Shown here piece by piece: positions 1-64,000 of a stretch of DNA of 64,000 nt (within the stretch, counting starts at the first letter, position 1; the number at the start of each line of letters is the position of its first letter). A program made the position numbers and the translations under genes. The DNA comes from Corynebacterium matruchotii (GTDB lineage Bacteria > Actinomycetota > Actinomycetes > Mycobacteriales > Mycobacteriaceae), in NCBI RefSeq assembly GCF_011612265.2, contig NZ_CP050134.2, positions 124,001 through 188,000 of the forward strand, written 5' to 3'. The notes below the pieces were generated by a model. The model worked only from the letters and a program-made list of their open reading frames with translations. It was not told where the DNA came from and did no database searches.

Positions 1-28
1 TGACCCCCTGGGCGGAAAGGCTGCCTCA

Positions 29-691
29 ATGATTGCGGATGCCCTGTCGATTCTTATGGACCCACAACGTTGGGGCGGCGACTCCGGGTTCATTATGCGC
101 AGTGAACAGCACATCGTATTAACACTCGTGGTACTCATCATCGGTTCGGTCTTGGCCATTCCCCTCGGAATCTGGTGTGCCCATGTGCGACCGGGGGAAG
201 TGATCGCAAGCATCCTCATGAACAGTGCCCGTGCGCTACCATCCCTGGGGCTTTTGATCCTTTTTGGGCTCTGGTTAGGTGTGGGGGTGCTGGCACCTAC
301 CCTCGCGCTCATCGTATTGGTGTTCCCCTCACTGTTCATAGGAGCTTACTCGGGAATAATGGCTATCGACGCCGGGATCATAGAGAGTGCTCGTGCCACC
401 GGCCATAGTTGGTGGCAGCAGGTACGGAAGATAGAAATCCCCTTGGCACTGCCGCTGATTGTGGGGGGCTTCCGGCAGGCTGCCCTCCTGGCAAGCTCAA
501 CCGCGACCTTTGTCGCCTACACATCAGATTTTGGATTAGGACGATATATTTTCGCTGGCTTGAAAACCCGCGACTATCCCCTCATGCTGTGTGGCTCACT
601 GCTCGTTATCCTCATCACATTCTTCTTCGACCTCATTTTTGGCAGGCTTCAAGCCTTGACCCATAACCGTCCTTGGAAGGACCACTCATGA
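29..691 (+). CDS. ABC transporter permease, osmoprotectant (OpuC/ProW) type
   Basis: Integral-membrane subunit of an ABC importer of the glycine betaine/choline/carnitine class, by overall resemblance to OpuCB/ProW permeases. The 220-residue protein has about five hydrophobic segments and a central coupling-helix region containing ESARATGHSWWQQ, as in binding-protein-dependent permeases. Start: ATG 29 has GGAAAGG nine bases upstream, but the frame is open to the window edge, so an earlier start cannot be excluded. Another frame gives a short tail TPWAERLPQ ending in TGA at 30-32, which would overlap this ATG as ATGA. That suggests an upstream operon gene outside the window. The stop overlaps the next start at 688. 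The substrate is inferred. Confidence 0.8.
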   Translation: MIADALSILMDPQRWGGDSGFIMRSEQHIVLTLVVLIIGSVLAIPLGIWCAHVRPGEVIASILMNSARALPSLGLLILFGLWLGVGVLAPTLALIVLVFPSLFIGAYSGIMAIDAGIIESARATGHSWWQQVRKIEIPLALPLIVGGFRQAALLASSTATFVAYTSDFGLGRYIFAGLKTRDYPLMLCGSLLVILITFFFDLIFGRLQALTHNRPWKDHS

Positions 692-1644
692 AAGCAATTG
701 TTGTGCACCAACCCGGACCACCCGAGGTATTGTGCTATGAAGAAATTCCCACACCTGCTGTACGGCCAGGATGGTCGTTAGTGAAAGTGCAGGCGGTAGG
801 CGTCAACCGGTCGGAAATATTCACACGTCAGGGGCTTTCCCCCACCGTTACCTTCCCGCGAATATTGGGAATTGAATGTGTAGGAGTCGTGGCGGATAGT
901 ACCACCCCCACCTTGGTGCCAGGGCAGAAAGTAGCGGCCCTCATGGGCGGCATGGGCCGAGAATTTGATGGGGGATATGCCGAATACGTTCTCCTGCCAA
1001 ATGATCGGATTTGGCCTATCCACACCTCTTTCACCTGGGAAGAACTCGGTGCAGTGCCGGAAACTTTTGTTACTGCCCTGGGTTCGATGAAACAGTTGCA
1101 GCTTCGGGCGGACAGCCGATTGCTGGTGCGGGCAGCAACCTCAGGGGTGGGGGTAGCAACAATCCAGCTGGTCCGGGCGCTTTACCCGAATGCCGTGATT
1201 GCTGGAACAACCCGTAACGAATCCAAGTTTGACACTTTAAAAGCGTTAGGATGCGACGGGGTTATCCTGGAGGAAGCACATAATGTTATTCATTCCGATG
1301 AAAAATTTGACTGCGTTCTGGACCTGATTGGTCCGTCCGCGATTCGGCACTCATTTGCGGTGCTGAAGCGGGGTGGAATTGTGTGTAATACCGGTTTGCT
1401 CGGCGGGCAGTGGACGCTCGAAAACTTCGACCCGATTATTGACACTTGTGGTGGGTATTTGACTGGATACCATTCCGGTGATGCAACCGCCGACCTGCTG
1501 CAAGAAGCCATCACGATTATTGAGGACCATGCCATTGATGTGACGCCGCACAAAGTGCTCCCCCTGAAGGAAGCAGCCCAGGCGCATACCCTCATGGAGT
1601 CAGGTGCGGGCTATGGTAAATATGTGCTCCTACCAGAACACTAA
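688..1644 (+). CDS. Quinone-oxidoreductase-like MDR family dehydrogenase
   Basis: NAD(P)H-dependent oxidoreductase of the medium-chain dehydrogenase/reductase superfamily, quinone oxidoreductase branch. Visible are the GroES-like N-terminal half (VGVNRSEIFTRQG), the GGYAEYVLLP segment and a Rossmann nucleotide-binding motif (ATSGVGVATIQLV) near residue 150. No structural zinc-binding Cys cluster is seen, which fits the zinc-free branch. ATG 688 is chosen over the in-frame ATG 673 because it overlaps the permease stop (ATGA), is preceded by GGAAGGACC and gives the usual MKAIVV start. It is translationally coupled to the permease gene. The substrate is unknown. An intrinsic terminator follows. 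Confidence 0.82.
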   Translation: MKAIVVHQPGPPEVLCYEEIPTPAVRPGWSLVKVQAVGVNRSEIFTRQGLSPTVTFPRILGIECVGVVADSTTPTLVPGQKVAALMGGMGREFDGGYAEYVLLPNDRIWPIHTSFTWEELGAVPETFVTALGSMKQLQLRADSRLLVRAATSGVGVATIQLVRALYPNAVIAGTTRNESKFDTLKALGCDGVILEEAHNVIHSDEKFDCVLDLIGPSAIRHSFAVLKRGGIVCNTGLLGGQWTLENFDPIIDTCGGYLTGYHSGDATADLLQEAITIIEDHAIDVTPHKVLPLKEAAQAHTLMESGAGYGKYVLLPEH

Positions 1645-1676
1645 CTGTGTTTGATGCGCCAACGCAACGGCGTGAA

Positions 1677-1703
1677 AAACCCCATGCAAATCGCATGGGG
1701 TTT
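1677..1703 (+). terminator. Intrinsic terminator after the oxidoreductase gene
   Basis: Perfect 11-bp stem AAACCCCATGC / GCATGGGGTTT with a short loop, ending in a short T run. It ends the plus-strand operon and lies just beyond the 3' end of the minus-strand tRNA gene. Confidence 0.85.
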
Positions 1704-1712
1704 CTATTAAAG

Positions 1713-1783
1713 AGCCGATGACGGGAATCGAACCCGCGCCGCCTGCTTGGGAAGCAGGAGTTCTGCCATTGAACTACATCGGC
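1713..1783 (-). tRNA. tRNA-Gly (anticodon CCC)
   Basis: On the minus strand the 7-bp acceptor GCCGATG pairs with CATCGGC. The anticodon arm is CCTGC-TTCCCAA-GCAGG, giving anticodon CCC, which reads GGG codons. The T arm contains GGGTTCGATTCCC. The discriminator base is T, as expected for glycine tRNAs. CCA is not encoded. Confidence 0.95.
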
Positions 1784-2038
1784 AATAGTGGTTGCTACTT
1801 AAGGGCCAGGCCAATAGGCTGACCGGTTCACAACGAAGTACAGTTTAGCACTAAAAAATCCTGCGGGGGCAATTTAGGCAAGAAAAATGGGTATTTCCAG
1901 GTCAACGCCAGGTTGCAACCAGGCCATAACCCCAGGCGCTGGCACCCCAGCTGCCACGAGTGCTCCGATACTTCGACGCTTCATCGGCGTTCCTTCCCAT
2001 TGGTGTGTTGGACTCCTATGCCGGGTTACACTAAAAAG

Positions 2039-2602
2039 GTGCTTTATTCCGATCGTGACATACGTGCAGCAATCGATGCCGGCGATTTAATTATCGACCC
2101 CTTCGACCCGGAACTGGTCCAGCCCTCCAGTGTGGATGTGCGCATGGATCGGCATTTTCGGGTTTTCAATAATTCCAAATACACCCACATTGATCCGAAA
2201 CAGCAGCAGGATGATCTGACCAGCATGGTTGAGGTCGCCGAGGATGAGCCGTTTGTGCTGCACCCGGGGGAGTTTGTGCTGGGCTCCACACTGGAGCGGT
2301 TTGCGTTACCCGCGCACATGGCCGGCCGCCTGGAGGGCAAGAGCTCGCTGGGTCGGCTGGGACTACTCACGCATTCGACCGCCGGGTTTGTAGACCCGGG
2401 CTTTTCCGGCCGCATCACCCTGGAGTTGTCGAATGTGGCCAACCTGCCCATCACGTTGTGGCCGGGCATGAAGGTCGGCCAGTTGGCGCTGTTTAAAATG
2501 ACGAGCCCCGCCGAAATCCCGTATGGTTCCAGCGTGCTGGGTTCGAAGTATCAGGGCCAGGAAGGCCCCACGCCGTCGCGCGCCTATCTGAATTTTTCCT
2601 GA
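2039..2602 (+). CDS. dcd: dCTP deaminase (probably bifunctional, dUMP-forming)
   Basis: Converts dCTP towards dUMP for thymidylate synthesis in the cytosol. The sequence follows the mycobacterial enzyme closely: [12 protein letters not shown] at the N-terminus, [24 protein letters not shown], the catalytic block [14 protein letters not shown] with a downstream [13 protein letters not shown], and a C-terminal [14 protein letters not shown]. Mycobacterial-type Dcd proteins are known to be bifunctional deaminase/dUTPases. GTG 2039 aligns exactly with the family start (187 aa). An in-frame ATG at 2018 would add seven non-conserved residues. No strong ribosome binding site is seen before GTG, so a leaderless mRNA is possible. 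Confidence 0.95.
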
Positions 2603-2605
2603 CTC

Positions 2606-2616
2606 GCTTATCGACG
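2606..2616 (+). repeat. Copy of the GCTTRTCGACG motif after dcd
   Basis: The 11-mer GCTTATCGACG lies just behind the dcd stop and is followed by CCCTCCCGTGGGGG, which can fold as a small hairpin. The same arrangement (11-mer, then a C-rich/CCGTGGG hairpin) recurs at 4701 and 33244. It is part of a window-wide family described in the findings. Confidence 0.8.
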
Positions 2617-2873
2617 CCCTCCCGTGGGGGTGATAGGGGTGTAGAAAAGGAGCATTTTTATTGCTGAGTTTATCGCTTGGTAACGCTCAGAAATAGCCGG
2701 CAAAACCGGGGTAAAAATACGATTTTTGGCGCATAAAATCTCATAAAGGCTGGTATTTGCATCTAGTTATATTTAGTAAAATCTGGGGAAAATTTTATAT
2801 TAGGGCTAGATTTGCTGATATGGAATAGTGAACCGGCTTAACGTCTCACGGTTTCCTGTTTAGGCTTACATAC

Positions 2874-4481
2874 ATGCGCAACAGTGGATTGAGAACCGGT
2901 ACACGTCGACAAGCTGCGGTCGTGACCACCGCCGCATTATGCGCCATTATGGCGTTGGGATTGGCACCCCAGCCTGGTCACGCGCAGCAAGCAAACACCA
3001 CCGGCTCCACCGTTGCTACGCCTGGTGGCGGGAATTCGGTCGGCACCCCGGCGGATGGTACTGGCGCCGGCACGGGCGCCACCGGCAATACCGGCACCAC
3101 CAGCACGAGCACCACTGCCAGCACCGCGGGCGCGAGTGCGAGCAGCCAACCATCCCAGGAAACGGCCGCCCCGGCGACGGCCGATCCTTCAAAGGTGTCC
3201 ACAAAAACCGATGATGTCCAGGAGACTAAAGAGGCAGCAAATGGCGCCACCGACCCGCAGAAAGCACCATTGCTAGTTCCGGGTGGTGCGATTGACGGCA
3301 AACTGTACCCCAAGCTGTTTCAGGATAAATTCACCGATACCGCCACGGCCCGCGGTCTGCTCCACTGGGATGTGGAGTTGAAGGAGGACGAGCGGCTTGC
3401 CTTCAGCTATATTGTGCCCCCCAAGCAGGGGATTCAGCGGATGGATTCAACCCTGCAAATCATCCCATTCATTATCGACCAGGAGGGCCATAATTGTGTG
3501 GCTCAAAAGAGCACCGATCAGGAAGATAACACGAATTTTGCCGCCCCATTTACGGGATATATTAGTTCCCCCAGGGTGGGCGGCCAGGACCAGGAGTGTA
3601 AGCCGGGCAAATTTAAAGTGTCTTTAGAGCGCCGGGGCGCCATTGAGCCATCCATGGAGATTCCATTCGAATTCATGTTGTGGAAGGTTCCCCGGACGTC
3701 GGAAGAACCAACGGCTGCGGCGTCGACAAATGCGACATTAGCCACGGATGATAGTCCCGCGGTGCCGTTGACCATGGCGGATGAGCGCAAGAATGCGAAA
3801 TTAATAGGATCGGGAAACTATTCCGGCACGCTGGAGCCCAATAAACTGCAATGGTTCAAGGTTTTAGTGTCGGAGGGGCAGCGGTTGCATGTGGATGTGA
3901 ATGCGTCGCCCATTGAGCTGGAGCGGAATGCGGACACCAGTCAGCCTATTTCGCTGGAGTGGCGGGTGGTGGGCCCTACGTTTAACCCGGTCATGACCAC
4001 GGGCACGACCGATAGCGTGCCATACGATAATGTGTCGGTGTCGTCCAAGCAGGCCGTGGGGATCGAGACCGTCACCAATCCGATCCAGTGGCCGAACCTG
4101 GAGAAGGAGCAGGGCAGTGGTGTGGGCGAGTTCCTGTCTGGGGAGCAGTGGGTGGCGCTTCGGTATTACCGTCCGCAGGCCACGGCAAACACGCAACCGT
4201 TGAAGTTCACTATTTCGCTGGCGGTGTCGGGCACACCCTTGTCGGTACCGAAGTTTGTGGATAACCTCACCGGTCAGGCGGCTACAGACGCGAAGCGGCA
4301 AGAAGCTGTGGCCGAGGAGTCCCAGTCGAAAACATCACCAAGGTTTATGGTGCGCAGTAATTCCACCCCCGGCCAATTATGGACGTGGGCTATGGTTGCC
4401 GCAATAGTGGCAAGCATCGGCGCCGTGGGCGGGGTGGGGATCCTGCGCGGCCGGGGCAAGGAAGTGTCCCTGTTCCACTAG
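2874..4481 (+). CDS. Large secreted/membrane-anchored protein of unknown function
   Basis: A 535-residue protein that I do not recognise by family. It starts with a signal peptide (Arg-rich n-region, hydrophobic stretch, cleavage near GHAQQ at about residue 38). A low-complexity Gly/Thr/Ser/Ala-rich linker runs to about residue 120. A mixed, probably beta-rich extracellular region follows, with two widely separated Cys. The C-terminus has one transmembrane helix (WTWAMVAAIVASIGAVGGVGIL) and a short basic cytosolic tail. There is no LPXTG motif, so it is probably held by the C-terminal helix. The upstream 270 bases are AT-rich and without an ORF, consistent with a promoter. It converges on the YibE/F gene across a shared terminator. 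Confidence 0.8.
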   Translation: MRNSGLRTGTRRQAAVVTTAALCAIMALGLAPQPGHAQQANTTGSTVATPGGGNSVGTPADGTGAGTGATGNTGTTSTSTTASTAGASASSQPSQETAAPATADPSKVSTKTDDVQETKEAANGATDPQKAPLLVPGGAIDGKLYPKLFQDKFTDTATARGLLHWDVELKEDERLAFSYIVPPKQGIQRMDSTLQIIPFIIDQEGHNCVAQKSTDQEDNTNFAAPFTGYISSPRVGGQDQECKPGKFKVSLERRGAIEPSMEIPFEFMLWKVPRTSEEPTAAASTNATLATDDSPAVPLTMADERKNAKLIGSGNYSGTLEPNKLQWFKVLVSEGQRLHVDVNASPIELERNADTSQPISLEWRVVGPTFNPVMTTGTTDSVPYDNVSVSSKQAVGIETVTNPIQWPNLEKEQGSGVGEFLSGEQWVALRYYRPQATANTQPLKFTISLAVSGTPLSVPKFVDNLTGQAATDAKRQEAVAEESQSKTSPRFMVRSNSTPGQLWTWAMVAAIVASIGAVGGVGILRGRGKEVSLFH

Positions 4482-4533
4482 GGGCGCGTGGTACAGTATT
4501 GGTGCACCGGTGAGAAACGTAAGGAGGTGCACC

Positions 4534-4764
4534 TTGGCACAGCGCAATGCTGACCGGCGGATGTGGAAAATGAGCCCAGAACGACTGGAGGCACATCTGC
4601 AATTACGCAGCCGGGCGCGACGCGTCCCGGACAAAAAGAAACAAGCAAGCAAAAAGGCCTGCCGCCGAGGAAAGTGGCAGGCCTTTGGCCTCTCTTACGA
4701 GCTTATCGACGCCCCTACCGTGGGATTATGCGGTCGTCGGGGCGGGGTCCGCTACGGCCTCTGA
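4534..4764 (+). CDS. Possible small basic protein (doubtful)
   Basis: A TTG start at 4534 follows a near-perfect ribosome binding site (AAGGAGG, six bases before the start). The first 45 codons read as a plausible basic small protein (RNADRRMWKMSPERLEAHLQ, then a Lys/Arg-rich stretch). Against it, the frame runs through the bidirectional terminator at 4653-4686 and into the 3' end of the opposite gene before stopping. Either the gene is real and shorter than drawn through a local change, or this is a fortuitous reading frame. No function is assigned. Confidence 0.35.
   Translation: MAQRNADRRMWKMSPERLEAHLQLRSRARRVPDKKKQASKKACRRGKWQAFGLSYELIDAPTVGLCGRRGGVRYGL
4653..4686. terminator. Bidirectional terminator
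   Basis: Stem AAAGGCCTGCC / GGCAGGCCTTT, 11 perfect base pairs around a 12-base loop, with A and T runs on the two sides. It lies between the convergent secreted-protein and YibE/F genes and can serve both. Confidence 0.8.
4701..4711 (+). repeat. Copy of the GCTTRTCGACG motif near the YibE/F gene end
   Basis: GCTTATCGACG followed by CCCCTACCGTGGG, between the terminator and the stop of the minus-strand YibE/F gene. It has the same layout as the copies at 2606 and 33244. Confidence 0.8.
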
Positions 4765-6456
4765 ATCAGCACCCTCATCGGTGGTGGTGTCGGCCTTGTT
4801 GCTGGTGTTCGGCACCGTGTATGCGGCAATCACCGTGGTGATGGGTACGGTCAGCGTGAGGGCGAGTGCACCAATCCCGGAACGCAGCATTTCGGTGGCT
4901 ACAACGTCGCTGGTGAGGATTTGCACCAGCGGCCGTTCCGACACCGACAGCAGCAGCAGGAGTGGCAAGGATGCACCCGTGTAGGTAAGCACCAGGGTGT
5001 ACACCATGGAGGCAATATGGTCGCGGCCCACCTTCATGGCCCCCAGGAATAGCCGGGCTGGTGATGCCTGCGGGTCTAGGTCGGCCAGCTCGTTGATGGT
5101 GGAAGCCTGGGAGATAGCGACGTCGTTGAGCACGCCCAGGGCACCAATGATGAACCCGCAGAGCATGAGGCCCTTCACGGACACGTCGGGAAGGTTCACA
5201 ATGATGGACAGGTTATCGCTATTGCCGAGGCCACGAAGCTCGTTATTGTCGATGGCGATGGTGGCCAGCCATGCGGCAATGACGAGTGCTAAGAGGGTGC
5301 CACCAAGCGCCGACGCGGATTTCCAATTGAACCCGTGCACCATAAACACCACCAGCAGGAGGATTGCGGCCCCACTGACGACCGCCGCCGAAATTGGGGA
5401 GGCGCCCAACAGCAATATTCGGACGGTAAACAGCACCACCACAACCAGAGTGATGCCCAACCCCAGGAGGGCCCGCACGCCGCGGATCAGCGCAAACCCG
5501 GCGATCGCCGCCGCGATAATGAGTCCCCACAGCAGCAGCGGGTAAGTGCGTTGGAAGTCGCTAAACCCATACGACATGGCCCCATCGGCTGCCTTGTCCT
5601 CGATGAGGAGAATCCGGTCATTCTTGTGCAGCTCGGGCTCGCCGGGGTTGTGCGAATTAATCAATAGGGTGCGTTGCCCCTTGTTGGTGCCCGAGTCGAT
5701 TTGGGTGATATACCACTGGCAGTTATTATCCGACCCGGGCGATTCCCGCGGCGAAGTGTCGAACACTCGGCCGACTTCCGACGACGTGCATGACCCTGGT
5801 TGGGTGAATAATACGGTGCCCTCAACCTGCGCATGACTCATGCTGAATGAGGTATAAAAATTCGGCGAAATATTGGGTTTTTTATCGCCCGGCCACATGG
5901 TGTACACGCCGAAAATGGTGCCGCCAACCCAGGCTGCAATAAACGCAACCAGCAGGATGCGCGTAAACGTCCAGGTCCGGGTCTTCGGTTTGCTTTGCTT
6001 ATCGACGTCTACAGCTGGGCTTTCAGCCTCTGGTTTCCGCTGCGACCGGGGCACCCGGGGCTGCTTCGCCGGCTTGGCTGGTTTAGTTGGCTTCGCCGGC
6101 TGCTCCGAAGCCACGGGGGTAGCGGGGGTGGGTTGGGTAGGCTTGGTTCCCTTCGCCGGCCGGGGCTTCCGAACCCGCGGCCCCTTCGGGGTGGCGGGGG
6201 CAGCATCAGCAGGCTGTTGGGATACTTTCCGAACCGTCCGTTTGGCCGGGCGACCGGTACCCGCCGACTGCGGCGAGGACGATTGCGCCGCCTTGGTGGG
6301 GCGCACAGCTGGCTTTGCCTTTGCGGACTTCGACCCCTTTGCCGGTTGTTGGGCAGCGGGTGTGATGCGCTTCGACCGTCGATTCCGCCGAATCTCCGCT
6401 GGCGACTCTGGTTCGTTCTCTGACTCTGATTCTAATTGGTGGTTATGCCTACCCAT
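4726..6456 (-). CDS. YibE/F family membrane protein
   Basis: Multi-pass membrane protein of the YibE/F family, transport function unproven. The first ~150 residues are an unusual cytosolic tail rich in Lys, Pro and Ala (repeated KPTKPAKPAK-like runs). One transmembrane helix (residues ~165-185) and an extracytoplasmic region containing two Cys follow. Then come seven or so helices including VVSGAAILLLVVFMVHGFNW and LCGFIIGALGVLNDVAISQA, the latter typical of YibE/F. ATG 6456 (MGRHNHQ) is preferred over the upstream in-frame start because AGGAG lies eight bases before it. It begins ten bases after the aminotransferase gene and is probably cotranscribed with it. Confidence 0.85.
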   Translation of the reverse strand: MGRHNHQLESESENEPESPAEIRRNRRSKRITPAAQQPAKGSKSAKAKPAVRPTKAAQSSSPQSAGTGRPAKRTVRKVSQQPADAAPATPKGPRVRKPRPAKGTKPTQPTPATPVASEQPAKPTKPAKPAKQPRVPRSQRKPEAESPAVDVDKQSKPKTRTWTFTRILLVAFIAAWVGGTIFGVYTMWPGDKKPNISPNFYTSFSMSHAQVEGTVLFTQPGSCTSSEVGRVFDTSPRESPGSDNNCQWYITQIDSGTNKGQRTLLINSHNPGEPELHKNDRILLIEDKAADGAMSYGFSDFQRTYPLLLWGLIIAAAIAGFALIRGVRALLGLGITLVVVVLFTVRILLLGASPISAAVVSGAAILLLVVFMVHGFNWKSASALGGTLLALVIAAWLATIAIDNNELRGLGNSDNLSIIVNLPDVSVKGLMLCGFIIGALGVLNDVAISQASTINELADLDPQASPARLFLGAMKVGRDHIASMVYTLVLTYTGASLPLLLLLSVSERPLVQILTSDVVATEMLRSGIGALALTLTVPITTVIAAYTVPNTSNKADTTTDEGADSEAVADPAPTTA

Positions 6457-6466
6457 CGGATCACTC

Positions 6467-7774
6467 CTACTGCTTGTAGCTGGACAGGAAATTTCCCAGG
6501 CGATCAATAGCTTCCGCTAATTCATTGGCCCACGGTAGGGTCACCACCCGGAAATGGTCGGGCTGTGGCCAATTGAAACCAGTCCCATGAACCAACAAAA
6601 TTTTCTCGGCACGCAACAAGTCCAGCATCAATTGGGAATCATCGTGGATATCGTAATATTCGAGATCCAACTTAGGGAAAGCATACAACGCCCCCTTAGG
6701 CTTTACGCAGCTCACACCCGGAATTTCATTGAGTTTTTCCCACGTCACATCACGTTGCCTTGTCAGCCGGCCATGGGCGGAAGTCAAATCATAAATTGAC
6801 TGCCGACCCCCCAAGGCTACCTGAATTGCATGCTGTGCCGGCACATTGGCGCACAAACGGGTGCTCGATAATAAATCCAATCCCTCAATAAAACCCCGGG
6901 CGTGGTCCTTCGGGCCAGTCAATACCATCCACCCGGCACGGTAACCTGCCACCCGATAAGTTTTCGAAAGCCCATTGAAAGTGATACACAGCAGGTCGGG
7001 GGCGAGGGAGGCAATGGATGTGTGGGTAGCATCATCGTAGAGAATCCGGTCGTAGATTTCATCGGCCAGGATAAGTAACCCATATTCCCGGGCTATTTCG
7101 ACAATCTGTTTGAGTGTCTCTGGTGAGTATACTGCGCCGGTAGGGTTATTGGGGTTAATGACCACAATGGCTTTGGTGCGTTCGGTGATTTTGGCCCGCA
7201 TGTCTGCTATGTCGGGGTTCCAATCGGCGGCCTCGTCGCAGATGTAGTGGACGGGTTTCCCACCGGCCAGGGACACAGCTGCGGTCCATAATGGGTAGTC
7301 AGGTGCAGGAATGAGTACCTCATCACCGTCGTTAAGCAAGGCTTGGGTGACCATGGTGATGAGTTCGGACACCCCGTTACCCAGGTAGACGTCGTTAATG
7401 CTGAATTTCGGGAACCCGGGTATCACCTCGTAGCGGGTGACCACGGCGCGGCGGGCGGTAATAATGCCTTTAGAGGTCGAATACCCTTGCGAAAATGGGA
7501 GGGCGGCGATCATGTCTTGCACGATCACGTCGGGGGCCTCAAACCCGAAAATGGCGGGGTTGCCGGTGTTGAGCTTGAGAATGCGATGCCCGTCAAGCTC
7601 TAATCTTTCTGCCTCCTCAGCCACCGGCCCCCGGATTTCGTAGAGCACATTTTTCATTTTCTCCGACTGGTCGAAGATGCGCCGGCGCTGAGGCCGGCGG
7701 AGTGGTGTGCGGGTTTCGGTGGGGGTTTCGACAGGCGCTTCAGTTGGGGTGTTGTGGGGTTCCTTGTTATTCAT
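6467..7774 (-). CDS. alaT: Alanine-type aminotransferase (AlaT/AlaA-like)
   Basis: PLP-dependent class I/II aminotransferase, most like E. coli AlaA and corynebacterial AlaT, which form alanine from pyruvate and glutamate. Landmarks: GNPAIFGF and FSQGYSTSKGI near the N-terminus, the VINPNNPTGAVYS substrate/PLP segment, ILADEIYDRILYDD, and FNGLSKTYRVAGYRAGW, whose Lys is the PLP-binding residue. The 435 residues match the family length. The first ~30 residues are Thr/Pro-rich and may be a non-conserved extension. It is the first gene of a two-gene minus-strand unit with the YibE/F gene. Confidence 0.87.
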   Translation of the reverse strand: MNNKEPHNTPTEAPVETPTETRTPLRRPQRRRIFDQSEKMKNVLYEIRGPVAEEAERLELDGHRILKLNTGNPAIFGFEAPDVIVQDMIAALPFSQGYSTSKGIITARRAVVTRYEVIPGFPKFSINDVYLGNGVSELITMVTQALLNDGDEVLIPAPDYPLWTAAVSLAGGKPVHYICDEAADWNPDIADMRAKITERTKAIVVINPNNPTGAVYSPETLKQIVEIAREYGLLILADEIYDRILYDDATHTSIASLAPDLLCITFNGLSKTYRVAGYRAGWMVLTGPKDHARGFIEGLDLLSSTRLCANVPAQHAIQVALGGRQSIYDLTSAHGRLTRQRDVTWEKLNEIPGVSCVKPKGALYAFPKLDLEYYDIHDDSQLMLDLLRAEKILLVHGTGFNWPQPDHFRVVTLPWANELAEAIDRLGNFLSSYKQ

Positions 7775-7898
7775 TCGTTAAATTTTGCCACTTTTTGCCC
7801 CAGTGCGCACACAGACATGTGCGGGTGAGGCAATGAAACTTATGAACGCCCCCACATGTGACATGCCCATGCTTTGGTGGGCTGACCCTCGGTTAGCG

Positions 7899-8516
7899 TC
7901 AATCGTTGTTATACCGCCATCGGATAACGCTGTACCGTAGTTGTTGTGGGTTGTATTGGTCCGTGGTCACCTGTTGTTGGGTGATTTGGATCTGCTGATA
8001 TTGCTGGGAGGTTAGTTGTTGGGGATCGATCATTTGTGGCGGCTGTGGTGGTTCCGTGGGCTGCCCCAAAAATTTCACCCCCGCAACGACCAAGCCGACG
8101 AGAATCAGTGGGAGCAAGGCAAAGCCCAACAGGTACAGGAATGGGGTGATTGCCATACTGGCCAGCATAAACAGTGGCAGTAACATGAGGAACCGGTATA
8201 AGACTTTGGTGCGGTTTTCCGGTTTGTAGCCAGCGTTAGGGGGATAGAGGGGGGCGTTTGTCGTTGCGACTGGTCCTACCGATGGTGGGGGAGTGGGGGA
8301 GGGCGAAACTAGTGGGGGGAGGTCCGCGAAGACTGGTGCCAGGTCGGATTGCATGACTGCGTTGGTGATGCTGGCGAGCCGGTTGTCGTATTCGGTGACG
8401 TCAAGCCGGCCAGCGGTGAAGTGCTTCCCTAGAGCGTCCATTGCCTCTTGGCGCTCGGCGTCACCAATGCGGTAATCCCGGTTACCTGGGTTGATTGGGG
8501 GCACAGGCGATGTCAT
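7899..8516 (-). CDS. DUF1707 membrane protein, cluster copy 1
   Basis: A 205-residue protein with the N-terminal DUF1707 domain: YRIGDAERQEAMDALGKHF, then GRLDVTEYDNRL and DLPPL at its end. A Pro-rich linker and two adjacent transmembrane helices (about residues 105-145) follow, then a Gln-rich cytosolic tail. DUF1707 occurs in many actinobacterial membrane proteins and its function is unknown. It is the most 3' of six tandem relatives on this strand. Its upstream block (ACTAATAATAGTGAAG on the plus strand) is shared with the copy at 9226-9897, so the two probably have similar promoters and arose by duplication. Confidence 0.85.
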   Translation of the reverse strand: MTSPVPPINPGNRDYRIGDAERQEAMDALGKHFTAGRLDVTEYDNRLASITNAVMQSDLAPVFADLPPLVSPSPTPPPSVGPVATTNAPLYPPNAGYKPENRTKVLYRFLMLLPLFMLASMAITPFLYLLGFALLPLILVGLVVAGVKFLGQPTEPPQPPQMIDPQQLTSQQYQQIQITQQQVTTDQYNPQQLRYSVIRWRYNND

Positions 8517-8553
8517 AGTACTAATAATAGTGAAGTTATTAGCGTGGGCGGCA

Positions 8554-9159
8554 CTAGTATTGTCTGTTTATGTTGTTAAACATGTTTTGAATCTGTTGCT
8601 GCTGTTGTTGTCTCCAGCGGTATTGTGCGTATTCTTCGTTTGCCGCCTCATCTAAGAGAGCACGCTGCTGGAGGTTCAACTGGTTACTGAAATTCTGGTA
8701 TACACGTTTGTATTTATCCACAGTAGCCATAGAAATTACAATAAGTGGTGCGATTAAGATCGGCATGGAAAATACGAATCCTGGAGGACCAGCAACGCCC
8801 AGACTGATGAGGAAAATAACGCCCAAAAGTATGGGTAACAGGATTATTACTAACGGGCTCATGGATTGTGCTTTTTGTGCCGCATGGCATGCCTTGAGCA
8901 ATTGCTTGCCATCGTAGGCGGGGCCAGGCGCCGGAAGGTCGGCGAAGATCGCCACCAGGTGGGACCACATGGTTGCCCCCATGATGCCAACCATCCGGGT
9001 TTCATATTCCGTAGGCTGTAGCTTGCCAGCCGCATAATGCTGATCCAACGAGGTTTTCGCATGCCACCGTTCAATGTTCCCAATGGGATAATCCCAGCTA
9101 GCGAACTTAGAATTAGAAACAGGATCTCGGGGGTAGGGTGGGAGTGCCTGCGGATTCAT
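8554..9159 (-). CDS. Divergent DUF1707-like membrane protein, cluster copy 2
   Basis: A 201-residue protein related to its neighbours, but with a decayed DUF1707 region: the YRIGDAERQ motif is replaced by WDYPIGNIERWHAKTSLDQHY, while AAGKLQPTEYETRM and FADLPAPGPAYDG remain. Two transmembrane helices (MSPLVIILLPILLGVIFLIS and the following one) precede a Gln-rich tail. ATG 9159 (MNPQALPPYP) is chosen because the same MNPQ start with an upstream AGGT is found in the copy at 9971-10453. The two share the FADLPAPGPAYDG...KACH/R block and form a second subfamily. Function unknown. Confidence 0.78.
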   Translation of the reverse strand: MNPQALPPYPRDPVSNSKFASWDYPIGNIERWHAKTSLDQHYAAGKLQPTEYETRMVGIMGATMWSHLVAIFADLPAPGPAYDGKQLLKACHAAQKAQSMSPLVIILLPILLGVIFLISLGVAGPPGFVFSMPILIAPLIVISMATVDKYKRVYQNFSNQLNLQQRALLDEAANEEYAQYRWRQQQQQQIQNMFNNINRQY

Positions 9160-9225
9160 ACCTATCAATTGTAGTGGTGGGCTCCCGGTTGCCTGACCAC
9201 ACACTCGCACCCCATCACCGGCAGG

Positions 9226-9897
9226 TTATGAGGGGTGGTGTCGGTTGCGGAGTCGTTGGATGTATTGGTTGGCGACGTCCAGGGCGGCGTCGGTGATTTC
9301 TGCTTGTCGCTGTTGCCGGAGGGCTCGTTGTTGTGCCATTTGTTGCGCATTGGCGAGTTGTAGGGCCTGCACCTTCATGGCCTCAGCCTGGGCGATTTGC
9401 CGTTGCCGCTGGCGTGCCAGGGTGCGGGGGCTTGGTTGATGCCATGATTTCGGCCCCAGCTTCAGCACGTACAACATGATAACGGTGGCAAGAAAGACCG
9501 AGAATGCTATACCGCTTACAAACGTATTTGCAGGCATAGTGGCAAGGAAAGGGAGCAACATGAGCATCGTAATGCCCAGCTTGATGCGTTTCCCAGACCG
9601 GTAGTTTTCTTCTATCTCGTTGCTGGTGAATGCGGCCTCGTCGGGGAGTCCTGCGGCATGCGGTATAGTGACCGGGGTATTGGCATCGGTAATGGCTGGA
9701 AGATCCGAAAAGATTGGTATCAAATCAGACATCATGGTTGCTTCTGCAACGTTGGTGAGGCGATTATCGTATTCGGTGATGTCTAGCCTGCCGGCAGCAA
9801 AGTGTTTGCCTAGGTCATCCATTGCCTTTTGGCGTTCGGCGTCGCCGATACGATAGTCCTGGTTACGGGGATTGATTGGGGGCACAGACGATGTCAT
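9226..9897 (-). CDS. DUF1707 membrane protein, cluster copy 3
   Basis: A 223-residue protein with an intact N-terminal DUF1707 domain (YRIGDAERQKAMDDLGKHF, GRLDITEYDNRL), a linker, two transmembrane helices around residues 120-150, and a long charged, Gln/Arg-rich tail likely to form a coiled helix. It is almost identical to copy 5 (10517-11197) over the DUF1707 domain, the linker and most of the tail, and differs mainly in the membrane segment. This points to recent duplication or gene conversion. It shares its promoter-proximal sequence with copy 1. Function unknown. Confidence 0.85.
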   Translation of the reverse strand: MTSSVPPINPRNQDYRIGDAERQKAMDDLGKHFAAGRLDITEYDNRLTNVAEATMMSDLIPIFSDLPAITDANTPVTIPHAAGLPDEAAFTSNEIEENYRSGKRIKLGITMLMLLPFLATMPANTFVSGIAFSVFLATVIMLYVLKLGPKSWHQPSPRTLARQRQRQIAQAEAMKVQALQLANAQQMAQQRALRQQRQAEITDAALDVANQYIQRLRNRHHPS

Positions 9898-9970
9898 AGC
9901 ACTAATAATAGTGAAGCGATTAGCGGAAGAGTCACCCGCATCAGCTGTTTATATTGTTTAGTCGCTGTTG

Positions 9971-10453
9971 TTATTGTGAGCATAAACGGATTGCCCGTAC
10001 CTGTTCCGCAGCATGCAAGAACTCGCGTTGTTGGGGATTGAGCTGTTTGATGAAATTACAGCGTGCAATTCTGCTTGCTACCTCAGCACCTATTGCCATA
10101 ATCCATGATAGTGCGGGCAATATCATGATTAGTGTGGGGTCACCAGACATGAATACAAATGACGTGAACGGAAGACACACTATGAACAAAAAAATAATCC
10201 CCACCATGAACGGTGTATAGCTCGTTTTCTGTGTTCTCCGGCATGCTTTGAATAGTTGGCCACCATCATAAGCGGGGCCAGGTGCGGGTAAGTCGGCAAA
10301 GACCGCTACCAGGTGAGACCACATTGTGGCCACCATGATGGCGGACAACCGGTTGTTATAATCCACGGGGTGCAGCCCACCAGCTGCATAATCCCAGCTA
10401 GCCAATTTAGAAACGGGATTTTGGGGATAGGGCTGGGTTACCTGCGGGTTCAT
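9971..10453 (-). CDS. Shortened DUF1707-like membrane protein, cluster copy 4
   Basis: A 160-residue relative of copy 2 with a further reduced N-terminus. After MNPQVTQPYPQNPVSKLASW only DYAAGGLHPVDYNNRL and FADLPAPGPAYDGGQL survive from the DUF1707 region. Two transmembrane helices follow, then a short tail. ATG 10453 is chosen because GGAAGG stands just before it. About 25 residues present in copy 2 around ERWHAKTSLDQHY are missing, so it is either a minimal variant or a decaying copy. The frame is intact to the stop. Confidence 0.72.
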   Translation of the reverse strand: MNPQVTQPYPQNPVSKLASWDYAAGGLHPVDYNNRLSAIMVATMWSHLVAVFADLPAPGPAYDGGQLFKACRRTQKTSYTPFMVGIIFLFIVCLPFTSFVFMSGDPTLIMILPALSWIMAIGAEVASRIARCNFIKQLNPQQREFLHAAEQVRAIRLCSQ

Positions 10454-10516
10454 ACCTTCCAATGGTAGTGGTGGCTTTGTAGTTGCCTGACCACGTATCA
10501 CATTCCTGGTAGATTG

Positions 10517-11197
10517 CTAGCGGCTGTGGCGGTTCCGGAGCCGTTGGACGTATTGGTTAGTCACTTCCAGGGCAGCGTCGGTGATTTCTGCTTGTCGTTG
10601 TTGCCGGAGAGCTCGTTGCTGCGCCATTTGTTGCGCGTTCGCCAGCTCCATGGCCTGTACCTGCATGGCCTGGGCCTGGGCGATTTGCCGTTGCCGCTGG
10701 CGTGCCAGGGTGCGGGGGCTTGGTTGATGCCATGATTTCGGCCCCAGCTTCAGGATGTACAACATGATGAATGTGGCAAGAAAAGCTATACCTGTTATAC
10801 CGCTTATAAGCGTGTTTGTAGGCGGAGCGGCAAGGCAAGGGAGCAACATGAGCAGCATAATCCCCAGCTTGATGCGTTTCCCAGACCGGTAGCTTTCCTC
10901 TATTTCGCTGCTGGTGAATGTGACCTCGTCAGGGAGTCCTGCGGCATGCGGTATAGTGACCGGGGTATTGGCATCGGTAATGGCTGGAAGATCCGAAAAA
11001 ATTGGTATCAAATCGGACCGCATGGTTGCTTCTGCGACATTGGTGAGGCGATTATCGTATTCGGTGATATCCAACCGGCCGGCAGCAAAATGCTTGCCTA
11101 AGTCATCCATTGCCTTCTGGCGTTCGGCATCACCGATACGATAGTCCTGGTTACTAGGGTTATTTTGGGGACTAAGCGGATTCAATGGCTGGTTCAT
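10517..11197 (-). CDS. DUF1707 membrane protein, cluster copy 5
   Basis: A 226-residue protein: an Asn/Pro-rich start (MNQPLNPLSPQN), the DUF1707 domain (YRIGDAERQKAMDDLGKHF), a linker with ITDANTPVTIPHAAGLPDE identical to copy 3, two transmembrane helices and the same Arg/Gln-rich tail. Differences from copy 3 concentrate in the membrane helices and the extreme termini. Function unknown. Tandem arrangement and near identity suggest an actively diversifying family. Confidence 0.85.
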   Translation of the reverse strand: MNQPLNPLSPQNNPSNQDYRIGDAERQKAMDDLGKHFAAGRLDITEYDNRLTNVAEATMRSDLIPIFSDLPAITDANTPVTIPHAAGLPDEVTFTSSEIEESYRSGKRIKLGIMLLMLLPCLAAPPTNTLISGITGIAFLATFIMLYILKLGPKSWHQPSPRTLARQRQRQIAQAQAMQVQAMELANAQQMAQQRALRQQRQAEITDAALEVTNQYVQRLRNRHSR

Positions 11198-11289
11198 GAT
11201 ACTAGCGATAGTGGTGTTTGATGATAGCGAAGCCGCATTTGTTTGCCTTAAAGGGTTGATCTACGATTGCGGCAGTCACATTCACTCGA

Positions 11290-11826
11290 TTACAGACCCT
11301 GCCTCTGCATTACCTGGGTTGCCTGTGCCATAGCCATGCCACGTCGTTGCTCCCGCATGATCTTCCGTGGATTCGGATAATTCCACGATGCTGGTCCGAG
11401 CTTCATGAGGAACAAAGCGATGGCGACAATGAAGGCCACGCCCAGCATGAAGTTGCCAAGAAATTCGGACATACCAAGCATCATGAAGCTGGCCACGAAG
11501 GTTGCGAGCACAATACCAATCTTCATATTCCGACCCTTGCGATACAGCTGCATTGCTTCCACGGACGGCATGGCCGGCGTCTCCATGAGATCAATGGGTT
11601 CTGACACGGTGGCCGGAACATTGGCTGGGGTGGAAGGCGCCAACGGTAGGTCGTCGAAAAGCTGGGTGAGTTCGGACTTCATGGTTGCTTCTGCGATGGA
11701 AGTGAGGCGGGTGTCATACTCGTTCATGTCGAGGCGCCCGGAGGCAAAGTGCTTGCCCAGCTCGTCCATTGCGTGCTGACGTTCGGTATCGCTGATTCGG
11801 TAATCGGAATTGAATGTTTGGCTCAT
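11290..11826 (-). CDS. DUF1707 membrane protein, cluster copy 6
   Basis: The first gene of the minus-strand series, 178 residues. It has a DUF1707 domain (YRISDTERQHAMDELGKHF, GRLDMNEYDTRL, LFDDLPL), a linker, two transmembrane helices (around residues 105-140) and a short basic tail ending in MAMAQATQVMQRQG. It is more diverged from copies 3 and 5 than those are from each other, and may be the ancestral member. Function unknown. Confidence 0.83.
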   Translation of the reverse strand: MSQTFNSDYRISDTERQHAMDELGKHFASGRLDMNEYDTRLTSIAEATMKSELTQLFDDLPLAPSTPANVPATVSEPIDLMETPAMPSVEAMQLYRKGRNMKIGIVLATFVASFMMLGMSEFLGNFMLGVAFIVAIALFLMKLGPASWNYPNPRKIMREQRRGMAMAQATQVMQRQGL

Positions 11827-11951
11827 GCTTTTAAGCGTAACGATGCGTACGCCGATTGTCTGTTGGGGTTTGCCCTGAAATTTCCCCTAATAAACACATC
11901 GGCGTTTCCGCAGCTCAACGAGCATGAATACCCGGATACCCCTAGAACAGG

Positions 11952-14900
11952 TCAGGGTTGTTCCTGATCTTTATCAGTATCTTGACTGATGTCTTTGCTA
12001 GGCGGTACCATTGGTGGTTTGGCCATCGGCGGCTTCGCTACCGGCGGCTTGGCGACGGGCGGTTGCGCCACCGGGGGTTTTGCCGCGGGAGGCTTTGCGA
12101 CGGGCGATGCCGCAGGCCTCGACCCAGGGGGCATCGCCCCTGGTGGGGTGGCTGTTGGTGGTTTCGCCACCGGGGGAGCAGCGGCAGGGGGCTTGGCCGT
12201 TGGCGGCGTAGGAGCGGGTGGCTTTGCGACGGGTGGACGTGCCGTTCCCGGGATCGTGGCCCCCGGGGCCACGGTTTTCGGCACCGAACCCCCAGGTGCG
12301 GCCGGTGCGGTAGGAGCTGTGGCTGCTGGGGGTCGAGCCACAGGAGGTTGCGCCGTTGGGGGTGCCGCCTTCGGAGGTGTTGCTTTCGGCATCGCCGCAG
12401 GTGGAACTGCGGATCCAGGTGCTGCTGCGCCGGGCACAGCAACACCTGGGGGAGTGGGTGTTGCCGGCCGGCCCCCAGGTGGTGTGGCCCCCGGAGGCGT
12501 CGCCGCTGGTGGGATCGCTGCACCAGGTGCTGCTGGTTTCGCTACCCCAGGCACAGCCGCACCCGGAATCGCCGCGCCGGGTGCGGCCGGCCGGGCTGTT
12601 GGTGGCGTTGCCCCCGGAGGCGTTGCTGCTGGTGGCATCGCCCCGCCAGGTATTGCCGCGCCAGGCGCTGGTGGTACCGTCGATCCGGGAATCGCCGCCC
12701 CCGGTGCCGCAGCCCCTGGGACTGCTGGCTTCGCCGCCCCAGGTGGGGCAACAACAGGAGAAACGCCAGGCTGTGGGGCCTTCCCCACAGCGGTCGTAGG
12801 TGACGCAGGTTTCGCCGGAGATGCCTGTGGTTTTGCGCTCTTTCCTGCCGGCTTCGGCTCCGGTTTCTCCTCCCGCTTCTCCCGGATAGGTGGTTGCAGG
12901 AACTGCTTGGGTCGCGGGTCCGGGAGGTGGCCGTCGACAAGCACGGAATCCCGCAACATCTGCGCAACATCTCGCACCGCCGGGGCTGGAGTAGCATCCG
13001 CGACCGCCTTCACCCCGGACACCATCATCGTATTGCAAAATGGGCAGCCCACAGCAATCTCCGCCGCGCCCGTCGCAACCGCCTCGGCGGCCCGATTCTC
13101 ATTAATGCGCGTGCCCAAATTCTCCTCCATGAACATGCGCGCCCCACCCGCACCGCAACAAAAACCCTCGTTACGATTCCGCGGCATCTCCACCAAATCA
13201 GCCCCCGTGGCCCCCAACAATTCGCGGGGCGGATCGAACACCTTATTGTGCCGACCCAAGAAACACGGATCATGGTACGTGATCGGCTTCCGGTCCTTCG
13301 GACCCCGGGGAATAGGTGTGAGCAACTTATCCCGAACCAACCGGTTGAGTAGCTGCGTATGGTGGAAAACGTCGAAATAGCCGTCAAAATCTGGGTACTC
13401 GTTGCGGAACGTATTAAAACAGTGCGGACACGTCGTAATAATCTTACGCTGACCTTTGGGAACCCCAGAAAATACCCCGTTAAGAGTATCAATATTTTCC
13501 AGGGCCAATTGCTGGAACAAAAACTCGTTACCTGCACGCCGCGCCGGGTCGCCGGTGCAGCGTTCCGCCTTGCTTAAAACCGCGAACTTCACACCTGCTG
13601 TGTGGAGCAGCTCGACGACGGCGCGGGTAGTGCGCTTGCCATCATCATCAAACGCTCCCGCACACCCCACCCAGAACAAGTATTCGATATCATCGAAGCT
13701 TTTCGCATCCTCGCCGAACACCGGCACCTCAATGCCGTCACGGCGGGCCTCGGTAATCCACGAGGCGCGCTCCGCATTATTACGCCCCCACGGGTTGCCC
13801 TTGACCTCAAGGTTTTTAAACATCCCCACCAATTCGGAGGGGAAATCCGACTCGGCCAGCACTTGGAAGCGGCGCATGTTCACCACATGGTCGATGTGCT
13901 CAATGTCGACCGGGCATTGCTCCACGCAGGCGCCACAGTTGGTGCACGACCACAGCACATCCGGGTGGATAACATTGGACTCGCCCACGAGTTTGAGCAG
14001 GTCAACATCGGAATATGTGGTGTCGGTGGCAAACGTGTCCGGGTCCTGAAGGTAGGAAGCATTGGCGACGGCCGCATCCCGGATGTCGGTGACAAACAGC
14101 TTTGGCGACAGGGGCTTCCCGGTATTCCAGGAGGGGCATTGGGTCTGGCAACGACCGCATTCCGTGCAGGTTGCCGCATCAAGGAGCATCTTCCAGCTGG
14201 CGTCTTGGAGATGCCCAATGCCAAGGGAAGAATCCTCCTCAATGGTGTCGATCGTGAGTTCGGTTGTGCCGTCGTAAAGCGGCAGGACCTTACCCAGTGC
14301 GGGGGCGCCGTCGGGGTTGCGTTGGAAGAAAATATTGAAGAACGCCAGGAAGCGATGCCAGGCGACACCCCACGTGAGATTACGGGCCACCACCACTAAC
14401 CACACCATGCCCACAAGCAGTTTGAACAGGGCAAAGACGCTCACCATTATGGGGCTGGCGGGGAGGAACCTGGCCAAGTATTGGGTGAAGAAGTCCGCCC
14501 ACGGCGAGGCATGACCATAGGTGGCTATCTTCCCGGCCTTCACTAGGAGCATGCCGGCGCCCTCTAGGAAGATCACACTCTCCACAAAGAAAGCCGAAAG
14601 CGCGTTCGATCCGTAGAAGCGGGATAACCGCTCCCGCATGCCCGTCGACAAGCGAATGGCAAAGAGGAACCCAATGCCCAGGACGGTGCCGATCGCCAGG
14701 ACCTCCTCGGCGAAATGATACAGCGACCACTGGGACAGCAGCGGCCACCCGCCAGCCGGGTTGAACGTTTGGATATAGGCTTCAAACCACACCAGCGACC
14801 CAATGAGGAAGCCCACCATCACAAACCAGTGGGCCACGGCAATGGCGGGACGCCGTATCAGCTCGGTGTGGAAAAACACCTCCTTGAGCACCTGCACCCC

Positions 14901-15056
14901 GCGGCGCACCGGCCTGTTTGTGCGGCCGGGTGCGGGTTGACCAGCGGCAATAAACAGATACAGGCGGCGGGCGGCGCGAATGAATAAAACCCACGCGGGC
15001 GCTGACAGCACAATGCCGAGCACCCCCATGATGAGCGTTGGTGTGACAGCCGGCAT
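11952..15056 (-). CDS. Membrane-bound Fe-S/heterodisulfide-reductase-like protein with Pro/Ala tail
   Basis: A 1034-residue protein like the mycobacterial iron-sulfur reductase Rv0338c. The first ~260 residues carry several transmembrane helices related to NarI/HdrE cytochrome subunits. Two 4Fe-4S ferredoxin motifs follow ([12 protein letters not shown] and [12 protein letters not shown]), then two CCG-type domains ([19 protein letters not shown]...RCTGD, and the second ending [11 protein letters not shown]). The electron donor and acceptor are not known. From about residue 720 the chain becomes a ~300-residue low-complexity tail of Pro, Ala, Gly and Lys repeats ([20 protein letters not shown]) with no counterpart in the core family. 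The opposite strand of this tail gives long spurious ORFs. Confidence 0.88.
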
Positions 15057-15074
15057 GGGGCAAAACCTCTATGA

Positions 15075-15156
15075 GTCGTAGCGGAGGGACGCGTAAAGTA
15101 TATGCGTCTGCCCACACAACTGACCAAGAGGTTCCGCCGGTCTTTTCCGCTACGAC
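15075..15156. promoter_or_regulatory. Perfect 11-bp inverted repeat in a divergent promoter region
   Basis: GTCGTAGCGGA at 15075-15085 is matched by TCCGCTACGAC at 15146-15156, 60 bases apart, between the Fe-S reductase gene (minus) and the broken dehydrogenase gene (plus). It could be a pair of operator half-sites or a long hairpin in the 5' leader. Confidence 0.5.
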
Positions 15157-15216
15157 GTTGTGAGCTGCACATCGCAGGCAACCCTTCGTTTGAATATATC
15201 TGGCACACTGGGGGAC

Positions 15217-16047
15217 ATGAAAATTGCTTTCCTAGGAACCGGCCGCATTCGCCAAGCATCTGATCGTCAACAATGATTATGAGGTGCGGGTCTGGAACCG
15301 TACGCTGGACAAAACCACTCCGCTTGTCGACGCCGGTGCCACCGCATACTCCACCGCCGCCGAGGTCGTTACCGGCGCTGACGTGGTGATTACGGCCCTG
15401 TTCGGGCCGAAAACCGTGCGCAGTGTGGTCATCGCCCCGACCTTATTCCCGCAGGTATTCCCTGGATCGACACCACCACCGTATCCCCTCAAGATGCCGA
15501 GGAATTCGCCACCAACGTTCCCACCTACATTGCCTGCCCGGTGGTTGGCACCCTGGGGCCGGCCCGTGCCGGAAAACTTGGTGTGTACGTGGGCAGCCCC
15601 GATCCGCAGCTGCGGGAGCTGGCTGCCGGCATTGTATCCCCCTGGGCGGACCCGAGCCGGTTGAAGTTGGTGGACTCCCAGCCCAAGGCTGCTATTGGGA
15701 AACTTCTCGCTAACCTGGCCCTAGCGATTAGTGCCGAGGGCATGAAAGAGGCTCTCCTGTTTGGGGACGCCACCGGCCTCACCGCGGCCGAAACCCTGGA
15801 TCTGCTCGACTCCATTGGCTTGTCGTTTATGGCTAACCTGAAGCGTGATTTTGTGCTTGGTGACCGAAGCACCGACCCGGGTGATTTCACCGTCGACGCC
15901 CTGTGCAAGGACAGCAAGCTGATGCTGGACACCGCAGGCCAGGTGCTGCCCGGCATTCAGGCGGCGGTGGAATCCTTTACTATCCAACAGGATCATGGCC
16001 GGGGTGACCATGATTTTTCCGCCATTCTGGTGCACCGCTCCGAATAG
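15217..16047 (+). pseudogene. Frameshifted 3-hydroxyisobutyrate-dehydrogenase-like gene
   Basis: The pieces together read as an NAD(P)-binding beta-hydroxyacid dehydrogenase. MKIAFLGTGR starts in one frame at 15217. The frame then changes near 15247, with about four to five codons of the Rossmann loop apparently missing, and AKHLIVNNDYEVRVWNRT continues in a second frame. Near 15437 (a GCCCC run) it returns to the first frame as DLIPAGIPWIDTTTVSPQDA and stays open to 16047, including GKLLANLALAISAEGMKEAL. The two shifts compensate each other, but the glycine-rich NAD loop is damaged. It is probably a pseudogene; a sequencing error at the second site is possible. Confidence 0.8.
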
Positions 16048-16094
16048 GTGTGGTGCCGTGATTGGCCGTTGGTTGGGCGTCGACAAGCGTGCGG

Positions 16095-17228
16095 CTAGCG
16101 CAGCGCGGACACCCACCCCTTGCGGCCGTTATGCAGGATCGAACCGCGATAAATCCGGGCGCTCAGCCACAGGGCTGCGCCGGTCGTCGCCGCTAACAAC
16201 ACGTACGACGCCACCAGCTGCACGAGGGACATGTTATTAGCCGCATAGGAGATGGGTGTCAGGGTCGTAGAGAACGGGGGAATCCACGCCAAGACCTGCA
16301 CAATTGGGCTCGATACGTTGAGGGAGCCGAACACGGCCGCATACATTGTTGCCATCATGAGAATCAGGATGGGCGACTGGGTGGATTGTAAATCCTCGGT
16401 GCGCGACACCATCGACCCGGCCGCCGCGTATAGGCTGCCGAAAAACAGCATCCCCAGGATGTAACCCACTATGAGCAGCGGAATCATGCCATAGCTGATG
16501 GTCGTGCCCTTGAGCAGGCCGGTGGACTGCACCGCAATCGCGCCGACCGTGATAATGATCGCCGTGCTGAGTGCTCCCATAATCAAACTGCCCAGGAGCT
16601 TCCCCGCCAGAAAATTCAGCGGCCGCACACTAGACAGGATGATTTCGATCACCCGAGACGATTTTTCCTCCGTCACCCGGCTGCCCACTATGGCTGCGAA
16701 CGTCATAATGAATGTCATCATGATGAACACCCCAAGGTAGGTTGTGAACACGTTTGCCGCATCGATGTCCCTGCCCACATTCACCGTGGTGATGGCGGAT
16801 GGCGGCGTGGCCTGACTGTACTGCTGTTCGGTGATATGAAGCTGCGCCAATGCTCGTTCCTGGGCCATGCGCTGCACTGCTGCGGTGACGGTGGTGACGA
16901 GGCTTTCGGAAGGCGCACCATCCGCCAATAAGTCGAACCCCTGATCGGTAGCAACCAATGCCGCATCCTTGCCGTCCCGTACTTGTTGCTCGGCGGCCGC
17001 CCGGTCCGGGGCGGTGGTCACGGTCAGATTATTTCCAGCCGCAAACGGTGCGGAGTCAACGCCCACCACCACAAGCTCTGGTAGTTGGTCCTGATTCTTC
17101 TGGTACCACGATGTGCCGAATATGGCTGCTATCACCACCACAAGCATGGTCACTACCGTAATCATGATGCCCTTGCTGCGCAGCAGCGCCCGGATCTCTT
17201 GACCCGCCACAATCTGAATGGTTTTCAT
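16095..17228 (-). CDS. ABC-2 type transporter permease (NatB/YhaP-like)
   Basis: A 377-residue export permease. It has one N-terminal helix (KGIMITVVTMLVVVIAAIFGTSW), a ~130-residue extracytoplasmic domain, then five or six helices at the C-terminus, the usual plan of NatB/YhaP-type ABC-2 permeases. It contains ESVRPLNF-like ILSSVRPLNFLAGKLLG, typical of the family. The ATG overlaps the stop of the ATPase gene by four bases, so the two are translationally coupled. The exported substrate is unknown; sodium, antibiotics or peptides are common for this class. It is the last gene of a four-gene operon headed by an HTH regulator. Confidence 0.87.
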   Translation of the reverse strand: MKTIQIVAGQEIRALLRSKGIMITVVTMLVVVIAAIFGTSWYQKNQDQLPELVVVGVDSAPFAAGNNLTVTTAPDRAAAEQQVRDGKDAALVATDQGFDLLADGAPSESLVTTVTAAVQRMAQERALAQLHITEQQYSQATPPSAITTVNVGRDIDAANVFTTYLGVFIMMTFIMTFAAIVGSRVTEEKSSRVIEIILSSVRPLNFLAGKLLGSLIMGALSTAIIITVGAIAVQSTGLLKGTTISYGMIPLLIVGYILGMLFFGSLYAAAGSMVSRTEDLQSTQSPILILMMATMYAAVFGSLNVSSPIVQVLAWIPPFSTTLTPISYAANNMSLVQLVASYVLLAATTGAALWLSARIYRGSILHNGRKGWVSALR

Positions 17229-18109
17229 GACACAAACTCCTTAAATAGGTCCACCAAATCGGGCACCCGCCGGGTAAACGAGTGCACCGGCCCCACCGCT
17301 AACGCCGCGGCGAGAATATCTTGATCGCTCACATGTTCGGGTTTTTCGATGATCGTCTGGCCAGGCTCCTCGGCGACGATTCGGCACCCCGTCGGGCACC
17401 ATTCCTGCGCCGGCACGGGGGAGCCCACCTCGTATCGGGCCGGTCCCTGGGTGCGGAGCTCCATGACGGTGCCCTGTGCCCGCATTTCCCCGCCGCTGAT
17501 GATCCCGACCCGGTCACACAACCGTTGCACCAAATCTAATTGATGGGACGAAAATATCACCGGTGTGCCCTGTTGAGCTCGGGAAATAAGCATGTCGCTC
17601 ATCACCTGGACGGCGATGGGATCCAGGCCGGAAAACGGCTCGTCAAGCACTAAGACATCGGGATTGTGCACCAGCGACGCCGCCAGCTGCACCCGCTGCT
17701 GGTTCCCGAGACTCAGGTCCGTGAGTTGGCTGGTGGTTCGTTCCGCCAAGCCCAGCTGTTCCAAGAGCCCCTGGGCGTTCGTGGTGGCTTCTTGAATGCC
17801 AAGCCCGTGCAGCCGGGCCAGAAACACCAGCTGGTCCAGGATTTTCTCCTTCGCATACAGGCCCCGCTCCTCTGGCATGTAGCCGATATTGCGCCGGTTG
17901 TCGGCGGTGATGGGTTTGCCGTCCCACAGCACCTCACCGGCGTCAGCGGCGAGCACCCCCAGGATGATGCGCATCGTTGTGGACTTGCCCGCGCCATTGG
18001 ATCCGACGAACCCGTAAATTTCGCCGGGTTTTACGGTAAGCGACACGTCGGTGAGCGCGGCAACGTCACCAAAATTTTTGCGTAAATTGCGTACTTCTAG
18101 AGTGGTCAC
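17225..18109 (-). CDS. ABC transporter ATP-binding protein (NatA-like)
   Basis: A 294-residue ATPase partner of the downstream permease. Visible motifs: Walker A GSNGAGKSTT, Q-loop region GYMPEERGLYAKE, a signature variant LSLGNQQRVQLA, Walker B DVLVLDEPFSGLDP and the H-loop in IFSSHQLDLVQ. The C-terminal ~80 residues are an accessory domain as in NatA/YhaQ proteins. It overlaps both neighbours by four bases (18106-18109 and 17225-17228), showing tight operon coupling. Confidence 0.92.
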   Translation of the reverse strand: MTTLEVRNLRKNFGDVAALTDVSLTVKPGEIYGFVGSNGAGKSTTMRIILGVLAADAGEVLWDGKPITADNRRNIGYMPEERGLYAKEKILDQLVFLARLHGLGIQEATTNAQGLLEQLGLAERTTSQLTDLSLGNQQRVQLAASLVHNPDVLVLDEPFSGLDPIAVQVMSDMLISRAQQGTPVIFSSHQLDLVQRLCDRVGIISGGEMRAQGTVMELRTQGPARYEVGSPVPAQEWCPTGCRIVAEEPGQTIIEKPEHVSDQDILAAALAVGPVHSFTRRVPDLVDLFKEFVS

Positions 18110-18678
18110 TGATATCCTCCGTTTCCACTATCTGATTCACTTTCGGTACCTTCGGTGAAGGTGATGGCGTATGCGACCGTTGGTAATGTCATGGTAATGA
18201 CGATAATGAGTGTGAGCAGGAGCGCGATGGTAAATGTCATCTGGACGGTTATTTCCGGTATGAATAGGGGGATGAACGCCAGCGCGTACACTATGGGAAG
18301 CATGAGATAGCCAAGCAATTTCAGCGATATTGACCGCCATGTGGTGATGACGGCGTATTCGTACTCGTCCAAAAAATCGTCGGGTGCCGAGTCTTTGAGC
18401 CTGATGCTGAAGCGCAATATCCGCAGCGCCATCATTGCGACCGGGGTGCAGAGCGCCCACACAACCAGCCAGTTCTGCCACCATAGCTGCGCCACGCAAC
18501 AGGCCAGCATGACTGCTATCGTCAGGTAGTATACGACGATCAATGCTTTACGACGTCGTAACGTGCGCCACGTGAGAAACTTGGTTGCCGACAGGTCGTA
18601 GTATTTCTGCCACCGTTCCGCCCGTCGTAATTGGTAGCGATGAGCCCAAACGACCATGCGCTGTGTGAATTCACCCAT
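18106..18678 (-). CDS. Membrane protein of the regulator/ABC operon
   Basis: A 190-residue protein with four predicted transmembrane helices in two pairs (about residues 45-85 and 115-165) after a basic cytosolic N-terminus. I do not recognise the family. It lies between an XRE regulator and the ABC ATPase, which it overlaps by four bases, so it probably works with the exporter or senses its substrate for the regulator. Confidence 0.75.
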   Translation of the reverse strand: MGEFTQRMVVWAHRYQLRRAERWQKYYDLSATKFLTWRTLRRRKALIVVYYLTIAVMLACCVAQLWWQNWLVVWALCTPVAMMALRILRFSIRLKDSAPDDFLDEYEYAVITTWRSISLKLLGYLMLPIVYALAFIPLFIPEITVQMTFTIALLLTLIIVITMTLPTVAYAITFTEGTESESDSGNGGYQ

Positions 18679-18684
18679 ACATAA

Positions 18685-18945
18685 TCATCCCTGGTTATAG
18701 ATGTGGGTGGACATGGGCTCAAACTGTTTTCGGCTGAACACCGCCTCGACTGGGAGTTCGAATACCTCGCAGATGCGCATGGCTAAATCCAGGCTGGGGG
18801 AGTGGTCGCCGCGTTCCAGGGCGCCAATGGTTTGCGGATTCACATCAACCCGAGCGGCCAATTGTGCACGAGTCATATCTCGTTCTGCGCGTAAAAGCCG
18901 CACACGATTAAAAATTGGAATTGTTGGGCGCTTCTTTGGGTTCAT
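18685..18945 (-). CDS. XRE-family helix-turn-helix regulator
   Basis: An 86-residue DNA-binding protein with a single Cro/C1-type HTH: FNRVRLLRAERDMTRAQLAA, then RVDVNPQTIGALERGDHSPS and an AMRICEVFELPVEAVF helix. It matches the short YozG/XRE regulators that usually sit with membrane proteins. It is the first gene of the operon with the membrane protein and the ABC exporter, so it likely controls that operon, perhaps autogenously. Confidence 0.88.
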   Translation of the reverse strand: MNPKKRPTIPIFNRVRLLRAERDMTRAQLAARVDVNPQTIGALERGDHSPSLDLAMRICEVFELPVEAVFSRKQFEPMSTHIYNQG

Positions 18946-19024
18946 ATGACCAATTGTTGTATAAACCCAACGCTAAGTCAAGGGTGCTCCACTTATGCCA
19001 CCTATTATTGGTGGTGAGTCAGGG

Positions 19025-19591
19025 CTAGCGAAGTTTTTGGGCAAAGCCCCCGGCGGCCATGTGCATGAGCCTCAGGTTGGCAAGAAGGAACACACCAATG
19101 ACCACCGTCCACACGGCCAACCACAATGGTTGAATCGGTTGCGTCATGATTGCGGCAACAATGATCGCCACCGATGGTACGAACAGTAGCACCGCCGTCC
19201 GGCTGCCCGGTGCCCAACCGGGAAAGCGTAGTGCCTCAAACGCATGTGGAATGAGATGCAGAGTAAAGGCAATAAATGGGGCTAACACAATCTCGATGGA
19301 TCCGACAGCAATGCCGACCAACATGATGATGACGGAGAGTACGAACTCTTCACTGATCATCAGGGCAATGCTCTCTGTCGAGGGGTAATTCTTGTCACCA
19401 CCTGTGACAAACATTTCGGCGGCGAATTTTTCGTCTTCACGATGCCGTTTGATATACGGCCGGACACAAATAATTTCCTCAAATTCATGCACCATAAACA
19501 GCGATATACCAATGAATGCGAGTGTGCCGAGTGCAAACATATTCCTATATATAGCAGAGTGGGGCGAAGACGCAACCATGGTTTTTGCCAC
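19025..19591 (-). CDS. HXXEE domain membrane protein
   Basis: A 188-residue membrane protein with the HXXEE motif (HEFEEI, residues ~35-40) in the first helix and a second conserved His-containing segment HLIPHAFEALRF. There are about five hydrophobic segments. The HXXEE family has no established function; conserved His/Glu pairs in the membrane suggest metal binding or catalysis, which is inference. The start is uncertain: the drawn start is GTG without a ribosome binding site, and ATG codons at 19579 or 19540 are alternatives. Downstream genes run in other directions, so it is probably monocistronic. Confidence 0.75.
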   Translation of the reverse strand: MAKTMVASSPHSAIYRNMFALGTLAFIGISLFMVHEFEEIICVRPYIKRHREDEKFAAEMFVTGGDKNYPSTESIALMISEEFVLSVIIMLVGIAVGSIEIVLAPFIAFTLHLIPHAFEALRFPGWAPGSRTAVLLFVPSVAIIVAAIMTQPIQPLWLAVWTVVIGVFLLANLRLMHMAAGGFAQKLR

Positions 19592-19611
19592 ATTTTGCCA
19601 TATTTTGGGTG

Positions 19612-20890
19612 CGCCTGCCGACCTGGTAGAGCCTGGCCTGGTGCTGGGGATCGGGGCAGAATCGAGCGCTTCGAACTCCAGCTCAGTGAATATGAAGCTG
19701 GGGCGGTGGCTTGGCCTTTTCCGTTAGCTTGGGTTCTGGGTGAGAGTGCCCTAAATTCCTGCCTCTGGGGTGGAACCCAAGCTAAAGCAATTCTGGGGTT
19801 GTACCTGCTGGAGGTCGTCGGTGTCCTGCTGCATATGTTCTAAGCATGGTTTTCATTTGGTGGCTCTTGTTGACCCAGGAAGAATTTTGGCTAGAAATTG
19901 GAAACCATGCTTAGAGGTTATGCTGCGCTCTGGTAGGGCGGTGGGTATTGGATGTGCTGAGCTTGGGTTCTGGGGTTTCTCCAAATCTCTGGTGAGCCGA
20001 ATTAGTTGGAACCCCAGTTCAGGAAACATGAAGCCGGGGAGGTGGCTTGGCCTTTTCGTTAGCTTGGGTTCTGGTTGAAAGTGCCCCAAATCCTTGCTTC
20101 TGGGGTGGAACCCAAGCTAAAGCAATTCTGGTGTTGTATCTGCCGGAGGTTGCCGGTGTCCTGCTGCACATCTTCTAAGCATGGTTTTCAAAATCTGCCG
20201 CTCCAAACCCCCAAGAACCGGCATGCCCGCCAGGGAAAGACCATGCTTAGAACATATGCAGTTGAGGCGGAGTAACGGGTATTAAAAGTGCTGAGCTTGG
20301 GTTCTGTTCCCTGGCATAATCTTATGGGGTATCTGAATCGAGAAAGTATAGCTCAGTAACTGTGCAGCCGTTTTATTAGGCTTGGGTTCCGAGTGATGAC
20401 ACCTCACCCTGCTTTTTACATGGAATGGAACCCCAGCTTATAAGATGTGCTGAGCTTGGGTTCCGGCTAATACATTCTCAAATCCCTGTCTCTGGAGCGG
20501 AACCCAAGCTAAAGCAGTTTCGAGGTCATGCCCAGAGGTCGCCGGTATCCTGCTGCATATGTTCTAAGCATGGTTTTCAAAATCTGCCGCCCCAAACTCC
20601 CAAGAGCTGGTATGCCCATCAGGGAAAGACCATGCTTAGAACATATGCAGCAGTTAGGCGCGCGGGTGGGTCAGCCCCTAGCATCTGTTCTAAGCATGGT
20701 TTTCATCCACCAGCCCCCGTTGCCCCAGGAAGAATAAGTGCCAACAACCAGAAACCATGCTTAGAACTTGTGCCGCCCCCTGGTCCTCCGGCGGGCATCA
20801 GAAGTGCTGAGCTTGAGTTTGCCACCAGCCCAGCCCTATATAGTCCCTAATGAACCAGAACCCCAGCTCAGCAAATATGCTGTTAGCGGA
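19612..20890. repeat. Inverted-repeat array R1 (about 11 units)
   Basis: This 1.3-kb gene-free stretch is filled with units consisting of two complementary arms of 13-19 bp separated by about 35-60 bases. Clear units: 19724-19785 (TTAGCTTGGGTTC/GAACCCAAGCTAA), 19840-19910 (CTAAGCATGGTTT/AAACCATGCTTAG), 19957-20022, 20059-20120, 20173-20252, 20291-20356, 20450-20512, 20555-20648 (perfect 19-bp arms starting GCATATGTTCTAAGC) and 20688-20766. At least two arm families alternate. Short ORFs here are by-products of the repeats. Confidence 0.9.
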
Positions 20891-20951
20891 AGAATACCCA
20901 CGATCTTGTCGAGGGCGTTCTAAGTCCAGGTGTTAGCCGGGAACGTTTAGC

Positions 20952-22331
20952 TTAGGAGCCAGCAGTTGCGGATTTACTGGTGGATTTACTGGTGTTTGAG
21001 CTGGTTTGACCTGGTTCGCTGTCACCCGGCTTCCCTCCAGGTGCGCCAGCCGGGGCACCAGACCTGCCGGGAGCGTCAGATGGCCCACCGTTACCGGAAC
21101 CCGGCCCACCCGACCCAGCACCCGAACCGCCAGGCCCGCCTGAACCCGATCCACCAGGCCCGCCACCGGTCGGGCCGCTGCTCTTCTGTTGTGTCACGCT
21201 GCCTGCGTAATCATTGGTGGGATCCCGGTAGATCGTGTGGATGTGGCCCCACCCGGAGGTCTGCACCCCGGACACGGTGGCCCCGGCGTCGTTATCCTGG
21301 CTGGCCAGCTCGATATACACCTTGGGTCCAGAAATCTGGAAGTAAATCCCCTTCCCTTGAGACGTGTCATACACGGTTGCACCCGACCAATTCACATAGG
21401 TATCGTCCAGGGTCGCCGAGATCTGATCCATGGTTGCCTGCGTCGTTTCCGAGTCCGCCAGGTTTGTCCAGTTCGCAATCACCTTCAGCAGCAATTGTTT
21501 TTGCTCGTCGGTCAGTTCGGAGCCCTTGATCCCGGTGCCGGTGGGATAGTCACAGGTGTCGCTGGGTGCGCAGGTGAGGTTTTTCACCTCTTCACCCTGG
21601 TAGAGCTTTTGTTTTTGCTCGTCGGTGAGGGAGTTATAGAAGTCGAAAGCGGTTTGGTACATGTCGCCGAGGGCGGATTGGGTTTGCCCATTGCTGTCGG
21701 TGTAGGTGGTGGGCTGGGTGCCAAGGTGTGTGGGTGCGAATGTGATGGCGCCGTTGCTGAATGTGGCGTTGATACCCACGTGGTGGCCGCCGAATTGGAT
21801 GGACCAGTCATTGGTGGTGCTGGGGCTGCCGAAGAATGCAATATTGTATTGGGTGTTGCCCAAATCGCTGGCGTTGGTGTTGTCTTTCAGGTACTGGTCG
21901 CCGGCCATGATGCCGGTGACCTTGGCGTATGCCTCGTCATTCAGCAGCGCCTTGAGTACTTTCAGCGCCGCCGCTCGTTGAGTTTCGCCCAGGTCGCCGA
22001 GTTTTATCCCGGAGCGTTCGACGAAGGTGACGGGAAAGTTGGACCAGGAGGTGGATTTGGTTTCGTCGTCGTAGTCGTAAAGGACTTGTTCTTTCTGCTC
22101 GTCGCTGAGGGTGCTCAGGAATTCCTCGGCCGCCTTGGCTGTGTCCGAGATGGTTTGGCTCGTGGTACCCTTGCTTGTCGACGTGGTGTCGGCCACCTGC
22201 CGGACGATAGAGGTCCCGCCCTGCGCGGTCGCGGTGTCGGTGGTACCGGTGGTGCAGCTGGCGATGGTGAGCCCGCCGGCCAAGATGAGGGAGGCGAGCG
22301 GGAAGGACTTTTTCCAGAATTTGTTACTCAT
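20952..22331 (-). CDS. DUF3500-type lipoprotein
   Basis: A 459-residue predicted lipoprotein: basic start, hydrophobic stretch and lipobox LTIASC with the lipid-modified Cys at residue ~26. The body (about residues 60-370) matches DUF3500 by its AAEEFLSTLSDEQKEQVLYDYDDE opening, the FGGHHVGINATFS and GSPSTTNDW segments, and WGHIHTIYRDPTNDYA near the end. The tail is a Gly/Pro/Ser-rich low-complexity region of ~75 residues. DUF3500 has no established role. It is placed on the outer face of the cytoplasmic membrane. It sits between repeat array R1 and the sulfur cluster. Confidence 0.82.
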   Translation of the reverse strand: MSNKFWKKSFPLASLILAGGLTIASCTTGTTDTATAQGGTSIVRQVADTTSTSKGTTSQTISDTAKAAEEFLSTLSDEQKEQVLYDYDDETKSTSWSNFPVTFVERSGIKLGDLGETQRAAALKVLKALLNDEAYAKVTGIMAGDQYLKDNTNASDLGNTQYNIAFFGSPSTTNDWSIQFGGHHVGINATFSNGAITFAPTHLGTQPTTYTDSNGQTQSALGDMYQTAFDFYNSLTDEQKQKLYQGEEVKNLTCAPSDTCDYPTGTGIKGSELTDEQKQLLLKVIANWTNLADSETTQATMDQISATLDDTYVNWSGATVYDTSQGKGIYFQISGPKVYIELASQDNDAGATVSGVQTSGWGHIHTIYRDPTNDYAGSVTQQKSSGPTGGGPGGSGSGGPGGSGAGSGGPGSGNGGPSDAPGRSGAPAGAPGGKPGDSEPGQTSSNTSKSTSKSATAGS

Positions 22332-22401
22332 GGGGATAACTATGCATTACCATCCTGTAGGTATCCCCTATGAATCACTGGAAGGATTATGCGACTTCGC
22401 T

Positions 22402-22857
22402 TTAAACGCAGACAGGTACGCCTCGGGCAATTTTCAGGGTGTGCCGCCAGTCTGCCAGGCTACGTCCAGTTGGCAGGTCGAGGGCTTCGAGCCATTCGGT
22501 GTAGGGGACGCTCTGTTCGTCGAGGTAGTCAGTCACATCGCGGTAGTCGGTGCGGTGCGACGGCCCGAAGACTGCGGTGGATACGGCGAATTGCGCGGCG
22601 AAGTCATGGGTGAAATCGGCCACGATAACGGCGTCGTAAAGCGGCCGAAGCTTGTCGACGCTCACCGCAACGTTGCCGAGTACCCGCACCGTTGACTTGG
22701 TGCGGCGGGGGCTGCGGTAGTGGAGGTCCAGGCCCAGGGGTGTGGGTGCGGCGTCGATCAGGTCGACGTGCAGTGGGACGGAACAACGCATGAGCAGATC
22801 AGAGGTGTAGAGACCGGCAGCGCCGGCGCCGATGACTGCGATACGTAGGTGAGGCAT
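22402..22857 (-). CDS. Internally deleted ferredoxin-reductase-like protein (mini-Fpr)
   Basis: A 151-residue protein whose first ~100 residues match the FAD-binding N-terminus of the full-length reductase at 23556-24902: RIAVIGAGAAGLYTSDLL, then VRVLGNVAVSVDKLRPLYDAVIVAD. Its last ~45 residues match that enzyme's C-terminus (TDYLDEQSVPYTEWLEAL against the ITEYLEAQGIPYTTWDGW region). The ~300 residues between, including the NADP-binding domain, are absent. The frame is open and has an appropriate start (ATG 22857 after GAAAGGGG). A perfect McbR box stands directly upstream. It is either a decaying duplicate or a retained small flavin-binding protein. Confidence 0.7.
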   Translation of the reverse strand: MPHLRIAVIGAGAAGLYTSDLLMRCSVPLHVDLIDAAPTPLGLDLHYRSPRRTKSTVRVLGNVAVSVDKLRPLYDAVIVADFTHDFAAQFAVSTAVFGPSHRTDYRDVTDYLDEQSVPYTEWLEALDLPTGRSLADWRHTLKIARGVPVCV

Positions 22858-22877
22858 CAGAACCCCTTTCAAAGCTC

Positions 22878-22893
22878 TAGACTGATTTGTCTA
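22878..22893. promoter_or_regulatory. McbR-type operator before mini-Fpr
   Basis: TAGACTGATTTGTCTA matches the consensus TAGAC-N6-GTCTA of the C. glutamicum sulfur repressor McbR at all ten specified bases. It is about 20 bases upstream of the mini-Fpr start. Confidence 0.88.
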
Positions 22894-22965
22894 GAATTTA
22901 GCACGGATCGGTCTATTTCTCGTCTGTATGGCCTAAACTGCCAGCTCATCACGTGAATAAAATTA

Positions 22966-22981
22966 TAGACACCTTGGTCTA
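22966..22981. promoter_or_regulatory. McbR-type operator before the nucleosidase gene
   Basis: TAGACACCTTGGTCTA, a perfect TAGAC-N6-GTCTA site ending ten bases before the nucleosidase start. McbR is known to respond to S-adenosylhomocysteine. Confidence 0.88.
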
Positions 22982-22991
22982 CAATGAAACG

Positions 22992-23561
22992 ATGATCCTT
23001 TACGTATCCGCCACCCAGGGCGAGGCAGCCCAGGTTCCCAGCGACTACCCACTCATTGTCACCGGCATTGGTATCATTCGCGCCACCTTGACGCTCACGG
23101 AGTACCTTGCCCGCGCCGACGAGCTGCCCGAGCGCATTATTAACTTCGGCACCGCCGGTTCCCTGAATGGTAATACCGGGATTTTCGAGATCGACCATGT
23201 GTTTCAACACGATTTCGACCACAAGGTGATCGAACAAATAATCGGAAAGCCCTTCCCCAACGGTATTGATCTGCCCACAGTGAGCACGCTTCCGACCGCG
23301 CATCTTGCCACCGGCGATAGCTTTGTCAATGACCCCGACACCCGCGCCCGGCTGGTGCAGCAAGCCCAGTTATGCGACATGGAGGGGTACGCCATTGCGT
23401 TCGTTGCCCAGCATTTCGGGATTCCCTGCACCCTCATTAAACAGGTGAGCGACAACGCCGATGACGCTGCCGCCGATACCTGGGTGGATGCGGTCGATCG
23501 CGGCGCCCAGGATCTCGCGGGGGCGATCCGAACGCTCAATCAAAGGCTCAACCGCCTATGA
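22992..23561 (+). CDS. Nucleosidase (MTA/SAH nucleosidase-like phosphorylase fold)
   Basis: A 189-residue protein of the nucleoside phosphorylase superfamily. It has PLIVTGIGIIRATLTLTEYL near the N-terminus, INFGTAGSLNG, the substrate-binding CDMEGYAIAFVAQHFGIPC (Glu of the MEG/A motif binds ribose hydroxyls) and the KQVSDNADD segment with the general-acid Asp. It is shorter than typical MTA/SAH nucleosidases. The McbR box upstream and the sulfur neighbours suggest action on S-adenosylhomocysteine or methylthioadenosine, which is inference. ATG 22992 is chosen because an earlier in-frame ATG at 22953 would place the operator inside the gene. Its 3' end overlaps the convergent fpr2-like gene. 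Confidence 0.82.
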   Translation: MILYVSATQGEAAQVPSDYPLIVTGIGIIRATLTLTEYLARADELPERIINFGTAGSLNGNTGIFEIDHVFQHDFDHKVIEQIIGKPFPNGIDLPTVSTLPTAHLATGDSFVNDPDTRARLVQQAQLCDMEGYAIAFVAQHFGIPCTLIKQVSDNADDAAADTWVDAVDRGAQDLAGAIRTLNQRLNRL

Positions 23562-24902
23562 CCGTGAGTGGGCGACCATTTCGTCCCACTCCACCACCTT
23601 TTTCCGTTCCCGCCCCTCGGCCGAACCGAGGCTGCGTTCGTGGGCGTCGAGTTTATGCCACCCATCCCAGGTGGTGTAGGGGATTCCCTGGGCCTCTAGG
23701 TATTCCGTGATGTCCCCGGTTGCGGTGCGTGGGGTCAGCCGGCCGGCCAGGGCGTCCGCTATCAGCATGTCCGTGGTTTCCTTGGCGTCGGATTTGGTGT
23801 TGCCGATGAGTCCGACCGGGCCGCGCTTGATCCACCCGGTGACATACACGCCGGGCACTATCTCCCCGGCCGGGTCCACAACATGCCCGCCATCGTTGGG
23901 GATGACCGCCGTGCCATGGTCGAAGGGGACGGCGGTGATTGCTTCGGACCGGTATCCCACGGCCCGGTACACTGCTTGGACTGGCCATTCGGTGAACTTG
24001 CCGGTTCCCTGCACATGCCCGGTGCCATCTAGTTCCATGCGTTCGGTGCGGAGCCCAACAACGTTGCCATCCTCGCCCAGGATTTCGACCGGATTTTCGA
24101 ATAGGTGAATATGAAGGGTGTGCGGGGCATCCTTGGGCTCCCGCATCGCGTATTGCTCCAACGTTTGGCACACCAAGTCCTGGGATTTTGAGGCATGGCG
24201 CGCAGCAATGGACGCCTCGTCATAATCAATATCCTCGGGATCCACCACCACGTTGATGCTGGGGGAGTGGTCGAGTTCTTTGAGTTCGAGTGGGGTGAAT
24301 TTGGCTTGTGCTGGTCCGCGTCGTCCGAAGATGTGGATGTGGGTGGCTTGGTTGGTTTTGAGGGTTTGGTAGACGTTGTCGGGGATTTCGGTGGTGTGGA
24401 GTTCGTTGGCGGTTTTGGCGAGGATGCGGGAGATGTCGAGGGCGACGTTGCCGACGCCGATGATGGCAACATGGGTGGCGGTGAGGTTCCAGGTGCGGTG
24501 GAATCGGGGGTTGCCGTCGTAGAAGCCTACGAAGTCTGCTGCGCCGTAGGATCCGTTGAGGTTTTCGCCGGGGATGTCGAGGTCGCGGTCAGCAACAGCA
24601 CCAGTGGCAAGCAGCACGGCATCATAATATTCGTGGAGTTGTGCGATCGTGATGTCTTCCCCAATGTGAATGTTTCCCAGCAGGCGAATGGTGGGGGTAT
24701 CGAGCACCCGGTGCAGGGACGCAATGATGCCTTTGATGCGGGGATGGTCGGGGGCGACGCCGTAGCGGATGAGGCCAAATGGTGCGGGCATTTGTTCGAA
24801 TAGGTCGATATTGACGCCTTGTTTGGCTAGCAGGTCAGAGGCGTAGATGCCGGCGGGTCCGGCGCCGATAACTGCGACTCGAAGATCGGTAGGGCTGGTC
24901 AT
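23556..24902 (-). CDS. fpr2: Ferredoxin-NADP reductase, FprA/Fpr2 type
   Basis: A 448-residue FAD enzyme that reduces ferredoxin with NADPH. Landmarks: FAD loop AVIGAGPAGIYASDLL at residues ~9-25, the FGLIRYGVAPDHP segment of FprA-type reductases, NADP loop IGVGNVALDISRIL near residue 155, and GVYVTGWIKRGPVGLIGNTKSDA near the C-terminus. In C. glutamicum such a gene supplies electrons to the ferredoxin-dependent sulfite reductase. Here it lies divergent to cysI, with a perfect McbR box ~30 bases upstream. ATG 24902 follows GAAAGG; the longer frame to 24929 is rejected because it reaches the operator region. Confidence 0.93.
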   Translation of the reverse strand: MTSPTDLRVAVIGAGPAGIYASDLLAKQGVNIDLFEQMPAPFGLIRYGVAPDHPRIKGIIASLHRVLDTPTIRLLGNIHIGEDITIAQLHEYYDAVLLATGAVADRDLDIPGENLNGSYGAADFVGFYDGNPRFHRTWNLTATHVAIIGVGNVALDISRILAKTANELHTTEIPDNVYQTLKTNQATHIHIFGRRGPAQAKFTPLELKELDHSPSINVVVDPEDIDYDEASIAARHASKSQDLVCQTLEQYAMREPKDAPHTLHIHLFENPVEILGEDGNVVGLRTERMELDGTGHVQGTGKFTEWPVQAVYRAVGYRSEAITAVPFDHGTAVIPNDGGHVVDPAGEIVPGVYVTGWIKRGPVGLIGNTKSDAKETTDMLIADALAGRLTPRTATGDITEYLEAQGIPYTTWDGWHKLDAHERSLGSAEGRERKKVVEWDEMVAHSRS

Positions 24903-24933
24903 AAAATACCTTTCAAAACAATAGACCAATTGA

Positions 24934-24949
24934 TAGACTGCTTGGTCTA
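24934..24949. promoter_or_regulatory. McbR-type operator before fpr2
   Basis: TAGACTGCTTGGTCTA is a perfect TAGAC-N6-GTCTA site. An adjacent second TAGAC half-site begins at 24922. Confidence 0.9.
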
Positions 24950-25101
24950 TAAAATGTAGGCAGTTACCGCGGTAAGCGCAAGAATTAAATTCAATTACAC
25001 GTCAACAATAATTTTATTCACACTTTTTTAGTTGACGTTCCCCCAGTTCAAGACGGATTTTGTAAACAAAATCTGTCACTTACTGCTCGGTATTCTTGAA
25101 A

Positions 25102-25117
25102 TAGACCAATCGGTACG
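25102..25117. promoter_or_regulatory. Degenerate McbR-type operator before cysI
   Basis: TAGACCAATCGGTACG keeps the left half (TAGAC) and three of five bases of the right half. It is about 50 bases before cysI. The ~180-base gap between here and the fpr2 box is AT-rich and otherwise featureless. Confidence 0.55.
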
Positions 25118-25164
25118 GTTAGGTGGTTACCTAACAACCGTTACCGACGAAAATTAGCGCAATC

Positions 25165-26823
25165 ATGACACCAAGCACCAGTACGAAGACCCGGCCGGCC
25201 CGCCAGAAAAAGCCGGAAGGCCAATGGAAAATCGACGGATACGACCCCTTAAATGATGACGAACGCATCAAGCAAGAGGCCGATGGCCTGTCCGCCAAGC
25301 AGCGGGTCATTGACATCTATTCCAAACAAGGGTTCGCATCCATACCGGCCGAGGATTTAGCGCCCCGGTTCAAATGGTTGGGGCTATATTCCCAACGCCG
25401 GCAAGACCTGGGTGGCGAGTACACCAGCAAGCTCACCACCAGCGAATTGCAGGACGAATATTTTATGATGCGGGTTCGGTTCGACGGTGGCCGCGTCACC
25501 CCCGACCAGCTGCGCGTCGTGGGCGAAATTTCCCGGGACTACGCCCGATCCACCGCCGACTTCACCGACCGGCAGAACATTCAACTCCACTGGATCCGCA
25601 TCGAAGACGTCCCTGCCATTTGGGACAAGCTTGAGGCGCACAACCTGTCCACCCTCATGGGCTGCGGCGATGTGCCCCGCGTGATTCTCGGCTCCCCGGT
25701 GGCGGGCATTGCGGCCGACGAAATCATTGACGGCACTCCCGCCATTCAGGAAATCGTCGACAAGCACCTATTCAGCGGCGAATTCGTAAACCTGCCGCGG
25801 AAATACAAATCTGCCATCTCCGGCAATGCGCGGCAGGACGTCACCCACGAAATCCAAGACATTGCGTTTATCGGCTCCATCCATCCCGAACACGGCGCCG
25901 GTTTCGCCTGCTATGTCGGCGGCGGGCTGTCCACCAACCCCATGCTGTCGCAGGATTTGGGTGTGTGGATTCCCCTCGACCGGGTTGCCGACGTGTGGGC
26001 CGCCGTCGGCCGCATCTTCCGCGACTACGGCTATCGACGCCTCCGCAACCGCGCCCGCCTGAAATTCCTGGTCGCCGATTGGGGCGTGGAAAAATTCCGC
26101 CACATATTAGAAACGGAATACCTGGATGCGCCGCTTATCGACGGCCCCCCAGTGCCGCAGCACGACGGCTACCGGGACCATATTGGGATTCACCCCCAAA
26201 AGGACGGCAAATTTTATTTGGGAGTCAAACCCACCGTCGGCCATGCCAGCGGGGAACAACTCATTGCCATTGCCGACGTCGCCGACCGGTTTGGCATCAC
26301 CCGCATCCGCACCACCACGGACAAGGAACTCCTCTTCCTCGACGTCGACCAGGCCGACCTGCAACCCCTATCCGACGCCCTGGCCGAAACCGGGTTGTAC
26401 ACCCACCCCTCCGAGTTTCGCCGCGGCATTATTTCCTGCACCGGCCTGGAATTCTGCAAACTCGCCCACGTCACCACCAAGGCCCGGGCCATCGAACTGG
26501 TGGACGAGTTAGAGCAGCGGCTGCATGATCTGGATGTTCCCCTGAAAATCTCCCTCAATGGTTGCCCCAACGCCTGCGCCCGCTCCCAAGTCTCCGACAT
26601 TGGGCTCAAGGGCCAAATCGTCCGGGGTGAGGAAGGCTTCCAAGTGCATCTCGGCGGCGCCCTCGGGCTGAACTGGGGTCGGAAACTTCGGGGCCACAAG
26701 GTCACCTCCGCGGAACTCGGCGACTACATTGTGCGGGTCGTCGAAAAGTACAAACAGCAACGCCACGACGGGGAACAATTCCGCGAATGGGTGCTGCGCG
26801 CCACCGACGAGGACCTATCATGA
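25165..26823 (+). CDS. cysI: Ferredoxin-dependent sulfite reductase
   Basis: Reduces sulfite to sulfide using six electrons from ferredoxin; cytosolic. The 552-residue protein has two nitrite/sulfite-reductase repeats: a first ferredoxin-like half with DFTDRQNIQLHWIRIED, and the siroheme/4Fe-4S cluster ligands in CTGLEFCK and NGCPNACARSQ, where four Cys hold cluster and siroheme. It is the first gene of the assimilatory sulfate operon cysI-X-H-D-N-Y-Z and is divergent from the reductase that should supply its electrons. Its stop overlaps cysX by four bases. Confidence 0.96.
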   Translation: MTPSTSTKTRPARQKKPEGQWKIDGYDPLNDDERIKQEADGLSAKQRVIDIYSKQGFASIPAEDLAPRFKWLGLYSQRRQDLGGEYTSKLTTSELQDEYFMMRVRFDGGRVTPDQLRVVGEISRDYARSTADFTDRQNIQLHWIRIEDVPAIWDKLEAHNLSTLMGCGDVPRVILGSPVAGIAADEIIDGTPAIQEIVDKHLFSGEFVNLPRKYKSAISGNARQDVTHEIQDIAFIGSIHPEHGAGFACYVGGGLSTNPMLSQDLGVWIPLDRVADVWAAVGRIFRDYGYRRLRNRARLKFLVADWGVEKFRHILETEYLDAPLIDGPPVPQHDGYRDHIGIHPQKDGKFYLGVKPTVGHASGEQLIAIADVADRFGITRIRTTTDKELLFLDVDQADLQPLSDALAETGLYTHPSEFRRGIISCTGLEFCKLAHVTTKARAIELVDELEQRLHDLDVPLKISLNGCPNACARSQVSDIGLKGQIVRGEEGFQVHLGGALGLNWGRKLRGHKVTSAELGDYIVRVVEKYKQQRHDGEQFREWVLRATDEDLS

Positions 26824-27062
26824 GCCTCCGCCGCGCCCCCAACCCCAACCGCAACCATCCCCTGTACTGCCCCTACTGTGCCAGCGAAAACCTATTCCCC
26901 GATGTTGAGACCGAATTCGCCTGGAACTGCCGCGAATGCCTCCGCGTTTTCGCCGTCATGTTCTACGGCCAAAACGATCCGGGGCAGCGGCCCAAAGCCA
27001 GCCTCTCCACCGCCGACGCACTGAAAGCCTCACTTAACCATGACCTTTATCAACCTCACTAA
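26820..27062 (+). CDS. cysX: CysX, small ferredoxin-like/zinc-ribbon-like protein
   Basis: An 80-residue protein with two CxxC pairs (CPYC and CREC) about 25 residues apart, fitting a metal-binding knuckle. The homologous position in C. glutamicum is occupied by cysX, proposed as an electron carrier for CysI. With only four Cys and a zinc-ribbon-like spacing, zinc or rubredoxin-like iron binding are both possible. ATG 26820 overlaps the cysI stop and the 3' end overlaps cysH by 23 bases, so it is fully embedded in the operon. Confidence 0.88.
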   Translation: MSLRRAPNPNRNHPLYCPYCASENLFPDVETEFAWNCRECLRVFAVMFYGQNDPGQRPKASLSTADALKASLNHDLYQPH

Positions 27063-27831
27063 ACCAGCCACGGGCGATACCGACTACCAGGACCCCGACA
27101 TCAGCCCCGCGGGACCCCGCACCACCACACCGCTCGACCCCGACACGGCCCGCCGCAACCAACAACTCGTCGACCAATACGCCGAACAACTGTACGATGC
27201 CCCCGCCGACGCTATTCTCGACTGGGCCCGCACCCACGCCCCCGGCGCGCTCATCGTCACCCTCAGCATGGAAAACACGGTTCTCGCCGAGCTTGCCGCC
27301 CACCATCTGCCCGAGGCGGATTTCCTATTCCTCGACACCGAATATCATTTCGCCGAAACCCTCGATGTTGCCCGCCAGGTTGCGGAACGCTACCCCAACC
27401 AGCGGCTGATTACGGCGAAAGCCCAGCTCAGCCGCGCCCAGCAGGATAAGGTGTACGGCCCCAGCCTGTATCTGACTCACCCTACCGCCTGTTGCCGCAT
27501 GCGGAAGGTGGAGCCGCTCGCCGTGGCGCTCAGCCCCTATGTGGGGTGGGTGACTGGGTTGCGGCGCGCCGATGGTCCGACCCGTGCCACCGCCCCGGCG
27601 CTCAGCCTGGATCGGACTGGCCGGCTGAAGATTTCCCCGATCATCACCTGGACCCTGGAAGAAACCGAACAGTATATCGAGGCGCATGACCTGATTCGGC
27701 ATCCGCTCACGTCCCAGGGCTACCCGTCGATTGGGTGCGCGACCTGCACGCTTCCCGTTGCACCGGGGGAGGATCCCCGGGCCGGCAGGTGGGCGGGGAA
27801 CGCCAAGACCGAATGTGGCCTCCACACCTAA
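27040..27831 (+). CDS. cysH: Adenylyl-sulfate (APS) reductase
   Basis: Reduces APS to sulfite and AMP. The 263-residue protein has the substrate-binding SMENTVLAELAAHH region, the LDTEYHFAETLDVAR segment and the four-Cys signature of the Fe-S APS-reductase branch: CCRMRKVEPL and, later, CATCTLP. The catalytic Cys lies in KTECGLH at the C-terminus. The 4Fe-4S cysteines favour APS over PAPS as substrate, consistent with the absence of an APS kinase gene here. It overlaps cysX. Confidence 0.94.
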   Translation: MTFINLTKPATGDTDYQDPDISPAGPRTTTPLDPDTARRNQQLVDQYAEQLYDAPADAILDWARTHAPGALIVTLSMENTVLAELAAHHLPEADFLFLDTEYHFAETLDVARQVAERYPNQRLITAKAQLSRAQQDKVYGPSLYLTHPTACCRMRKVEPLAVALSPYVGWVTGLRRADGPTRATAPALSLDRTGRLKISPIITWTLEETEQYIEAHDLIRHPLTSQGYPSIGCATCTLPVAPGEDPRAGRWAGNAKTECGLHT

Positions 27832-27851
27832 AACTAGAGAAGGAACCCTCA

Positions 27852-28760
27852 ATGAGTGCCTCTGTGAAAACCCAGACACACCTATCACCCCATTTGAAAG
27901 CCCTGGAGGATGAGTCTATCCATATTCTCCGGGAGGTTGCCGGCCAATGCGATAATGTGGCCCTCCTGTTTTCTGGGGGTAAGGATTCCGTGGTGGTGTA
28001 TGAGCTGGCCCGCCGCGCGTTCGCCCCCGCCGCCGTTCCTTTCGAACTGCTCCATATCGACACCGGCCATAATTTTCCCGAGGTCATTGAGTTTCGTGAC
28101 CAGCTGGTGGCCCGCACCGGTGCCCGCCTCCGGGTCGCCTACGTCCAGGACTGGATTGATCGGGGTGACCTCAGGGAACGGCCCGACCATACCCGTAATC
28201 CGTTGCAAACCGTGCCCTTGGTGGAGACCATTGCGGAGCAAAAATATGACGCGGTTTTGGGTGGTGCCCGTCGTGACGAGGAGCGGGCCCGCGCCAAGGA
28301 ACGGATTTTCTCCGTGCGTGACAGTTTTGGTGGTTGGGACCCGCGTCGGCAGCGCCCCGAGCTGTGGCGGCTGTATAACGCCGCCCACTTGCCCGGTGAG
28401 AACATTCGGGTGTTCCCCATTTCGAATTGGACCGAGGCCAATATTTGGCAATACATCAAGGCCCGGCGTATCGAGCTTCCCCCTATTTATTACGCCCACC
28501 AGCGGGAGGTGTTTTACCACGATGGCATGTGGCTTACTCCCGGCCCGTGGGGGAGTGGGCCGGTGGAAACCAAGTGGGTTCGCTACCGCACCGTCGGCGA
28601 CATGAGTTGCACCGGCGCGATTGAATCCACCGCCACCACCATTGACCAGGTGATTGCGGAAATAACCACCACTACCCTCACCGAGCGTGGCGCCACCCGT
28701 GCCGATGATCGGCTGAGCGAATCCGCCATGGAAGACCGTAAAAAGGAAGGATATTTCTGA
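27852..28760 (+). CDS. cysD: Sulfate adenylyltransferase subunit 2
   Basis: Catalytic subunit of ATP sulfurylase, forming APS from sulfate and ATP together with CysN. The 302-residue protein has the PP-loop motif LLFSGGKDSVVVYELA near residue 40, HIDTGHNFPEVIEFRD, and the C-terminal family segment TVGDMSCTGAIES. ATG 27852 has GAAGGA before it. The frame extends further upstream, but that part overlaps cysH and is not conserved. cysN follows after three bases. Confidence 0.96.
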   Translation: MSASVKTQTHLSPHLKALEDESIHILREVAGQCDNVALLFSGGKDSVVVYELARRAFAPAAVPFELLHIDTGHNFPEVIEFRDQLVARTGARLRVAYVQDWIDRGDLRERPDHTRNPLQTVPLVETIAEQKYDAVLGGARRDEERARAKERIFSVRDSFGGWDPRRQRPELWRLYNAAHLPGENIRVFPISNWTEANIWQYIKARRIELPPIYYAHQREVFYHDGMWLTPGPWGSGPVETKWVRYRTVGDMSCTGAIESTATTIDQVIAEITTTTLTERGATRADDRLSESAMEDRKKEGYF

Positions 28761-28763
28761 CAC

Positions 28764-29927
28764 ATGGATACTCTCCGCTTCTGCACCGCCGGCTCCGTCG
28801 ATGATGGGAAATCCACCTTTGTGGGTCGGCTCCTGCACGACACGAAGTCCGTTCTCGCCGACCAACTCGCCCAGGTGGAGCAGACTTCCGCCCGTCGTGG
28901 TTTCGCCGGCCTGGATCTTTCCCTGCTTGTTGACGGTCTGCGTGCCGAGCGGGAGCAGGGCATCACCATTGATGTGGCCTACCGGTATTTTTCCACCCCC
29001 AACCGCACGTTTATCCTTGCGGACACGCCCGGCCATGTCCAATACACCCGCAACACGGTTACCGGTATTTCCACCTCCCAGGTTGTGGTGTTGCTTGTCG
29101 ACGCCCGCCACGGCGTGGTTGACCAAACCCGGAAGCATCTCACCGTCGCCGCCCTCCTCGGTATCCGCACCGTCATTCTTGGTGTGAATAAGATCGACCT
29201 GGTCGACTATTCCGAGGATGTGTTTCGCGCGATCGAGGGGGAGTTCCGGGCTGTGGCCGCCGAACTGGGGATCGCCGACCCCCACGCCATCCCGATTTCC
29301 GCACTGCACGGCGATAATGTGGTGGATGCGTCGCCTCGTCTGCCCTGGTATTTTGGGCCCACCATCTTGGAGTTGTTAGAAACCATTCCTGTCGACCCCG
29401 GCGATAGCAGCCTCGATTTCCGGTTCCCCATCCAATACGTGATCCGGGCCACCGACTACCGTGGCTATGCCGGGCAGGTCGCCACCGGCACCATTGCGGT
29501 GGGAGATACCGTCACCACTCCCCACGGTTCCACGACCGTGACCGCCATCGACACCACGGATGGGCCCGCCACCAGCGCGCACGCCGGCGACAGCGTGACG
29601 CTCCGACTGGCCGACGACATTGATCTCAGCCGGGGCGACCTGTTGGCCACCAACCGGCCCCCCAATATCCGTAGCTTCGCCGCCACCATCATCGGCCTGG
29701 ATGACACCCTCGTCACCACCAATACTGTGGTGCATCTCCGCTACGGGACCAGCCTGGTCAAGGCCAGGGTCACCGACCCGGTTGCGGTCAATGATATTGT
29801 GCACACCGCCGTGGAGCTGCAGCACGATCTTCCCATCGACTCGTACGCGGCCCGTGGGGCGGTCGGATCGTTCCTGCTCGTCGACAACCACACCGGCAGC
29901 ACGCTCGCCGCCGGCCTGGTCGCGTGA
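28764..29927 (+). CDS. cysN: Sulfate adenylyltransferase subunit 1 (GTPase)
   Basis: GTPase subunit that drives ATP sulfurylase. The P-loop is GSVDDGKSTFVGRLL at the N-terminus, followed by the switch region EREQGITIDVAYRYF, DTPGHVQYTRN and the guanine-specificity motif NKID. Beta-barrel domains follow. At 387 residues it is shorter than the usual ~430. The deletion seems to be in the last barrel, between RSFAATIIGL and VNDIVHTAVEL, whereas the GTPase core is intact. No APS-kinase domain is fused. Its stop overlaps the next gene (GTGA). Confidence 0.95.
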   Translation: MDTLRFCTAGSVDDGKSTFVGRLLHDTKSVLADQLAQVEQTSARRGFAGLDLSLLVDGLRAEREQGITIDVAYRYFSTPNRTFILADTPGHVQYTRNTVTGISTSQVVVLLVDARHGVVDQTRKHLTVAALLGIRTVILGVNKIDLVDYSEDVFRAIEGEFRAVAAELGIADPHAIPISALHGDNVVDASPRLPWYFGPTILELLETIPVDPGDSSLDFRFPIQYVIRATDYRGYAGQVATGTIAVGDTVTTPHGSTTVTAIDTTDGPATSAHAGDSVTLRLADDIDLSRGDLLATNRPPNIRSFAATIIGLDDTLVTTNTVVHLRYGTSLVKARVTDPVAVNDIVHTAVELQHDLPIDSYAARGAVGSFLLVDNHTGSTLAAGLVA

Positions 29928-30622
29928 CCCCCGCGTGCCCCGGTGCCGGCGTCCCTGGTGTGATCCTCCTGGCCCACGGCTCCCGGCATCGCCGCGCCGC
30001 GGCCGGCATCAACCAGCTTGCCGCGGCCGTTCACCGCCACACCGGCCGGCACACCGTGGCCGCCCACTTGAGTTTCCACGATCACACCTTCGACCATGCC
30101 TGCCACCAGCTGCGCAGCCGCGGCCACACCCGGGCCACCGTGGTTCCCCTCCTGTTCACCAACGCCTACCACCACACCATTGATGTTCCGAACACAGTGG
30201 CGAAAGAAGACCAACTCGACATCACCATTACCCCGGGGCTCGGCACCGGGCCCGCCGTCGCCGAACTGCTCCGAAGCCAAATCCCGGCCGGTGCCCATCC
30301 CATCCTCTACGCGGTCGGATCCTCACGGCCCGAAGCCAACCGGAGCGTCGAAAAGCTCGCCCACACCATCGGCGGCGAACCCCTCTTCGCCACCCGGGGC
30401 ACCCCCACCGGCCGCACCCTCGACGACATCCGTACCACCCACCACCGAGTCCACATACTCCCCCTCTTCGTCTCCCACGGGCTCCTCCTCGACCAACTAC
30501 GAACCCACCACCCACCAACCGAACACCTGAGCTATTCCCCGCCGCTCATGGGGAAGCTCGCAACCATCGTGAAACGGCGGTTACAATGCTCATCATCTTC
30601 GCAGGCGCATTCGCACAACTAG
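29924..30622 (+). CDS. cysY: Sirohydrochlorin chelatase-like protein
   Basis: CbiX/SirB-like chelatase expected to insert iron into sirohydrochlorin and supply siroheme for CysI. The 232-residue protein begins with VILLAHGSRHRRAA, in which the His is the metal-binding residue, and has VVPLLFTNAYHHTIDVP and VHILPLFVSHGLL with additional His. GTG 29924 overlaps the cysN stop by four bases. The C-terminus overlaps the next start by 37 bases. The name follows the gene order of C. glutamicum. Confidence 0.85.
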   Translation: MTPACPGAGVPGVILLAHGSRHRRAAAGINQLAAAVHRHTGRHTVAAHLSFHDHTFDHACHQLRSRGHTRATVVPLLFTNAYHHTIDVPNTVAKEDQLDITITPGLGTGPAVAELLRSQIPAGAHPILYAVGSSRPEANRSVEKLAHTIGGEPLFATRGTPTGRTLDDIRTTHHRVHILPLFVSHGLLLDQLRTHHPPTEHLSYSPPLMGKLATIVKRRLQCSSSSQAHSHN

Positions 30623-31515
30623 TCGATGGCGGCATCGGCATGGGCTTCGGCGTCACATCCACCACCATCCTGTTGCTCTCCATGGGGCCCGCCCAAGCAT
30701 CCGCGGTCGTTCACGCCGCCGAGGTCGGCACCACCCTCGCCTCCGGGCTGAGCCACTGGCGGTTCGGCAACGTCAACTGGCGGGTCGTCCTCACCCTCGG
30801 GGTGCCCGGGGCTATCGGCGCCGCCACCGGCGCCACCCTCCTCTCCCACATTGCCACCGATTCCGCGAAACCTATCACCGCCATCATCCTCGCCCTCGTC
30901 GGCGTGAACCTCCTGTGGCGGTTCTCCCGTGGCGTTATCGCCCGACACAACACCCCCAAACCCTACCGAACCCCATTCCTCATATTCCTCGGCATTTTCG
31001 GCGGCCTGATCGACGCAACCGGTGGTGGCGGCTGGGGACCTATCACCACCTCCACCCTCATGTCGTTAGGGAAGGAGGAACCGCGCCGGGTGGTGGGCAC
31101 AGTGAATACGGCGGAATTTTTGGTGGCGTCGGCCGCAACAATGGGGTTCACCCTGGGATTGTGGCAGGAATTACAGACCAATGCGGTGGCGGTGCTGTGC
31201 CTACTGTTGGGCGGAGTACTCACGGCACCGCTGTCGGCGTGGCTGATTCACCACATGAATCCCATCATCTTGGGTGGGTTTGTGGGGACGGCACTCATCA
31301 GCCTGAATATCCCACATAGCTGGCCCTACGCGGTGGTAGCGGGTGTGATTTTGACGTGGCGTGGGGTGCGCCGATCCCGGAAGGCACATGTGGTGATGAG
31401 CACCGAGGTGCCATGTGATGAATCTGACGATTTTCCCGCGGCGGGGGCGTCGACAAGCACGCAAACACGTGCGATGCTAGGTGCAGTGAATGGCATAAGC
31501 TCCGGCGTGAAGTAG
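30586..31515 (+). CDS. cysZ: TSUP family sulfate/sulfite permease
   Basis: A 309-residue membrane protein of the TauE/SafE (TSUP) family with eight hydrophobic segments in two homologous halves. The first opens FAGAFAQLVDGGIGMGFGVTSTT and the second FLGIFGGLIDATGGGGWGPITTS, the duplicated Gly-rich motif of the family. At the end of the cys operon it probably imports sulfate. The last ~35 residues are a polar cytosolic tail containing one copy of the GCTTRTCGACG DNA motif. A weak hairpin (31548-31566) followed by a T-rich stretch may end the operon. Confidence 0.9.
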   Translation: MLIIFAGAFAQLVDGGIGMGFGVTSTTILLLSMGPAQASAVVHAAEVGTTLASGLSHWRFGNVNWRVVLTLGVPGAIGAATGATLLSHIATDSAKPITAIILALVGVNLLWRFSRGVIARHNTPKPYRTPFLIFLGIFGGLIDATGGGGWGPITTSTLMSLGKEEPRRVVGTVNTAEFLVASAATMGFTLGLWQELQTNAVAVLCLLLGGVLTAPLSAWLIHHMNPIILGGFVGTALISLNIPHSWPYAVVAGVILTWRGVRRSRKAHVVMSTEVPCDESDDFPAAGASTSTQTRAMLGAVNGISSGVK

Positions 31516-31547
31516 TATTATAAGCTGCACAAACGATACGTACTTAT

Positions 31548-31566
31548 CCCCTATCCGGGGTAGGGG
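31548..31566 (+). terminator. Possible terminator of the cys operon
   Basis: CCCCTA / TAGGGG arms around TCCGGGG, followed by TTTATTATT. The stem is short, so this is a weak call. Confidence 0.45.
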
Positions 31567-31632
31567 TTTATTATTCGGTTACGTTATCGGGGCATGCTAT
31601 TTTCGCAATGTTGTATACAGAAAGTTCATTGG

Positions 31633-33234
31633 ATGTCTAGCAGCACGAAGGCAGATTCGCCGCCGCTCAAGGTACCGTCGGATAAGTGGTGGCACTTAAG
31701 CTTTGGTGGCCTCCTGGTTATCACCCTCATCACCTTCCTCTTTTGGTCTTTCGACTATGTGGGCCCGGAGGCGAATAAGGTTATTCTCATTACTACCATT
31801 GCGTTTGGCGTTTTTATGGCGTTCAACATTGGTGGTAATGACGTTGCTAACTCCTTTGGCACCTCGGTTGGTGCGGGCACGCTGACTATGCGGCAGGCGC
31901 TCGTCGTCGCCGCTATTTTTGAGGTGTCGGGTGCAGTGTTGGCCGGCGGTGAGGTGACCGAAACCGTCAAGAGCGGCATTGTGGATTTGGAATCCATCCA
32001 CCTTGACGCCATGCATTTTGCATTCATCATGATGGCAGCACTATTGGGGGCGGCCGTGTGGCTGCTCATCGCAACCAAACTAGGGCTGCCGGTGTCCACG
32101 ACGCACTCCATCATTGGTGGCATTGTGGGTGCATCACTCACCCTGGGGTTCTTTTTACACATTGGCGGCCTAGAAATGGTGCAGTGGGGCGAGATTGGTC
32201 GCATCGCAGTGTCCTGGGTGCTCTCCCCCGTATTGGGGGGGATTACGGCGTTTATTCTCTTCGGCGCGATCAAGCGCCGCATTTTAGTGTTTAACGACAA
32301 AGCGGACGCGGAGCTGCGCCAGATCAAAGAGGAACGCATTAAACTCCACAAAGATTTCAAATCTTCGTTCGAACGCCTCTCCGAGGTCCAGCAGCTTTCC
32401 TACACCAATGCCATGACGCGGGATGCCGCGCTGATTGCCGAACGTGATTTCGATCCGGAAGAGCTGGAATCCGACTATTATCGGGACTTGCACCGGCTCA
32501 ACCAGCGGCGGGATTCGCTTAATACACACCGGGCGTTAGAAACTGGTGTGCCCCTCTTGGCAGCTGGTGGTGCGGTCATCATTGGGGCGATGATGATCTT
32601 CAAGGGACTCAAAAACCTCCACTTCGAAATGTCCGGCCTAGGCAATGGTTTGATGCTGGGCATGATCGCGGTCATGGTGTGGATGGCGGTGTTCGTGTTC
32701 GCCCGCACGCTGCGCCGGCAGGAGCTGTCCCGGGCAACGTTTACCGTGTTTTCCTGGATGCAGGTGTTTACCGCATCGGCGTTCGCTTTTTCCCACGGTT
32801 CGAACGATATTGCGAACGCTATCGGCCCGTTTACCGCGGTGTTGGATGTGCTGCGAACCAATAGTATCGAGGGTGGCGGCACGGTGCCGTCGGCGGCAAT
32901 GATTATGTGCGGCGTGGCGCTGATCGCCGGTCTGTGGTTCATCGGCCGCTACGTGATCCACACAGTCGGCTCCGGGCTGACAAAAATGCACCCAGCCTCG
33001 GGGTTTGCCGCAGAATTGGCAGCCGCACTGGTGGTCATGGCGGCGTCGATGCTGGGCCTGCCGGTGAGCTCGACCCACATCCTGATCGGCGCGATCCTGG
33101 GCATCGGCATTGTGAATCGTTCCGCAAACTGGCGGCTCATGAAGCCGATCGCCCTGGCGTGGGTGATTACCCTGCCCGCCGCCGCGCTCATCGCCTCCTG
33201 CGCGGCCCTGACCCTGAACTTTATTTGGGGCTAG
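31633..33234 (+). CDS. pit: Inorganic phosphate transporter, Pit family
   Basis: A 533-residue low-affinity phosphate:cation symporter. It has the duplicated PHO4 signature: [21 protein letters not shown] in the first half and [21 protein letters not shown] in the second, each followed by a VSTTHS/VSSTH motif. A ~100-residue charged cytosolic loop with heptad-like stretches lies between about residues 215 and 320. ATG 31633 is preferred because the product starts with a polar Ser/Lys tail; ATG 31594 is an in-frame alternative, and neither has a strong ribosome binding site. It is probably monocistronic. Confidence 0.93.
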
Positions 33235-33243
33235 CCGCTTCTC

Positions 33244-33269
33244 GCTTGTCGACGCCCACCCGTGGGCGT
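33244..33269 (+). repeat. GCTTRTCGACG motif with hairpin behind pit
   Basis: GCTTGTCGACG followed by CCCACCCGTGGGCG, which folds as CGCCCAC/GTGGGCG, between the convergent pit and monooxygenase genes. Same layout as at 2606 and 4701; it may act as a terminator. Confidence 0.75.
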
Positions 33270-33273
33270 GGGA

Positions 33274-34341
33274 TTAACCCCTCGTCGCTGGCTCCCACCC
33301 CAGCTCCGGCGCCACATGCTGGGCAAAGTTCTCCAGAATCCGGGCGTTGACGGCAACCCCGGCCTGGTTGGGAATAGTGAGCATGAGGGTGTCGGCAGCC
33401 ATGACCGCCTTATCATTCTTGAGCGCTTCGACAATCTTGTCCGGCGTGTCCACCAGGGTGCGGCCGAAGATTCCCCGCTGGTCGTCAAGCACCCCGATGG
33501 AGTCGTGGGATTCGCCACTGCCGGCCGGCCCAAAAATCTGGGCGTCACTGCCGTCGACGATGGGGAAGATCGGACGCGACACCGACACGCGCGGCTCCCA
33601 ATCGTGCCCGGCCTTCTCCCATTCCCGCCGGTAGCGGGCGATTTGTTCCGCCTGGACATCACCCAACGAAGACCCATTGGTTTCGAACACCAGCGTGGAA
33701 CTCATGAGGTTGACACCCTTGCGGGCGGCCAACTCCGCGGACGCATGGGTGGCGGCGCCCCACCAGATGCGCCGGTCGGCGCCGGGGGAGTGCGGCAGTA
33801 CCGGCAGCTGGGTGCCTGAGCGGAACATTTGGGGATATTGCTGCTCAAAGGGGGCGGCGGTGGCCATGCCGTCGCCACGCAGGGCGGCCAGGAACGTGTC
33901 AAATTTTTCCGCCGCCAACGCGGCACCCTTGGGATCCTCCCGGGCCAGCTCCGGGCCACCGTAGCCGAAGGCCTCCCAGCCGCGCAGCGCGGTTTCCGGT
34001 GACCCGCGGGACACGCCGATGGCGATGCGCTGGTCGGACAGCAGGTCGAGGGCAGCCACCTCTTCGGCCAGGCCCAGGGGATTTTCGTACCGCATGTCGA
34101 TCACCCCGGTACCAACCTCGATGGTGTTAGTGGTGGCAGCAATGGCGCTGAGCAGCGGGATGGGGGAGGAATACTGTGGGGCAAAGTGATGCACCCTAAA
34201 ATACGCCCCGTTCACACCAAGCTCGTCGGCAATCTGCCCTAGTTCCACCGCCTGGTTGAGGGCTTCCTGGGCGCCATATTTGCCGGTCTTGTCAGGTTTT
34301 AGGCTGTAGTGCCCGAAACTCAAGAATCCGAACCGTTTCAC
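33274..34341 (-). CDS. Luciferase-like (LLM) flavin-dependent monooxygenase
   Basis: A 355-residue bacterial-luciferase-fold oxidoreductase expected to use reduced FMN or F420. Seen: KRFGFLSFGHYSL, YFRVHHFAPQYSSPIPLLSA near residue 50, EVGTGVIDMRYENPL, EEVAALDLLSDQRIAIGVSRGSPE and PHSPGADRRIWWGAAT, all typical of the class. GTG 34341 is chosen because GGAGG stands eight bases upstream; the in-frame ATG 34356 lies over that ribosome binding site. The substrate is unknown. A palindrome directly upstream suggests a local repressor site. Confidence 0.87.
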   Translation of the reverse strand: MKRFGFLSFGHYSLKPDKTGKYGAQEALNQAVELGQIADELGVNGAYFRVHHFAPQYSSPIPLLSAIAATTNTIEVGTGVIDMRYENPLGLAEEVAALDLLSDQRIAIGVSRGSPETALRGWEAFGYGGPELAREDPKGAALAAEKFDTFLAALRGDGMATAAPFEQQYPQMFRSGTQLPVLPHSPGADRRIWWGAATHASAELAARKGVNLMSSTLVFETNGSSLGDVQAEQIARYRREWEKAGHDWEPRVSVSRPIFPIVDGSDAQIFGPAGSGESHDSIGVLDDQRGIFGRTLVDTPDKIVEALKNDKAVMAADTLMLTIPNQAGVAVNARILENFAQHVAPELGWEPATRG

Positions 34342-34361
34342 GATGTCATCCTCCAATCATC

Positions 34362-34379
34362 TTGTTGATATGTCAACAA
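34362..34379. promoter_or_regulatory. Palindromic operator before the LLM gene
   Basis: TTGTTGATATGTCAACAA: 7-bp perfect arms TTGTTGA/TCAACAA around TATG, about 20 bases before the start codon. Such dyads often bind TetR- or MarR-type dimers; no regulator gene adjoins it. Confidence 0.65.
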
Positions 34380-34518
34380 TCTGGGGTAAAAATCCCCATG
34401 GCTGTTACCTCTAGGCACCTAGTGTAACCACCACCCCCACGAATTCATTCCCGCCCGGTTCATGCCAGTGCCCCGAACCGCATCCAGGTCCGGGGCACTC
34501 GTAGCTGAAGAACTGCCT

Positions 34519-35955
34519 CTAACTCTTCTCTGGGCTGGTCTTCCCCCACCGGGCCAGCCGCTGTTGGAACGCCTGGAACGCGCGTTGGGTGCTGGTCAGG
34601 TTGGCGTCGTCGGGTTGCTGGTCCGCACCATCGCCCTTACCCGACATGGCCTGGCCTTCCTTCGTGGCCATTTCAATATCGTCAATGGTGATCTCGCCGG
34701 CGCGTAGCGCCACCAGCTCGAAATGGTACCGGACCAGCACGGATAAGGTGGCGGCCACCGGGACGGCCAGGAATGCGCCAACCACACCAAACATGGTGGA
34801 ACCAATGGTCACGGACAGCAGCACAATTGCGGCGTGAAGGTTCATGGCCTTGGACTGCAACACCGGCTGCAGAATATGCCCCTCCAACTGTTGCACCGCA
34901 ATGATGATTGCTAATACCAGGAGTGCATTAGTTACCCCATTGGAAACCAGGGCGATAATAACCGCCAACGCGCCAGCAACCAGAGCACCAACAATGGGAA
35001 TGAAGCTGGCGAAGAACGTAATCACGGCCAATGCCGGTGCCAGCGGCACGTGCAATATGAGCAGGCCAATGCAGATACAGCTGGCGTCGACAAAGGAAAT
35101 AATGGCCTGCACCCGGATGAACCCAGAGAGTGTGTTCCAGATCCGGGTCAGCACTTCGGTCAGGTGCCAGCCGACATTATAGCCGGTGGTCCGGCGGATC
35201 ATGGGCAGGAAGCCCTCGCCGTCTTTCAGGAAGAAGAATGTGAGCACCAGCATGAGCACGAACGTGACCACGATGGAGCCGGCCGTAGAAATGCCGCTGA
35301 CCACCCGGGATGCAATATCGGTGACCCGGTTTTGCAGGAATGTGGAGATCTGGTCAATGATGTCGTTATAGTGGCCGAGATCAATATTGAGCGGCGGCCC
35401 TTGTATCCACTGTTGCAGCTGCTCAATGCCCTTGGTCGCCTGCTCGGCCAAATCCTTGGATTGGGTGGTGATGCTGGGGGCCATGGCGGTGAAAATGCCG
35501 CCCAAAATGGCGAAGAAGGTGATGAGGACAATCACCACCGACAGGGCGGAGGGGACCTTGTGCTTTCGCAGCCAGCGCACCGGTGGCCACAGCACGGTGG
35601 ACACGATAATCGCTAACAGTACTGGTAGCAGACCTTCCCACACGAGTGCGAGGCCCCGCCACAACAGGTAGCCGGCGGCAACCATAATGATGAACCGGAG
35701 AGCCCAGCCGGCAGCCCAGCGGCCATCCTGGCCCAAAATAGCGGCTCGGTCGGTCTCGGCAAGTTCCGTGGTGACCTTGGGCTTATCTTCGATGGTGGCG
35801 TCGTCTTCCACCACGTTAGTGAGAAATTCCGCAGGATCGTCCGTCGGCGAAGCCGTTGCAGCTTGTCGACGCGCCGAATCCGCCTTATTCGGGGAATTTG
35901 GCGAATTTGTTGGTTTAGAGGGCGCATTTTTAGCGCGGCGTTTCTTAGTACTCAT
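34519..35955 (-). CDS. AI-2E family (PerM-like) membrane protein
   Basis: A 478-residue member of the AI-2E transporter/PerM family. A polar Lys/Ser/Pro-rich cytosolic tail of ~90 residues precedes a pair of helices, a loop and then a cluster of helices including SFVDASCICIGLLILHVPLAPALAVITFFASFIPIVGAL with the family's FIPxxG motif and GHILQPVLQSKAMNLHAAIVLL. Despite the name, members transport varied substrates, including Na+(Li+)/H+ exchange, so the substrate is open. The C-terminal tail is polar. It is probably monocistronic. Confidence 0.9.
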   Translation of the reverse strand: MSTKKRRAKNAPSKPTNSPNSPNKADSARRQAATASPTDDPAEFLTNVVEDDATIEDKPKVTTELAETDRAAILGQDGRWAAGWALRFIIMVAAGYLLWRGLALVWEGLLPVLLAIIVSTVLWPPVRWLRKHKVPSALSVVIVLITFFAILGGIFTAMAPSITTQSKDLAEQATKGIEQLQQWIQGPPLNIDLGHYNDIIDQISTFLQNRVTDIASRVVSGISTAGSIVVTFVLMLVLTFFFLKDGEGFLPMIRRTTGYNVGWHLTEVLTRIWNTLSGFIRVQAIISFVDASCICIGLLILHVPLAPALAVITFFASFIPIVGALVAGALAVIIALVSNGVTNALLVLAIIIAVQQLEGHILQPVLQSKAMNLHAAIVLLSVTIGSTMFGVVGAFLAVPVAATLSVLVRYHFELVALRAGEITIDDIEMATKEGQAMSGKGDGADQQPDDANLTSTQRAFQAFQQRLARWGKTSPEKS

Positions 35956-36065
35956 TGTGGCTTTAACTCTGCCACAAAAAATCGGCTACGGGAAGAAGAA
36001 ATTTTTCCGTGTGGCGGTCTTGGTAACCATGGGCGTCGACAAGCCTAGCAGCAAAAACAGTAAAG

Positions 36066-36084
36066 TTGAGTGAATGTTACTCAA
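36066..36084. promoter_or_regulatory. HAIR element (HspR-type operator) of dnaK
   Basis: TTGAGTGAATGTTACTCAA fits the HspR recognition consensus CTTGAGT-N7-ACTCAAG in the 12 paired bases. It ends six bases before the -35 hexamer. A second dyad, AAGTTGA-N11-TCAACTT at 36128-36152, lies in the leader. Confidence 0.88.
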
Positions 36085-36089
36085 TTTTG

Positions 36090-36118
36090 TTGACAGTGTA
36101 GGTGTGCTCTGGTAGGCT
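36090..36118 (+). promoter_or_regulatory. dnaK promoter
   Basis: TTGACA at 36090-36095 and TAGGCT at 36113-36118 are separated by 17 bases, a housekeeping-sigma promoter placed between the two inverted repeats, about 80 bases before dnaK. Confidence 0.8.
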
Positions 36119-36198
36119 GACGTCAGCAAGTTGAGCGTGACAGGATCAACTTAAAGATAAAACTAGAATTACCATCTTACTCAGGAGGAATTTTTCAT

Positions 36199-38042
<1,844 letters not shown>

Positions 38043-38046
<4 letters not shown>

Positions 38047-38762
38047 CCGATGACAAGCCCGAGGTGGAGCGCGACGAGGATAACACCGACGTTGACGCCA
38101 ACCCCAAGCTGATCGATCTCAGCTCCGACGCCAAGAAAGCCGCCAAGGATGCCGACCAGGACGCATCCAAGGACGCCGAAGCCACTGCTGATACTGCCGA
38201 CGATGACGGTGACGCCGACGCCTTGGACGCAGGCATTGACACGGCCGACCTTGCCGAAGTGGCTGCCGCGCTTGATCAGGTGGCAGCTGACGCCGAAGCG
38301 GAATCCACCGAGCCCTCCCTTGAGGAGCAACTCGCGGAACGCACCAATGACCTGCAACGATTGGGTGCAGAATACGCCAACTACCGGCGCCGCACCCAGG
38401 CGGAACGCGAACAAGTGATCGAAAACGCCAAGGCGCAGGTGGTCATGCGATTCCTGCCCATTGTGGATGATTTCGGTCTTGCGGAACAGCACGGTGACCT
38501 GGCCGAAGGCCCGATGAAGGCCTTCCACGACAAGTTCATGAATGTGCTCGATGGTCTGAAATTACAGGCCTTCGGCGATCCCGGGGACGAGTTCGACGCC
38601 GAGACCTACGAGGCGGTCCAGGACATGTCCACCGGCGACACCAAGACCGTAGGCACGGTGCTGCGCAAAGGCTACAAGCTCAATGGCCGGTTGTTGCGCA
38701 CTGCTATGGTGATTATTGCTGACCCACCTGCTGACTCCGAGTCAGAATCCGACGAGAGTTAG
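38043..38762 (+). CDS. grpE: Nucleotide exchange factor GrpE
   Basis: A 239-residue co-chaperone that releases ADP from DnaK. An unusually long acidic, Asp/Ala-rich N-terminal region (~85 residues) is followed by the long coiled helix ([36 protein letters not shown]), the [13 protein letters not shown] segment, and the C-terminal beta domain with [25 protein letters not shown] 38043 overlaps the dnaK stop. In many relatives dnaJ and hspR follow directly; here a strong terminator follows instead. Confidence 0.96.
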
Positions 38763-38771
38763 CACAACAAG

Positions 38772-38804
38772 AAAAGCGGGGCTCCATTCCGGGGTCCCGC
38801 TTTT
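38772..38804 (+). terminator. Terminator after grpE
   Basis: AAAAGCGGGGCTCC pairs with GGGGTCCCGCTTTT over 14 positions, including G-T wobbles, around a 5-base loop and ends in TTTT. It closes the dnaK-grpE operon. Confidence 0.88.
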
Positions 38805-38851
38805 CGACGTTCTACAGTGGCTCTATAGTGACCAAACCTTAGCGTGGGTGG

Positions 38852-39445
38852 CTAGCGTGGGCGCTGTTCACAGCCTACGCCGTCACCATCGTGGTCCAGG
38901 TTCCGGTCGTAGCCTGGTTCCCCATTTCGGATGGGTCGGCCCAGCTCATCCCATACCGCCTTGCAGTTGGGATAGTACTTCCCTTGGGGAGCCGGGGCGG
39001 GTGCCGGGTTGGGGTTGGGCAACCCCGGCAGGCCCGGGATGTTGATGAGATTTTGTTGGATGGCCCAGAAAATGCCGCCACCAATGAGGCCCAACAGGCT
39101 GACGACGCCGGCGATGATGCCAACGGTTCTGAGCGTCGGATTGGAGCTGGCCTTTTGGCTTTGGTTGGTGGTGTCGGCGGTTTGGGTGATTTCGGGCTGG
39201 TCGGCTTCCGCATTGGCAGTTTCCGCAACGTCGGACTCAGCGGCCGTGGTTGCCTCAGTCGTGGCTTCGGTGTTATTGGTGGTTGCGGTGTCCGCGGGGG
39301 CGGGGGCTGCCTCGGCTTCGGCGACAACCGTGGAGTCGGCGACCTGGGCGGCCGGGCCCGCGGGGGCGGCTTCTTGGGCGTTGGCGACAGTGCCAGATAG
39401 GCCCAAACTTATAGCAATTGTGAAGGTGACAAGTGTTTTACGCAC
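38852..39445 (-). CDS. Secreted excalibur-domain protein
   Basis: A 197-residue exported protein: signal peptide (MRKTLVTFTIAISLG..., cleavage near ANAQ), an Ala/Thr/Glu-rich linker, one hydrophobic helix (IIAGVVSLLGLIGGGIFWAI), a Pro-rich stretch, and a C-terminal excalibur domain with YPNCKAVWDELGRPI and the calcium-binding DHDGDGVGCE loop. Excalibur domains are extracellular calcium-binding modules. It belongs with the paralogues at 40847-41380 and 41515-42420. The start is GTG 39445. It converges on grpE. Confidence 0.87.
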   Translation of the reverse strand: MRKTLVTFTIAISLGLSGTVANAQEAAPAGPAAQVADSTVVAEAEAAPAPADTATTNNTEATTEATTAAESDVAETANAEADQPEITQTADTTNQSQKASSNPTLRTVGIIAGVVSLLGLIGGGIFWAIQQNLINIPGLPGLPNPNPAPAPAPQGKYYPNCKAVWDELGRPIRNGEPGYDRNLDHDGDGVGCEQRPR

Positions 39446-39748
39446 ACCCAGAGACTAGCAGTATTTTTCTACTATGAAAATAGTTTTTTATGTAAAATCG
39501 TGGCGTTCTACCTAATTTTAGGGGTAATTGGATTACCTGAGGGGAACCTGTAATATCAGGTTGGAGGTGGTAGGGTGCTGATCTTTTTAAGGTGGAACTT
39601 TTGCTACTAATTGCCGGTGGAATGATGATCTGCGATATTCTCAGACTCAGGCTTTTTAGGGAAATTTAATAAATGCAATGAGTATTTCCAATCTGAATGG
39701 TAAGATCAAACCCAGTTGGAGAGAAGATTTTTGTAAGGAGTTCCTATT
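39446..39748. other. Divergent intergenic region
   Basis: About 300 bases without a convincing gene, between the excalibur gene and the first MNALKRR gene. It is AT-rich and holds one dyad, AACCTG-N6-CAGGTT at 39545-39562. A ribosome binding site TAAGGAG stands just before 39749. Confidence 0.6.
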
Positions 39749-39973
39749 ATGAATGCGCTGAAGCGTCGCACTAAGGTTGCAGTGGTTGCCATGTGTACTG
39801 CATTGGCTGCCACCACCGTCACCCCGGCCGTTGCCCAGCCTCAGAATCAGAGCAGCATGGAGCGGATTGTAGCTATGAGTGAGCAAATGGGTGGTTTGTT
39901 GAGTACGGGTGTGGTTTTCCTTGTGTGGTATATCTCCTGCACGTTGAAAGATCCCCGGACCTGCTCTTGGTGA
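39749..39973 (+). CDS. Small secreted protein of the MNALKRR family, copy 1
   Basis: A 74-residue protein: signal peptide with basic start (MNALKRRTKVAVVAMC..., cleavage near PAVAQ), a short polar stretch, then a hydrophobic segment GLLSTGVVFLVWYIS and a C-terminal CTLKDPRTC pair of cysteines nine positions apart. I do not recognise the family. Its two neighbours (40030, 40529) share the signal peptide and the Cys-x(7-8)-Cys ending. The ribosome binding site AAGGAG is clear. Confidence 0.78.
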   Translation: MNALKRRTKVAVVAMCTALAATTVTPAVAQPQNQSSMERIVAMSEQMGGLLSTGVVFLVWYISCTLKDPRTCSW

Positions 39974-40029
39974 TTGATCGGTAATTGATCTGCCTGGAAC
40001 CTTCACTTATCACCATTAAGGAGTTCATT

Positions 40030-40338
40030 ATGAATATGTTGAAGCGTCGCGCCAAGGTCACAGCGGTTGCCATGTGTGCCGTGTTGGCCGCCACCGTTAC
40101 TCCGGCCACTGCCCAAACCACTGAGGCCACGACCCCGATCACTACCACCCAATCCACGGAGAATACGGCAAACGGGAGCTTGGATCAGCTGACCAAGGTT
40201 TTGCAGCTTAGCACTACTGCCGTGGGTGGGCTAGTTGTCCCATTCATCCAGAAGATCCTGGGTGCGTTTGACCGGTTAGGTTGTACCCTACGGGGCGAGT
40301 CTCCGTGTGATGTGGGCTTCGCGCGTCAGCAGCAGTAA
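40030..40338 (+). CDS. Small secreted protein of the MNALKRR family, copy 2
   Basis: A 102-residue paralogue of copy 1: signal peptide MNMLKRRAKVTAVAMC..., cleavage near PATAQ, a Thr-rich stretch, an amphipathic segment LSTTAVGGLVVPFIQKILGAF and CTLRGESPC. ATG 40030 has TAAGGAG upstream. The 56 bases between copy 1 and copy 2 hold no terminator, so they are probably cotranscribed. Function unknown; a pore-forming or adhesive role is speculation. Confidence 0.78.
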   Translation: MNMLKRRAKVTAVAMCAVLAATVTPATAQTTEATTPITTTQSTENTANGSLDQLTKVLQLSTTAVGGLVVPFIQKILGAFDRLGCTLRGESPCDVGFARQQQ

Positions 40339-40385
40339 CGCTTACTGGCAGTTATCGGCGTGACCGACGCGCGCCATGTTGTACG

Positions 40386-40420
40386 CCCCAACCCATCTGA
40401 TTATGGGTTGGGGTTTTCTT
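40386..40420 (+). terminator. Terminator after copy 2
   Basis: CCCCAACCCAT / ATGGGTTGGGG, 11 perfect pairs around a 6-base loop, followed by TTTTCTT. Confidence 0.9.
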
Positions 40421-40528
40421 ATGAAATAACTGTAGGTAAAAGTGATAAATGTAATGGTCAGGGCCAGTATTTCGGCGTTAGGCTGATGCTTAGTTGGAGA
40501 AGGAATTTGTTAATCGAAGGAGTTTATC

Positions 40529-40777
40529 GTGAATGCTTTGAAGCGTCGCATGAAGGTGACGGCGGTTACCGTGTGCGCGGTGATGGCGGCTGCCACCGTC
40601 ACCCCGGTTGCTGCTCAAACTACTCAACCACAGCAGCCATCTCATCAGAGCAGCGTGGAGGACAAACTTGCGAGCATTAGCTCTCAAGTGTTCGGTGTAT
40701 TGGGTACGGGGTTTATGGCCATCCTCTTTTTGCTGACCTGCTTCCGACCGAATAAAGGCCCTGAATGTAGCATCTAA
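40529..40777 (+). CDS. Small secreted protein of the MNALKRR family, copy 3
   Basis: An 82-residue paralogue starting with GTG after GAAGGAG: signal peptide MNALKRRMKVTAVTVC..., cleavage near PVAAQ, a Gln/Ser-rich stretch, a hydrophobic segment (VFGVLGTGFMAILFLL) and the ending TCFRPNKGPEC. The leader sequence GTTGGAGA(G)AAGG before the gene is like that before copy 1, so the transcription unit itself seems duplicated. Confidence 0.78.
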   Translation: MNALKRRMKVTAVTVCAVMAAATVTPVAAQTTQPQQPSHQSSVEDKLASISSQVFGVLGTGFMAILFLLTCFRPNKGPECSI

Positions 40778-40786
40778 AAACCAATG

Positions 40787-40819
40787 AAACCCCAACCATC
40801 CTTGTTGTGGTTGGGGTTT
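40787..40819. terminator. Terminator between copy 3 and the convergent gene
   Basis: AAACCCCAACCA / TGGTTGGGGTTT, 12 perfect pairs around a 9-base loop, between two convergent genes. Confidence 0.88.
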
Positions 40820-40846
40820 GTGGTGGAGGTTTGTGGCCCGTTTTGG

Positions 40847-41380
40847 TTACTCCGCAGGTGCTGGTGCAGCGCTCGAAGTCGGGGCTGGTGCCGGAGCCGG
40901 TGCCGGCGGTGCAAACGGGTTAGGAATATTGGTGGGCAGGCCTGGGATGTTCGGCAACTGAATGTTGGGGATCAAGTTTTGCTGAATGGCCCAGAAAATC
41001 CCGCCGCCAACAAGCCCTAGAACAGCGGCGATGGCGGCAATAATGCCGAGTGTTGAGCCAACGTTATTGCCCGACTTTTTGTTTTGGCCGGACTTATCCT
41101 TGTTGGACTGCTTGTCTTTGTCGGCGGATGGATCCTTGTCGGACTTATTGTCGCCCTTCGGGGGGACCACAGCCGGTGCGGAGGACGATGCCGCAGCTGA
41201 GCTTTGTGCCGCAGCGGGAGTGCTGGTCTTAGCTGCGGTTGTTTGATTATTATTTGCGGCTGCGGTGGTGGATGCGGCAGCGGAAGCATTGGTTGCTGGG
41301 GCTGCCGGCTGAGCGTTAGCAATAGTGGAGGCTGCGCCCAGGCTTAGGGCAATGGTGAAGGTGACAACTATTTTACGCAT
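40847..41380 (-). CDS. Secreted Ala/Pro-rich protein, excalibur-family relative lacking the domain
   Basis: A 177-residue exported protein with the same plan as its neighbours: signal peptide MRKIVVTFTIALSLG..., a low-complexity Ala/Ser/Thr linker with a Lys/Asp-rich SDKDPSADKDKQSNKDKSG run, the membrane helix (LGIIAAIAAVLGLVGGGIFWAIQQ), then LPNIPGLPTNIPNPF and a Pro/Ala tail. The excalibur domain of the other two copies is missing. ATG 41380 is chosen to match the paralogues. Function unknown. Confidence 0.8.
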   Translation of the reverse strand: MRKIVVTFTIALSLGAASTIANAQPAAPATNASAAASTTAAANNNQTTAAKTSTPAAAQSSAAASSSAPAVVPPKGDNKSDKDPSADKDKQSNKDKSGQNKKSGNNVGSTLGIIAAIAAVLGLVGGGIFWAIQQNLIPNIQLPNIPGLPTNIPNPFAPPAPAPAPAPTSSAAPAPAE

Positions 41381-41475
41381 AGTCAAAAAGTAGCACTGAA
41401 CCAATGATCTTCGATAGGTTTTTGTGTGAATTACCTAAGACTGGGGGTGATATAAAGCCTGGTGATTCTCTTCTT

Positions 41476-41506
41476 GCTTATCGACGTCCGCACGGCGTCG
41501 ATAAGC
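41476..41506. repeat. Inverted pair of the GCTTRTCGACG motif (possible terminator)
   Basis: GCTTATCGACG at 41476-41486 and its complement CGTCGATAAGC at 41496-41506 form a perfect 11-bp hairpin around nine bases, behind the excalibur gene ending at 41515. It is the only place in the window where two copies face each other. Confidence 0.85.
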
Positions 41507-41514
41507 GTTAGATA

Positions 41515-42420
41515 TTAGCGAGGACGGCGTTCGCAACCCACGCCGTCACCATCCCGGTCGAGGTGGCGACCATAGCCGGGCTCATTGCTTCGGATCGGGC
41601 GACCAAGCTCATTCCACACGGCACGGCAGTTCTTGTAGCGCTTGCCGGAGGCAGCAGGTGCGGGTGCCTGGTGGCGAACCGGCTGAGCCTGGGCTTGGGC
41701 CTGTCGGGCTGGCTGATTTTGGGCAGGTGCAGGTGCGGGGGCCGGCTGTGGTGCCGGGGCTGGTGCAGGTGCCGGAGCTGGCTTTGGTGCGAACGGGTTA
41801 GGCAGGCCCGGGATGTTGATGAGGTTTTGCTGGAGGGCCCAGAAGATGCCGCCGCCAATGAGCCCTAGCACACCAACGATGCCAGCGATGACGCCAGCAA
41901 CCCGCAGGGCAGGATTCGAACTAGCTTGCTGACTCTTATTGGCTTCATCAGCGGTTTGCGTGATTCCTGCCGGCTTCTTCTCATCCTTCTTGGAAGACAA
42001 CGAAGAGCTGTTATCCGAAATTTCGGACTTATCCTCGGTCTTGGTTGCCTTATCCTTGTCTGCGGATTTCTCATCCTTGCTGCTGAGCTTGGAGGAGGAC
42101 AGCTGATCCTTGATTTGGGAGCCCGGATCCACTTCCGGTTTCTCTGCGACTAGGCCCTCGTCGGAGGTAGTCTCGGCTTCGGCCTCAGAGGCTGCCGGCG
42201 CTTCGGGCTTTGTTTCCTGAGAGCTGCTGCTGGATTTGGCTTCGTCGCTGCCGGTCACGGTGGCGTCGGAGGTGGTGTTTTGGGTGGTTTGTTCCGTTTG
42301 GGTTACTTCGGCTTCCACGACCGGGGAAAGATCGGTGGTGGTGGTGTCTTGGGCATTAGCAATGGTGGAGGAGAAGCCCAAGCTCATGGCAATCGTGAAG
42401 GTGATAAGTGTTTTACGCAC
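41515..42420 (-). CDS. Secreted excalibur-domain protein, long paralogue
   Basis: A 301-residue exported protein: signal peptide MRKTLITFTIAMSLG..., a ~130-residue Ser/Lys/Glu/Asp-rich linker, a hydrophobic helix (GVIAGIVGVLGLIGGGIFWAL), the NIPGLPNPF segment shared with its paralogues, a Pro/Ala/Gln-rich spacer, and a C-terminal excalibur domain with YKNCRAVWNELGRPI and DRDGDGVGCE. The domain is nearly the same as that of 38852-39445. The start is GTG 42420. It probably spans the cell wall to present the calcium-binding module. Confidence 0.87.
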   Translation of the reverse strand: MRKTLITFTIAMSLGFSSTIANAQDTTTTDLSPVVEAEVTQTEQTTQNTTSDATVTGSDEAKSSSSSQETKPEAPAASEAEAETTSDEGLVAEKPEVDPGSQIKDQLSSSKLSSKDEKSADKDKATKTEDKSEISDNSSSLSSKKDEKKPAGITQTADEANKSQQASSNPALRVAGVIAGIVGVLGLIGGGIFWALQQNLINIPGLPNPFAPKPAPAPAPAPAPQPAPAPAPAQNQPARQAQAQAQPVRHQAPAPAASGKRYKNCRAVWNELGRPIRSNEPGYGRHLDRDGDGVGCERRPR

Positions 42421-42639
42421 AACGAAAAATTAGCATCACGCACTTGCTTCCGCACAGCTTTTTTCATAAGTTCATTATCTCTTACCTAACTTTGGGGGGA
42501 ATTTATTAATGGTCGCAGTTGTCATGCCCATAAAAATAGGGGCATTATACATTGATATTTCCTGGTAGAACCATTGCTGAACTGCAAATTTGGATTGGAG
42601 CGCGGAAGGTCTGCCTCGCAGAGCGTAGTAGGAAATTTG

Positions 42640-42960
42640 CTGAGCTAGAGTTGTGAATTTTGTTCGTATTTTATCTACCATCTGAATCGAGAAAGTACAG
42701 CTTAGAACTTCCGAAGCCCTGATGGTTGGGTCGTGCGTTAGCTGGGGAACGCCAGCAATCCCGCCAAGAATTGGTCGTTTTGTGCTGAACCCAAGCTCAT
42801 GCTCGTCGGGTTGTCGCCCCAAGGCCTGCGGTCCGCCGCTCACACAGATTTTGGTGTTTGAGCGTCTTGCGCTGCGGTTTTGCTTTAGCTGGGGTTTGGG
42901 AAATTTCGCCCCTGTCGTGGTCGCCTGGGGAGGGTTTCCCAGCTAACACAAAACCGCTTG
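42640..42960. repeat. Inverted-repeat patch R2
   Basis: A gene-free patch with at least two units of the array family: TTAGCTGGGGAAC with GAACCCAAGCTCA (about 42737-42802), and TTAGCTGGG with CCCAGCTAA (about 42890-42956). It begins with the recurring right-end variant GAATCGAGAAAGTACAGCTT and is followed at once by a GCTTGTCGACG copy at 42956. The short ORFs across it look accidental. The remaining bases to 43221 hold nothing convincing. Confidence 0.8.
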
Positions 42961-43221
42961 TCGACGGGGTGTTCAGGGGCGTATCTAGCCCAGTAGATGA
43001 TGGGGATTGTCATGCCAGTGACAAGCCAACTTGGTGACGGGGTACGGCCAGAATGATGACGAAGACCGGCCGGCAATTTGCCAAGCGGAAACGCTAAAAT
43101 GCCTGTTCAAAGCCTATTTTGATGGGAATGTAATGCATTACAAACGCCGTAACCTAGAACCTAGACCCTAGAACCTAGAAATAGGGGTAAAGGTTGTTGG
43201 AAACCTTTAGGTAGTAGGGGG

Positions 43222-43557
43222 TTATTCTTCGCTCAATTTTTCGCTCGCCTCCAGGCCTATATCCATGCGGCGGGTCACTTCGGCGGCGAGCTGCCTATTG
43301 GTTGCATCGCGCAACGCGCTGGAGATGCTGATCTCCTGGGCGTCAGTGGGGGAAAGGTAGCCGGTTTCGATGAGGCCGTCGATGGGGGATTTGCCGAAGG
43401 TTTTACAAAGCTTAATCACGTTTTCCGCCGAAATATGATTGCGCTTCAACTGGCGGCTGATGGTGCTGATATCGATGCCGGCAGCGGTGGCCGCTTGAGT
43501 GGGCAGGGGGGAGCCCGGCAGGCTTAAAATCCAATCCCTCATATTCATGGATTTCAT
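43222..43557 (-). CDS. Helix-turn-helix regulator, phage-repressor-like
   Basis: A 111-residue protein with an XRE-like HTH in residues ~15-65: PLPTQAATAAGIDISTISRQL, then RNHISAENVIKLCKTFGKSP. The C-terminal half is a polar helical region. ATG 43557 (MKSMNMRDW) is chosen over a longer frame whose extra residues look non-coding. It is divergent from a phage-like gene at 43676, as is common for a repressor and its early gene. Exact target unknown. Confidence 0.75.
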   Translation of the reverse strand: MKSMNMRDWILSLPGSPLPTQAATAAGIDISTISRQLKRNHISAENVIKLCKTFGKSPIDGLIETGYLSPTDAQEISISSALRDATNRQLAAEVTRRMDIGLEASEKLSEE

Positions 43558-43675
43558 TATGCTATACGTCCTTGGCCTGCGGAGATCGTGAAGCTTCAAC
43601 CATTTTCGGGGCTATTATCCTTGATGATTGCTAAATAACTTGTAAAGTTCATGTCAATAGCGAAAAGGAGTTTTC

Positions 43676-44434
43676 ATGTTTACCCGCGTTGATGATCGTC
43701 TGCACGACCACCCGAAATTCCTCAAATGCAGTCTGAGCGCCCGGGGACTGTGGATCACCGCTTTGTCCTGGGTGGGGGATAAACTCACCGACGGCTTCGT
43801 GCCCCACAGCTGCCTGGGGCGGTTGGGCGCCAGAAAGCGGGACGCTGACCGATTAGTGGAGGCGGGCCTGTGGGAGCGGGGCGAATGTGATGGCGAGCCC
43901 GGGTATTGGTTTCATGACTTTGAGGACTGGAACAAGGCCGCAACCCATGCTGAGGTGCGGAAACGCGCCGGCCAAAACCGGTCCCGGGTGTTGAAACACC
44001 GCACCCGACGCAGCGTCGTATACAAGCAGAGAACGCCGCAACCTACGGTCACGGGCACGACCCCCGCGGATTGGTCGACGCCGGAGGATCCGCGCTGTCG
44101 GGATCATGCGAAACTACCGCGGGAGCATGTACCGGCTTGTCGAGCATGTGGTCAGGCCAGACAGTGGTTCACCCAGCAGGCCATGGCGGAGAAGCAGGCG
44201 CGTCACGACGCTATTGCTTCATGTGAATATTGCGATGATCGGGGATTAGCGACCACCCAAGACACCGCCGGGAATGATGTGCTCATTCGATGTTCTCACA
44301 ATGGTCCGCTGCCGATCATCCCCGCACCCGAGCCGGTTGTGCATAACCCGCCGCCTCCCGAGGTGCGGGCCTGGTTTGATAGGCAACACTCCACTAGACA
44401 GCCCGTTGTAGTACATTCTGCGTCAATGGAGTGA
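43676..44434 (+). CDS. Phage-like protein, possible replication organiser
   Basis: A 252-residue protein. Its first ~100 residues (FTRVDDRLHDHPKFLKCSLS, then GLWITALSWVGDKLTDGFVP and WFHDFEDWNKAATHAEV) resemble N-terminal domains of actinophage replication-organiser-like proteins. The C-terminal half has two CxxC pairs (CRACGQ, CEYCDD), suggesting a small zinc-binding region. The ribosome binding site AAAAGGAG is strong. No other phage genes surround it, so it is probably a remnant of a mobile element together with the divergent HTH gene. Function is inferred from resemblance only. Confidence 0.6.
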   Translation: MFTRVDDRLHDHPKFLKCSLSARGLWITALSWVGDKLTDGFVPHSCLGRLGARKRDADRLVEAGLWERGECDGEPGYWFHDFEDWNKAATHAEVRKRAGQNRSRVLKHRTRRSVVYKQRTPQPTVTGTTPADWSTPEDPRCRDHAKLPREHVPACRACGQARQWFTQQAMAEKQARHDAIASCEYCDDRGLATTQDTAGNDVLIRCSHNGPLPIIPAPEPVVHNPPPPEVRAWFDRQHSTRQPVVVHSASME

Positions 44435-44598
44435 GCGTGATTCTTTACCCTAGCTAGAGACTTATTTAGTGGCTAGGAAAATATGATCCAATTATGTTTC
44501 TGGGAGGAGAGAAAACAAGTTAGATGTTTATGATTTGATGATTCGCTACCACTAGTACGAGGTTAGATAAGCTCAAATTTCATTGACCATGGACAGGT

Positions 44599-46602
44599 CT
44601 AGAGAGCATCCATAGATTGCTGGAATAGGTATGAGGAATCGAATAGGTAGCTTAATTTCCCCCGGAGTTTTCCCTCTAATTCTGTTGGATCAATGGTTTC
44701 ACCAACGAGAGCTGTTGGATCGCTGATACTGATACCATATTCCCATGAAGAATAATCGCTTCGATTAACTAAGAAAAGCGAGAAGATGAATGGATCATCA
44801 GGCTGGCGACGCCAAGCGTTACTTTCCCATTGTCCATCGAACCACGAATAATCTAAATCACTTCTATTGCTTAGCCACACAGAAATTGGTATTTCATTGT
44901 TCTCATCGATCCCTTTGATTAATAGTATGGTGCTACTATTCCAATTCTCTGGGCGTAATCCCTCTTGGTCATTTTGTGGTAATATCGCCCGGTTGACATT
45001 CGGGCCTGCCAAAATTTTTAAATCATCCGCATACGTTTTAACTTCAGCAGCATCATTAATGGCTATGAAAGTAGAATCAATATATTGAGAACTGGCTAGA
45101 TTGATATGTTTCATTAGCTCTTGTGGTACTTTGTTGAGTTCTTCTTCAGCAGTTAAATCACAATTATTTTCATCAATACGTAATACTGCTTGAGTGGATT
45201 TTAAACCAAGTGGTTGCCCTTCGCTTATAAGTTGATAATCGCGGACCCTGCTGTATTTATCATTATCTTGTTCGGACCATTCTAGTAGTTTCCATGAGTT
45301 ATGCCCAGGGGCATAACGTGCGAAACGCTCGGAGCTGAAAAATGGATGTTCCATGACTGGTTGGAGAGTAATAGTGCGATCTTGAAAATAATGCGTATTT
45401 CCAAAAATTGAGTCTTTGGGATTGAAATCCTGGTAAACTTCGAGGTTTGCGCTCACACACTCATTATAGGTAAAGCTATAATTAGCATGCGTAGTGCGGG
45501 AATCAGGGGATGAACCGGTTTGTTGAATTTGGGTATCTTGTGGTTGCCATTTGCTGGATCTGAGATTATCAATGCACATTAGTCTGGATCCAGAGCTTAC
45601 ATCGTCGTAGTAATGGCCACATTTAAGATCAGTAGTTTCTTGGTAGAACTGCCATGAAGTTGTTAAGTACCCCAAGATAACATTTGTTCCGAGCATGATT
45701 CCTACCATATAAAATGATACGATCGGCATATAGAAACGTGATGGGAGAAGAATCATTATGGCCAATACGATGGTTAGAATGATACTTACAATTGTAAAGT
45801 TATGCCCCAAGGATTCATTGGTAAAATTGTATAATATTGCCAGAAAAATAAGATATATGCCTAGAGGAATCCATAACTCTTTAGAATTAAGTGCGGATCT
45901 CTTTTTTTGTTTATCTGGATCCGACACATCTAAGTAACATAGCCGAAGCAGTATAGCTCCCAATACAAACCCGATGATCATAGTGGTGATCTGGGTTATA
46001 GAGAAAGTTGTTATGCTGGCAGGCATATTACTGTATTCATTATAGTATGCTGGTAAAAATAATATGCTAGTAAGGATCGCACTTGTGGCAGCTATGCTTA
46101 TAGCAGTGTATCTTGATTTTTCATTAGTTTTATCTTGTGCACTTAATACCGCATATTTGATCTGACTGCCAAGTGTAGCAATAATTCTTTCCTTGGCGGT
46201 TTTCCGTAATAAGGTTTTATTGCCAGCAGTAGCTAGGGCCAAGTCTACATTGAATGATGATCGTAAATCTCCTATGAGTTGTGAAAACTTACTTGTATCG
46301 ACCAGAATAATCCACTGAAGTTCATTTGATTCGGCAATGCCACAAAACTGGAAATATAACTCTGATACATAGTCCATATCATTGTTATCAGGTTCTCCTA
46401 GAAAATCTGGCCATCTTATCTCTTGTCGTGCTAGGTCTGAAAATGGAATGCCGGGAGAGATAATGCCTCCACCCTCGCCAATTGCTGCAATAAAGATAAT
46501 ATCATTTGGTTCTGCTGAAGGGATCAGCCGTCCAAGTTTAAGGGTTTTAGCTAGCTGAAGAAATTGATTGTCTATGAGAAGTAAATAATAGTTATATTTC
46601 AT
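44599..46602 (-). CDS. Large membrane protein of the VWA/PP2C/kinase operon
   Basis: A 667-residue protein that I do not recognise. Residues 1-165 form a cytosolic domain (LIPSAEPNDIIFIAAIGEGG near the start). About five or six transmembrane helices span residues ~170-325 (for example IVSIILTIVLAIMILLPS). The last ~340 residues are a probable extracytoplasmic domain with a few Cys and many aromatic residues. It is the last gene of the operon and its start overlaps the kinase stop by four bases. Sequence is AT-rich with codon use unlike the flanking core genes, a sign of transfer. By position it is the likely sensor or effector controlled by phosphorylation. Confidence 0.8.
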   Translation of the reverse strand: MKYNYYLLLIDNQFLQLAKTLKLGRLIPSAEPNDIIFIAAIGEGGGIISPGIPFSDLARQEIRWPDFLGEPDNNDMDYVSELYFQFCGIAESNELQWIILVDTSKFSQLIGDLRSSFNVDLALATAGNKTLLRKTAKERIIATLGSQIKYAVLSAQDKTNEKSRYTAISIAATSAILTSILFLPAYYNEYSNMPASITTFSITQITTMIIGFVLGAILLRLCYLDVSDPDKQKKRSALNSKELWIPLGIYLIFLAILYNFTNESLGHNFTIVSIILTIVLAIMILLPSRFYMPIVSFYMVGIMLGTNVILGYLTTSWQFYQETTDLKCGHYYDDVSSGSRLMCIDNLRSSKWQPQDTQIQQTGSSPDSRTTHANYSFTYNECVSANLEVYQDFNPKDSIFGNTHYFQDRTITLQPVMEHPFFSSERFARYAPGHNSWKLLEWSEQDNDKYSRVRDYQLISEGQPLGLKSTQAVLRIDENNCDLTAEEELNKVPQELMKHINLASSQYIDSTFIAINDAAEVKTYADDLKILAGPNVNRAILPQNDQEGLRPENWNSSTILLIKGIDENNEIPISVWLSNRSDLDYSWFDGQWESNAWRRQPDDPFIFSLFLVNRSDYSSWEYGISISDPTALVGETIDPTELEGKLRGKLSYLFDSSYLFQQSMDAL

Positions 46603-47585
46603 GCTTTATGAAATCCCCTACATAATTCCTGCATAGTAGGTCTGTTGCTAGGATTCTCGTCAGAAGCGTTCTCGATAAGTCGGACAACATCTTTATCGAA
46701 TGCTCTACGCAGAGGATTTAAATCAGTTGACCATAGGAAAGCTTCGCTAGGATTAACACCTTCATGGTAAAGCCTTATAGCTATAAGAGCTGCTTTATAT
46801 ACATCCGAAGCTTGTGTTTGTACTGATGCCCGTGCTTTCAGCTCTCGAATCCTATTCTCGTTACTATGGTTTTGCGCTAATCTTGCGATTTGGTCATCTA
46901 GAGCCTGTTTTTCTGGTGGGATATATGAACCTGTGTGTTTCTGCGGCATTGCGGAACCGCCGTATTGCCAACGATAGCTGTCGGTGTCGATAAAAGCGGG
47001 AGCGCAATGTTTTGCTTGACGATGAGGATCAGGAACGTATGCCAGAATATTATTTGCGCTAATGTCACCTATTACCCATCCTAGACGGTGGATGCGCATA
47101 AAATATGTGAATAGACGTTGTAGATACCGTTTTTTCCCTAATGAGGTCATCGGCTTGAATCCTTGTTCCGGACCAAGCTTCCGTATTCTTTTTTCGGTTT
47201 GGATCCATCTGTCAAGTGGAAATAATTGATTATTAGAGTCTGGTGCAGTTGGGTCAACCATTTGTACAATAACTTTACGCATGAGCAATCCAGTGGCCCC
47301 ATCTTGGTCAACAACTGTGGCAAGGGGCCAAGCGGCTCGTTGGTCAATGTACGCTTTCTCGTCTCTGGACAGACGCTCATAAGCATTGACCATATAGTCT
47401 AATGCAATTTGAACAGCAATTGCTTTTCCATCCTGTTTAACAAAATCGAGATACTCCTTATATACAAATGGTCCTTGTAATCCTCTGATGGAATAATCTT
47501 TAGGAAGATCATAGACAGTGCCTTCACCTCCTGCACCGAGTGCATGCTCAATATTTAGCTCATTTCTGTTTATTTTTAGGCCCAT
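46599..47585 (-). CDS. Eukaryotic-like Ser/Thr kinase of the TerY-P type
   Basis: A 328-residue protein kinase. The glycine-rich loop is LGAGGEGTVYDLP, a Lys follows in FVYKEYL, the catalytic loop is IGDISANNIL, and FIDTDSYRW stands where DFG is expected. The GDI-x-x-NN-L and D-x-D-S-Y/F pattern is typical of kinases found with TerY-type VWA proteins rather than of Pkn kinases. No membrane segment is present, so it acts in the cytosol. It overlaps the PP2C gene by ten bases and the membrane-protein gene by four. The substrates are unknown; the VWA and membrane partners are candidates. Confidence 0.85.
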   Translation of the reverse strand: MGLKINRNELNIEHALGAGGEGTVYDLPKDYSIRGLQGPFVYKEYLDFVKQDGKAIAVQIALDYMVNAYERLSRDEKAYIDQRAAWPLATVVDQDGATGLLMRKVIVQMVDPTAPDSNNQLFPLDRWIQTEKRIRKLGPEQGFKPMTSLGKKRYLQRLFTYFMRIHRLGWVIGDISANNILAYVPDPHRQAKHCAPAFIDTDSYRWQYGGSAMPQKHTGSYIPPEKQALDDQIARLAQNHSNENRIRELKARASVQTQASDVYKAALIAIRLYHEGVNPSEAFLWSTDLNPLRRAFDKDVVRLIENASDENPSNRPTMQELCRGFHKA

Positions 47586-48994
47586 ACTATAATCATGCTC
47601 CGATCATCATGTGATTGAAAAGCAAGATATGATGTTATTTTTATTAACTCATATGCGGGTACAGGTTTAGCTAATTTGTCACACAAGTATACATCTATGC
47701 CTAGATCGGGTTTGCTAATGTCGTCACCGATGCCATCAGATGTAATGAATATGGCCTCATTCTTTGATATGGTTACCTGATTAATCAATGGATACTTTGG
47801 CCCCGGATCTTTAGGGAGAGCACAAACTTTTTCATTGAGCACAAAATCACCAGAAGGGGTTTCTTTGCCACTGCCTAAAAGGGTCATGGAATCGTTGCTG
47901 ATGATAAAGGAATAACCATCTCCTGCCAAGGAAGCTCGAATACAGGACACTTGATCATTAATCTTTTTAGAATCAATGATTAAGACCTCAGCAGTTGTTC
48001 CAATCACCTTTGCAAGGTGACTATCAAGTTCTTGATCTTGTGCATCCTCAGCAATTTTGAAAGTCCTTTTTCCTCGGGCTCGTAATTCATTACGGACATG
48101 GTTTGTGATATCTTCCCAAGGCAGGTCTTCAGGATGAAAACCTTCATCGAGTTTTTTGCGTACGGATTTTACTATCTTTTGTGTCGCGTAATAGGACCCC
48201 TTATGTGAGAATTCAGCTTCCGAAACACCATCTGCGATAGAGCCAATAAGATAGCGACCATTAGCTGATACCCCAAATGCTACTGAGTCTTGTCGTACCT
48301 TCTTATTTTCTTCATGTGATAGCCCTCGGACGGCGACAATACCTATTGTTAGATTCTCGTGGACGATTACATCTGCAACGCATCCAGGAAAATAAGAATC
48401 ATCCTTGTTGGACAACACGATCAATGGATCACGATTCGGAGCATTTTTTACATCTCCAAATGATGCAATACCTCGTTTTAATCCCTCAGCGATGATAACG
48501 TATCGATTTTTCTTTACAGTTTTCCTTGTTGGATGGTGAGAATTATCCTGGTTTTGGTTGAGTCTTGGACTATGGGTAATTGAACTGAGGCGGTCCTCTG
48601 GTCGATGTAAGGGTGATGGTGATGGAACCTCGTTTGTTTCAGAATTATATTGGAGGTTTTTACGGGACCTTGATGATGTATCAGTTGGGGACTGCGTAAA
48701 TTCTTGCTCATCTGTGTAGCCGTAGGGTCCCTCACTGTCAGTTCTAATACTTTGGCATTCCTCTTTATTTACGGAGTCATCATTATTGGATTGCCATTCA
48801 TCATGTCTATCATCAGTATCCATTGCTTGGTTGCTCTCCTTTTGGGAAAAGTTCTTCTTAATAATAATCCCCAATAAGCTCAGTAGTACTCCAATTATGA
48901 GTAGTATTATCACAATTATGGGAATTGCTATTGTTCCTATGTCAGGATAAGACGTGGAGGATGATGGCCGGGAGAAATTAAACAAATTCATCAT
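47576..48994 (-). CDS. Membrane-anchored PP2C-type protein phosphatase
   Basis: A 472-residue protein with one N-terminal transmembrane helix (IAIPIIVIILLIIGVLLSLLG), a ~110-residue polar linker, then a PP2C-like phosphatase domain. The domain shows VAFGVSANGRYLIGSIADGV with the metal-binding Asp, AIFITSDGIGDD near the end and a final SHDDRSMIIV with the last metal Asp. ATG 48994 is preferred because GGGAAG precedes it; a second ATG pair at 49012 lies inside the VWA gene. It would reverse the kinase reaction and is tethered to the membrane, where the fourth protein resides. Confidence 0.83.
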   Translation of the reverse strand: MMNLFNFSRPSSSTSYPDIGTIAIPIIVIILLIIGVLLSLLGIIIKKNFSQKESNQAMDTDDRHDEWQSNNDDSVNKEECQSIRTDSEGPYGYTDEQEFTQSPTDTSSRSRKNLQYNSETNEVPSPSPLHRPEDRLSSITHSPRLNQNQDNSHHPTRKTVKKNRYVIIAEGLKRGIASFGDVKNAPNRDPLIVLSNKDDSYFPGCVADVIVHENLTIGIVAVRGLSHEENKKVRQDSVAFGVSANGRYLIGSIADGVSEAEFSHKGSYYATQKIVKSVRKKLDEGFHPEDLPWEDITNHVRNELRARGKRTFKIAEDAQDQELDSHLAKVIGTTAEVLIIDSKKINDQVSCIRASLAGDGYSFIISNDSMTLLGSGKETPSGDFVLNEKVCALPKDPGPKYPLINQVTISKNEAIFITSDGIGDDISKPDLGIDVYLCDKLAKPVPAYELIKITSYLAFQSHDDRSMIIVWA

Positions 48995-49688
48995 CAACTT
49001 CCCATTCATCACTGTTGAACGTCTTTGGATCGACTATGATTTTTCCAGTCGGGTTATCACCTGCAGATGAACTCACAATGGAGCTAACAAGTGTGTTAAG
49101 GATCTCTTGGAGACGTTGTACAGCCCTTGTAGGATCCTTGGTGGCTGCGGCAAAGCCCGACCCCAATTTAAAAGCCCTAATACCTTCAAGGTTTGCATTT
49201 CCCACCCCAAAGGTGAAAAAGTTTGGTCGATAACGGAACCCTTCATCAGATAGTGCTGCCCAGGCGCGTGCACGTTCCTCCACATCTCCGATGTCTTCAC
49301 CGTCCGTGATGAAAAATACCGTGGGGCGATGGATGCCTATTTCAGGCTTGCGTAGACTTTCAACCGCAACGCCCATTTCATTAAATACTGCCCAGAAAGC
49401 AGCAGCGAAGTTTGTGCCACCTTTCGCTACAAGTTGTGGGATGTTTTCAGAAAAAGCATCAATTTCACTTAGTGGGATGACGACTCTGGCTTCGTCGCAG
49501 AATTCGATAAGTCCTAACCGAAGTCGTTGATCGAGCACCGAGTATTTTTCACAGGCTTCAACGATGCCAGGTACAAGTTGGTTGGCCGCATCTAGGAGTG
49601 TACCGCCTCCTGGCTTCTCTTCTAGCATTGAATAGGACACATCAATAAGGAAGAAAACTGGCAAATAGGTTGCTTTATATTTCTTCAT
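48978..49688 (-). CDS. VWA-domain protein, TerY-like
   Basis: A 236-residue cytosolic protein, essentially one von Willebrand factor A domain. The metal-ion-dependent adhesion site is FLIDVSYSM (DxSxS), with the Thr in KGGTNFAAAF and the Asp in FFITDGEDIGD. This is the TerY arrangement. It is the first gene of the four-gene operon; GGAATGAATT stands before ATG 49688. In TerY-P triads the VWA protein is thought to be phosphorylated and to assemble complexes. That role is family knowledge and inference, not visible here. Confidence 0.88.
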   Translation of the reverse strand: MKKYKATYLPVFFLIDVSYSMLEEKPGGGTLLDAANQLVPGIVEACEKYSVLDQRLRLGLIEFCDEARVVIPLSEIDAFSENIPQLVAKGGTNFAAAFWAVFNEMGVAVESLRKPEIGIHRPTVFFITDGEDIGDVEERARAWAALSDEGFRYRPNFFTFGVGNANLEGIRAFKLGSGFAAATKDPTRAVQRLQEILNTLVSSIVSSSAGDNPTGKIIVDPKTFNSDEWEVDDEFV

Positions 49689-50252
49689 AATTCATTCCAA
49701 TCATCGTAGGGTAAAAAGATAGGGGCTGCCGTATCAAATTAGCTAGAGTAACTGATTTGATAGAGCTATTATATATCTGGCTTTACCCCCGTGTCAGCCC
49801 CGTAAATTGGGGTAATTTTTGTTCTATATTTGAGTAATGGGGTCAATTTGGGGGGCATTAAATTTGATATTATTGGGGAGTAATATGGAAGCTTATTTGG
49901 TTTGGCTACTAGGGAAATACGGTTCGGATTCTCAAATTGCTAACACGCATGACCCTCTCTAGAAACAAAAACAGGCTGAATGACGTGCTCTTTCCAATCT
50001 GCTATCTATTGGTGTGGATAGATTTTCCCGGTAACTAAATAAGCTTCATGCTTCTGTTAAATCTTTCCATGGGCTAATATTAGTGGATTGAAGCTTGCTC
50101 GGCCGCTAGGTGGGAAATGCGATTCAAATTCCCAAAGTTATTAAGATGCAGAATTGTTTTGGGTGATAAAATAAAATGAGATAGATGGTGGATTTTTAGT
50201 AGTCTATCATCCAATAACGTGATCTATTTTCACGGAAACTTCTGAATAATAT
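49689..50252. other. AT-rich non-coding region upstream of the VWA operon
   Basis: About 560 AT-rich bases without a convincing gene. The first part is the operon's promoter region. A frame at 49884-49962 after GGGGAG codes for only 25 residues (MEAYLVWLLGKYGSDSQ...) and could be a gene remnant. Confidence 0.55.
49732..49762. promoter_or_regulatory. Inverted repeat before the VWA/PP2C/kinase operon
   Basis: TATCAAAT at 49732-49739 and ATTTGATA at 49755-49762, perfect 8-bp arms 15 bases apart, about 45 bases before the VWA start. Candidate operator or binding site controlling the operon. Confidence 0.6.
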
Positions 50253-50582
50253 TTAACGATCTGTTGCTGGTAACTGTACCGCTGTGCCTGGGCCAGGTGT
50301 GATGCTTCGTTGGATCGCATCCTTCGCCTCAGCCCACGGTGCATAGCCATCCCACATGGCCGAAATGATGGTGGACCAGTGAAAAAGGCCGCGCCGTTTC
50401 AATAATTCCTCGTCGGAAAGGACGAACGTGTGAGCCCGACTGTTCGAAAGAGCGAAAAATTTACCGTCATTAGCCACCATGTACGCGAGGATACCACCAT
50501 CACGAGGCGGTGTCTTGTAGTGTTCTATTGTTTCCAACCCAAGTGGGGTGTGCCGATGGGCCAGGTCAGACCATCGGCACAC
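50253..50582 (-). CDS. Hypothetical protein, start unclear
   Basis: A reading frame of up to 109 residues with coding-like composition (EHYKTPPRDGGILAYMVAND, then FALSNSRAHTFVLSDEELL and a Trp-rich segment). The most upstream start lies within the hairpin that ends the ABC operon, so the true start is probably further in, for example ATG 50481 or a TTG/GTG near 50530. I do not recognise it. It may be the 3' remainder of a larger gene. Confidence 0.45.
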   Translation of the reverse strand: MCRWSDLAHRHTPLGLETIEHYKTPPRDGGILAYMVANDGKFFALSNSRAHTFVLSDEELLKRRGLFHWSTIISAMWDGYAPWAEAKDAIQRSITPGPGTAVQLPATDR

Positions 50583-50589
50583 CCCACTT
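50541..50589 (-). terminator. Long hairpin after the ABC transporter pair
   Basis: Perfect 19-bp arms (50541-50559 and 50571-50589; each reads AAGTGGGGTGTGCCGATGG from its own 5' end) around 11 bases, just behind the stop at 50598. There is no T run, so it may also stabilise the mRNA end. Confidence 0.75.
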
Positions 50590-50597
50590 TCCCTGCC

Positions 50598-52343
50598 TCA
50601 GACTAACCACCGTTTTGCGCTGGTGGAGGCGGCAATGAAATTGCTGAAGGGGCCACCGGCGTCGGCAAGCTCCGGGAAGGTGCCGGATTCTACGATGCCA
50701 TAACCGTTGGTGGGGTCGTCGTCAAGCTTGCCGAAAACAATGACCTGATCGGCATCCCGAATCGTCGACAGGCGGTGGGCAACCACAATCACGGTGCGAC
50801 CGCGGGTGAGCTCCTTCATGACGGCGGTGATCGCCGCCTCGTTTTCGCCGTCGAGGGCGGAGGTGATCTCGTCGAGCAGCAGAATGGGGGCATCTTTAAT
50901 AAAGGCGCGCGCAATGGAAACCCGTTGGCGTTCGCCGCCGGACAGCTTCAAACCACCCTGCCCCACCTGGGTGTCCCACCCGTCCGGCAGGGACGCGATC
51001 ACTTGGTCGAGGCGGGCGGCACGGGCGGCGGCCTCCAGCTCCGCATCGGTGGCGTCGGGGCGGGCCATGCGCACATTCTCACGAATGGTTGTGTCAAATA
51101 GATACACATCCTGGAATACCATGGAAATATTGCGCATGAGTGTTGGGGTGGGAATATTGCGCACGTCCGCGCCGCCGATCTGCACGGAGCCGGAATCCAA
51201 GTCCCAAAACCGGGCGATGAGCCGCAGCATCGTTGACTTGCCACAGCCCGAGGGGCCCACCAGCGCCGTCATCGTGCCCTGCCGAGCCGTGAAATTCACA
51301 TTGTGAACGACTTTCCGTTCCGGCACATAGCCGAAATTCACATCCGTCACGGTGATCGTGGTGGACTCCAGGTTGGTGACAGCCTGCTCCGGGGTCGGCT
51401 CGGGGAGCGGCTTAGCGGTGAGAATTTCGTTGACCGTGTGCAATGCCGCCTCTGACGCATGGATTTCCGTACCATACATGACCGACAGGGTGAGCGGCTG
51501 CACCACCCGCACGGAAATGACCGCGATCACAATATAGCTGATGGGGTCCAGGTCCATCCGAAGCATAAACACTAAACCTGCGATAATGACCAGGGCAAAT
51601 GCCGTCTGAATAATGCTGGAATAGGCGATATTCGGCCGACCCTTCGCGCGCAATGATTCGTGGACCGTGTCGTTTTCCCGAGCTAGGGCGTCCTCCAACA
51701 ATCCCCACCCCCGTTGGGTTACCCCATTGGCACGTAAAATCGGTTGTAGGCGAGCGTATTCAATGAGTCGTCCGGCAGAGTCGGCAGCCGCCTGCGCTTG
51801 GACCTCATCCACTTTTACGATGGATTTTTGCATGTACAACCAGCCCCACCGCAGCAATGGGACGCACGCAATCATAATGAGCGCCAGCCGCCAATCCACG
51901 ATCAACACCGCAATCACGATGACCGCGGGGGTCACAAACTGCTTGACCAGGGCGGGAATAATGATGGAAGCAACATGCGATAAGGTGTCGATCTCCCGGG
52001 ACATCGCGGACGCGATTTGCGCCTCCCGCTTGGCGTCGAACCAGCCCAGCGGCAGTTGCAAAGTGTGATCCGCAATCTTTTCGATGAGCGCATCGCACAC
52101 GTCATACACGCTAATCCGGTAAGAACGCATAATGCCATAAAACTCCACCACAAACGACACCACGGCCAGCCCAACGAGCACCCCCAACCAGGTGCCCACC
52201 CGGGGTCCGCCGCCCAAAAGTTCCTGCAAAAACGGGATCATCATGGCCAGTGCGACACCCTGCAACACCGCCGACACGCTAAAAATGGCGATAAGCTGGC
52301 GCAGGTTTTTATCGTCAACAATGGTTCCTAACAGCCGCCACAT
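50598..52343 (-). CDS. ABC transporter half-subunit (membrane + ATPase), IrtB-like
   Basis: A 581-residue fusion of a six-helix ABC exporter-type membrane domain (residues ~1-310) and an ATPase: Walker A GPSGCGKSTM, Q-loop SMVFQDVYLF, signature LSGGERQRVSIA, Walker B ILLLDEITSALD. It pairs with the adjacent half-subunit at 52344-54095, ending one base before this start. Such heterodimers include the IrtAB siderophore importer despite the exporter fold. The DtxR-like box upstream of the pair supports a role in iron or siderophore transport, which is inference. Confidence 0.9.
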   Translation of the reverse strand: MWRLLGTIVDDKNLRQLIAIFSVSAVLQGVALAMMIPFLQELLGGGPRVGTWLGVLVGLAVVSFVVEFYGIMRSYRISVYDVCDALIEKIADHTLQLPLGWFDAKREAQIASAMSREIDTLSHVASIIIPALVKQFVTPAVIVIAVLIVDWRLALIMIACVPLLRWGWLYMQKSIVKVDEVQAQAAADSAGRLIEYARLQPILRANGVTQRGWGLLEDALARENDTVHESLRAKGRPNIAYSSIIQTAFALVIIAGLVFMLRMDLDPISYIVIAVISVRVVQPLTLSVMYGTEIHASEAALHTVNEILTAKPLPEPTPEQAVTNLESTTITVTDVNFGYVPERKVVHNVNFTARQGTMTALVGPSGCGKSTMLRLIARFWDLDSGSVQIGGADVRNIPTPTLMRNISMVFQDVYLFDTTIRENVRMARPDATDAELEAAARAARLDQVIASLPDGWDTQVGQGGLKLSGGERQRVSIARAFIKDAPILLLDEITSALDGENEAAITAVMKELTRGRTVIVVAHRLSTIRDADQVIVFGKLDDDPTNGYGIVESGTFPELADAGGPFSNFIAASTSAKRWLV

Positions 52344-54095
52344 TTACTTTGCCACCTCCTGTTGTTTCTCCCACATCGTGCGGTACGTTTCGCTGCGTTC
52401 CAGCAGCTCAGCATGCGTTCCCGTTGCCAGCACGCTTGTTTCGCTTGTCGACGCCGTTGGCTCGCCGATCACCGCAATCAGGTCCGCCGCGGCGATGGTT
52501 GCCAACCGGTGGGCGATAATAATGACCGTTTTGCCCTTCGCCAGGGCCGCCAGCGCGGCATGAATGTCCCGCTCCGACTGGGGATCCGTCTGGGCGGTCG
52601 CCTCATCCAAAATCAGAATGGGCGCGTTATGCAGATAGGCGCGCGCAATGGTAATGCGTTGCTTCTCACCACCAGACAGAAAACCGCCATCACCACCAAT
52701 GACGGTGTCGTAACCATGTGGAAGCCGCATGATGCGGTCGTGAATGCAGGCGGACTTTGCGGCCTCGACGATCTCATCCCGGCTGGCCTGCGGATTTCCC
52801 AACGCAATGTTATTGGCCACGGTGTCATGGGCCAGAGCAATGTCTTGGAACACGATGGCTATTTGGTTGAGCAACCACTGATTGCTCACCTCCCGAACAT
52901 CCAGGCCATCCACCTTGACCGCTCCGGCGTCCACGTCGTAGAACCTGGCGATTAGTCGGGCGATCGTGGTTTTCCCACCACCCGATGGCCCCACCAGGGC
53001 GGTGACCGAGCCTGCCGGAATCCGCAGATTCACGTTGCGTAAAATCGGGTTCTCGGGGTTATAACCAAAGCTCACATCGGTAAGCTCCACTTCACCCGGT
53101 TTTGGCCCCGGGCCATCGGTGTGCGGTCCGTCCGGCTGGTGGGGGATGTCCAGCAGGTCCGCCGTGTCCTGGGCCGCCTGGTTGGCGGTAAACAGGTGCT
53201 GCATGATTTGGACGAACTGCAAAAAGCCGACCGGCAGGCCCACCCCGACCATGAAGAACGGCAGGGCATAGGCGGGCTCTAACCAGTCTTTCGACACGAA
53301 CCACACGGTCGGCGGTGCGATCGTCACCAAAATGACGGCTGGCTGGAAGAACGACGAAATGATCGCCATGGGCTTCCCTGACGCTGCCAACCACTGGTAG
53401 GAAATTTCCGCAAAATACCGCCTGGCCTTGTCAAACCGGGTGCGAGCGGTTGCTGCGGCCTGAAAGTTCTTGATCTCCTTAATGCCTTCCACCATTTCAA
53501 CGGTGGCTGCCGACAATTCCGTTTTGGCGCTGGAAAATTGGCTTGTGGACTCGGTAAAACCACGCATCATGGTGCCGGTCACTACCACGAAGATAAGCAC
53601 CCATACCCCAAGAATCAGCAGGGTAAGCTGCCAATCCACCCACATCAAATACCCGATTCCCACCACCAGGGCGGTGATGGAGTTCATGGCGTCCCCGGCC
53701 AGGTGCGCCACCAGCGTGTGAATCGCGGCGGTGTCGTCACACACCATTTTGCGAATAGACCCTGATGAGGTTTGATCTACCCGGCCCAAGGGAATCCGGC
53801 CAAACGCCTGAACAAGTCGGCGCCGCAGCTGGTAGCGCAGGTTCGCTTCGGAAATGTGCGTGACCCCCAACCCGATCCCGTACAGTAAACCATTGGCAAA
53901 CACTGCAACAATGGCCACCCCGACCCACAACCATAGGGTGTCGCTTGGTGACCCGCGGAACCAATTGGCCGCTATCTCCGTGATTGCAATGTATGGCACG
54001 ATGGCGCAGGTCCCACCAATGCTGGTGATGATCGCCGTGGTAATCATCGACTTCCGTGCTGGGGCAATGAGTTTTTTCACCCCGGGCTCTAGCAT
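52344..54095 (-). CDS. ABC transporter half-subunit (membrane + ATPase), IrtA-like without FAD domain
   Basis: A 583-residue exporter-fold half transporter: six helices in residues ~20-300, then an ATPase with Walker A GPSGGGKTTI, signature LSGGEKQRITIA and Walker B ILILDEATAQTDP. Asp-rather-than-Glu-type changes are not seen. It lacks the siderophore-interacting N-terminal domain of mycobacterial IrtA. It is the first gene of the two-gene operon, immediately followed by its partner. The DtxR-like box ~35 bases upstream suggests repression by iron. Confidence 0.9.
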   Translation of the reverse strand: MLEPGVKKLIAPARKSMITTAIITSIGGTCAIVPYIAITEIAANWFRGSPSDTLWLWVGVAIVAVFANGLLYGIGLGVTHISEANLRYQLRRRLVQAFGRIPLGRVDQTSSGSIRKMVCDDTAAIHTLVAHLAGDAMNSITALVVGIGYLMWVDWQLTLLILGVWVLIFVVVTGTMMRGFTESTSQFSSAKTELSAATVEMVEGIKEIKNFQAAATARTRFDKARRYFAEISYQWLAASGKPMAIISSFFQPAVILVTIAPPTVWFVSKDWLEPAYALPFFMVGVGLPVGFLQFVQIMQHLFTANQAAQDTADLLDIPHQPDGPHTDGPGPKPGEVELTDVSFGYNPENPILRNVNLRIPAGSVTALVGPSGGGKTTIARLIARFYDVDAGAVKVDGLDVREVSNQWLLNQIAIVFQDIALAHDTVANNIALGNPQASRDEIVEAAKSACIHDRIMRLPHGYDTVIGGDGGFLSGGEKQRITIARAYLHNAPILILDEATAQTDPQSERDIHAALAALAKGKTVIIIAHRLATIAAADLIAVIGEPTASTSETSVLATGTHAELLERSETYRTMWEKQQEVAK

Positions 54096-54130
54096 GAGTC
54101 ATCCCCTCACATCAAGAGTATATAGACGTA

Positions 54131-54149
54131 TTAGGTAAGCCTTAGTATA
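54131..54149. promoter_or_regulatory. DtxR-like iron box
   Basis: TTAGGTAAGCCTTAGTATA matches 13-14 of 19 positions of the DtxR consensus TTAGGTTAGCCTAACCTAA, with an intact left half. It lies ~35 bases before the ABC pair. Confidence 0.65.
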
Positions 54150-54336
54150 CCGGTTTTGCTGGTTTCTAGGTGGGGGATTGGGAGTGGGGGCTCGGCGATG
54201 GGATGCGGTCGGTAGGGGACAGAGGCTGGTTGGCGTGGGTGTGGGCGGTGTGGTGGCGTGTGCGTGGTTGCACGGGCGTGGCACGCGTACGGTGGTGTGG
54301 TAGCTGCGGCGTGTGTGGCGGTCCCGGTAGTAGGTG

Positions 54337-55390
54337 TGCTGAGCTGGAGTTCTGGTTGTGGGGCTACGCCTAGCTTGGCGCCGAATCGGGAAAGTATAGC
54401 TTAGAACTTGCGCTGCTATTTTGTGGACAGCTTCGGTTGGTGGGTAGCATATTAGATGAGTTTGGGTTTTGGTCCTGGGTCGTCTTGTAAGGGGTTCCCG
54501 GATTGGAAACCAAGCTCAGAACAAATGCGGCAGATGCAAACGCTTCTGCTTCATAGGTGCTGAGCTGGAGTTCGTATAAAAAGCTATTCCTGAGTCTGGT
54601 AGCAAATTATGAACTCCGGCTTAGTGCTTATATGGCATGGTTGCGGCGAGTTTTGCCTCAGTAAACGATGAGGCTGCAAATCTGGTGGGCTGGGGTTTGT
54701 CGGTGTGGCTAGCTTCCAGAGGCAGTATTTCCAGCAAACCCTAGCCCACCAAACTTGAAGCCCGGTGGGGTTGATGGGTATCGGATTTCCTAAGCTGGGG
54801 TTTCGGTTTGGGGCGCTGGCGGTTCATGGACATTTGGGTGTAGCACATTCAGAACTCAAGCTCAGCAAATTAGAAGCCCTCGGTCGCGGCGGTCCAAAGC
54901 TGGTGCTTCACGTTATCTAAGCTCCACAACCCCGCGAATAGTTGATGCGCAGGCTTCCTGGAGCGGGTTCTGGAGCTTAGAACAAGTGTGGCCAGTTCCC
55001 AATGTGTGCTTCATGTCTGCTGAGCCTGGGTTTGGAGCTTGCTGCTAGCCGGTGGCGGATGGTAGTGGGTGTGCTGAGCTGGAGTTCCGGTTTTGCAGCC
55101 ACTCCCAGCTTGGTACTGAATCGAGAAAGTATAGCTTAGAACAAGTGCAGCTGATGTGATGAGCTTCTGCTTCACGGTTGCTGAGCTGGAGTTCGTGCGA
55201 AATCCTGCCCTTGAGGCTAGTAAGAAACCGCGAACTCAAGCTTAGCGAACCAGAAGCCCTTGGCTGCGGCGGGGTAAAGCCGAGCTTCACACTATCTAAG
55301 CTCCACTCTCCAGGCTCTCCATCCAGAACCTCTGCACTCCTCCGCCCCCAAACCCCAGCTTAGGCATTCTGAAGTCTGTTACCAGTCTCG
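54337..55390. repeat. Inverted-repeat array R3 (about 9 units)
   Basis: A gene-free kilobase of the same unit type as R1. Examples: GAGCTGGAGTTC with GAACTCCGGCTTAG (from 54560), GGTGGGCTGGGGTTTG with CAAACCCTAGCCCACC (about 54685-54750), CTAAGCTCCA with TGGAGCTTAG (about 54918-54980), and GAGCTGGAGTTC with GAACTCAAGCTTAG (about 55182-55248). Two units (near 54337 and 55075) end in the variant GAATCG(A/G)GAAAGTATAGCTTAG. After many right arms the word GAAGCC follows. Confidence 0.85.
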
Positions 55391-55494
55391 ATATTTATAG
55401 GTTTATAGCATTTATGCCAGATTGTGCCCCCAAGGTAAAACCTGCTTTTTCCAGCCCTTTTCCAAAATTCAGACGTCTTACTTCTGTGACCTGC

Positions 55495-55523
55495 TTGACA
55501 TTTTGAAAATTATATAGTATATT
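55495..55523 (+). promoter_or_regulatory. Leaderless promoter of the Thg1-like gene
   Basis: TTGACA at 55495-55500 and TATATT at 55518-55523 with a 17-base spacer. Transcription would start at or next to ATG 55530, so the mRNA is probably leaderless; no ribosome binding site is present. Confidence 0.82.
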
Positions 55524-55529
55524 TTTCCT

Positions 55530-56282
55530 ATGAATTTGGATACCAGGATGAAGAAATATGAATATGTAACCCGCACGTACCTCACATGCCGAATGCCGGT
55601 TATTGTTCGCCTTGATGGCAAGGCTTTCCACACGTTTACCCGCGGCTTGAAAAAGCCCTTTGACCCGGTTTTTAACAGTGCCATGGATGACACCATGCTG
55701 TACCTTGCCCAAAACAGTCAGAACTGCATGCTGGCTTATCGGCAGTCTGACGAGATTTCCCTGCTTCTCGTTGACTACGCCACCTTCGAAACCGCGGCAT
55801 GGTTCGATAACAACATTTCCAAAATCGTGAGCATTACCGCCTCAATGGCAACAGCGGTGTTTAACGAGTCTTTCAAAAAGCACGCATTAGCCCAGCTAGA
55901 AACCGAGACGGATCAGAAATACTGCAATGCTTTACGACGCTGTATCGACAACCTTGCCCTCTTCGACAGTCGTGCCTTCAACATCCCCCGTGAAGAAGTA
56001 GCCAACTGTTTCTGGTGGCGCCAAAAGGACGCGATTAAAAACAGTATCGCTAGCCTGGGGCAAGCCCATTTCTCCCCGCGCGAGCTTCACGGAAAACACG
56101 GCCAGCAAATTCAGGAAATGCTAGAAACCAAGGGCATTAGCTGGGAGGATGCGCCCACGCCCCAGAAGCGGGGCGCCTGTGCTCTTCGGGATGACGAGGG
56201 CCAATGGCATGTCGACCATAACATTCCCGTATTCACCGAGGATTGGAACTACATTGACCGATTCGTTGATGTAGACCTGTAA
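55530..56282 (+). CDS. Thg1-like protein (3'-5' RNA polymerase family)
   Basis: A 250-residue member of the tRNA-His guanylyltransferase (Thg1/TLP) superfamily, which adds nucleotides in the 3'-5' direction. Motifs: VIVRLDGKAFHTFTRGL with the metal-binding Asp, YRQSDEISLLLVDY with the second Asp-Glu pair, and FDSRAFNIP followed by NCFWWRQKDAIKNSI, the family's conserved central block. Bacterial TLPs are thought to repair 5' ends of damaged tRNAs rather than modify tRNA-His. Flanks are repeat arrays and a broken gene, so it lies in an accessory zone and is probably horizontally acquired. The substrate RNA is unknown. Confidence 0.92.
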   Translation: MNLDTRMKKYEYVTRTYLTCRMPVIVRLDGKAFHTFTRGLKKPFDPVFNSAMDDTMLYLAQNSQNCMLAYRQSDEISLLLVDYATFETAAWFDNNISKIVSITASMATAVFNESFKKHALAQLETETDQKYCNALRRCIDNLALFDSRAFNIPREEVANCFWWRQKDAIKNSIASLGQAHFSPRELHGKHGQQIQEMLETKGISWEDAPTPQKRGACALRDDEGQWHVDHNIPVFTEDWNYIDRFVDVDL

Positions 56283-56310
56283 TCCCAAGCCTTCTCGCTA
56301 TTCCCTGAAT

Positions 56311-56345
56311 AGAGTCCCATCAAGACCGGGTCTTGATGGGACTCT
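56311..56345 (+). terminator. Terminator after the Thg1-like gene
   Basis: AGAGTCCCATCAAGACC pairs perfectly over 17 bp with GGTCTTGATGGGACTCT, with a minimal loop, followed by TGTCG. Very stable hairpin. Confidence 0.85.
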
Positions 56346-56404
56346 TGTCGTTATGCTCGTTGTGGGGAAGCGTAACAATATGTATGTTAGCAGCTAAATA
56401 AGCC

Positions 56405-56791
56405 TTATGGTTCGGGATGCGTAGTTCCGGTTAGCGGATCGAGACCGCCGAGTTTCATTTCAAACTGCTTGTAGTTGGCAAGTGACGCAAAATGTCGGGA
56501 ATACAGGTCACAGTCTTCGTGAATGTTGTCGTATAAAGTTGGTGCGACATCAACAATGTAGCGGATGGTTACCGCCAACTGGCCTTCCAAACAATCAGCC
56601 TTAACTCGTTCCTGGTCTTTCGCTATGCGTTCAACGCGCGCATATGCTTCTTCTTAGGTATCTGCATAGACGATATAAAAATCTTCGCGGAAGAAACTTG
56701 GTTGTGCTGCCATTGGGCTTGCTTCTAGCTCAAAGACCACGATGCCAATGTAGGGTCCATATGCGATAGCGTACCAAACCAGCAGCTCCAT
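56405..56791 (-). pseudogene. DUF4288-like gene broken by an in-frame stop
   Basis: From ATG 56791 the frame codes MELLVWYAIAYGPYIGIVVF and continues to ...FYIVYADT, then TAA at 56654-56656. The same frame continues without interruption as EEAYARVERIAKDQERVKAD and on to a stop at 56405. The whole (128 codons plus the stop) looks like a small single-domain protein with a WYA start and an EEAYxxxxxIAK helix, as in DUF4288. A single base change explains the interruption. It is probably a pseudogene; a sequencing error must be excluded. Confidence 0.7.
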
Positions 56792-56809
56792 GGGGTCGAA
56801 GGGTATCGA

Positions 56810-57135
56810 TTCTGCTGAGCTGGAGTTCCGGTTTGGGCCACTCTCGGCCCCTGGGCATATGGGTGCAGCAGGTTTGAAACTACAGCTCAGCACCTGTGAA
56901 GCATGGCTGTGGCAGGGAGTCGGTTGGCCATGCGCTGGGGCTGCAAGTTTGGTGGGCTTGGGTTTGCTGGTGCGGTTATGCCGTGGAGCTGGTTTTTCTA
57001 CAAGTCCCAGCCCACCAAACCTGCAGCCTCGTTAGGTATCAGGTTTCCTGAGCTGGAGTTCCGGTTTTGGGCGTTTCCGGTTCCTGGTCCCATGGGTGCA
57101 GCATTTTTGAAACTACAGCTCAGCACTTGCGAAGC
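56810..57135. repeat. Inverted-repeat patch R4 (3 units)
   Basis: Three units: GCTGAGCTGGAGTTCCGGTTT with GAAACTACAGCTCAGC (about 56812-56892), GGTGGGCTTGGGTTTG with CCCAGCCCACCAAAC (about 56960-57022), and CTGAGCTGGAGTTCCGGTTT with GAAACTACAGCTCAGC (about 57049-57125). The first and third are close copies, including their spacers (GGG...CCTGG...ATGGGTGCAGCA). Confidence 0.85.
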
Positions 57136-57260
57136 ATGATCGTAGTGGGGGAGCCAGCGCGAAAAATATGATCTATACCACTTGATGTCGGGGTTGTGGG
57201 TGTTTGTGCCGGTAGTAGCAATTTTGCATGCGATGGTGGGGGAGAGGGCACACTTGCGGC

Positions 57261-57312
57261 ATATCGAATAACGATATAACATATTGAATAACGATATATC
57301 GAAAAACGATAT
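57261..57312. promoter_or_regulatory. Triple ATATCG-N5-CGATAT operator before the S41 gene
   Basis: Three palindromes: ATATCGAATAACGATAT at 57261-57277, ATATTGAATAACGATAT at 57281-57297 and ATATCGAAAAACGATAT at 57296-57312. The same three, with identical spacing, stand at 59543-59594. Confidence 0.88.
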
Positions 57313-57559
57313 GCGGATGATTGTCGAAAGGAAGGAAATCATGAACATCATGAACGACACAGGTAAGGGTGCAACGGCATTGCGGGCTAGCCTGGGATTC
57401 CCCCTGTATGTGAGGCCTCGGTCGCTGCGGGGTCCGTTGCAAAGCTTGGTGCGCAACAGTAGGGGCAACTCGAAAAACAATTGCGCAAAACCAGGCGGGT
57501 TGGGTCGCCCCAACCGCCCGTCGTCAGACACTGCGACTCGTCGCGGAAGGACTACTGCC

Positions 57560-58534
57560 ATGAAAGTCGTCAAAACTCTCACCATCATCATTGCGGTGAT
57601 CGCCGTTCTGGCCGGCGCCATCACCTGGTTCTTTGGGCCAAGCTTGGGGGTCGCGCTGCTCGGCCGGCCGATCCTCATGATTTCCACGCCGCACCGCTAC
57701 GGACAGGCCGCCATCGACATCGGCCGCAACTTTGCGATCTACGCGGACACTCCACAAGCCACCGCAGCCTACGAGGAAGCCAAAGCAGAAATTGCGAACG
57801 TCCATTCGGTTGAGGAAACCTACCCGATCATCAAGAAATACCTCAAGGTGGCTGGCGGGAAGCATTCCAATTTCCTTTCGCCGGAAGACAACGCAAACAG
57901 CGATGACTTGGGTAATGACTCCCCAACCGTAACCAAGAACGACAACATTGTTACCGCCATGCTTCCAAGTCTGAATCTTGGGCCGGTCGGACAAAAATAT
58001 GCGGACATACTTGCGAACGGGTTGGCCGAAAATGTTCCGAATTCCTGTGGTGTCATCCTTGACCTCCGCAAAAACGATGGTGGCGACATGGGCCCCATGC
58101 TTGCCGGCGTCAGCGGACTCCTGCCCGATGGGACCCTCCTGAGCTTCAAGAGCAAAAACTCGACCAGCCCGGTCACCCTCAACAACGGCAGCATCTCCGG
58201 CGGCGGCACACCCACTACCGTGGGGCCGAAAGACAAGTTCCGGGTGCCGGTTGCCATCCTCACCAGCAACGTTACCGCCAGCTCCGGTGAAGCCACCCTC
58301 CTCAGCTTCCGTGGTCTGGAAAACACGCGCACATTTGGGCAGCCCAGCGCCGGCTATGCCAGCGGTAACCTGATTATTGACATGCCCGACGGTGCCGGCT
58401 TGATGGTCACTACTGCTAACGACGTGGCCCGCACCGGGGAAGAATTCTCCGAAGACCCGATCGCGCCGGACGTGTCAACCGACCGGCCGGAACAGGCAGC
58501 AACCGAGTGGTTGCATTCACAGTGTGGCCAATGA
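57560..58534 (+). CDS. S41-family peptidase, membrane-anchored
   Basis: A 324-residue protein with an N-terminal transmembrane helix (VVKTLTIIIAVIAVLAGAITWFF) and an extracytoplasmic S41 (C-terminal processing/tail-specific) protease domain. Seen: LGPVGQKYADILANGL, SCGVILDLRKNDGGDMGPML, the likely nucleophile Ser in NVTASSGEATLLSFRGLENT, and TFGQPSAGYASGN. ATG 57560 has GGAAGG upstream. The frame is open back to 57284 (92 extra codons, with an ATG at 57341 after GGAAGG), but this part is Arg/Gly-rich and precedes the membrane helix, so it is treated as leader. The triple operator upstream links its control to the DUF2975/HTH pair. Confidence 0.82.
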   Translation: MKVVKTLTIIIAVIAVLAGAITWFFGPSLGVALLGRPILMISTPHRYGQAAIDIGRNFAIYADTPQATAAYEEAKAEIANVHSVEETYPIIKKYLKVAGGKHSNFLSPEDNANSDDLGNDSPTVTKNDNIVTAMLPSLNLGPVGQKYADILANGLAENVPNSCGVILDLRKNDGGDMGPMLAGVSGLLPDGTLLSFKSKNSTSPVTLNNGSISGGGTPTTVGPKDKFRVPVAILTSNVTASSGEATLLSFRGLENTRTFGQPSAGYASGNLIIDMPDGAGLMVTTANDVARTGEEFSEDPIAPDVSTDRPEQAATEWLHSQCGQ

Positions 58535-58744
58535 CTGGCCTTGCCATTCGCCAATAAACCATCCGAGGCTTATTCACAACGGTGGAAAGTACACCCACAC
58601 TTCCCACCAATCGAATAAGTCTCGAACTCAATTCACCAACCATGAGGGTAAGAATATTCACGTAGAATGAACATAATCAAGATGAATATATGCCAGTTAG
58701 GCAGCTAAAATAATGCGTTTCCAAGCCCAAGGAGGTTCAATAAT

Positions 58745-58987
58745 ATGAAATTGGGCAACATTTTCCGAGGACCAAAATGGCCCAGAGACGCCGCTGAATT
58801 TATCGCAACACATTTTGCGGACAAGAGCGTGACAGAATTCTTTGACGAACCACGCTTCGAACGATTCCTCTATCTCGCCAAAACCGAAACATGGGTCGAA
58901 GCCGCCCGGGAATATCGTGATGTCACGGGCGAAGACATTCAATCAAGCATTATTGCTGCCGAGGTGGCCCGCCGGACGTTCCGGTAG
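58745..58987 (+). CDS. Small hypothetical protein
   Basis: An 80-residue protein behind an excellent ribosome binding site (AAGGAGG) and start. It is polar and mostly helical in appearance (FLYLAKTETWVEAAREYRDV), without membrane segments or Cys. I do not recognise it. It lies between the S41 gene and repeat array R5, in the same direction as the S41 gene but 210 bases behind it. That gap holds a short AT-rich stretch and nothing else convincing. Confidence 0.65.
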   Translation: MKLGNIFRGPKWPRDAAEFIATHFADKSVTEFFDEPRFERFLYLAKTETWVEAAREYRDVTGEDIQSSIIAAEVARRTFR

Positions 58988-59064
58988 GCGAGAGTGTGGG
59001 GGAGGGGGTTTCAAGCTGGGGAGGGGAGCGGGCAAAGCTTGCTGAAATCCGCTGTTGGTGTGGG

Positions 59065-59420
59065 TTGCGCATGTGGTGGGCTGGGGTTTGAGTAACTTGT
59101 GACCTTGTGCGTCCTGATTGCACCGACAAACCCCAGCCCACCAAACTTGAAGCCTTGCAGGTTTGGAGGTAGTGGTTTTGCTGAGCTGGAGTTCTGATTT
59201 TGGGCGCTTTGGGTTCCTGGGCGTATGGGGGCAGCAGGTTTGAAACTATAGCTCAGTACTTGTGAAGCGTGGCTGCGGTGGTGAGTTTGTCGGGGCTGCA
59301 AACTTGGTGGGCTAGGGTTCGTTGGCGTGTTCATGCCGTGAAGCTGGTTTTTCTGCAAGTCCCAGCCCACCAAACCTGCAGCCCCGTAAAGTATCAGGTT
59401 TCCTGAGCTGGAGTTCCGAT
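59065..59420. repeat. Inverted-repeat patch R5 (3-4 units)
   Basis: Units of the array family: GTGGGCTGGGGTTTG with CAAACCCCAGCCCAC (about 59074-59148), GCTGAGCTGGAGTTC with GAAACTATAGCTCAG (about 59179-59256), and GGTGGGCTAGGGTTCG with CCCAGCCCACC (about 59305-59377). A last left arm CTGAGCTGGAGTTC at 59403 has no partner. After the right arms TGAAGC follows as in R3. Confidence 0.85.
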
Positions 59421-59542
59421 CTGCAGTCGGTAAGACCAGCAGCAACGAAAAACCAAGCTGTGTTGCCCTGAAGTTGCCCAGGTGCAGCCCTGCAGCCGCC
59501 CCTGAAACCGCCCCGAACCACATGGGGGAGGACCCTTGCGGC

Positions 59543-59594
59543 ATATCGAAAAACGATATAACATATTGAATAACGATATATCGAGAAACGATAT
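59543..59594. promoter_or_regulatory. Triple ATATCG-N5-CGATAT operator before the DUF2975/HTH pair
   Basis: Palindromes at 59543-59559, 59563-59579 and 59578-59594, with offsets of 20 and 15 bases exactly as at 57261-57312. The conserved block begins further upstream at CTTGCGGC. Confidence 0.88.
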
Positions 59595-59643
59595 GCTTCT
59601 CGCGCAGATAAGCGGGAATTGCAGGAAGGACAAGGACTACGTC

Positions 59644-60192
59644 ATGGACGTTGACAAAAAAGATCGCAACGAAATCCTCGTCGCCATGATTATCTACACA
59701 CTGATGCTGGTGCTGCTGGGCCGTCGGCTACTCGATCTCGTGATCTGGCACCGGATTCCCCATTCCTTCGGGGTGCTGCTTGCGGAGCGGGCAGATGAGG
59801 GCATGATCCCGCTCTCCCTGGCTGACTCCGTCGCAAAGTCACTGCTCATTAGTGGTTTCCTGCTGTCGCTCCTGGGCATTGTTGTGGTGGCCACGACGCT
59901 GATTCTGCTGGCCCGGCAGCTGCTTAAGGGCCAGTTCTTCACCGCATATAATGTGAAATGCTTCACTATTGGGTCGCTGTCGCTTGGTGTCTATTTCCTG
60001 GGCGTTTTCGTGCAGAATATGGGGGCCAATGAGATGGCTGCAAAGCTGAATCTGCGCAGCTGGTTTGACTACTCCGAGGCACAAAGCTTGGATTATATTG
60101 CTATGTTTCTGTTCGTAGAAACATTGGTGCTGTTAGCGGTAGTGATTCGCCGCGGGATCTCTATGCAAGAAGACCAGGAAGGGTTGATCTGA
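59644..60192 (+). CDS. DUF2975-like membrane protein
   Basis: A 182-residue protein with four transmembrane helices (residues ~15-35, ~60-90, ~105-125, ~150-170), the plan of DUF2975 proteins, which regularly occur with a YozG-type HTH gene as here. ATG 59644 has GGAAGGACAAGG upstream and is preferred over an in-frame ATG at 59536 that would lie before and across the operators. The stop directly precedes the regulator's TTG start. A sensor role for the regulator is possible but unproven. Confidence 0.78.
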   Translation: MDVDKKDRNEILVAMIIYTLMLVLLGRRLLDLVIWHRIPHSFGVLLAERADEGMIPLSLADSVAKSLLISGFLLSLLGIVVVATTLILLARQLLKGQFFTAYNVKCFTIGSLSLGVYFLGVFVQNMGANEMAAKLNLRSWFDYSEAQSLDYIAMFLFVETLVLLAVVIRRGISMQEDQEGLI

Positions 60193-60405
60193 TTGGTAAA
60201 GCTACAAAGAGTGGTCTGCCACCTCGACCAACTCCTGGCCGAACGCGAAATGACGCTTGCCGCCCTCGCTGACCAGGTTGGGGTCACCGTCGCTAACCTG
60301 TCCGTGCTCAAGAATAACCGCGCCAAAGCCGTACGATTTACCACGCTTGTGGCGCTTTGCGACGCCCTCGACTGCCAACCTGGCGACCTCTTTACCGCCG
60401 AATAA
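60193..60405 (+). CDS. YozG-like XRE/Cro regulator
   Basis: A 70-residue DNA-binding protein, a single Cro/C1-type HTH: REMTLAALADQVGVTVANLS, then VLKNNRAKAVRFTTLVALCD and the ending DCQPGDLFTAE. It starts with TTG at 60193, just after the stop of the membrane protein, with AGGAAGG upstream, so the two are coupled. It is the most likely protein to bind the ATATCG-N5-CGATAT sites at 57261 and 59543, which is inference from proximity. Confidence 0.88.
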   Translation: MVKLQRVVCHLDQLLAEREMTLAALADQVGVTVANLSVLKNNRAKAVRFTTLVALCDALDCQPGDLFTAE

Positions 60406-61262
60406 CCACCACTAATCCAGCTCGCCAAGCTTAACGATCGGTGAAGAAACCCACGGCTAGCGGCTGCGATGCGAGAACCTCGGAACCCAAAACCATAATT
60501 AGCACCTCTTCTACTTTTCTATGCTTGTGGCGATAGTAGATAAATTGCTACTAACGAGGGGATATGGGATCCATTGCAACCTTTCGTGCTAGAAAATACT
60601 CTAGGTAAATTCATGCAATAGAAATTGAATCTTACTATAAGATATCTGCGCTATTGCTTGCTCATTAGTGCAAATTTGGAGTAGTATTATTCCCTTTAGC
60701 GGGGAGTTTTAAACTCAAGTTTAGTAAAATTTAAGGATTTTTAACCCGGTTTCGACCCATCTTGCCGCGGGGTGCTAGCAAAAGTGATACAGCCATAATG
60801 TTGTGCTGCACTTCTGCTGATATTGCCGAAAAAAGCCCCCGATAGTATGTGCGCCTGTCAACTACCCCTATATGGTTACCCCTAGTGCTCTGCGAAAAAT
60901 ACCTGCTCAACGGCTTGTAATCGGCCTAAATTACCCCCAAAGATATAGCAGAACTGATATATATCAAATCTGCTATGGACATTGATTGTCACGTTCGTTA
61001 TTATCGAAATCAGATCAAGAAAACAACAACAGAAACACCGGAAAGGAGCAGATCAGTGCGAAACCTAAGAAAGAATCGCAGAATGATTACCAATACTTCT
61101 TGACTAAGATTCAATGAGGTAGGTAATTCCTAAGAAAACTGACAGTCTTCATCCCTCGGCTCGTGGCGCATTGTCAGGCCTGTAAAAAGCGAGCCGTCAC
61201 GGTCACCAATAGTCGTGACATACAAAAACCATTCACTCCCGAGATACTTGAAGGAATCTCTC
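60406..61262. other. Long AT-rich upstream region of the lantibiotic locus
   Basis: About 850 bases without a convincing gene. It contains several dyads: TAGTAG-N8-CTACTA at 60534-60553, the large dyad at 60945-60976, and GTCACG/CGTGAC at 61196-61219. A 15-codon frame (GTG 61056 to TGA 61103, after AAGGAG) could be a leader peptide. Confidence 0.6.
60945..60976. promoter_or_regulatory. Large dyad, candidate operator of the lantibiotic locus
   Basis: Around one centre: the 12-bp perfect palindrome TGATATATATCA (60955-60966) and, outside it, ATAGCAGA / TCTGCTAT. In all 28 of 32 positions pair. It lies about 290 bases before the first precursor gene. Confidence 0.65.
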
Positions 61263-61436
61263 ATGAACGCCTCCACGGCCGTGCTTGACAGCACAATCCT
61301 CGATGAGCTCGACAAAGAGCTCGAAGCCCAAATCATCAAAGAGCTGGAACCGGAAATGTTCGGCCTCAGCCGCCTGCTTGGAAACAACGGGCGCTGGTGC
61401 ACCATCACCAAAGAGTGCATGCCCTCCTGCAACTAA
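61263..61436 (+). CDS. lanA1: Lantibiotic precursor, alpha (A1) peptide
   Basis: A 57-residue class II lanthipeptide precursor. The acidic leader (TILDELDKELEAQIIKELEP) is followed by a core ending LGNNGRWCTITKECMPSCN. This closely matches the C-terminal half of haloduracin alpha and lacticin 3147 A1, whose CTxTxEC ring is the lipid-II-binding motif. Three Cys and two Thr can form two to three (methyl)lanthionine rings. The N-terminal Cys pair of haloduracin alpha is missing; the corresponding part reads MFGLSRLL. ATG 61263 has GAAGGA upstream. The leader cleavage site is not obvious. Confidence 0.93.
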   Translation: MNASTAVLDSTILDELDKELEAQIIKELEPEMFGLSRLLGNNGRWCTITKECMPSCN

Positions 61437-61464
61437 CACAACACCCAAGAAAGAGGTTTTCACT

Positions 61465-61632
61465 ATGAACCAGCAACCCTCCAACCACGATCGTGTCCAG
61501 AACTACTCGCAGGATGAGCTGCGAGCCATGATCGAAAACGAAGAAGCCGTCGACGGCGGCACTCACCCCAGCACCCTCATCCCCATTTCCATCGCTTTGT
61601 GCCCCACTACCCGGTGCAGCCGGCGGTGCTAA
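61465..61632 (+). CDS. lanA2: Lantibiotic precursor, beta (A2) peptide
   Basis: A 55-residue precursor. The leader SQDELRAMIENEEAVDGG ends in a double-glycine processing site after residue ~32. The core is THPSTLIPISIALCPTTRC plus SRRC. The CPTTxCxxxC ending is the hallmark of the beta components of haloduracin, lacticin 3147 and plantaricin W. Ser/Thr residues in the N-terminal part are candidates for dehydration. It lies 28 bases behind the alpha gene, with an AAGAGG ribosome binding site. Together the two would act synergistically on Gram-positive bacteria. Confidence 0.93.
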   Translation: MNQQPSNHDRVQNYSQDELRAMIENEEAVDGGTHPSTLIPISIALCPTTRCSRRC

Positions 61633-61693
61633 AGAGTAGGCTTGGTGTTCCACGGAAACTGCTGCAATCCTGAGAATCTGAAGGAGAAAAACC

Positions 61694-61861
61694 ATGAAGA
61701 AATATACCAAACAAGAATGGGCATACACGACCATTGGCTTGGCGCTTGGCGTCGCGGTTGCTTTGTCCCTCGGCCAAGGCAACTACATGATGGGAGCGCT
61801 CTCCGCATTCTTTGGAATCTGCGGCTACTTATTGGCTAGGAAATCTGCCCGCAAGCAGTAG
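61694..61861 (+). CDS. Small membrane protein in the lantibiotic operon
   Basis: A 55-residue protein, too short for ordinary ORF cut-offs: MKKYTKQEW, two adjacent hydrophobic helices (YTTIGLALGVAVALSLG and MMGALSAFFGICGYLLA), and a basic tail ARKSARKQ. GAAGGAG lies just before ATG 61694. By size, topology and position between the precursors and lanM it may be a LanI-type immunity protein, which is inference. I know no close family member. Confidence 0.8.
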   Translation: MKKYTKQEWAYTTIGLALGVAVALSLGQGNYMMGALSAFFGICGYLLARKSARKQ

Positions 61862-61894
61862 TTTCCTGCTTCGAGGGCGCAAGCCACCACCATT

Positions 61895-61937
61895 AAGGGC
61901 CCAGTTACTTCCGCTCTAGGTAACTGGGCCCTTTTTC
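61895..61937 (+). terminator. Attenuator-like terminator between precursors and lanM
   Basis: AAGGGCCCAGTTAC pairs perfectly with GTAACTGGGCCCTT (14 bp), followed by TTTCT. It stands between the small membrane protein gene and lanM, where partial termination would keep LanM far below its substrates. Confidence 0.9.
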
Positions 61938-61977
61938 TATCCTCAAATACATAACAACAGACTTAAAGGGATTAAGC

Positions 61978-64000
61978 ATGCATTCCGAATTTCCCAATTA
62001 CTATCATGTGTTGAGTAAATCGTTTAAGAAAACGTTGCTCAACCGCCTTACCTCCGCCGATCTCCCCGTGACCGGTACACTCATTGATGACGCCAATAAC
62101 TGGTTCCTGTCACGAAGCGCAGAATTCGCCCAGCGTGCGCTTATCGATGCCTTTCACGCATGGCGGGAAACCACAGGTTATCCTGATAATGCCGAATCCA
62201 GCGCTGCCTATGATGAATTCAATAGGCTCCTCCTCGACCCCACCCAACGCACCGCCTTGGTGAATGACCGGTTCCCCAAGCTTGGCCAGCTGCAAGAAAG
62301 AGTGTTCTCCTATAGCGTCGACGCAGTTGTTGAGGCCGTCAAACGTTTCTATGAGGACCGTCCCCATCTGGCCATGCTGAACGTCAAGGCGGACGACACC
62401 ATCGTTTCCCTGGGCTTTCATGGCGAAGAAACCCACAACCATGGCCGCACCGCCATCGTCGTCACTACCGACTCGGCTGTGGTCGTGTACAAGCCCCGCA
62501 GCGGCATGGGGGAAATCGCCATCGATATGGCATGTCGCCACCTGGGTGCGGCCCCATTCTCTCTGGTAGCGCCGACCATTGACATTGGGGACTACTGTTG
62601 GCAGCTCTTCATTAGCCCGCCGGCCACCGGCGTGGTCGATGTCCCCGCCTATATGCGGGCCGCCGGCACGCTGCTGGCCGCCTGCCATATTCTGGGCACT
62701 ACCGACCTGCACGTCGACAATATTTGCTGCTCCTCGGCCGGGCTTCCTACCATCATTGATGGTGAAACCGCTCTCCAATTTCGGCTTCCAGCCGGCCTGA
62801 ACCTTGACGCGACCGACGTGTTGGCCTCCGGCATGCTACCCACCGTGCTCTCCCGTAGCGAGTTCTGGCGGCACTTCTCTGGATTAAACTTCTTCCCTCA
62901 TGAAAAGACCGCGACATGCGTGAAACATGCTGTCACCGATTCCGGCACCGACGCCGTGGCCTTCCTGCGGGTCAGTTACCAGCACCCCCGGCCGCCGATC
63001 GTTGCGGATCTGCAAAATATCGATCCGGCTCAGGCCATGGGGATCCTCATCGAAAGCTTCGAAAAGGCTCGGGTGCAGGCAGCATTATCGCCTACCCTGG
63101 CTGCCTATGTTCGGGATATGGAACGCGTCTTGCGTTGGCGCCAGGTACTGCGAGCCACCGGCACCTATCAGTCCTTCCTGGAGGCATCACTCATGCCGGC
63201 AGCCCTCGCTGGCCTGGATGATCCGCTCACGCTACTGGACAAGGGGCCGCGCGGTATGGTCGACGGTCCCACCATCGGCGTGCAGGAACGACTACAGCTT
63301 GCCGATGGCGATGTGCCGTTCTTCCAGATGGATGCCACCGGAAAAGTCTATGACGGTGCTGGACATCACGTGGGCCAGGCCTCCTTCACCGACCGGTTCT
63401 CCCTGCCCAGCAGTAGGTTGGCCGACTTCACCAGCATTGCTGGACCGGCCTACGCGCAGGTTCTCGACGCCAACGCCCACGCTCTGACCCTCCACCAGCC
63501 ACTCGATACGGTTGCGCGAGTCACCGAGCCAGACATGCGACAAGAGATTTTGAAAAAATCAACTGCGCTACCCGACTCTGGGGGTGATCGGTGGCTCTGC
63601 TTCGGTATCGGTGACGAAGATCTCACCATTGAGGCTCAGTCCATTTCCTTCCTCATGAGCGACGGCACCTCCTGGGCGCTCAGTGACGCAGACGAGTTAC
63701 AAAACCGGTGGGAGGAATTCGTGCGGGAAGCCCCCGAAGTCCCAGCAAACTTCGTGGGATTCGGCCCCGGAACCTCGCTGCTTGTCACCCAGAAAGCGGC
63801 TGGCGACGCTACGATCGTCGACAAGCTGCCCGGTGTGATGGACTCGATGGGCACCACCACTGATTTCCTCGGCGGCATTGACGCGGCGCTTGCCGCATTG
63901 GCGCACGTCACCGCCGATGTGAACCCGCAGCCGATCGTGAAGAGCGCCATGACGTTCATTGGGCACCAGCTGCAAGCCGCCCAACCCGAAACCAATGCCG
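61978..64000 (+). CDS. lanM: Class II lanthipeptide synthetase LanM (3' end outside window)
   Basis: Bifunctional enzyme that dehydrates Ser/Thr of the precursors and closes thioether rings. The visible 674 codons cover the N-terminal dehydratase (DUF4135) part: GFHGEETHNHGRTA near residue 147, VVVYKPRSGMGE near 170, TTDLHVDNICC near 243 and TIIDGETAL near 258, the kinase-like motifs of LanM. The zinc-binding cyclase domain would lie beyond the window. The frame has no stop to 64000. No start-proximal ribosome binding site better than AAAGGGATTAAGC is seen. Two-component systems normally use two LanM enzymes; only one is visible here. Confidence 0.93.
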   Translation, partial: MHSEFPNYYHVLSKSFKKTLLNRLTSADLPVTGTLIDDANNWFLSRSAEFAQRALIDAFHAWRETTGYPDNAESSAAYDEFNRLLLDPTQRTALVNDRFPKLGQLQERVFSYSVDAVVEAVKRFYEDRPHLAMLNVKADDTIVSLGFHGEETHNHGRTAIVVTTDSAVVVYKPRSGMGEIAIDMACRHLGAAPFSLVAPTIDIGDYCWQLFISPPATGVVDVPAYMRAAGTLLAACHILGTTDLHVDNICCSSAGLPTIIDGETALQFRLPAGLNLDATDVLASGMLPTVLSRSEFWRHFSGLNFFPHEKTATCVKHAVTDSGTDAVAFLRVSYQHPRPPIVADLQNIDPAQAMGILIESFEKARVQAALSPTLAAYVRDMERVLRWRQVLRATGTYQSFLEASLMPAALAGLDDPLTLLDKGPRGMVDGPTIGVQERLQLADGDVPFFQMDATGKVYDGAGHHVGQASFTDRFSLPSSRLADFTSIAGPAYAQVLDANAHALTLHQPLDTVARVTEPDMRQEILKKSTALPDSGGDRWLCFGIGDEDLTIEAQSISFLMSDGTSWALSDADELQNRWEEFVREAPEVPANFVGFGPGTSLLVTQKAAGDATIVDKLPGVMDSMGTTTDFLGGIDAALAALAHVTADVNPQPIVKSAMTFIGHQLQAAQPETNA

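What the first reader, a model, noticed from the sequence alone, without database searches (positions are those of the whole stretch)
61263..64000. New two-component class II lantibiotic locus in a Corynebacterium-type genome
Alpha and beta precursors with the diagnostic CTITKEC...C and CPTTRCSRRC endings lie directly before a LanM gene. Such two-component lantibiotics are best known from Firmicutes. The core of the alpha peptide keeps the lipid-II motif almost exactly as in haloduracin.
Basis: partly seen in the sequence, partly recalled or inferred. Interest (0 to 1): 0.8.

Follow-up and report, generated by a model that had tools for sequence, protein, structure and literature searches.

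The report
Corynebacterium two-peptide lantibiotic, unusual alpha
This is a complete gene set for a two-peptide, lipid II-targeting antibiotic of a known general type, carried by a Corynebacterium; its lipid II-binding peptide belongs to a Corynebacterium form that has lost the usual front ring and the usual leader-cutting signal.

Summary
Alpha (61263-61436) and beta (61465-61632) precursors score over curated cut-offs. Past the window end follow the rest of an intact LanM (866 aa), a C39-peptidase LanT, LanF, LanE and a second LanM (945 aa). The kind is not new: such pairs are in print for Actinobacteria (PMC7268733), and NCBI already names Corynebacterium relatives 'lichenicidin alpha family'. 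Three features I found nowhere described. (1) Alphas of this type lack the double-glycine-type site and any cysteine before ring B (own alpha, and 17 of 120 surveyed), while the betas keep the site. (2) The LanM beside the precursors groups with the beta enzyme of lacticin 3147 and the distal one with the alpha enzyme, so the order is swapped. (3) The distal LanM has Arg for a conserved kinase Lys in 5 of 5. How alpha loses its leader is open. New variant of a known kind.

The parts
61263..61436 (+). lanA-alpha, precursor of the alpha (lipid II-binding type) peptide, 57 aa
   Evidence: PF14867 48.3 bits, NF000539 32 bits; GAAGGA ribosome-binding-like site upstream
61465..61632 (+). lanA-beta, precursor of the beta (pore-forming type) peptide, 55 aa, leader ending DGG
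   Evidence: NF038161 36.5 bits, cut-off 26
61694..61861 (+). small hydrophobic protein, 55 aa, probable dedicated immunity protein (inferred)
   Evidence: no family over cut-off; relatives in the same place in L015, L016 and L018; in L017 a 55-aa protein upstream of alpha aligns at 28% identity but was no search hit
61895..61933 (+). intrinsic terminator-like hairpin between the small protein and the first LanM (read-through control, inferred)
   Evidence: 16-pair stem (terminator-like sites in the whole region are no more frequent than in shuffles, 10 against 11.5); fold -31.9 kcal/mol, z -5.6
61978..64000 (+). LanM next to the precursors, 866 aa, beta-type by phylogeny; it ends outside the window at window-equivalent 64578. 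Further parts outside the window (L005 coordinate + 59000): LanT 64606-66726 (706 aa), LanF 66733-67653 (306 aa), LanE 67650-68570 (306 aa), distal LanM, alpha-type by phylogeny, 68585-71422 (945 aa), all on the + strand
   Evidence: PF13575 and PF05147 over cut-off in both LanMs, PF03412, PF00664 and PF00005 over cut-off in LanT, weak ABC2_membrane matches under cut-off in LanE; LanF best NCBIfam match TIGR03740 lantibiotic protection ABC, 190.9 bits, under its cut-off of 309.75; protease Cys, His and Asp of LanT aligned with LtnT; trees; coordinates

Best explanation
A complete class II two-component lantibiotic locus: alpha, beta, small immunity protein, LanM (beta-type), LanT, LanF, LanE, LanM (alpha-type). 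Shown from sequence: the genes are intact and have this order, and alpha keeps the Ser, Thr and Cys that form rings B, C and D of lichenicidin alpha (Ser 10 residues before the Cys, then CTxTxEC...C) but has no Cys that could form ring A. Inferred: the promoter-proximal LanM modifies beta and the distal LanM modifies alpha; both products leave through LanT; alpha binds lipid II through rings C and D, beta joins the complex and makes pores; LanFE and the small membrane protein protect the producer. LanT cuts beta after Gly-Gly. Alpha has no such site in this clade; it is cut either after the conserved acidic (or Gln) residue before Met, Leu or Ile by another extracellular protease, or by LanT at a non-canonical site, giving a peptide of about 22 to 26 residues with three rings. 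The confidence is for the locus and the division of labour, not for one of the two ways of cutting alpha.
For: Family matches of both precursors. Intact downstream genes. Same order alpha-beta-small protein-LanM-LanT-LanF-LanE-LanM in L015, L016 and L018; L017 differs in the place of the small protein and has two betas. Ring B-D residues: PDB alignment to lichenicidin A1 with the ring assignments in PMC9863751. Alpha survey: 103 of 120 precursors with the ring motif have G[GAS] or AG within 14 residues before the ring-B Ser, and 96 of those 103 have a Cys there; 17 have neither. [EDQ] followed by [MLI] in 18 of 18 short forms read from the strings (P0007 and P0010, broken variants, left out). 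Betas keep GG or GA in 9 of 9 aligned, 6 of them from Corynebacterium. LanM pairing: support 99/99, no-swap tree rejected at p-AU 0.009, same split in dehydratase-only and cyclase-only trees.
Against: No product has been seen. LanM1 and LanM2 score under NCBI's curated LanM cut-off (171.9 and 240.5 against 304), and the L018 alpha under the NF000539 cut-off (26.8 against 29). Arg replaces the conserved kinase Lys in the distal LanM, and Glu the conserved P-loop Asp in the first LanM (5 of 5 each), so full activity is not assured. PDB best hits do not separate the two enzyme types: a Streptomyces alpha-type control also prefers LicM2. The beta match to lichenicidin beta in the PDB is not significant (E 2.6). 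No other protease gene lies among the locus genes; the two S8 matches of the genome are far away. Acidic residues are common in these leaders and 8 of the 18 short forms are near copies of the window's own. The clade tested by AU was named after a first tree had been seen; several branches are long, and the dehydratase tree carries a long-branch warning.
Confidence: 0.82

Rival explanations
1. Rival for the alpha step only: LanT itself cuts both leaders; the Corynebacterium LanT has drifted to accept a Gly-Leu or similar site in alpha, so there is no second protease.
For: MFGL before the ring-B Ser resembles VFGA of lacticin alpha; the LanT peptidase domains of the five Corynebacterium loci are only 27-31% identical to LtnT and carry a short insertion; no other protease gene among the locus genes.
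Against: P0011, P0096 and P0112 have Trp where the Gly would be, and four of 18 short forms (P0001, P0008, P0011, P0096) have no Gly in the 10 residues before ring B; C39 proteases are described as cutting after GG, GA or GS (PMC10885120, passages); betas keep GG or GA in the same loci.
Confidence: 0.4
2. The alpha gene is a decaying remnant and the locus now acts through beta or not at all.
For: Loss of the cleavage motif and ring A; database variants with an inserted stretch (P0007) or a different C-terminus (P0009).
Against: Ring B-D residues and the gene set persist across divergent genomes (43% LanM1 identity between own and the L015/L021 locus); both LanMs are open and keep the zinc ligands.
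Confidence: 0.07
3. A roseocin-like actinobacterial system with one promiscuous LanM.
For: Actinobacterial host.
Against: Two LanM genes and the CTxTxEC motif, which roseocin alpha lacks (PMC10027976, passages).
Confidence: 0.02

Closest known systems
Lichenicidin (LchA1/LchA2)
   Same: alpha residues 35-57 align with lichenicidin A1 residues 10-32; ring B, C, D spacing; beta in the LchA2/BrtA2 family
   Different: alpha lacks the N-terminal domain with ring A and the GG cleavage motif; no LicP-like protease gene among the locus genes
Lacticin 3147 (pMRC01, L024)
   Same: adjacent alpha and beta, LanM-LanT-LanM block, ABC immunity genes nearby
   Different: alpha lacks the FGA|CSTN segment; the two LanMs are in swapped order by phylogeny; LanF and LanE lie on the same strand inside the block; no dehydrogenase gene after the distal LanM
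Actinobacterial loci of the birimositide kind (Streptomyces plasmid L025; unnamed same-class genome, L020)
   Same: two-LanM, two-component loci; L025 beta named LchA2/BrtA2 family
   Different: their alpha keeps YGA|CTTNTFSLS; LanM order as in lacticin; an LLM-class oxidoreductase gene follows in L025 (L020 not checked for it)
Roseocin family
   Same: actinobacterial two-component lantibiotics
   Different: single LanM, no CTxTxEC motif (PMC10027976, passages)

Membership tests
Two-component class II lantibiotics | adjacent alpha precursor with CTxTxEC and beta precursor with CPTTxC..C | tested here: met
Two-component class II lantibiotics | LanM enzyme(s) with DUF4135 dehydratase and LanC-like cyclase domains | tested here: met
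   both domains over Pfam cut-off in both LanMs
Two-component class II lantibiotics | C39-peptidase ABC exporter LanT | tested here: met
   protease residues aligned
Two-component class II lantibiotics | double-glycine-type leader end on beta (usual feature) | tested here: met
   DGG before the core; GG or GA in 9 of 9 aligned betas
Two-component class II lantibiotics | double-glycine-type leader end on alpha (usual in the family, not what defines it) | tested here: not met
   absent in own alpha and in 17 of 120 surveyed; this is the reason for the call 'variant'
Two-component class II lantibiotics | thioether rings, lipid II binding, synergy of the two peptides | not testable with these tools
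   needs mass spectrometry and activity assays
TIGR03897 type 2 LanM (NCBI rule) | curated score of 304 bits | tested here: not met
   171.9 and 240.5 bits: divergent enzymes, not filed under this model
PF14867 Lantibiotic_a | gathering score 27 | tested here: met
   48.3 bits
NF038161 LchA2/BrtA2 beta | curated score 26 | tested here: met
   36.5 bits
Roseocin family | one LanM for two precursors | tested here: not met
   two DUF4135 and two LANC_like matches in the genome, all in this locus

The most novel reading that the evidence does not exclude
Corynebacterium evolved a stripped-down alpha peptide, a three-ring lipid II anchor without the N-terminal domain, whose leader is removed not by LanT at Gly-Gly but in one step by a separate acid- or Gln-directed protease. 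The two halves of the antibiotic would then be matured by different routes, with the two LanMs in swapped order and the alpha enzyme running on an Arg-for-Lys kinase site. If the protease is not the producer's own, alpha would be switched on by the neighbourhood.
Probability: 0.3. Interest if true: 0.6.

Novelty: new variant of a known kind. Interest (0 to 1): 0.45.

Why it matters
It extends lichenicidin-like antibiotics to a family of Corynebacterium loci and offers a natural test of which parts of the alpha peptide are needed. Lichenicidin alpha has two putative lipid II sites; NMR supports the C-terminal one (PMC9863751, abstract and first part of the discussion). A clade that keeps only the C-terminal module would suggest that this module suffices with a beta partner. 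The missing leader-cutting signal makes a clear biochemical question, and the swapped LanMs warn against assigning substrates by gene order.

Tried and rejected
PDB best hit as a test of alpha-type against beta-type LanM: own LanM1 prefers LicM2 and own LanM2 prefers CylM, LtnM2 and LtnM1 behave the same way, but both Streptomyces LanMs, the alpha-type too, prefer LicM2, so I dropped it and relied on the trees. Phage carriage: no match for alpha. Plasmid carriage: no record covers 80% of LanM1; alpha at E up to 10 finds 16 records: Staphylococcus 13, Streptomyces, Lactococcus and Sagittula one each, the last at chance level. I did not fetch the Staphylococcus plasmids. The S41 peptidase gene at 57284-58534 as the alpha protease, and the HTH and membrane genes at 59536-60405 as regulators: no relatives among the ORFs of the six other loci, so not claimed. 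A defence system at 44599-49688: only weak PADLOC matches. Place of the alpha leader end: MFGL may be the old leader end (VFGA) or old core (TFSL); the sequence does not decide. Rows dropped: P0010 (no ring motif) from the count; P0007 and P0010 from that. P0006 and P0010 end in what looks like sequencing-adapter translation (recalled), so their tails were not used as evidence.

Full report
WHAT IS THERE. The window is bases 124001-188000 of a single 2.87 Mb contig. The alpha and beta precursor genes stand at 61263-61436 and 61465-61632 exactly as reported. A third small gene (61694-61861, 55 aa, hydrophobic) and a strong terminator-like hairpin (61895-61933; -31.9 kcal/mol, z -5.6) precede the first LanM. 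Beyond the window the locus goes on: LanM1 ends intact (866 aa), then LanT with a C39 peptidase domain (706 aa), LanF, LanE and LanM2 (945 aa), followed by dnaJ and a MerR-type gene. The genome has two matches to DUF4135 and two to LANC_like, all here.

WHO CARRIES IT. PF14867 matches 6 of 242 genomes of the genus, own included (5 over cut-off), and 2 of 396 genomes drawn from the phylum, own included. The genus is Corynebacterium: G197 is in the same genus, and a contig of the same length is titled Corynebacterium sp.. The order alpha, beta, small protein, LanM, LanT, LanF, LanE, LanM is the same in L015, L016 and L018. In L017 a 55-aa protein of similar make-up lies upstream of alpha, there are two betas, and the contig ends inside the distal LanM. 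L019 has LanM, LanT, an ABC ATPase and a distal LanM with a more distant alpha.

SETTING. In the window's genome the matched parts of grpE and dnaJ are 33.5 kb apart. In 10 of the 12 other genus genomes compared they are 0.67-0.73 kb apart, in the other two 2.1 and 5.9 kb. The locus sits at the dnaJ end of this stretch, which is most simply an insertion between the two chaperone genes.

ALPHA IS SHORT. Alpha keeps the ring B, C and D residues of lichenicidin alpha (ring assignments from PMC9863751, introduction and first part of the discussion read) but has no Cys upstream of ring B and no GG, GA or GS before it. To see whether that is peculiar, I took the 121 alpha candidates held after (one search lists 120 of 178 hits, and the search was seeded partly with short forms, so proportions are not population frequencies). 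One lacked the ring motif. Of the 120 left, 103 have G[GAS] or AG within 14 residues before the ring-B Ser, the nearest at 8 residues in 89; 96 of the 103 also have a Cys there. Seventeen have neither. Two of the 103 (P0007, P0009) are variants of the window's own type, counted there only through an inserted stretch or an AG. The two short forms that carry a name come from Corynebacterium (P0011 Corynebacterium sp., P0056 C. phocae). In 18 short forms (the 17 plus P0009) an E (12), D (3) or Q (3) stands directly before a Met (16), Leu (1) or Ile (1) that lies 3-4 residues before the ring-B Ser (strings); 8 of these 18 are near copies of the window's own. Betas keep GG or GA in 9 of 9 aligned precursors, 6 of them from Corynebacterium; the betas of L019 and the second beta of L020 were not aligned.

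HOW ALPHA MIGHT BE CUT. C39 proteases are described as cutting after GG, GA or GS. In cytolysin and lichenicidin a serine protease then removes a hexapeptide ending in Glu, and in vitro that protease alone can remove the whole leader (PMC10885120, passages). The EPE, EAD, PTE, SVE and similar ends before Met in the Corynebacterium alphas resemble that second site. This is analogy: no such protease gene lies among the locus genes, and the two S8-family matches of the genome are at 1.75 and 2.19 Mb. A LanT with changed taste is as likely. One Halobacillus alpha (P0129) has a GG one or two residues before the ring-B Ser, so a core without an N-terminal domain has a precedent with a normal site.

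WHICH LanM FOR WHICH PEPTIDE. A tree of 18 LanMs puts the promoter-proximal LanMs of five Corynebacterium loci with LtnM2 and the distal LanMs of L020 and L025, and the distal Corynebacterium LanMs with LtnM1 and the proximal LanMs of L020 and L025. With three long or partial rows left out (15 rows) the split has 99/99 support and the opposite grouping is rejected at p-AU 0.009; the group was named after the first tree was seen. Dehydratase-only and cyclase-only trees (17 rows each) give the same split; the former warns that long branches meet. That LtnM1 acts on alpha and LtnM2 on beta is recalled, not taken from a call. Residues: at the CylM Lys274 position (placed by the alignment) the distal LanMs have Arg (5 of 5, one of them partial; 13 of 13 others Lys); at the Asp252 position the proximal LanMs have Glu (5 of 5; 13 of 13 others Asp). 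L016 and L018 are near copies, so these are four lineages rather than five. PMC4550811 (passages) reports a small amount of dehydrated product with K274A and partly dehydrated product with D252A of CylM, so the conservative changes here need not be fatal. Zinc ligands of the cyclase are kept in the complete enzymes.

WHAT IS KNOWN. Two-component lantibiotics with lichenicidin- or lacticin-type alphas in Actinobacteria are in print (PMC7268733, passages). A class II lanthipeptide locus in C. matruchotii and six lanthipeptide clusters in respiratory Corynebacterium are mentioned or counted; I saw no dissection of them in the passages read (PMC12715929; PMC12188740). I found no description of the short alpha or the swapped LanMs in the listings, some of which show only the top of longer lists (40 of 102, 15 of 142, 20 of 134, 20 of 26). 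The library holds open-licence papers only and supplements were not available, so Walker et al. may list such precursors in their tables.

VERDICT. The finding is real and complete, the general kind is known, and the interest lies in the alpha variant and its unsolved maturation.

Noticed in passing
window 57261-57312 and 59543-59594: Two near-identical blocks, each with three copies of the palindrome ATATCG-N5-CGATAT (6 sites with at most 1 mismatch, 0.08 expected), at the starts of an S41 peptidase gene (ORF 57284-58534) and of a DUF2975-like membrane gene plus HTH_26 gene (59536-60405). They look like operators of that HTH regulator.
   Followed up: partly
window 44599-49688: Low-GC block (0.41-0.44 against 0.53-0.58 around it) with a VWA-domain protein, a PP2C phosphatase, a protein that looks kinase-like by eye (no Pfam match) and a 667-aa protein without Pfam match; reminiscent of TerY-type phosphorylation triads (recalled).
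   Followed up: partly
window 38043 to the window end (continues to window-equivalent 71796): 33.5 kb between the matched parts of grpE and dnaJ, which are 0.67-0.73 kb apart in 10 of 12 congeners.
   Followed up: partly
window 38852-42420: Three secreted-looking proteins with a similar start; the two that were scanned end in an Excalibur domain.
   Followed up: no
window 54326-59418: Dispersed 46-127 nt direct repeats, mostly between the larger ORFs.
   Followed up: no
L017 3565-3732 and 4177-4332: One Corynebacterium locus has two different beta precursors flanking alpha, both over the NF038161 cut-off.
   Followed up: no
L019 and L013: A more distant locus in a sixth Corynebacterium genome, whose alpha has a Cys four residues before the ring-B Ser and a GA directly before it; its two LanMs fall in the same swapped order.
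   Followed up: no
L015 1430-3538, L016 1217-3639, L018 14389-16811: Response-regulator-like and possible sensor-kinase genes flank these three loci; none was noticed beside the window's own (read from sequence starts only).
   Followed up: no
P0009 (database protein, 253658-base contig): A relative of the window's own alpha whose reading differs after MPS, so that the last ring is missing.
   Followed up: no
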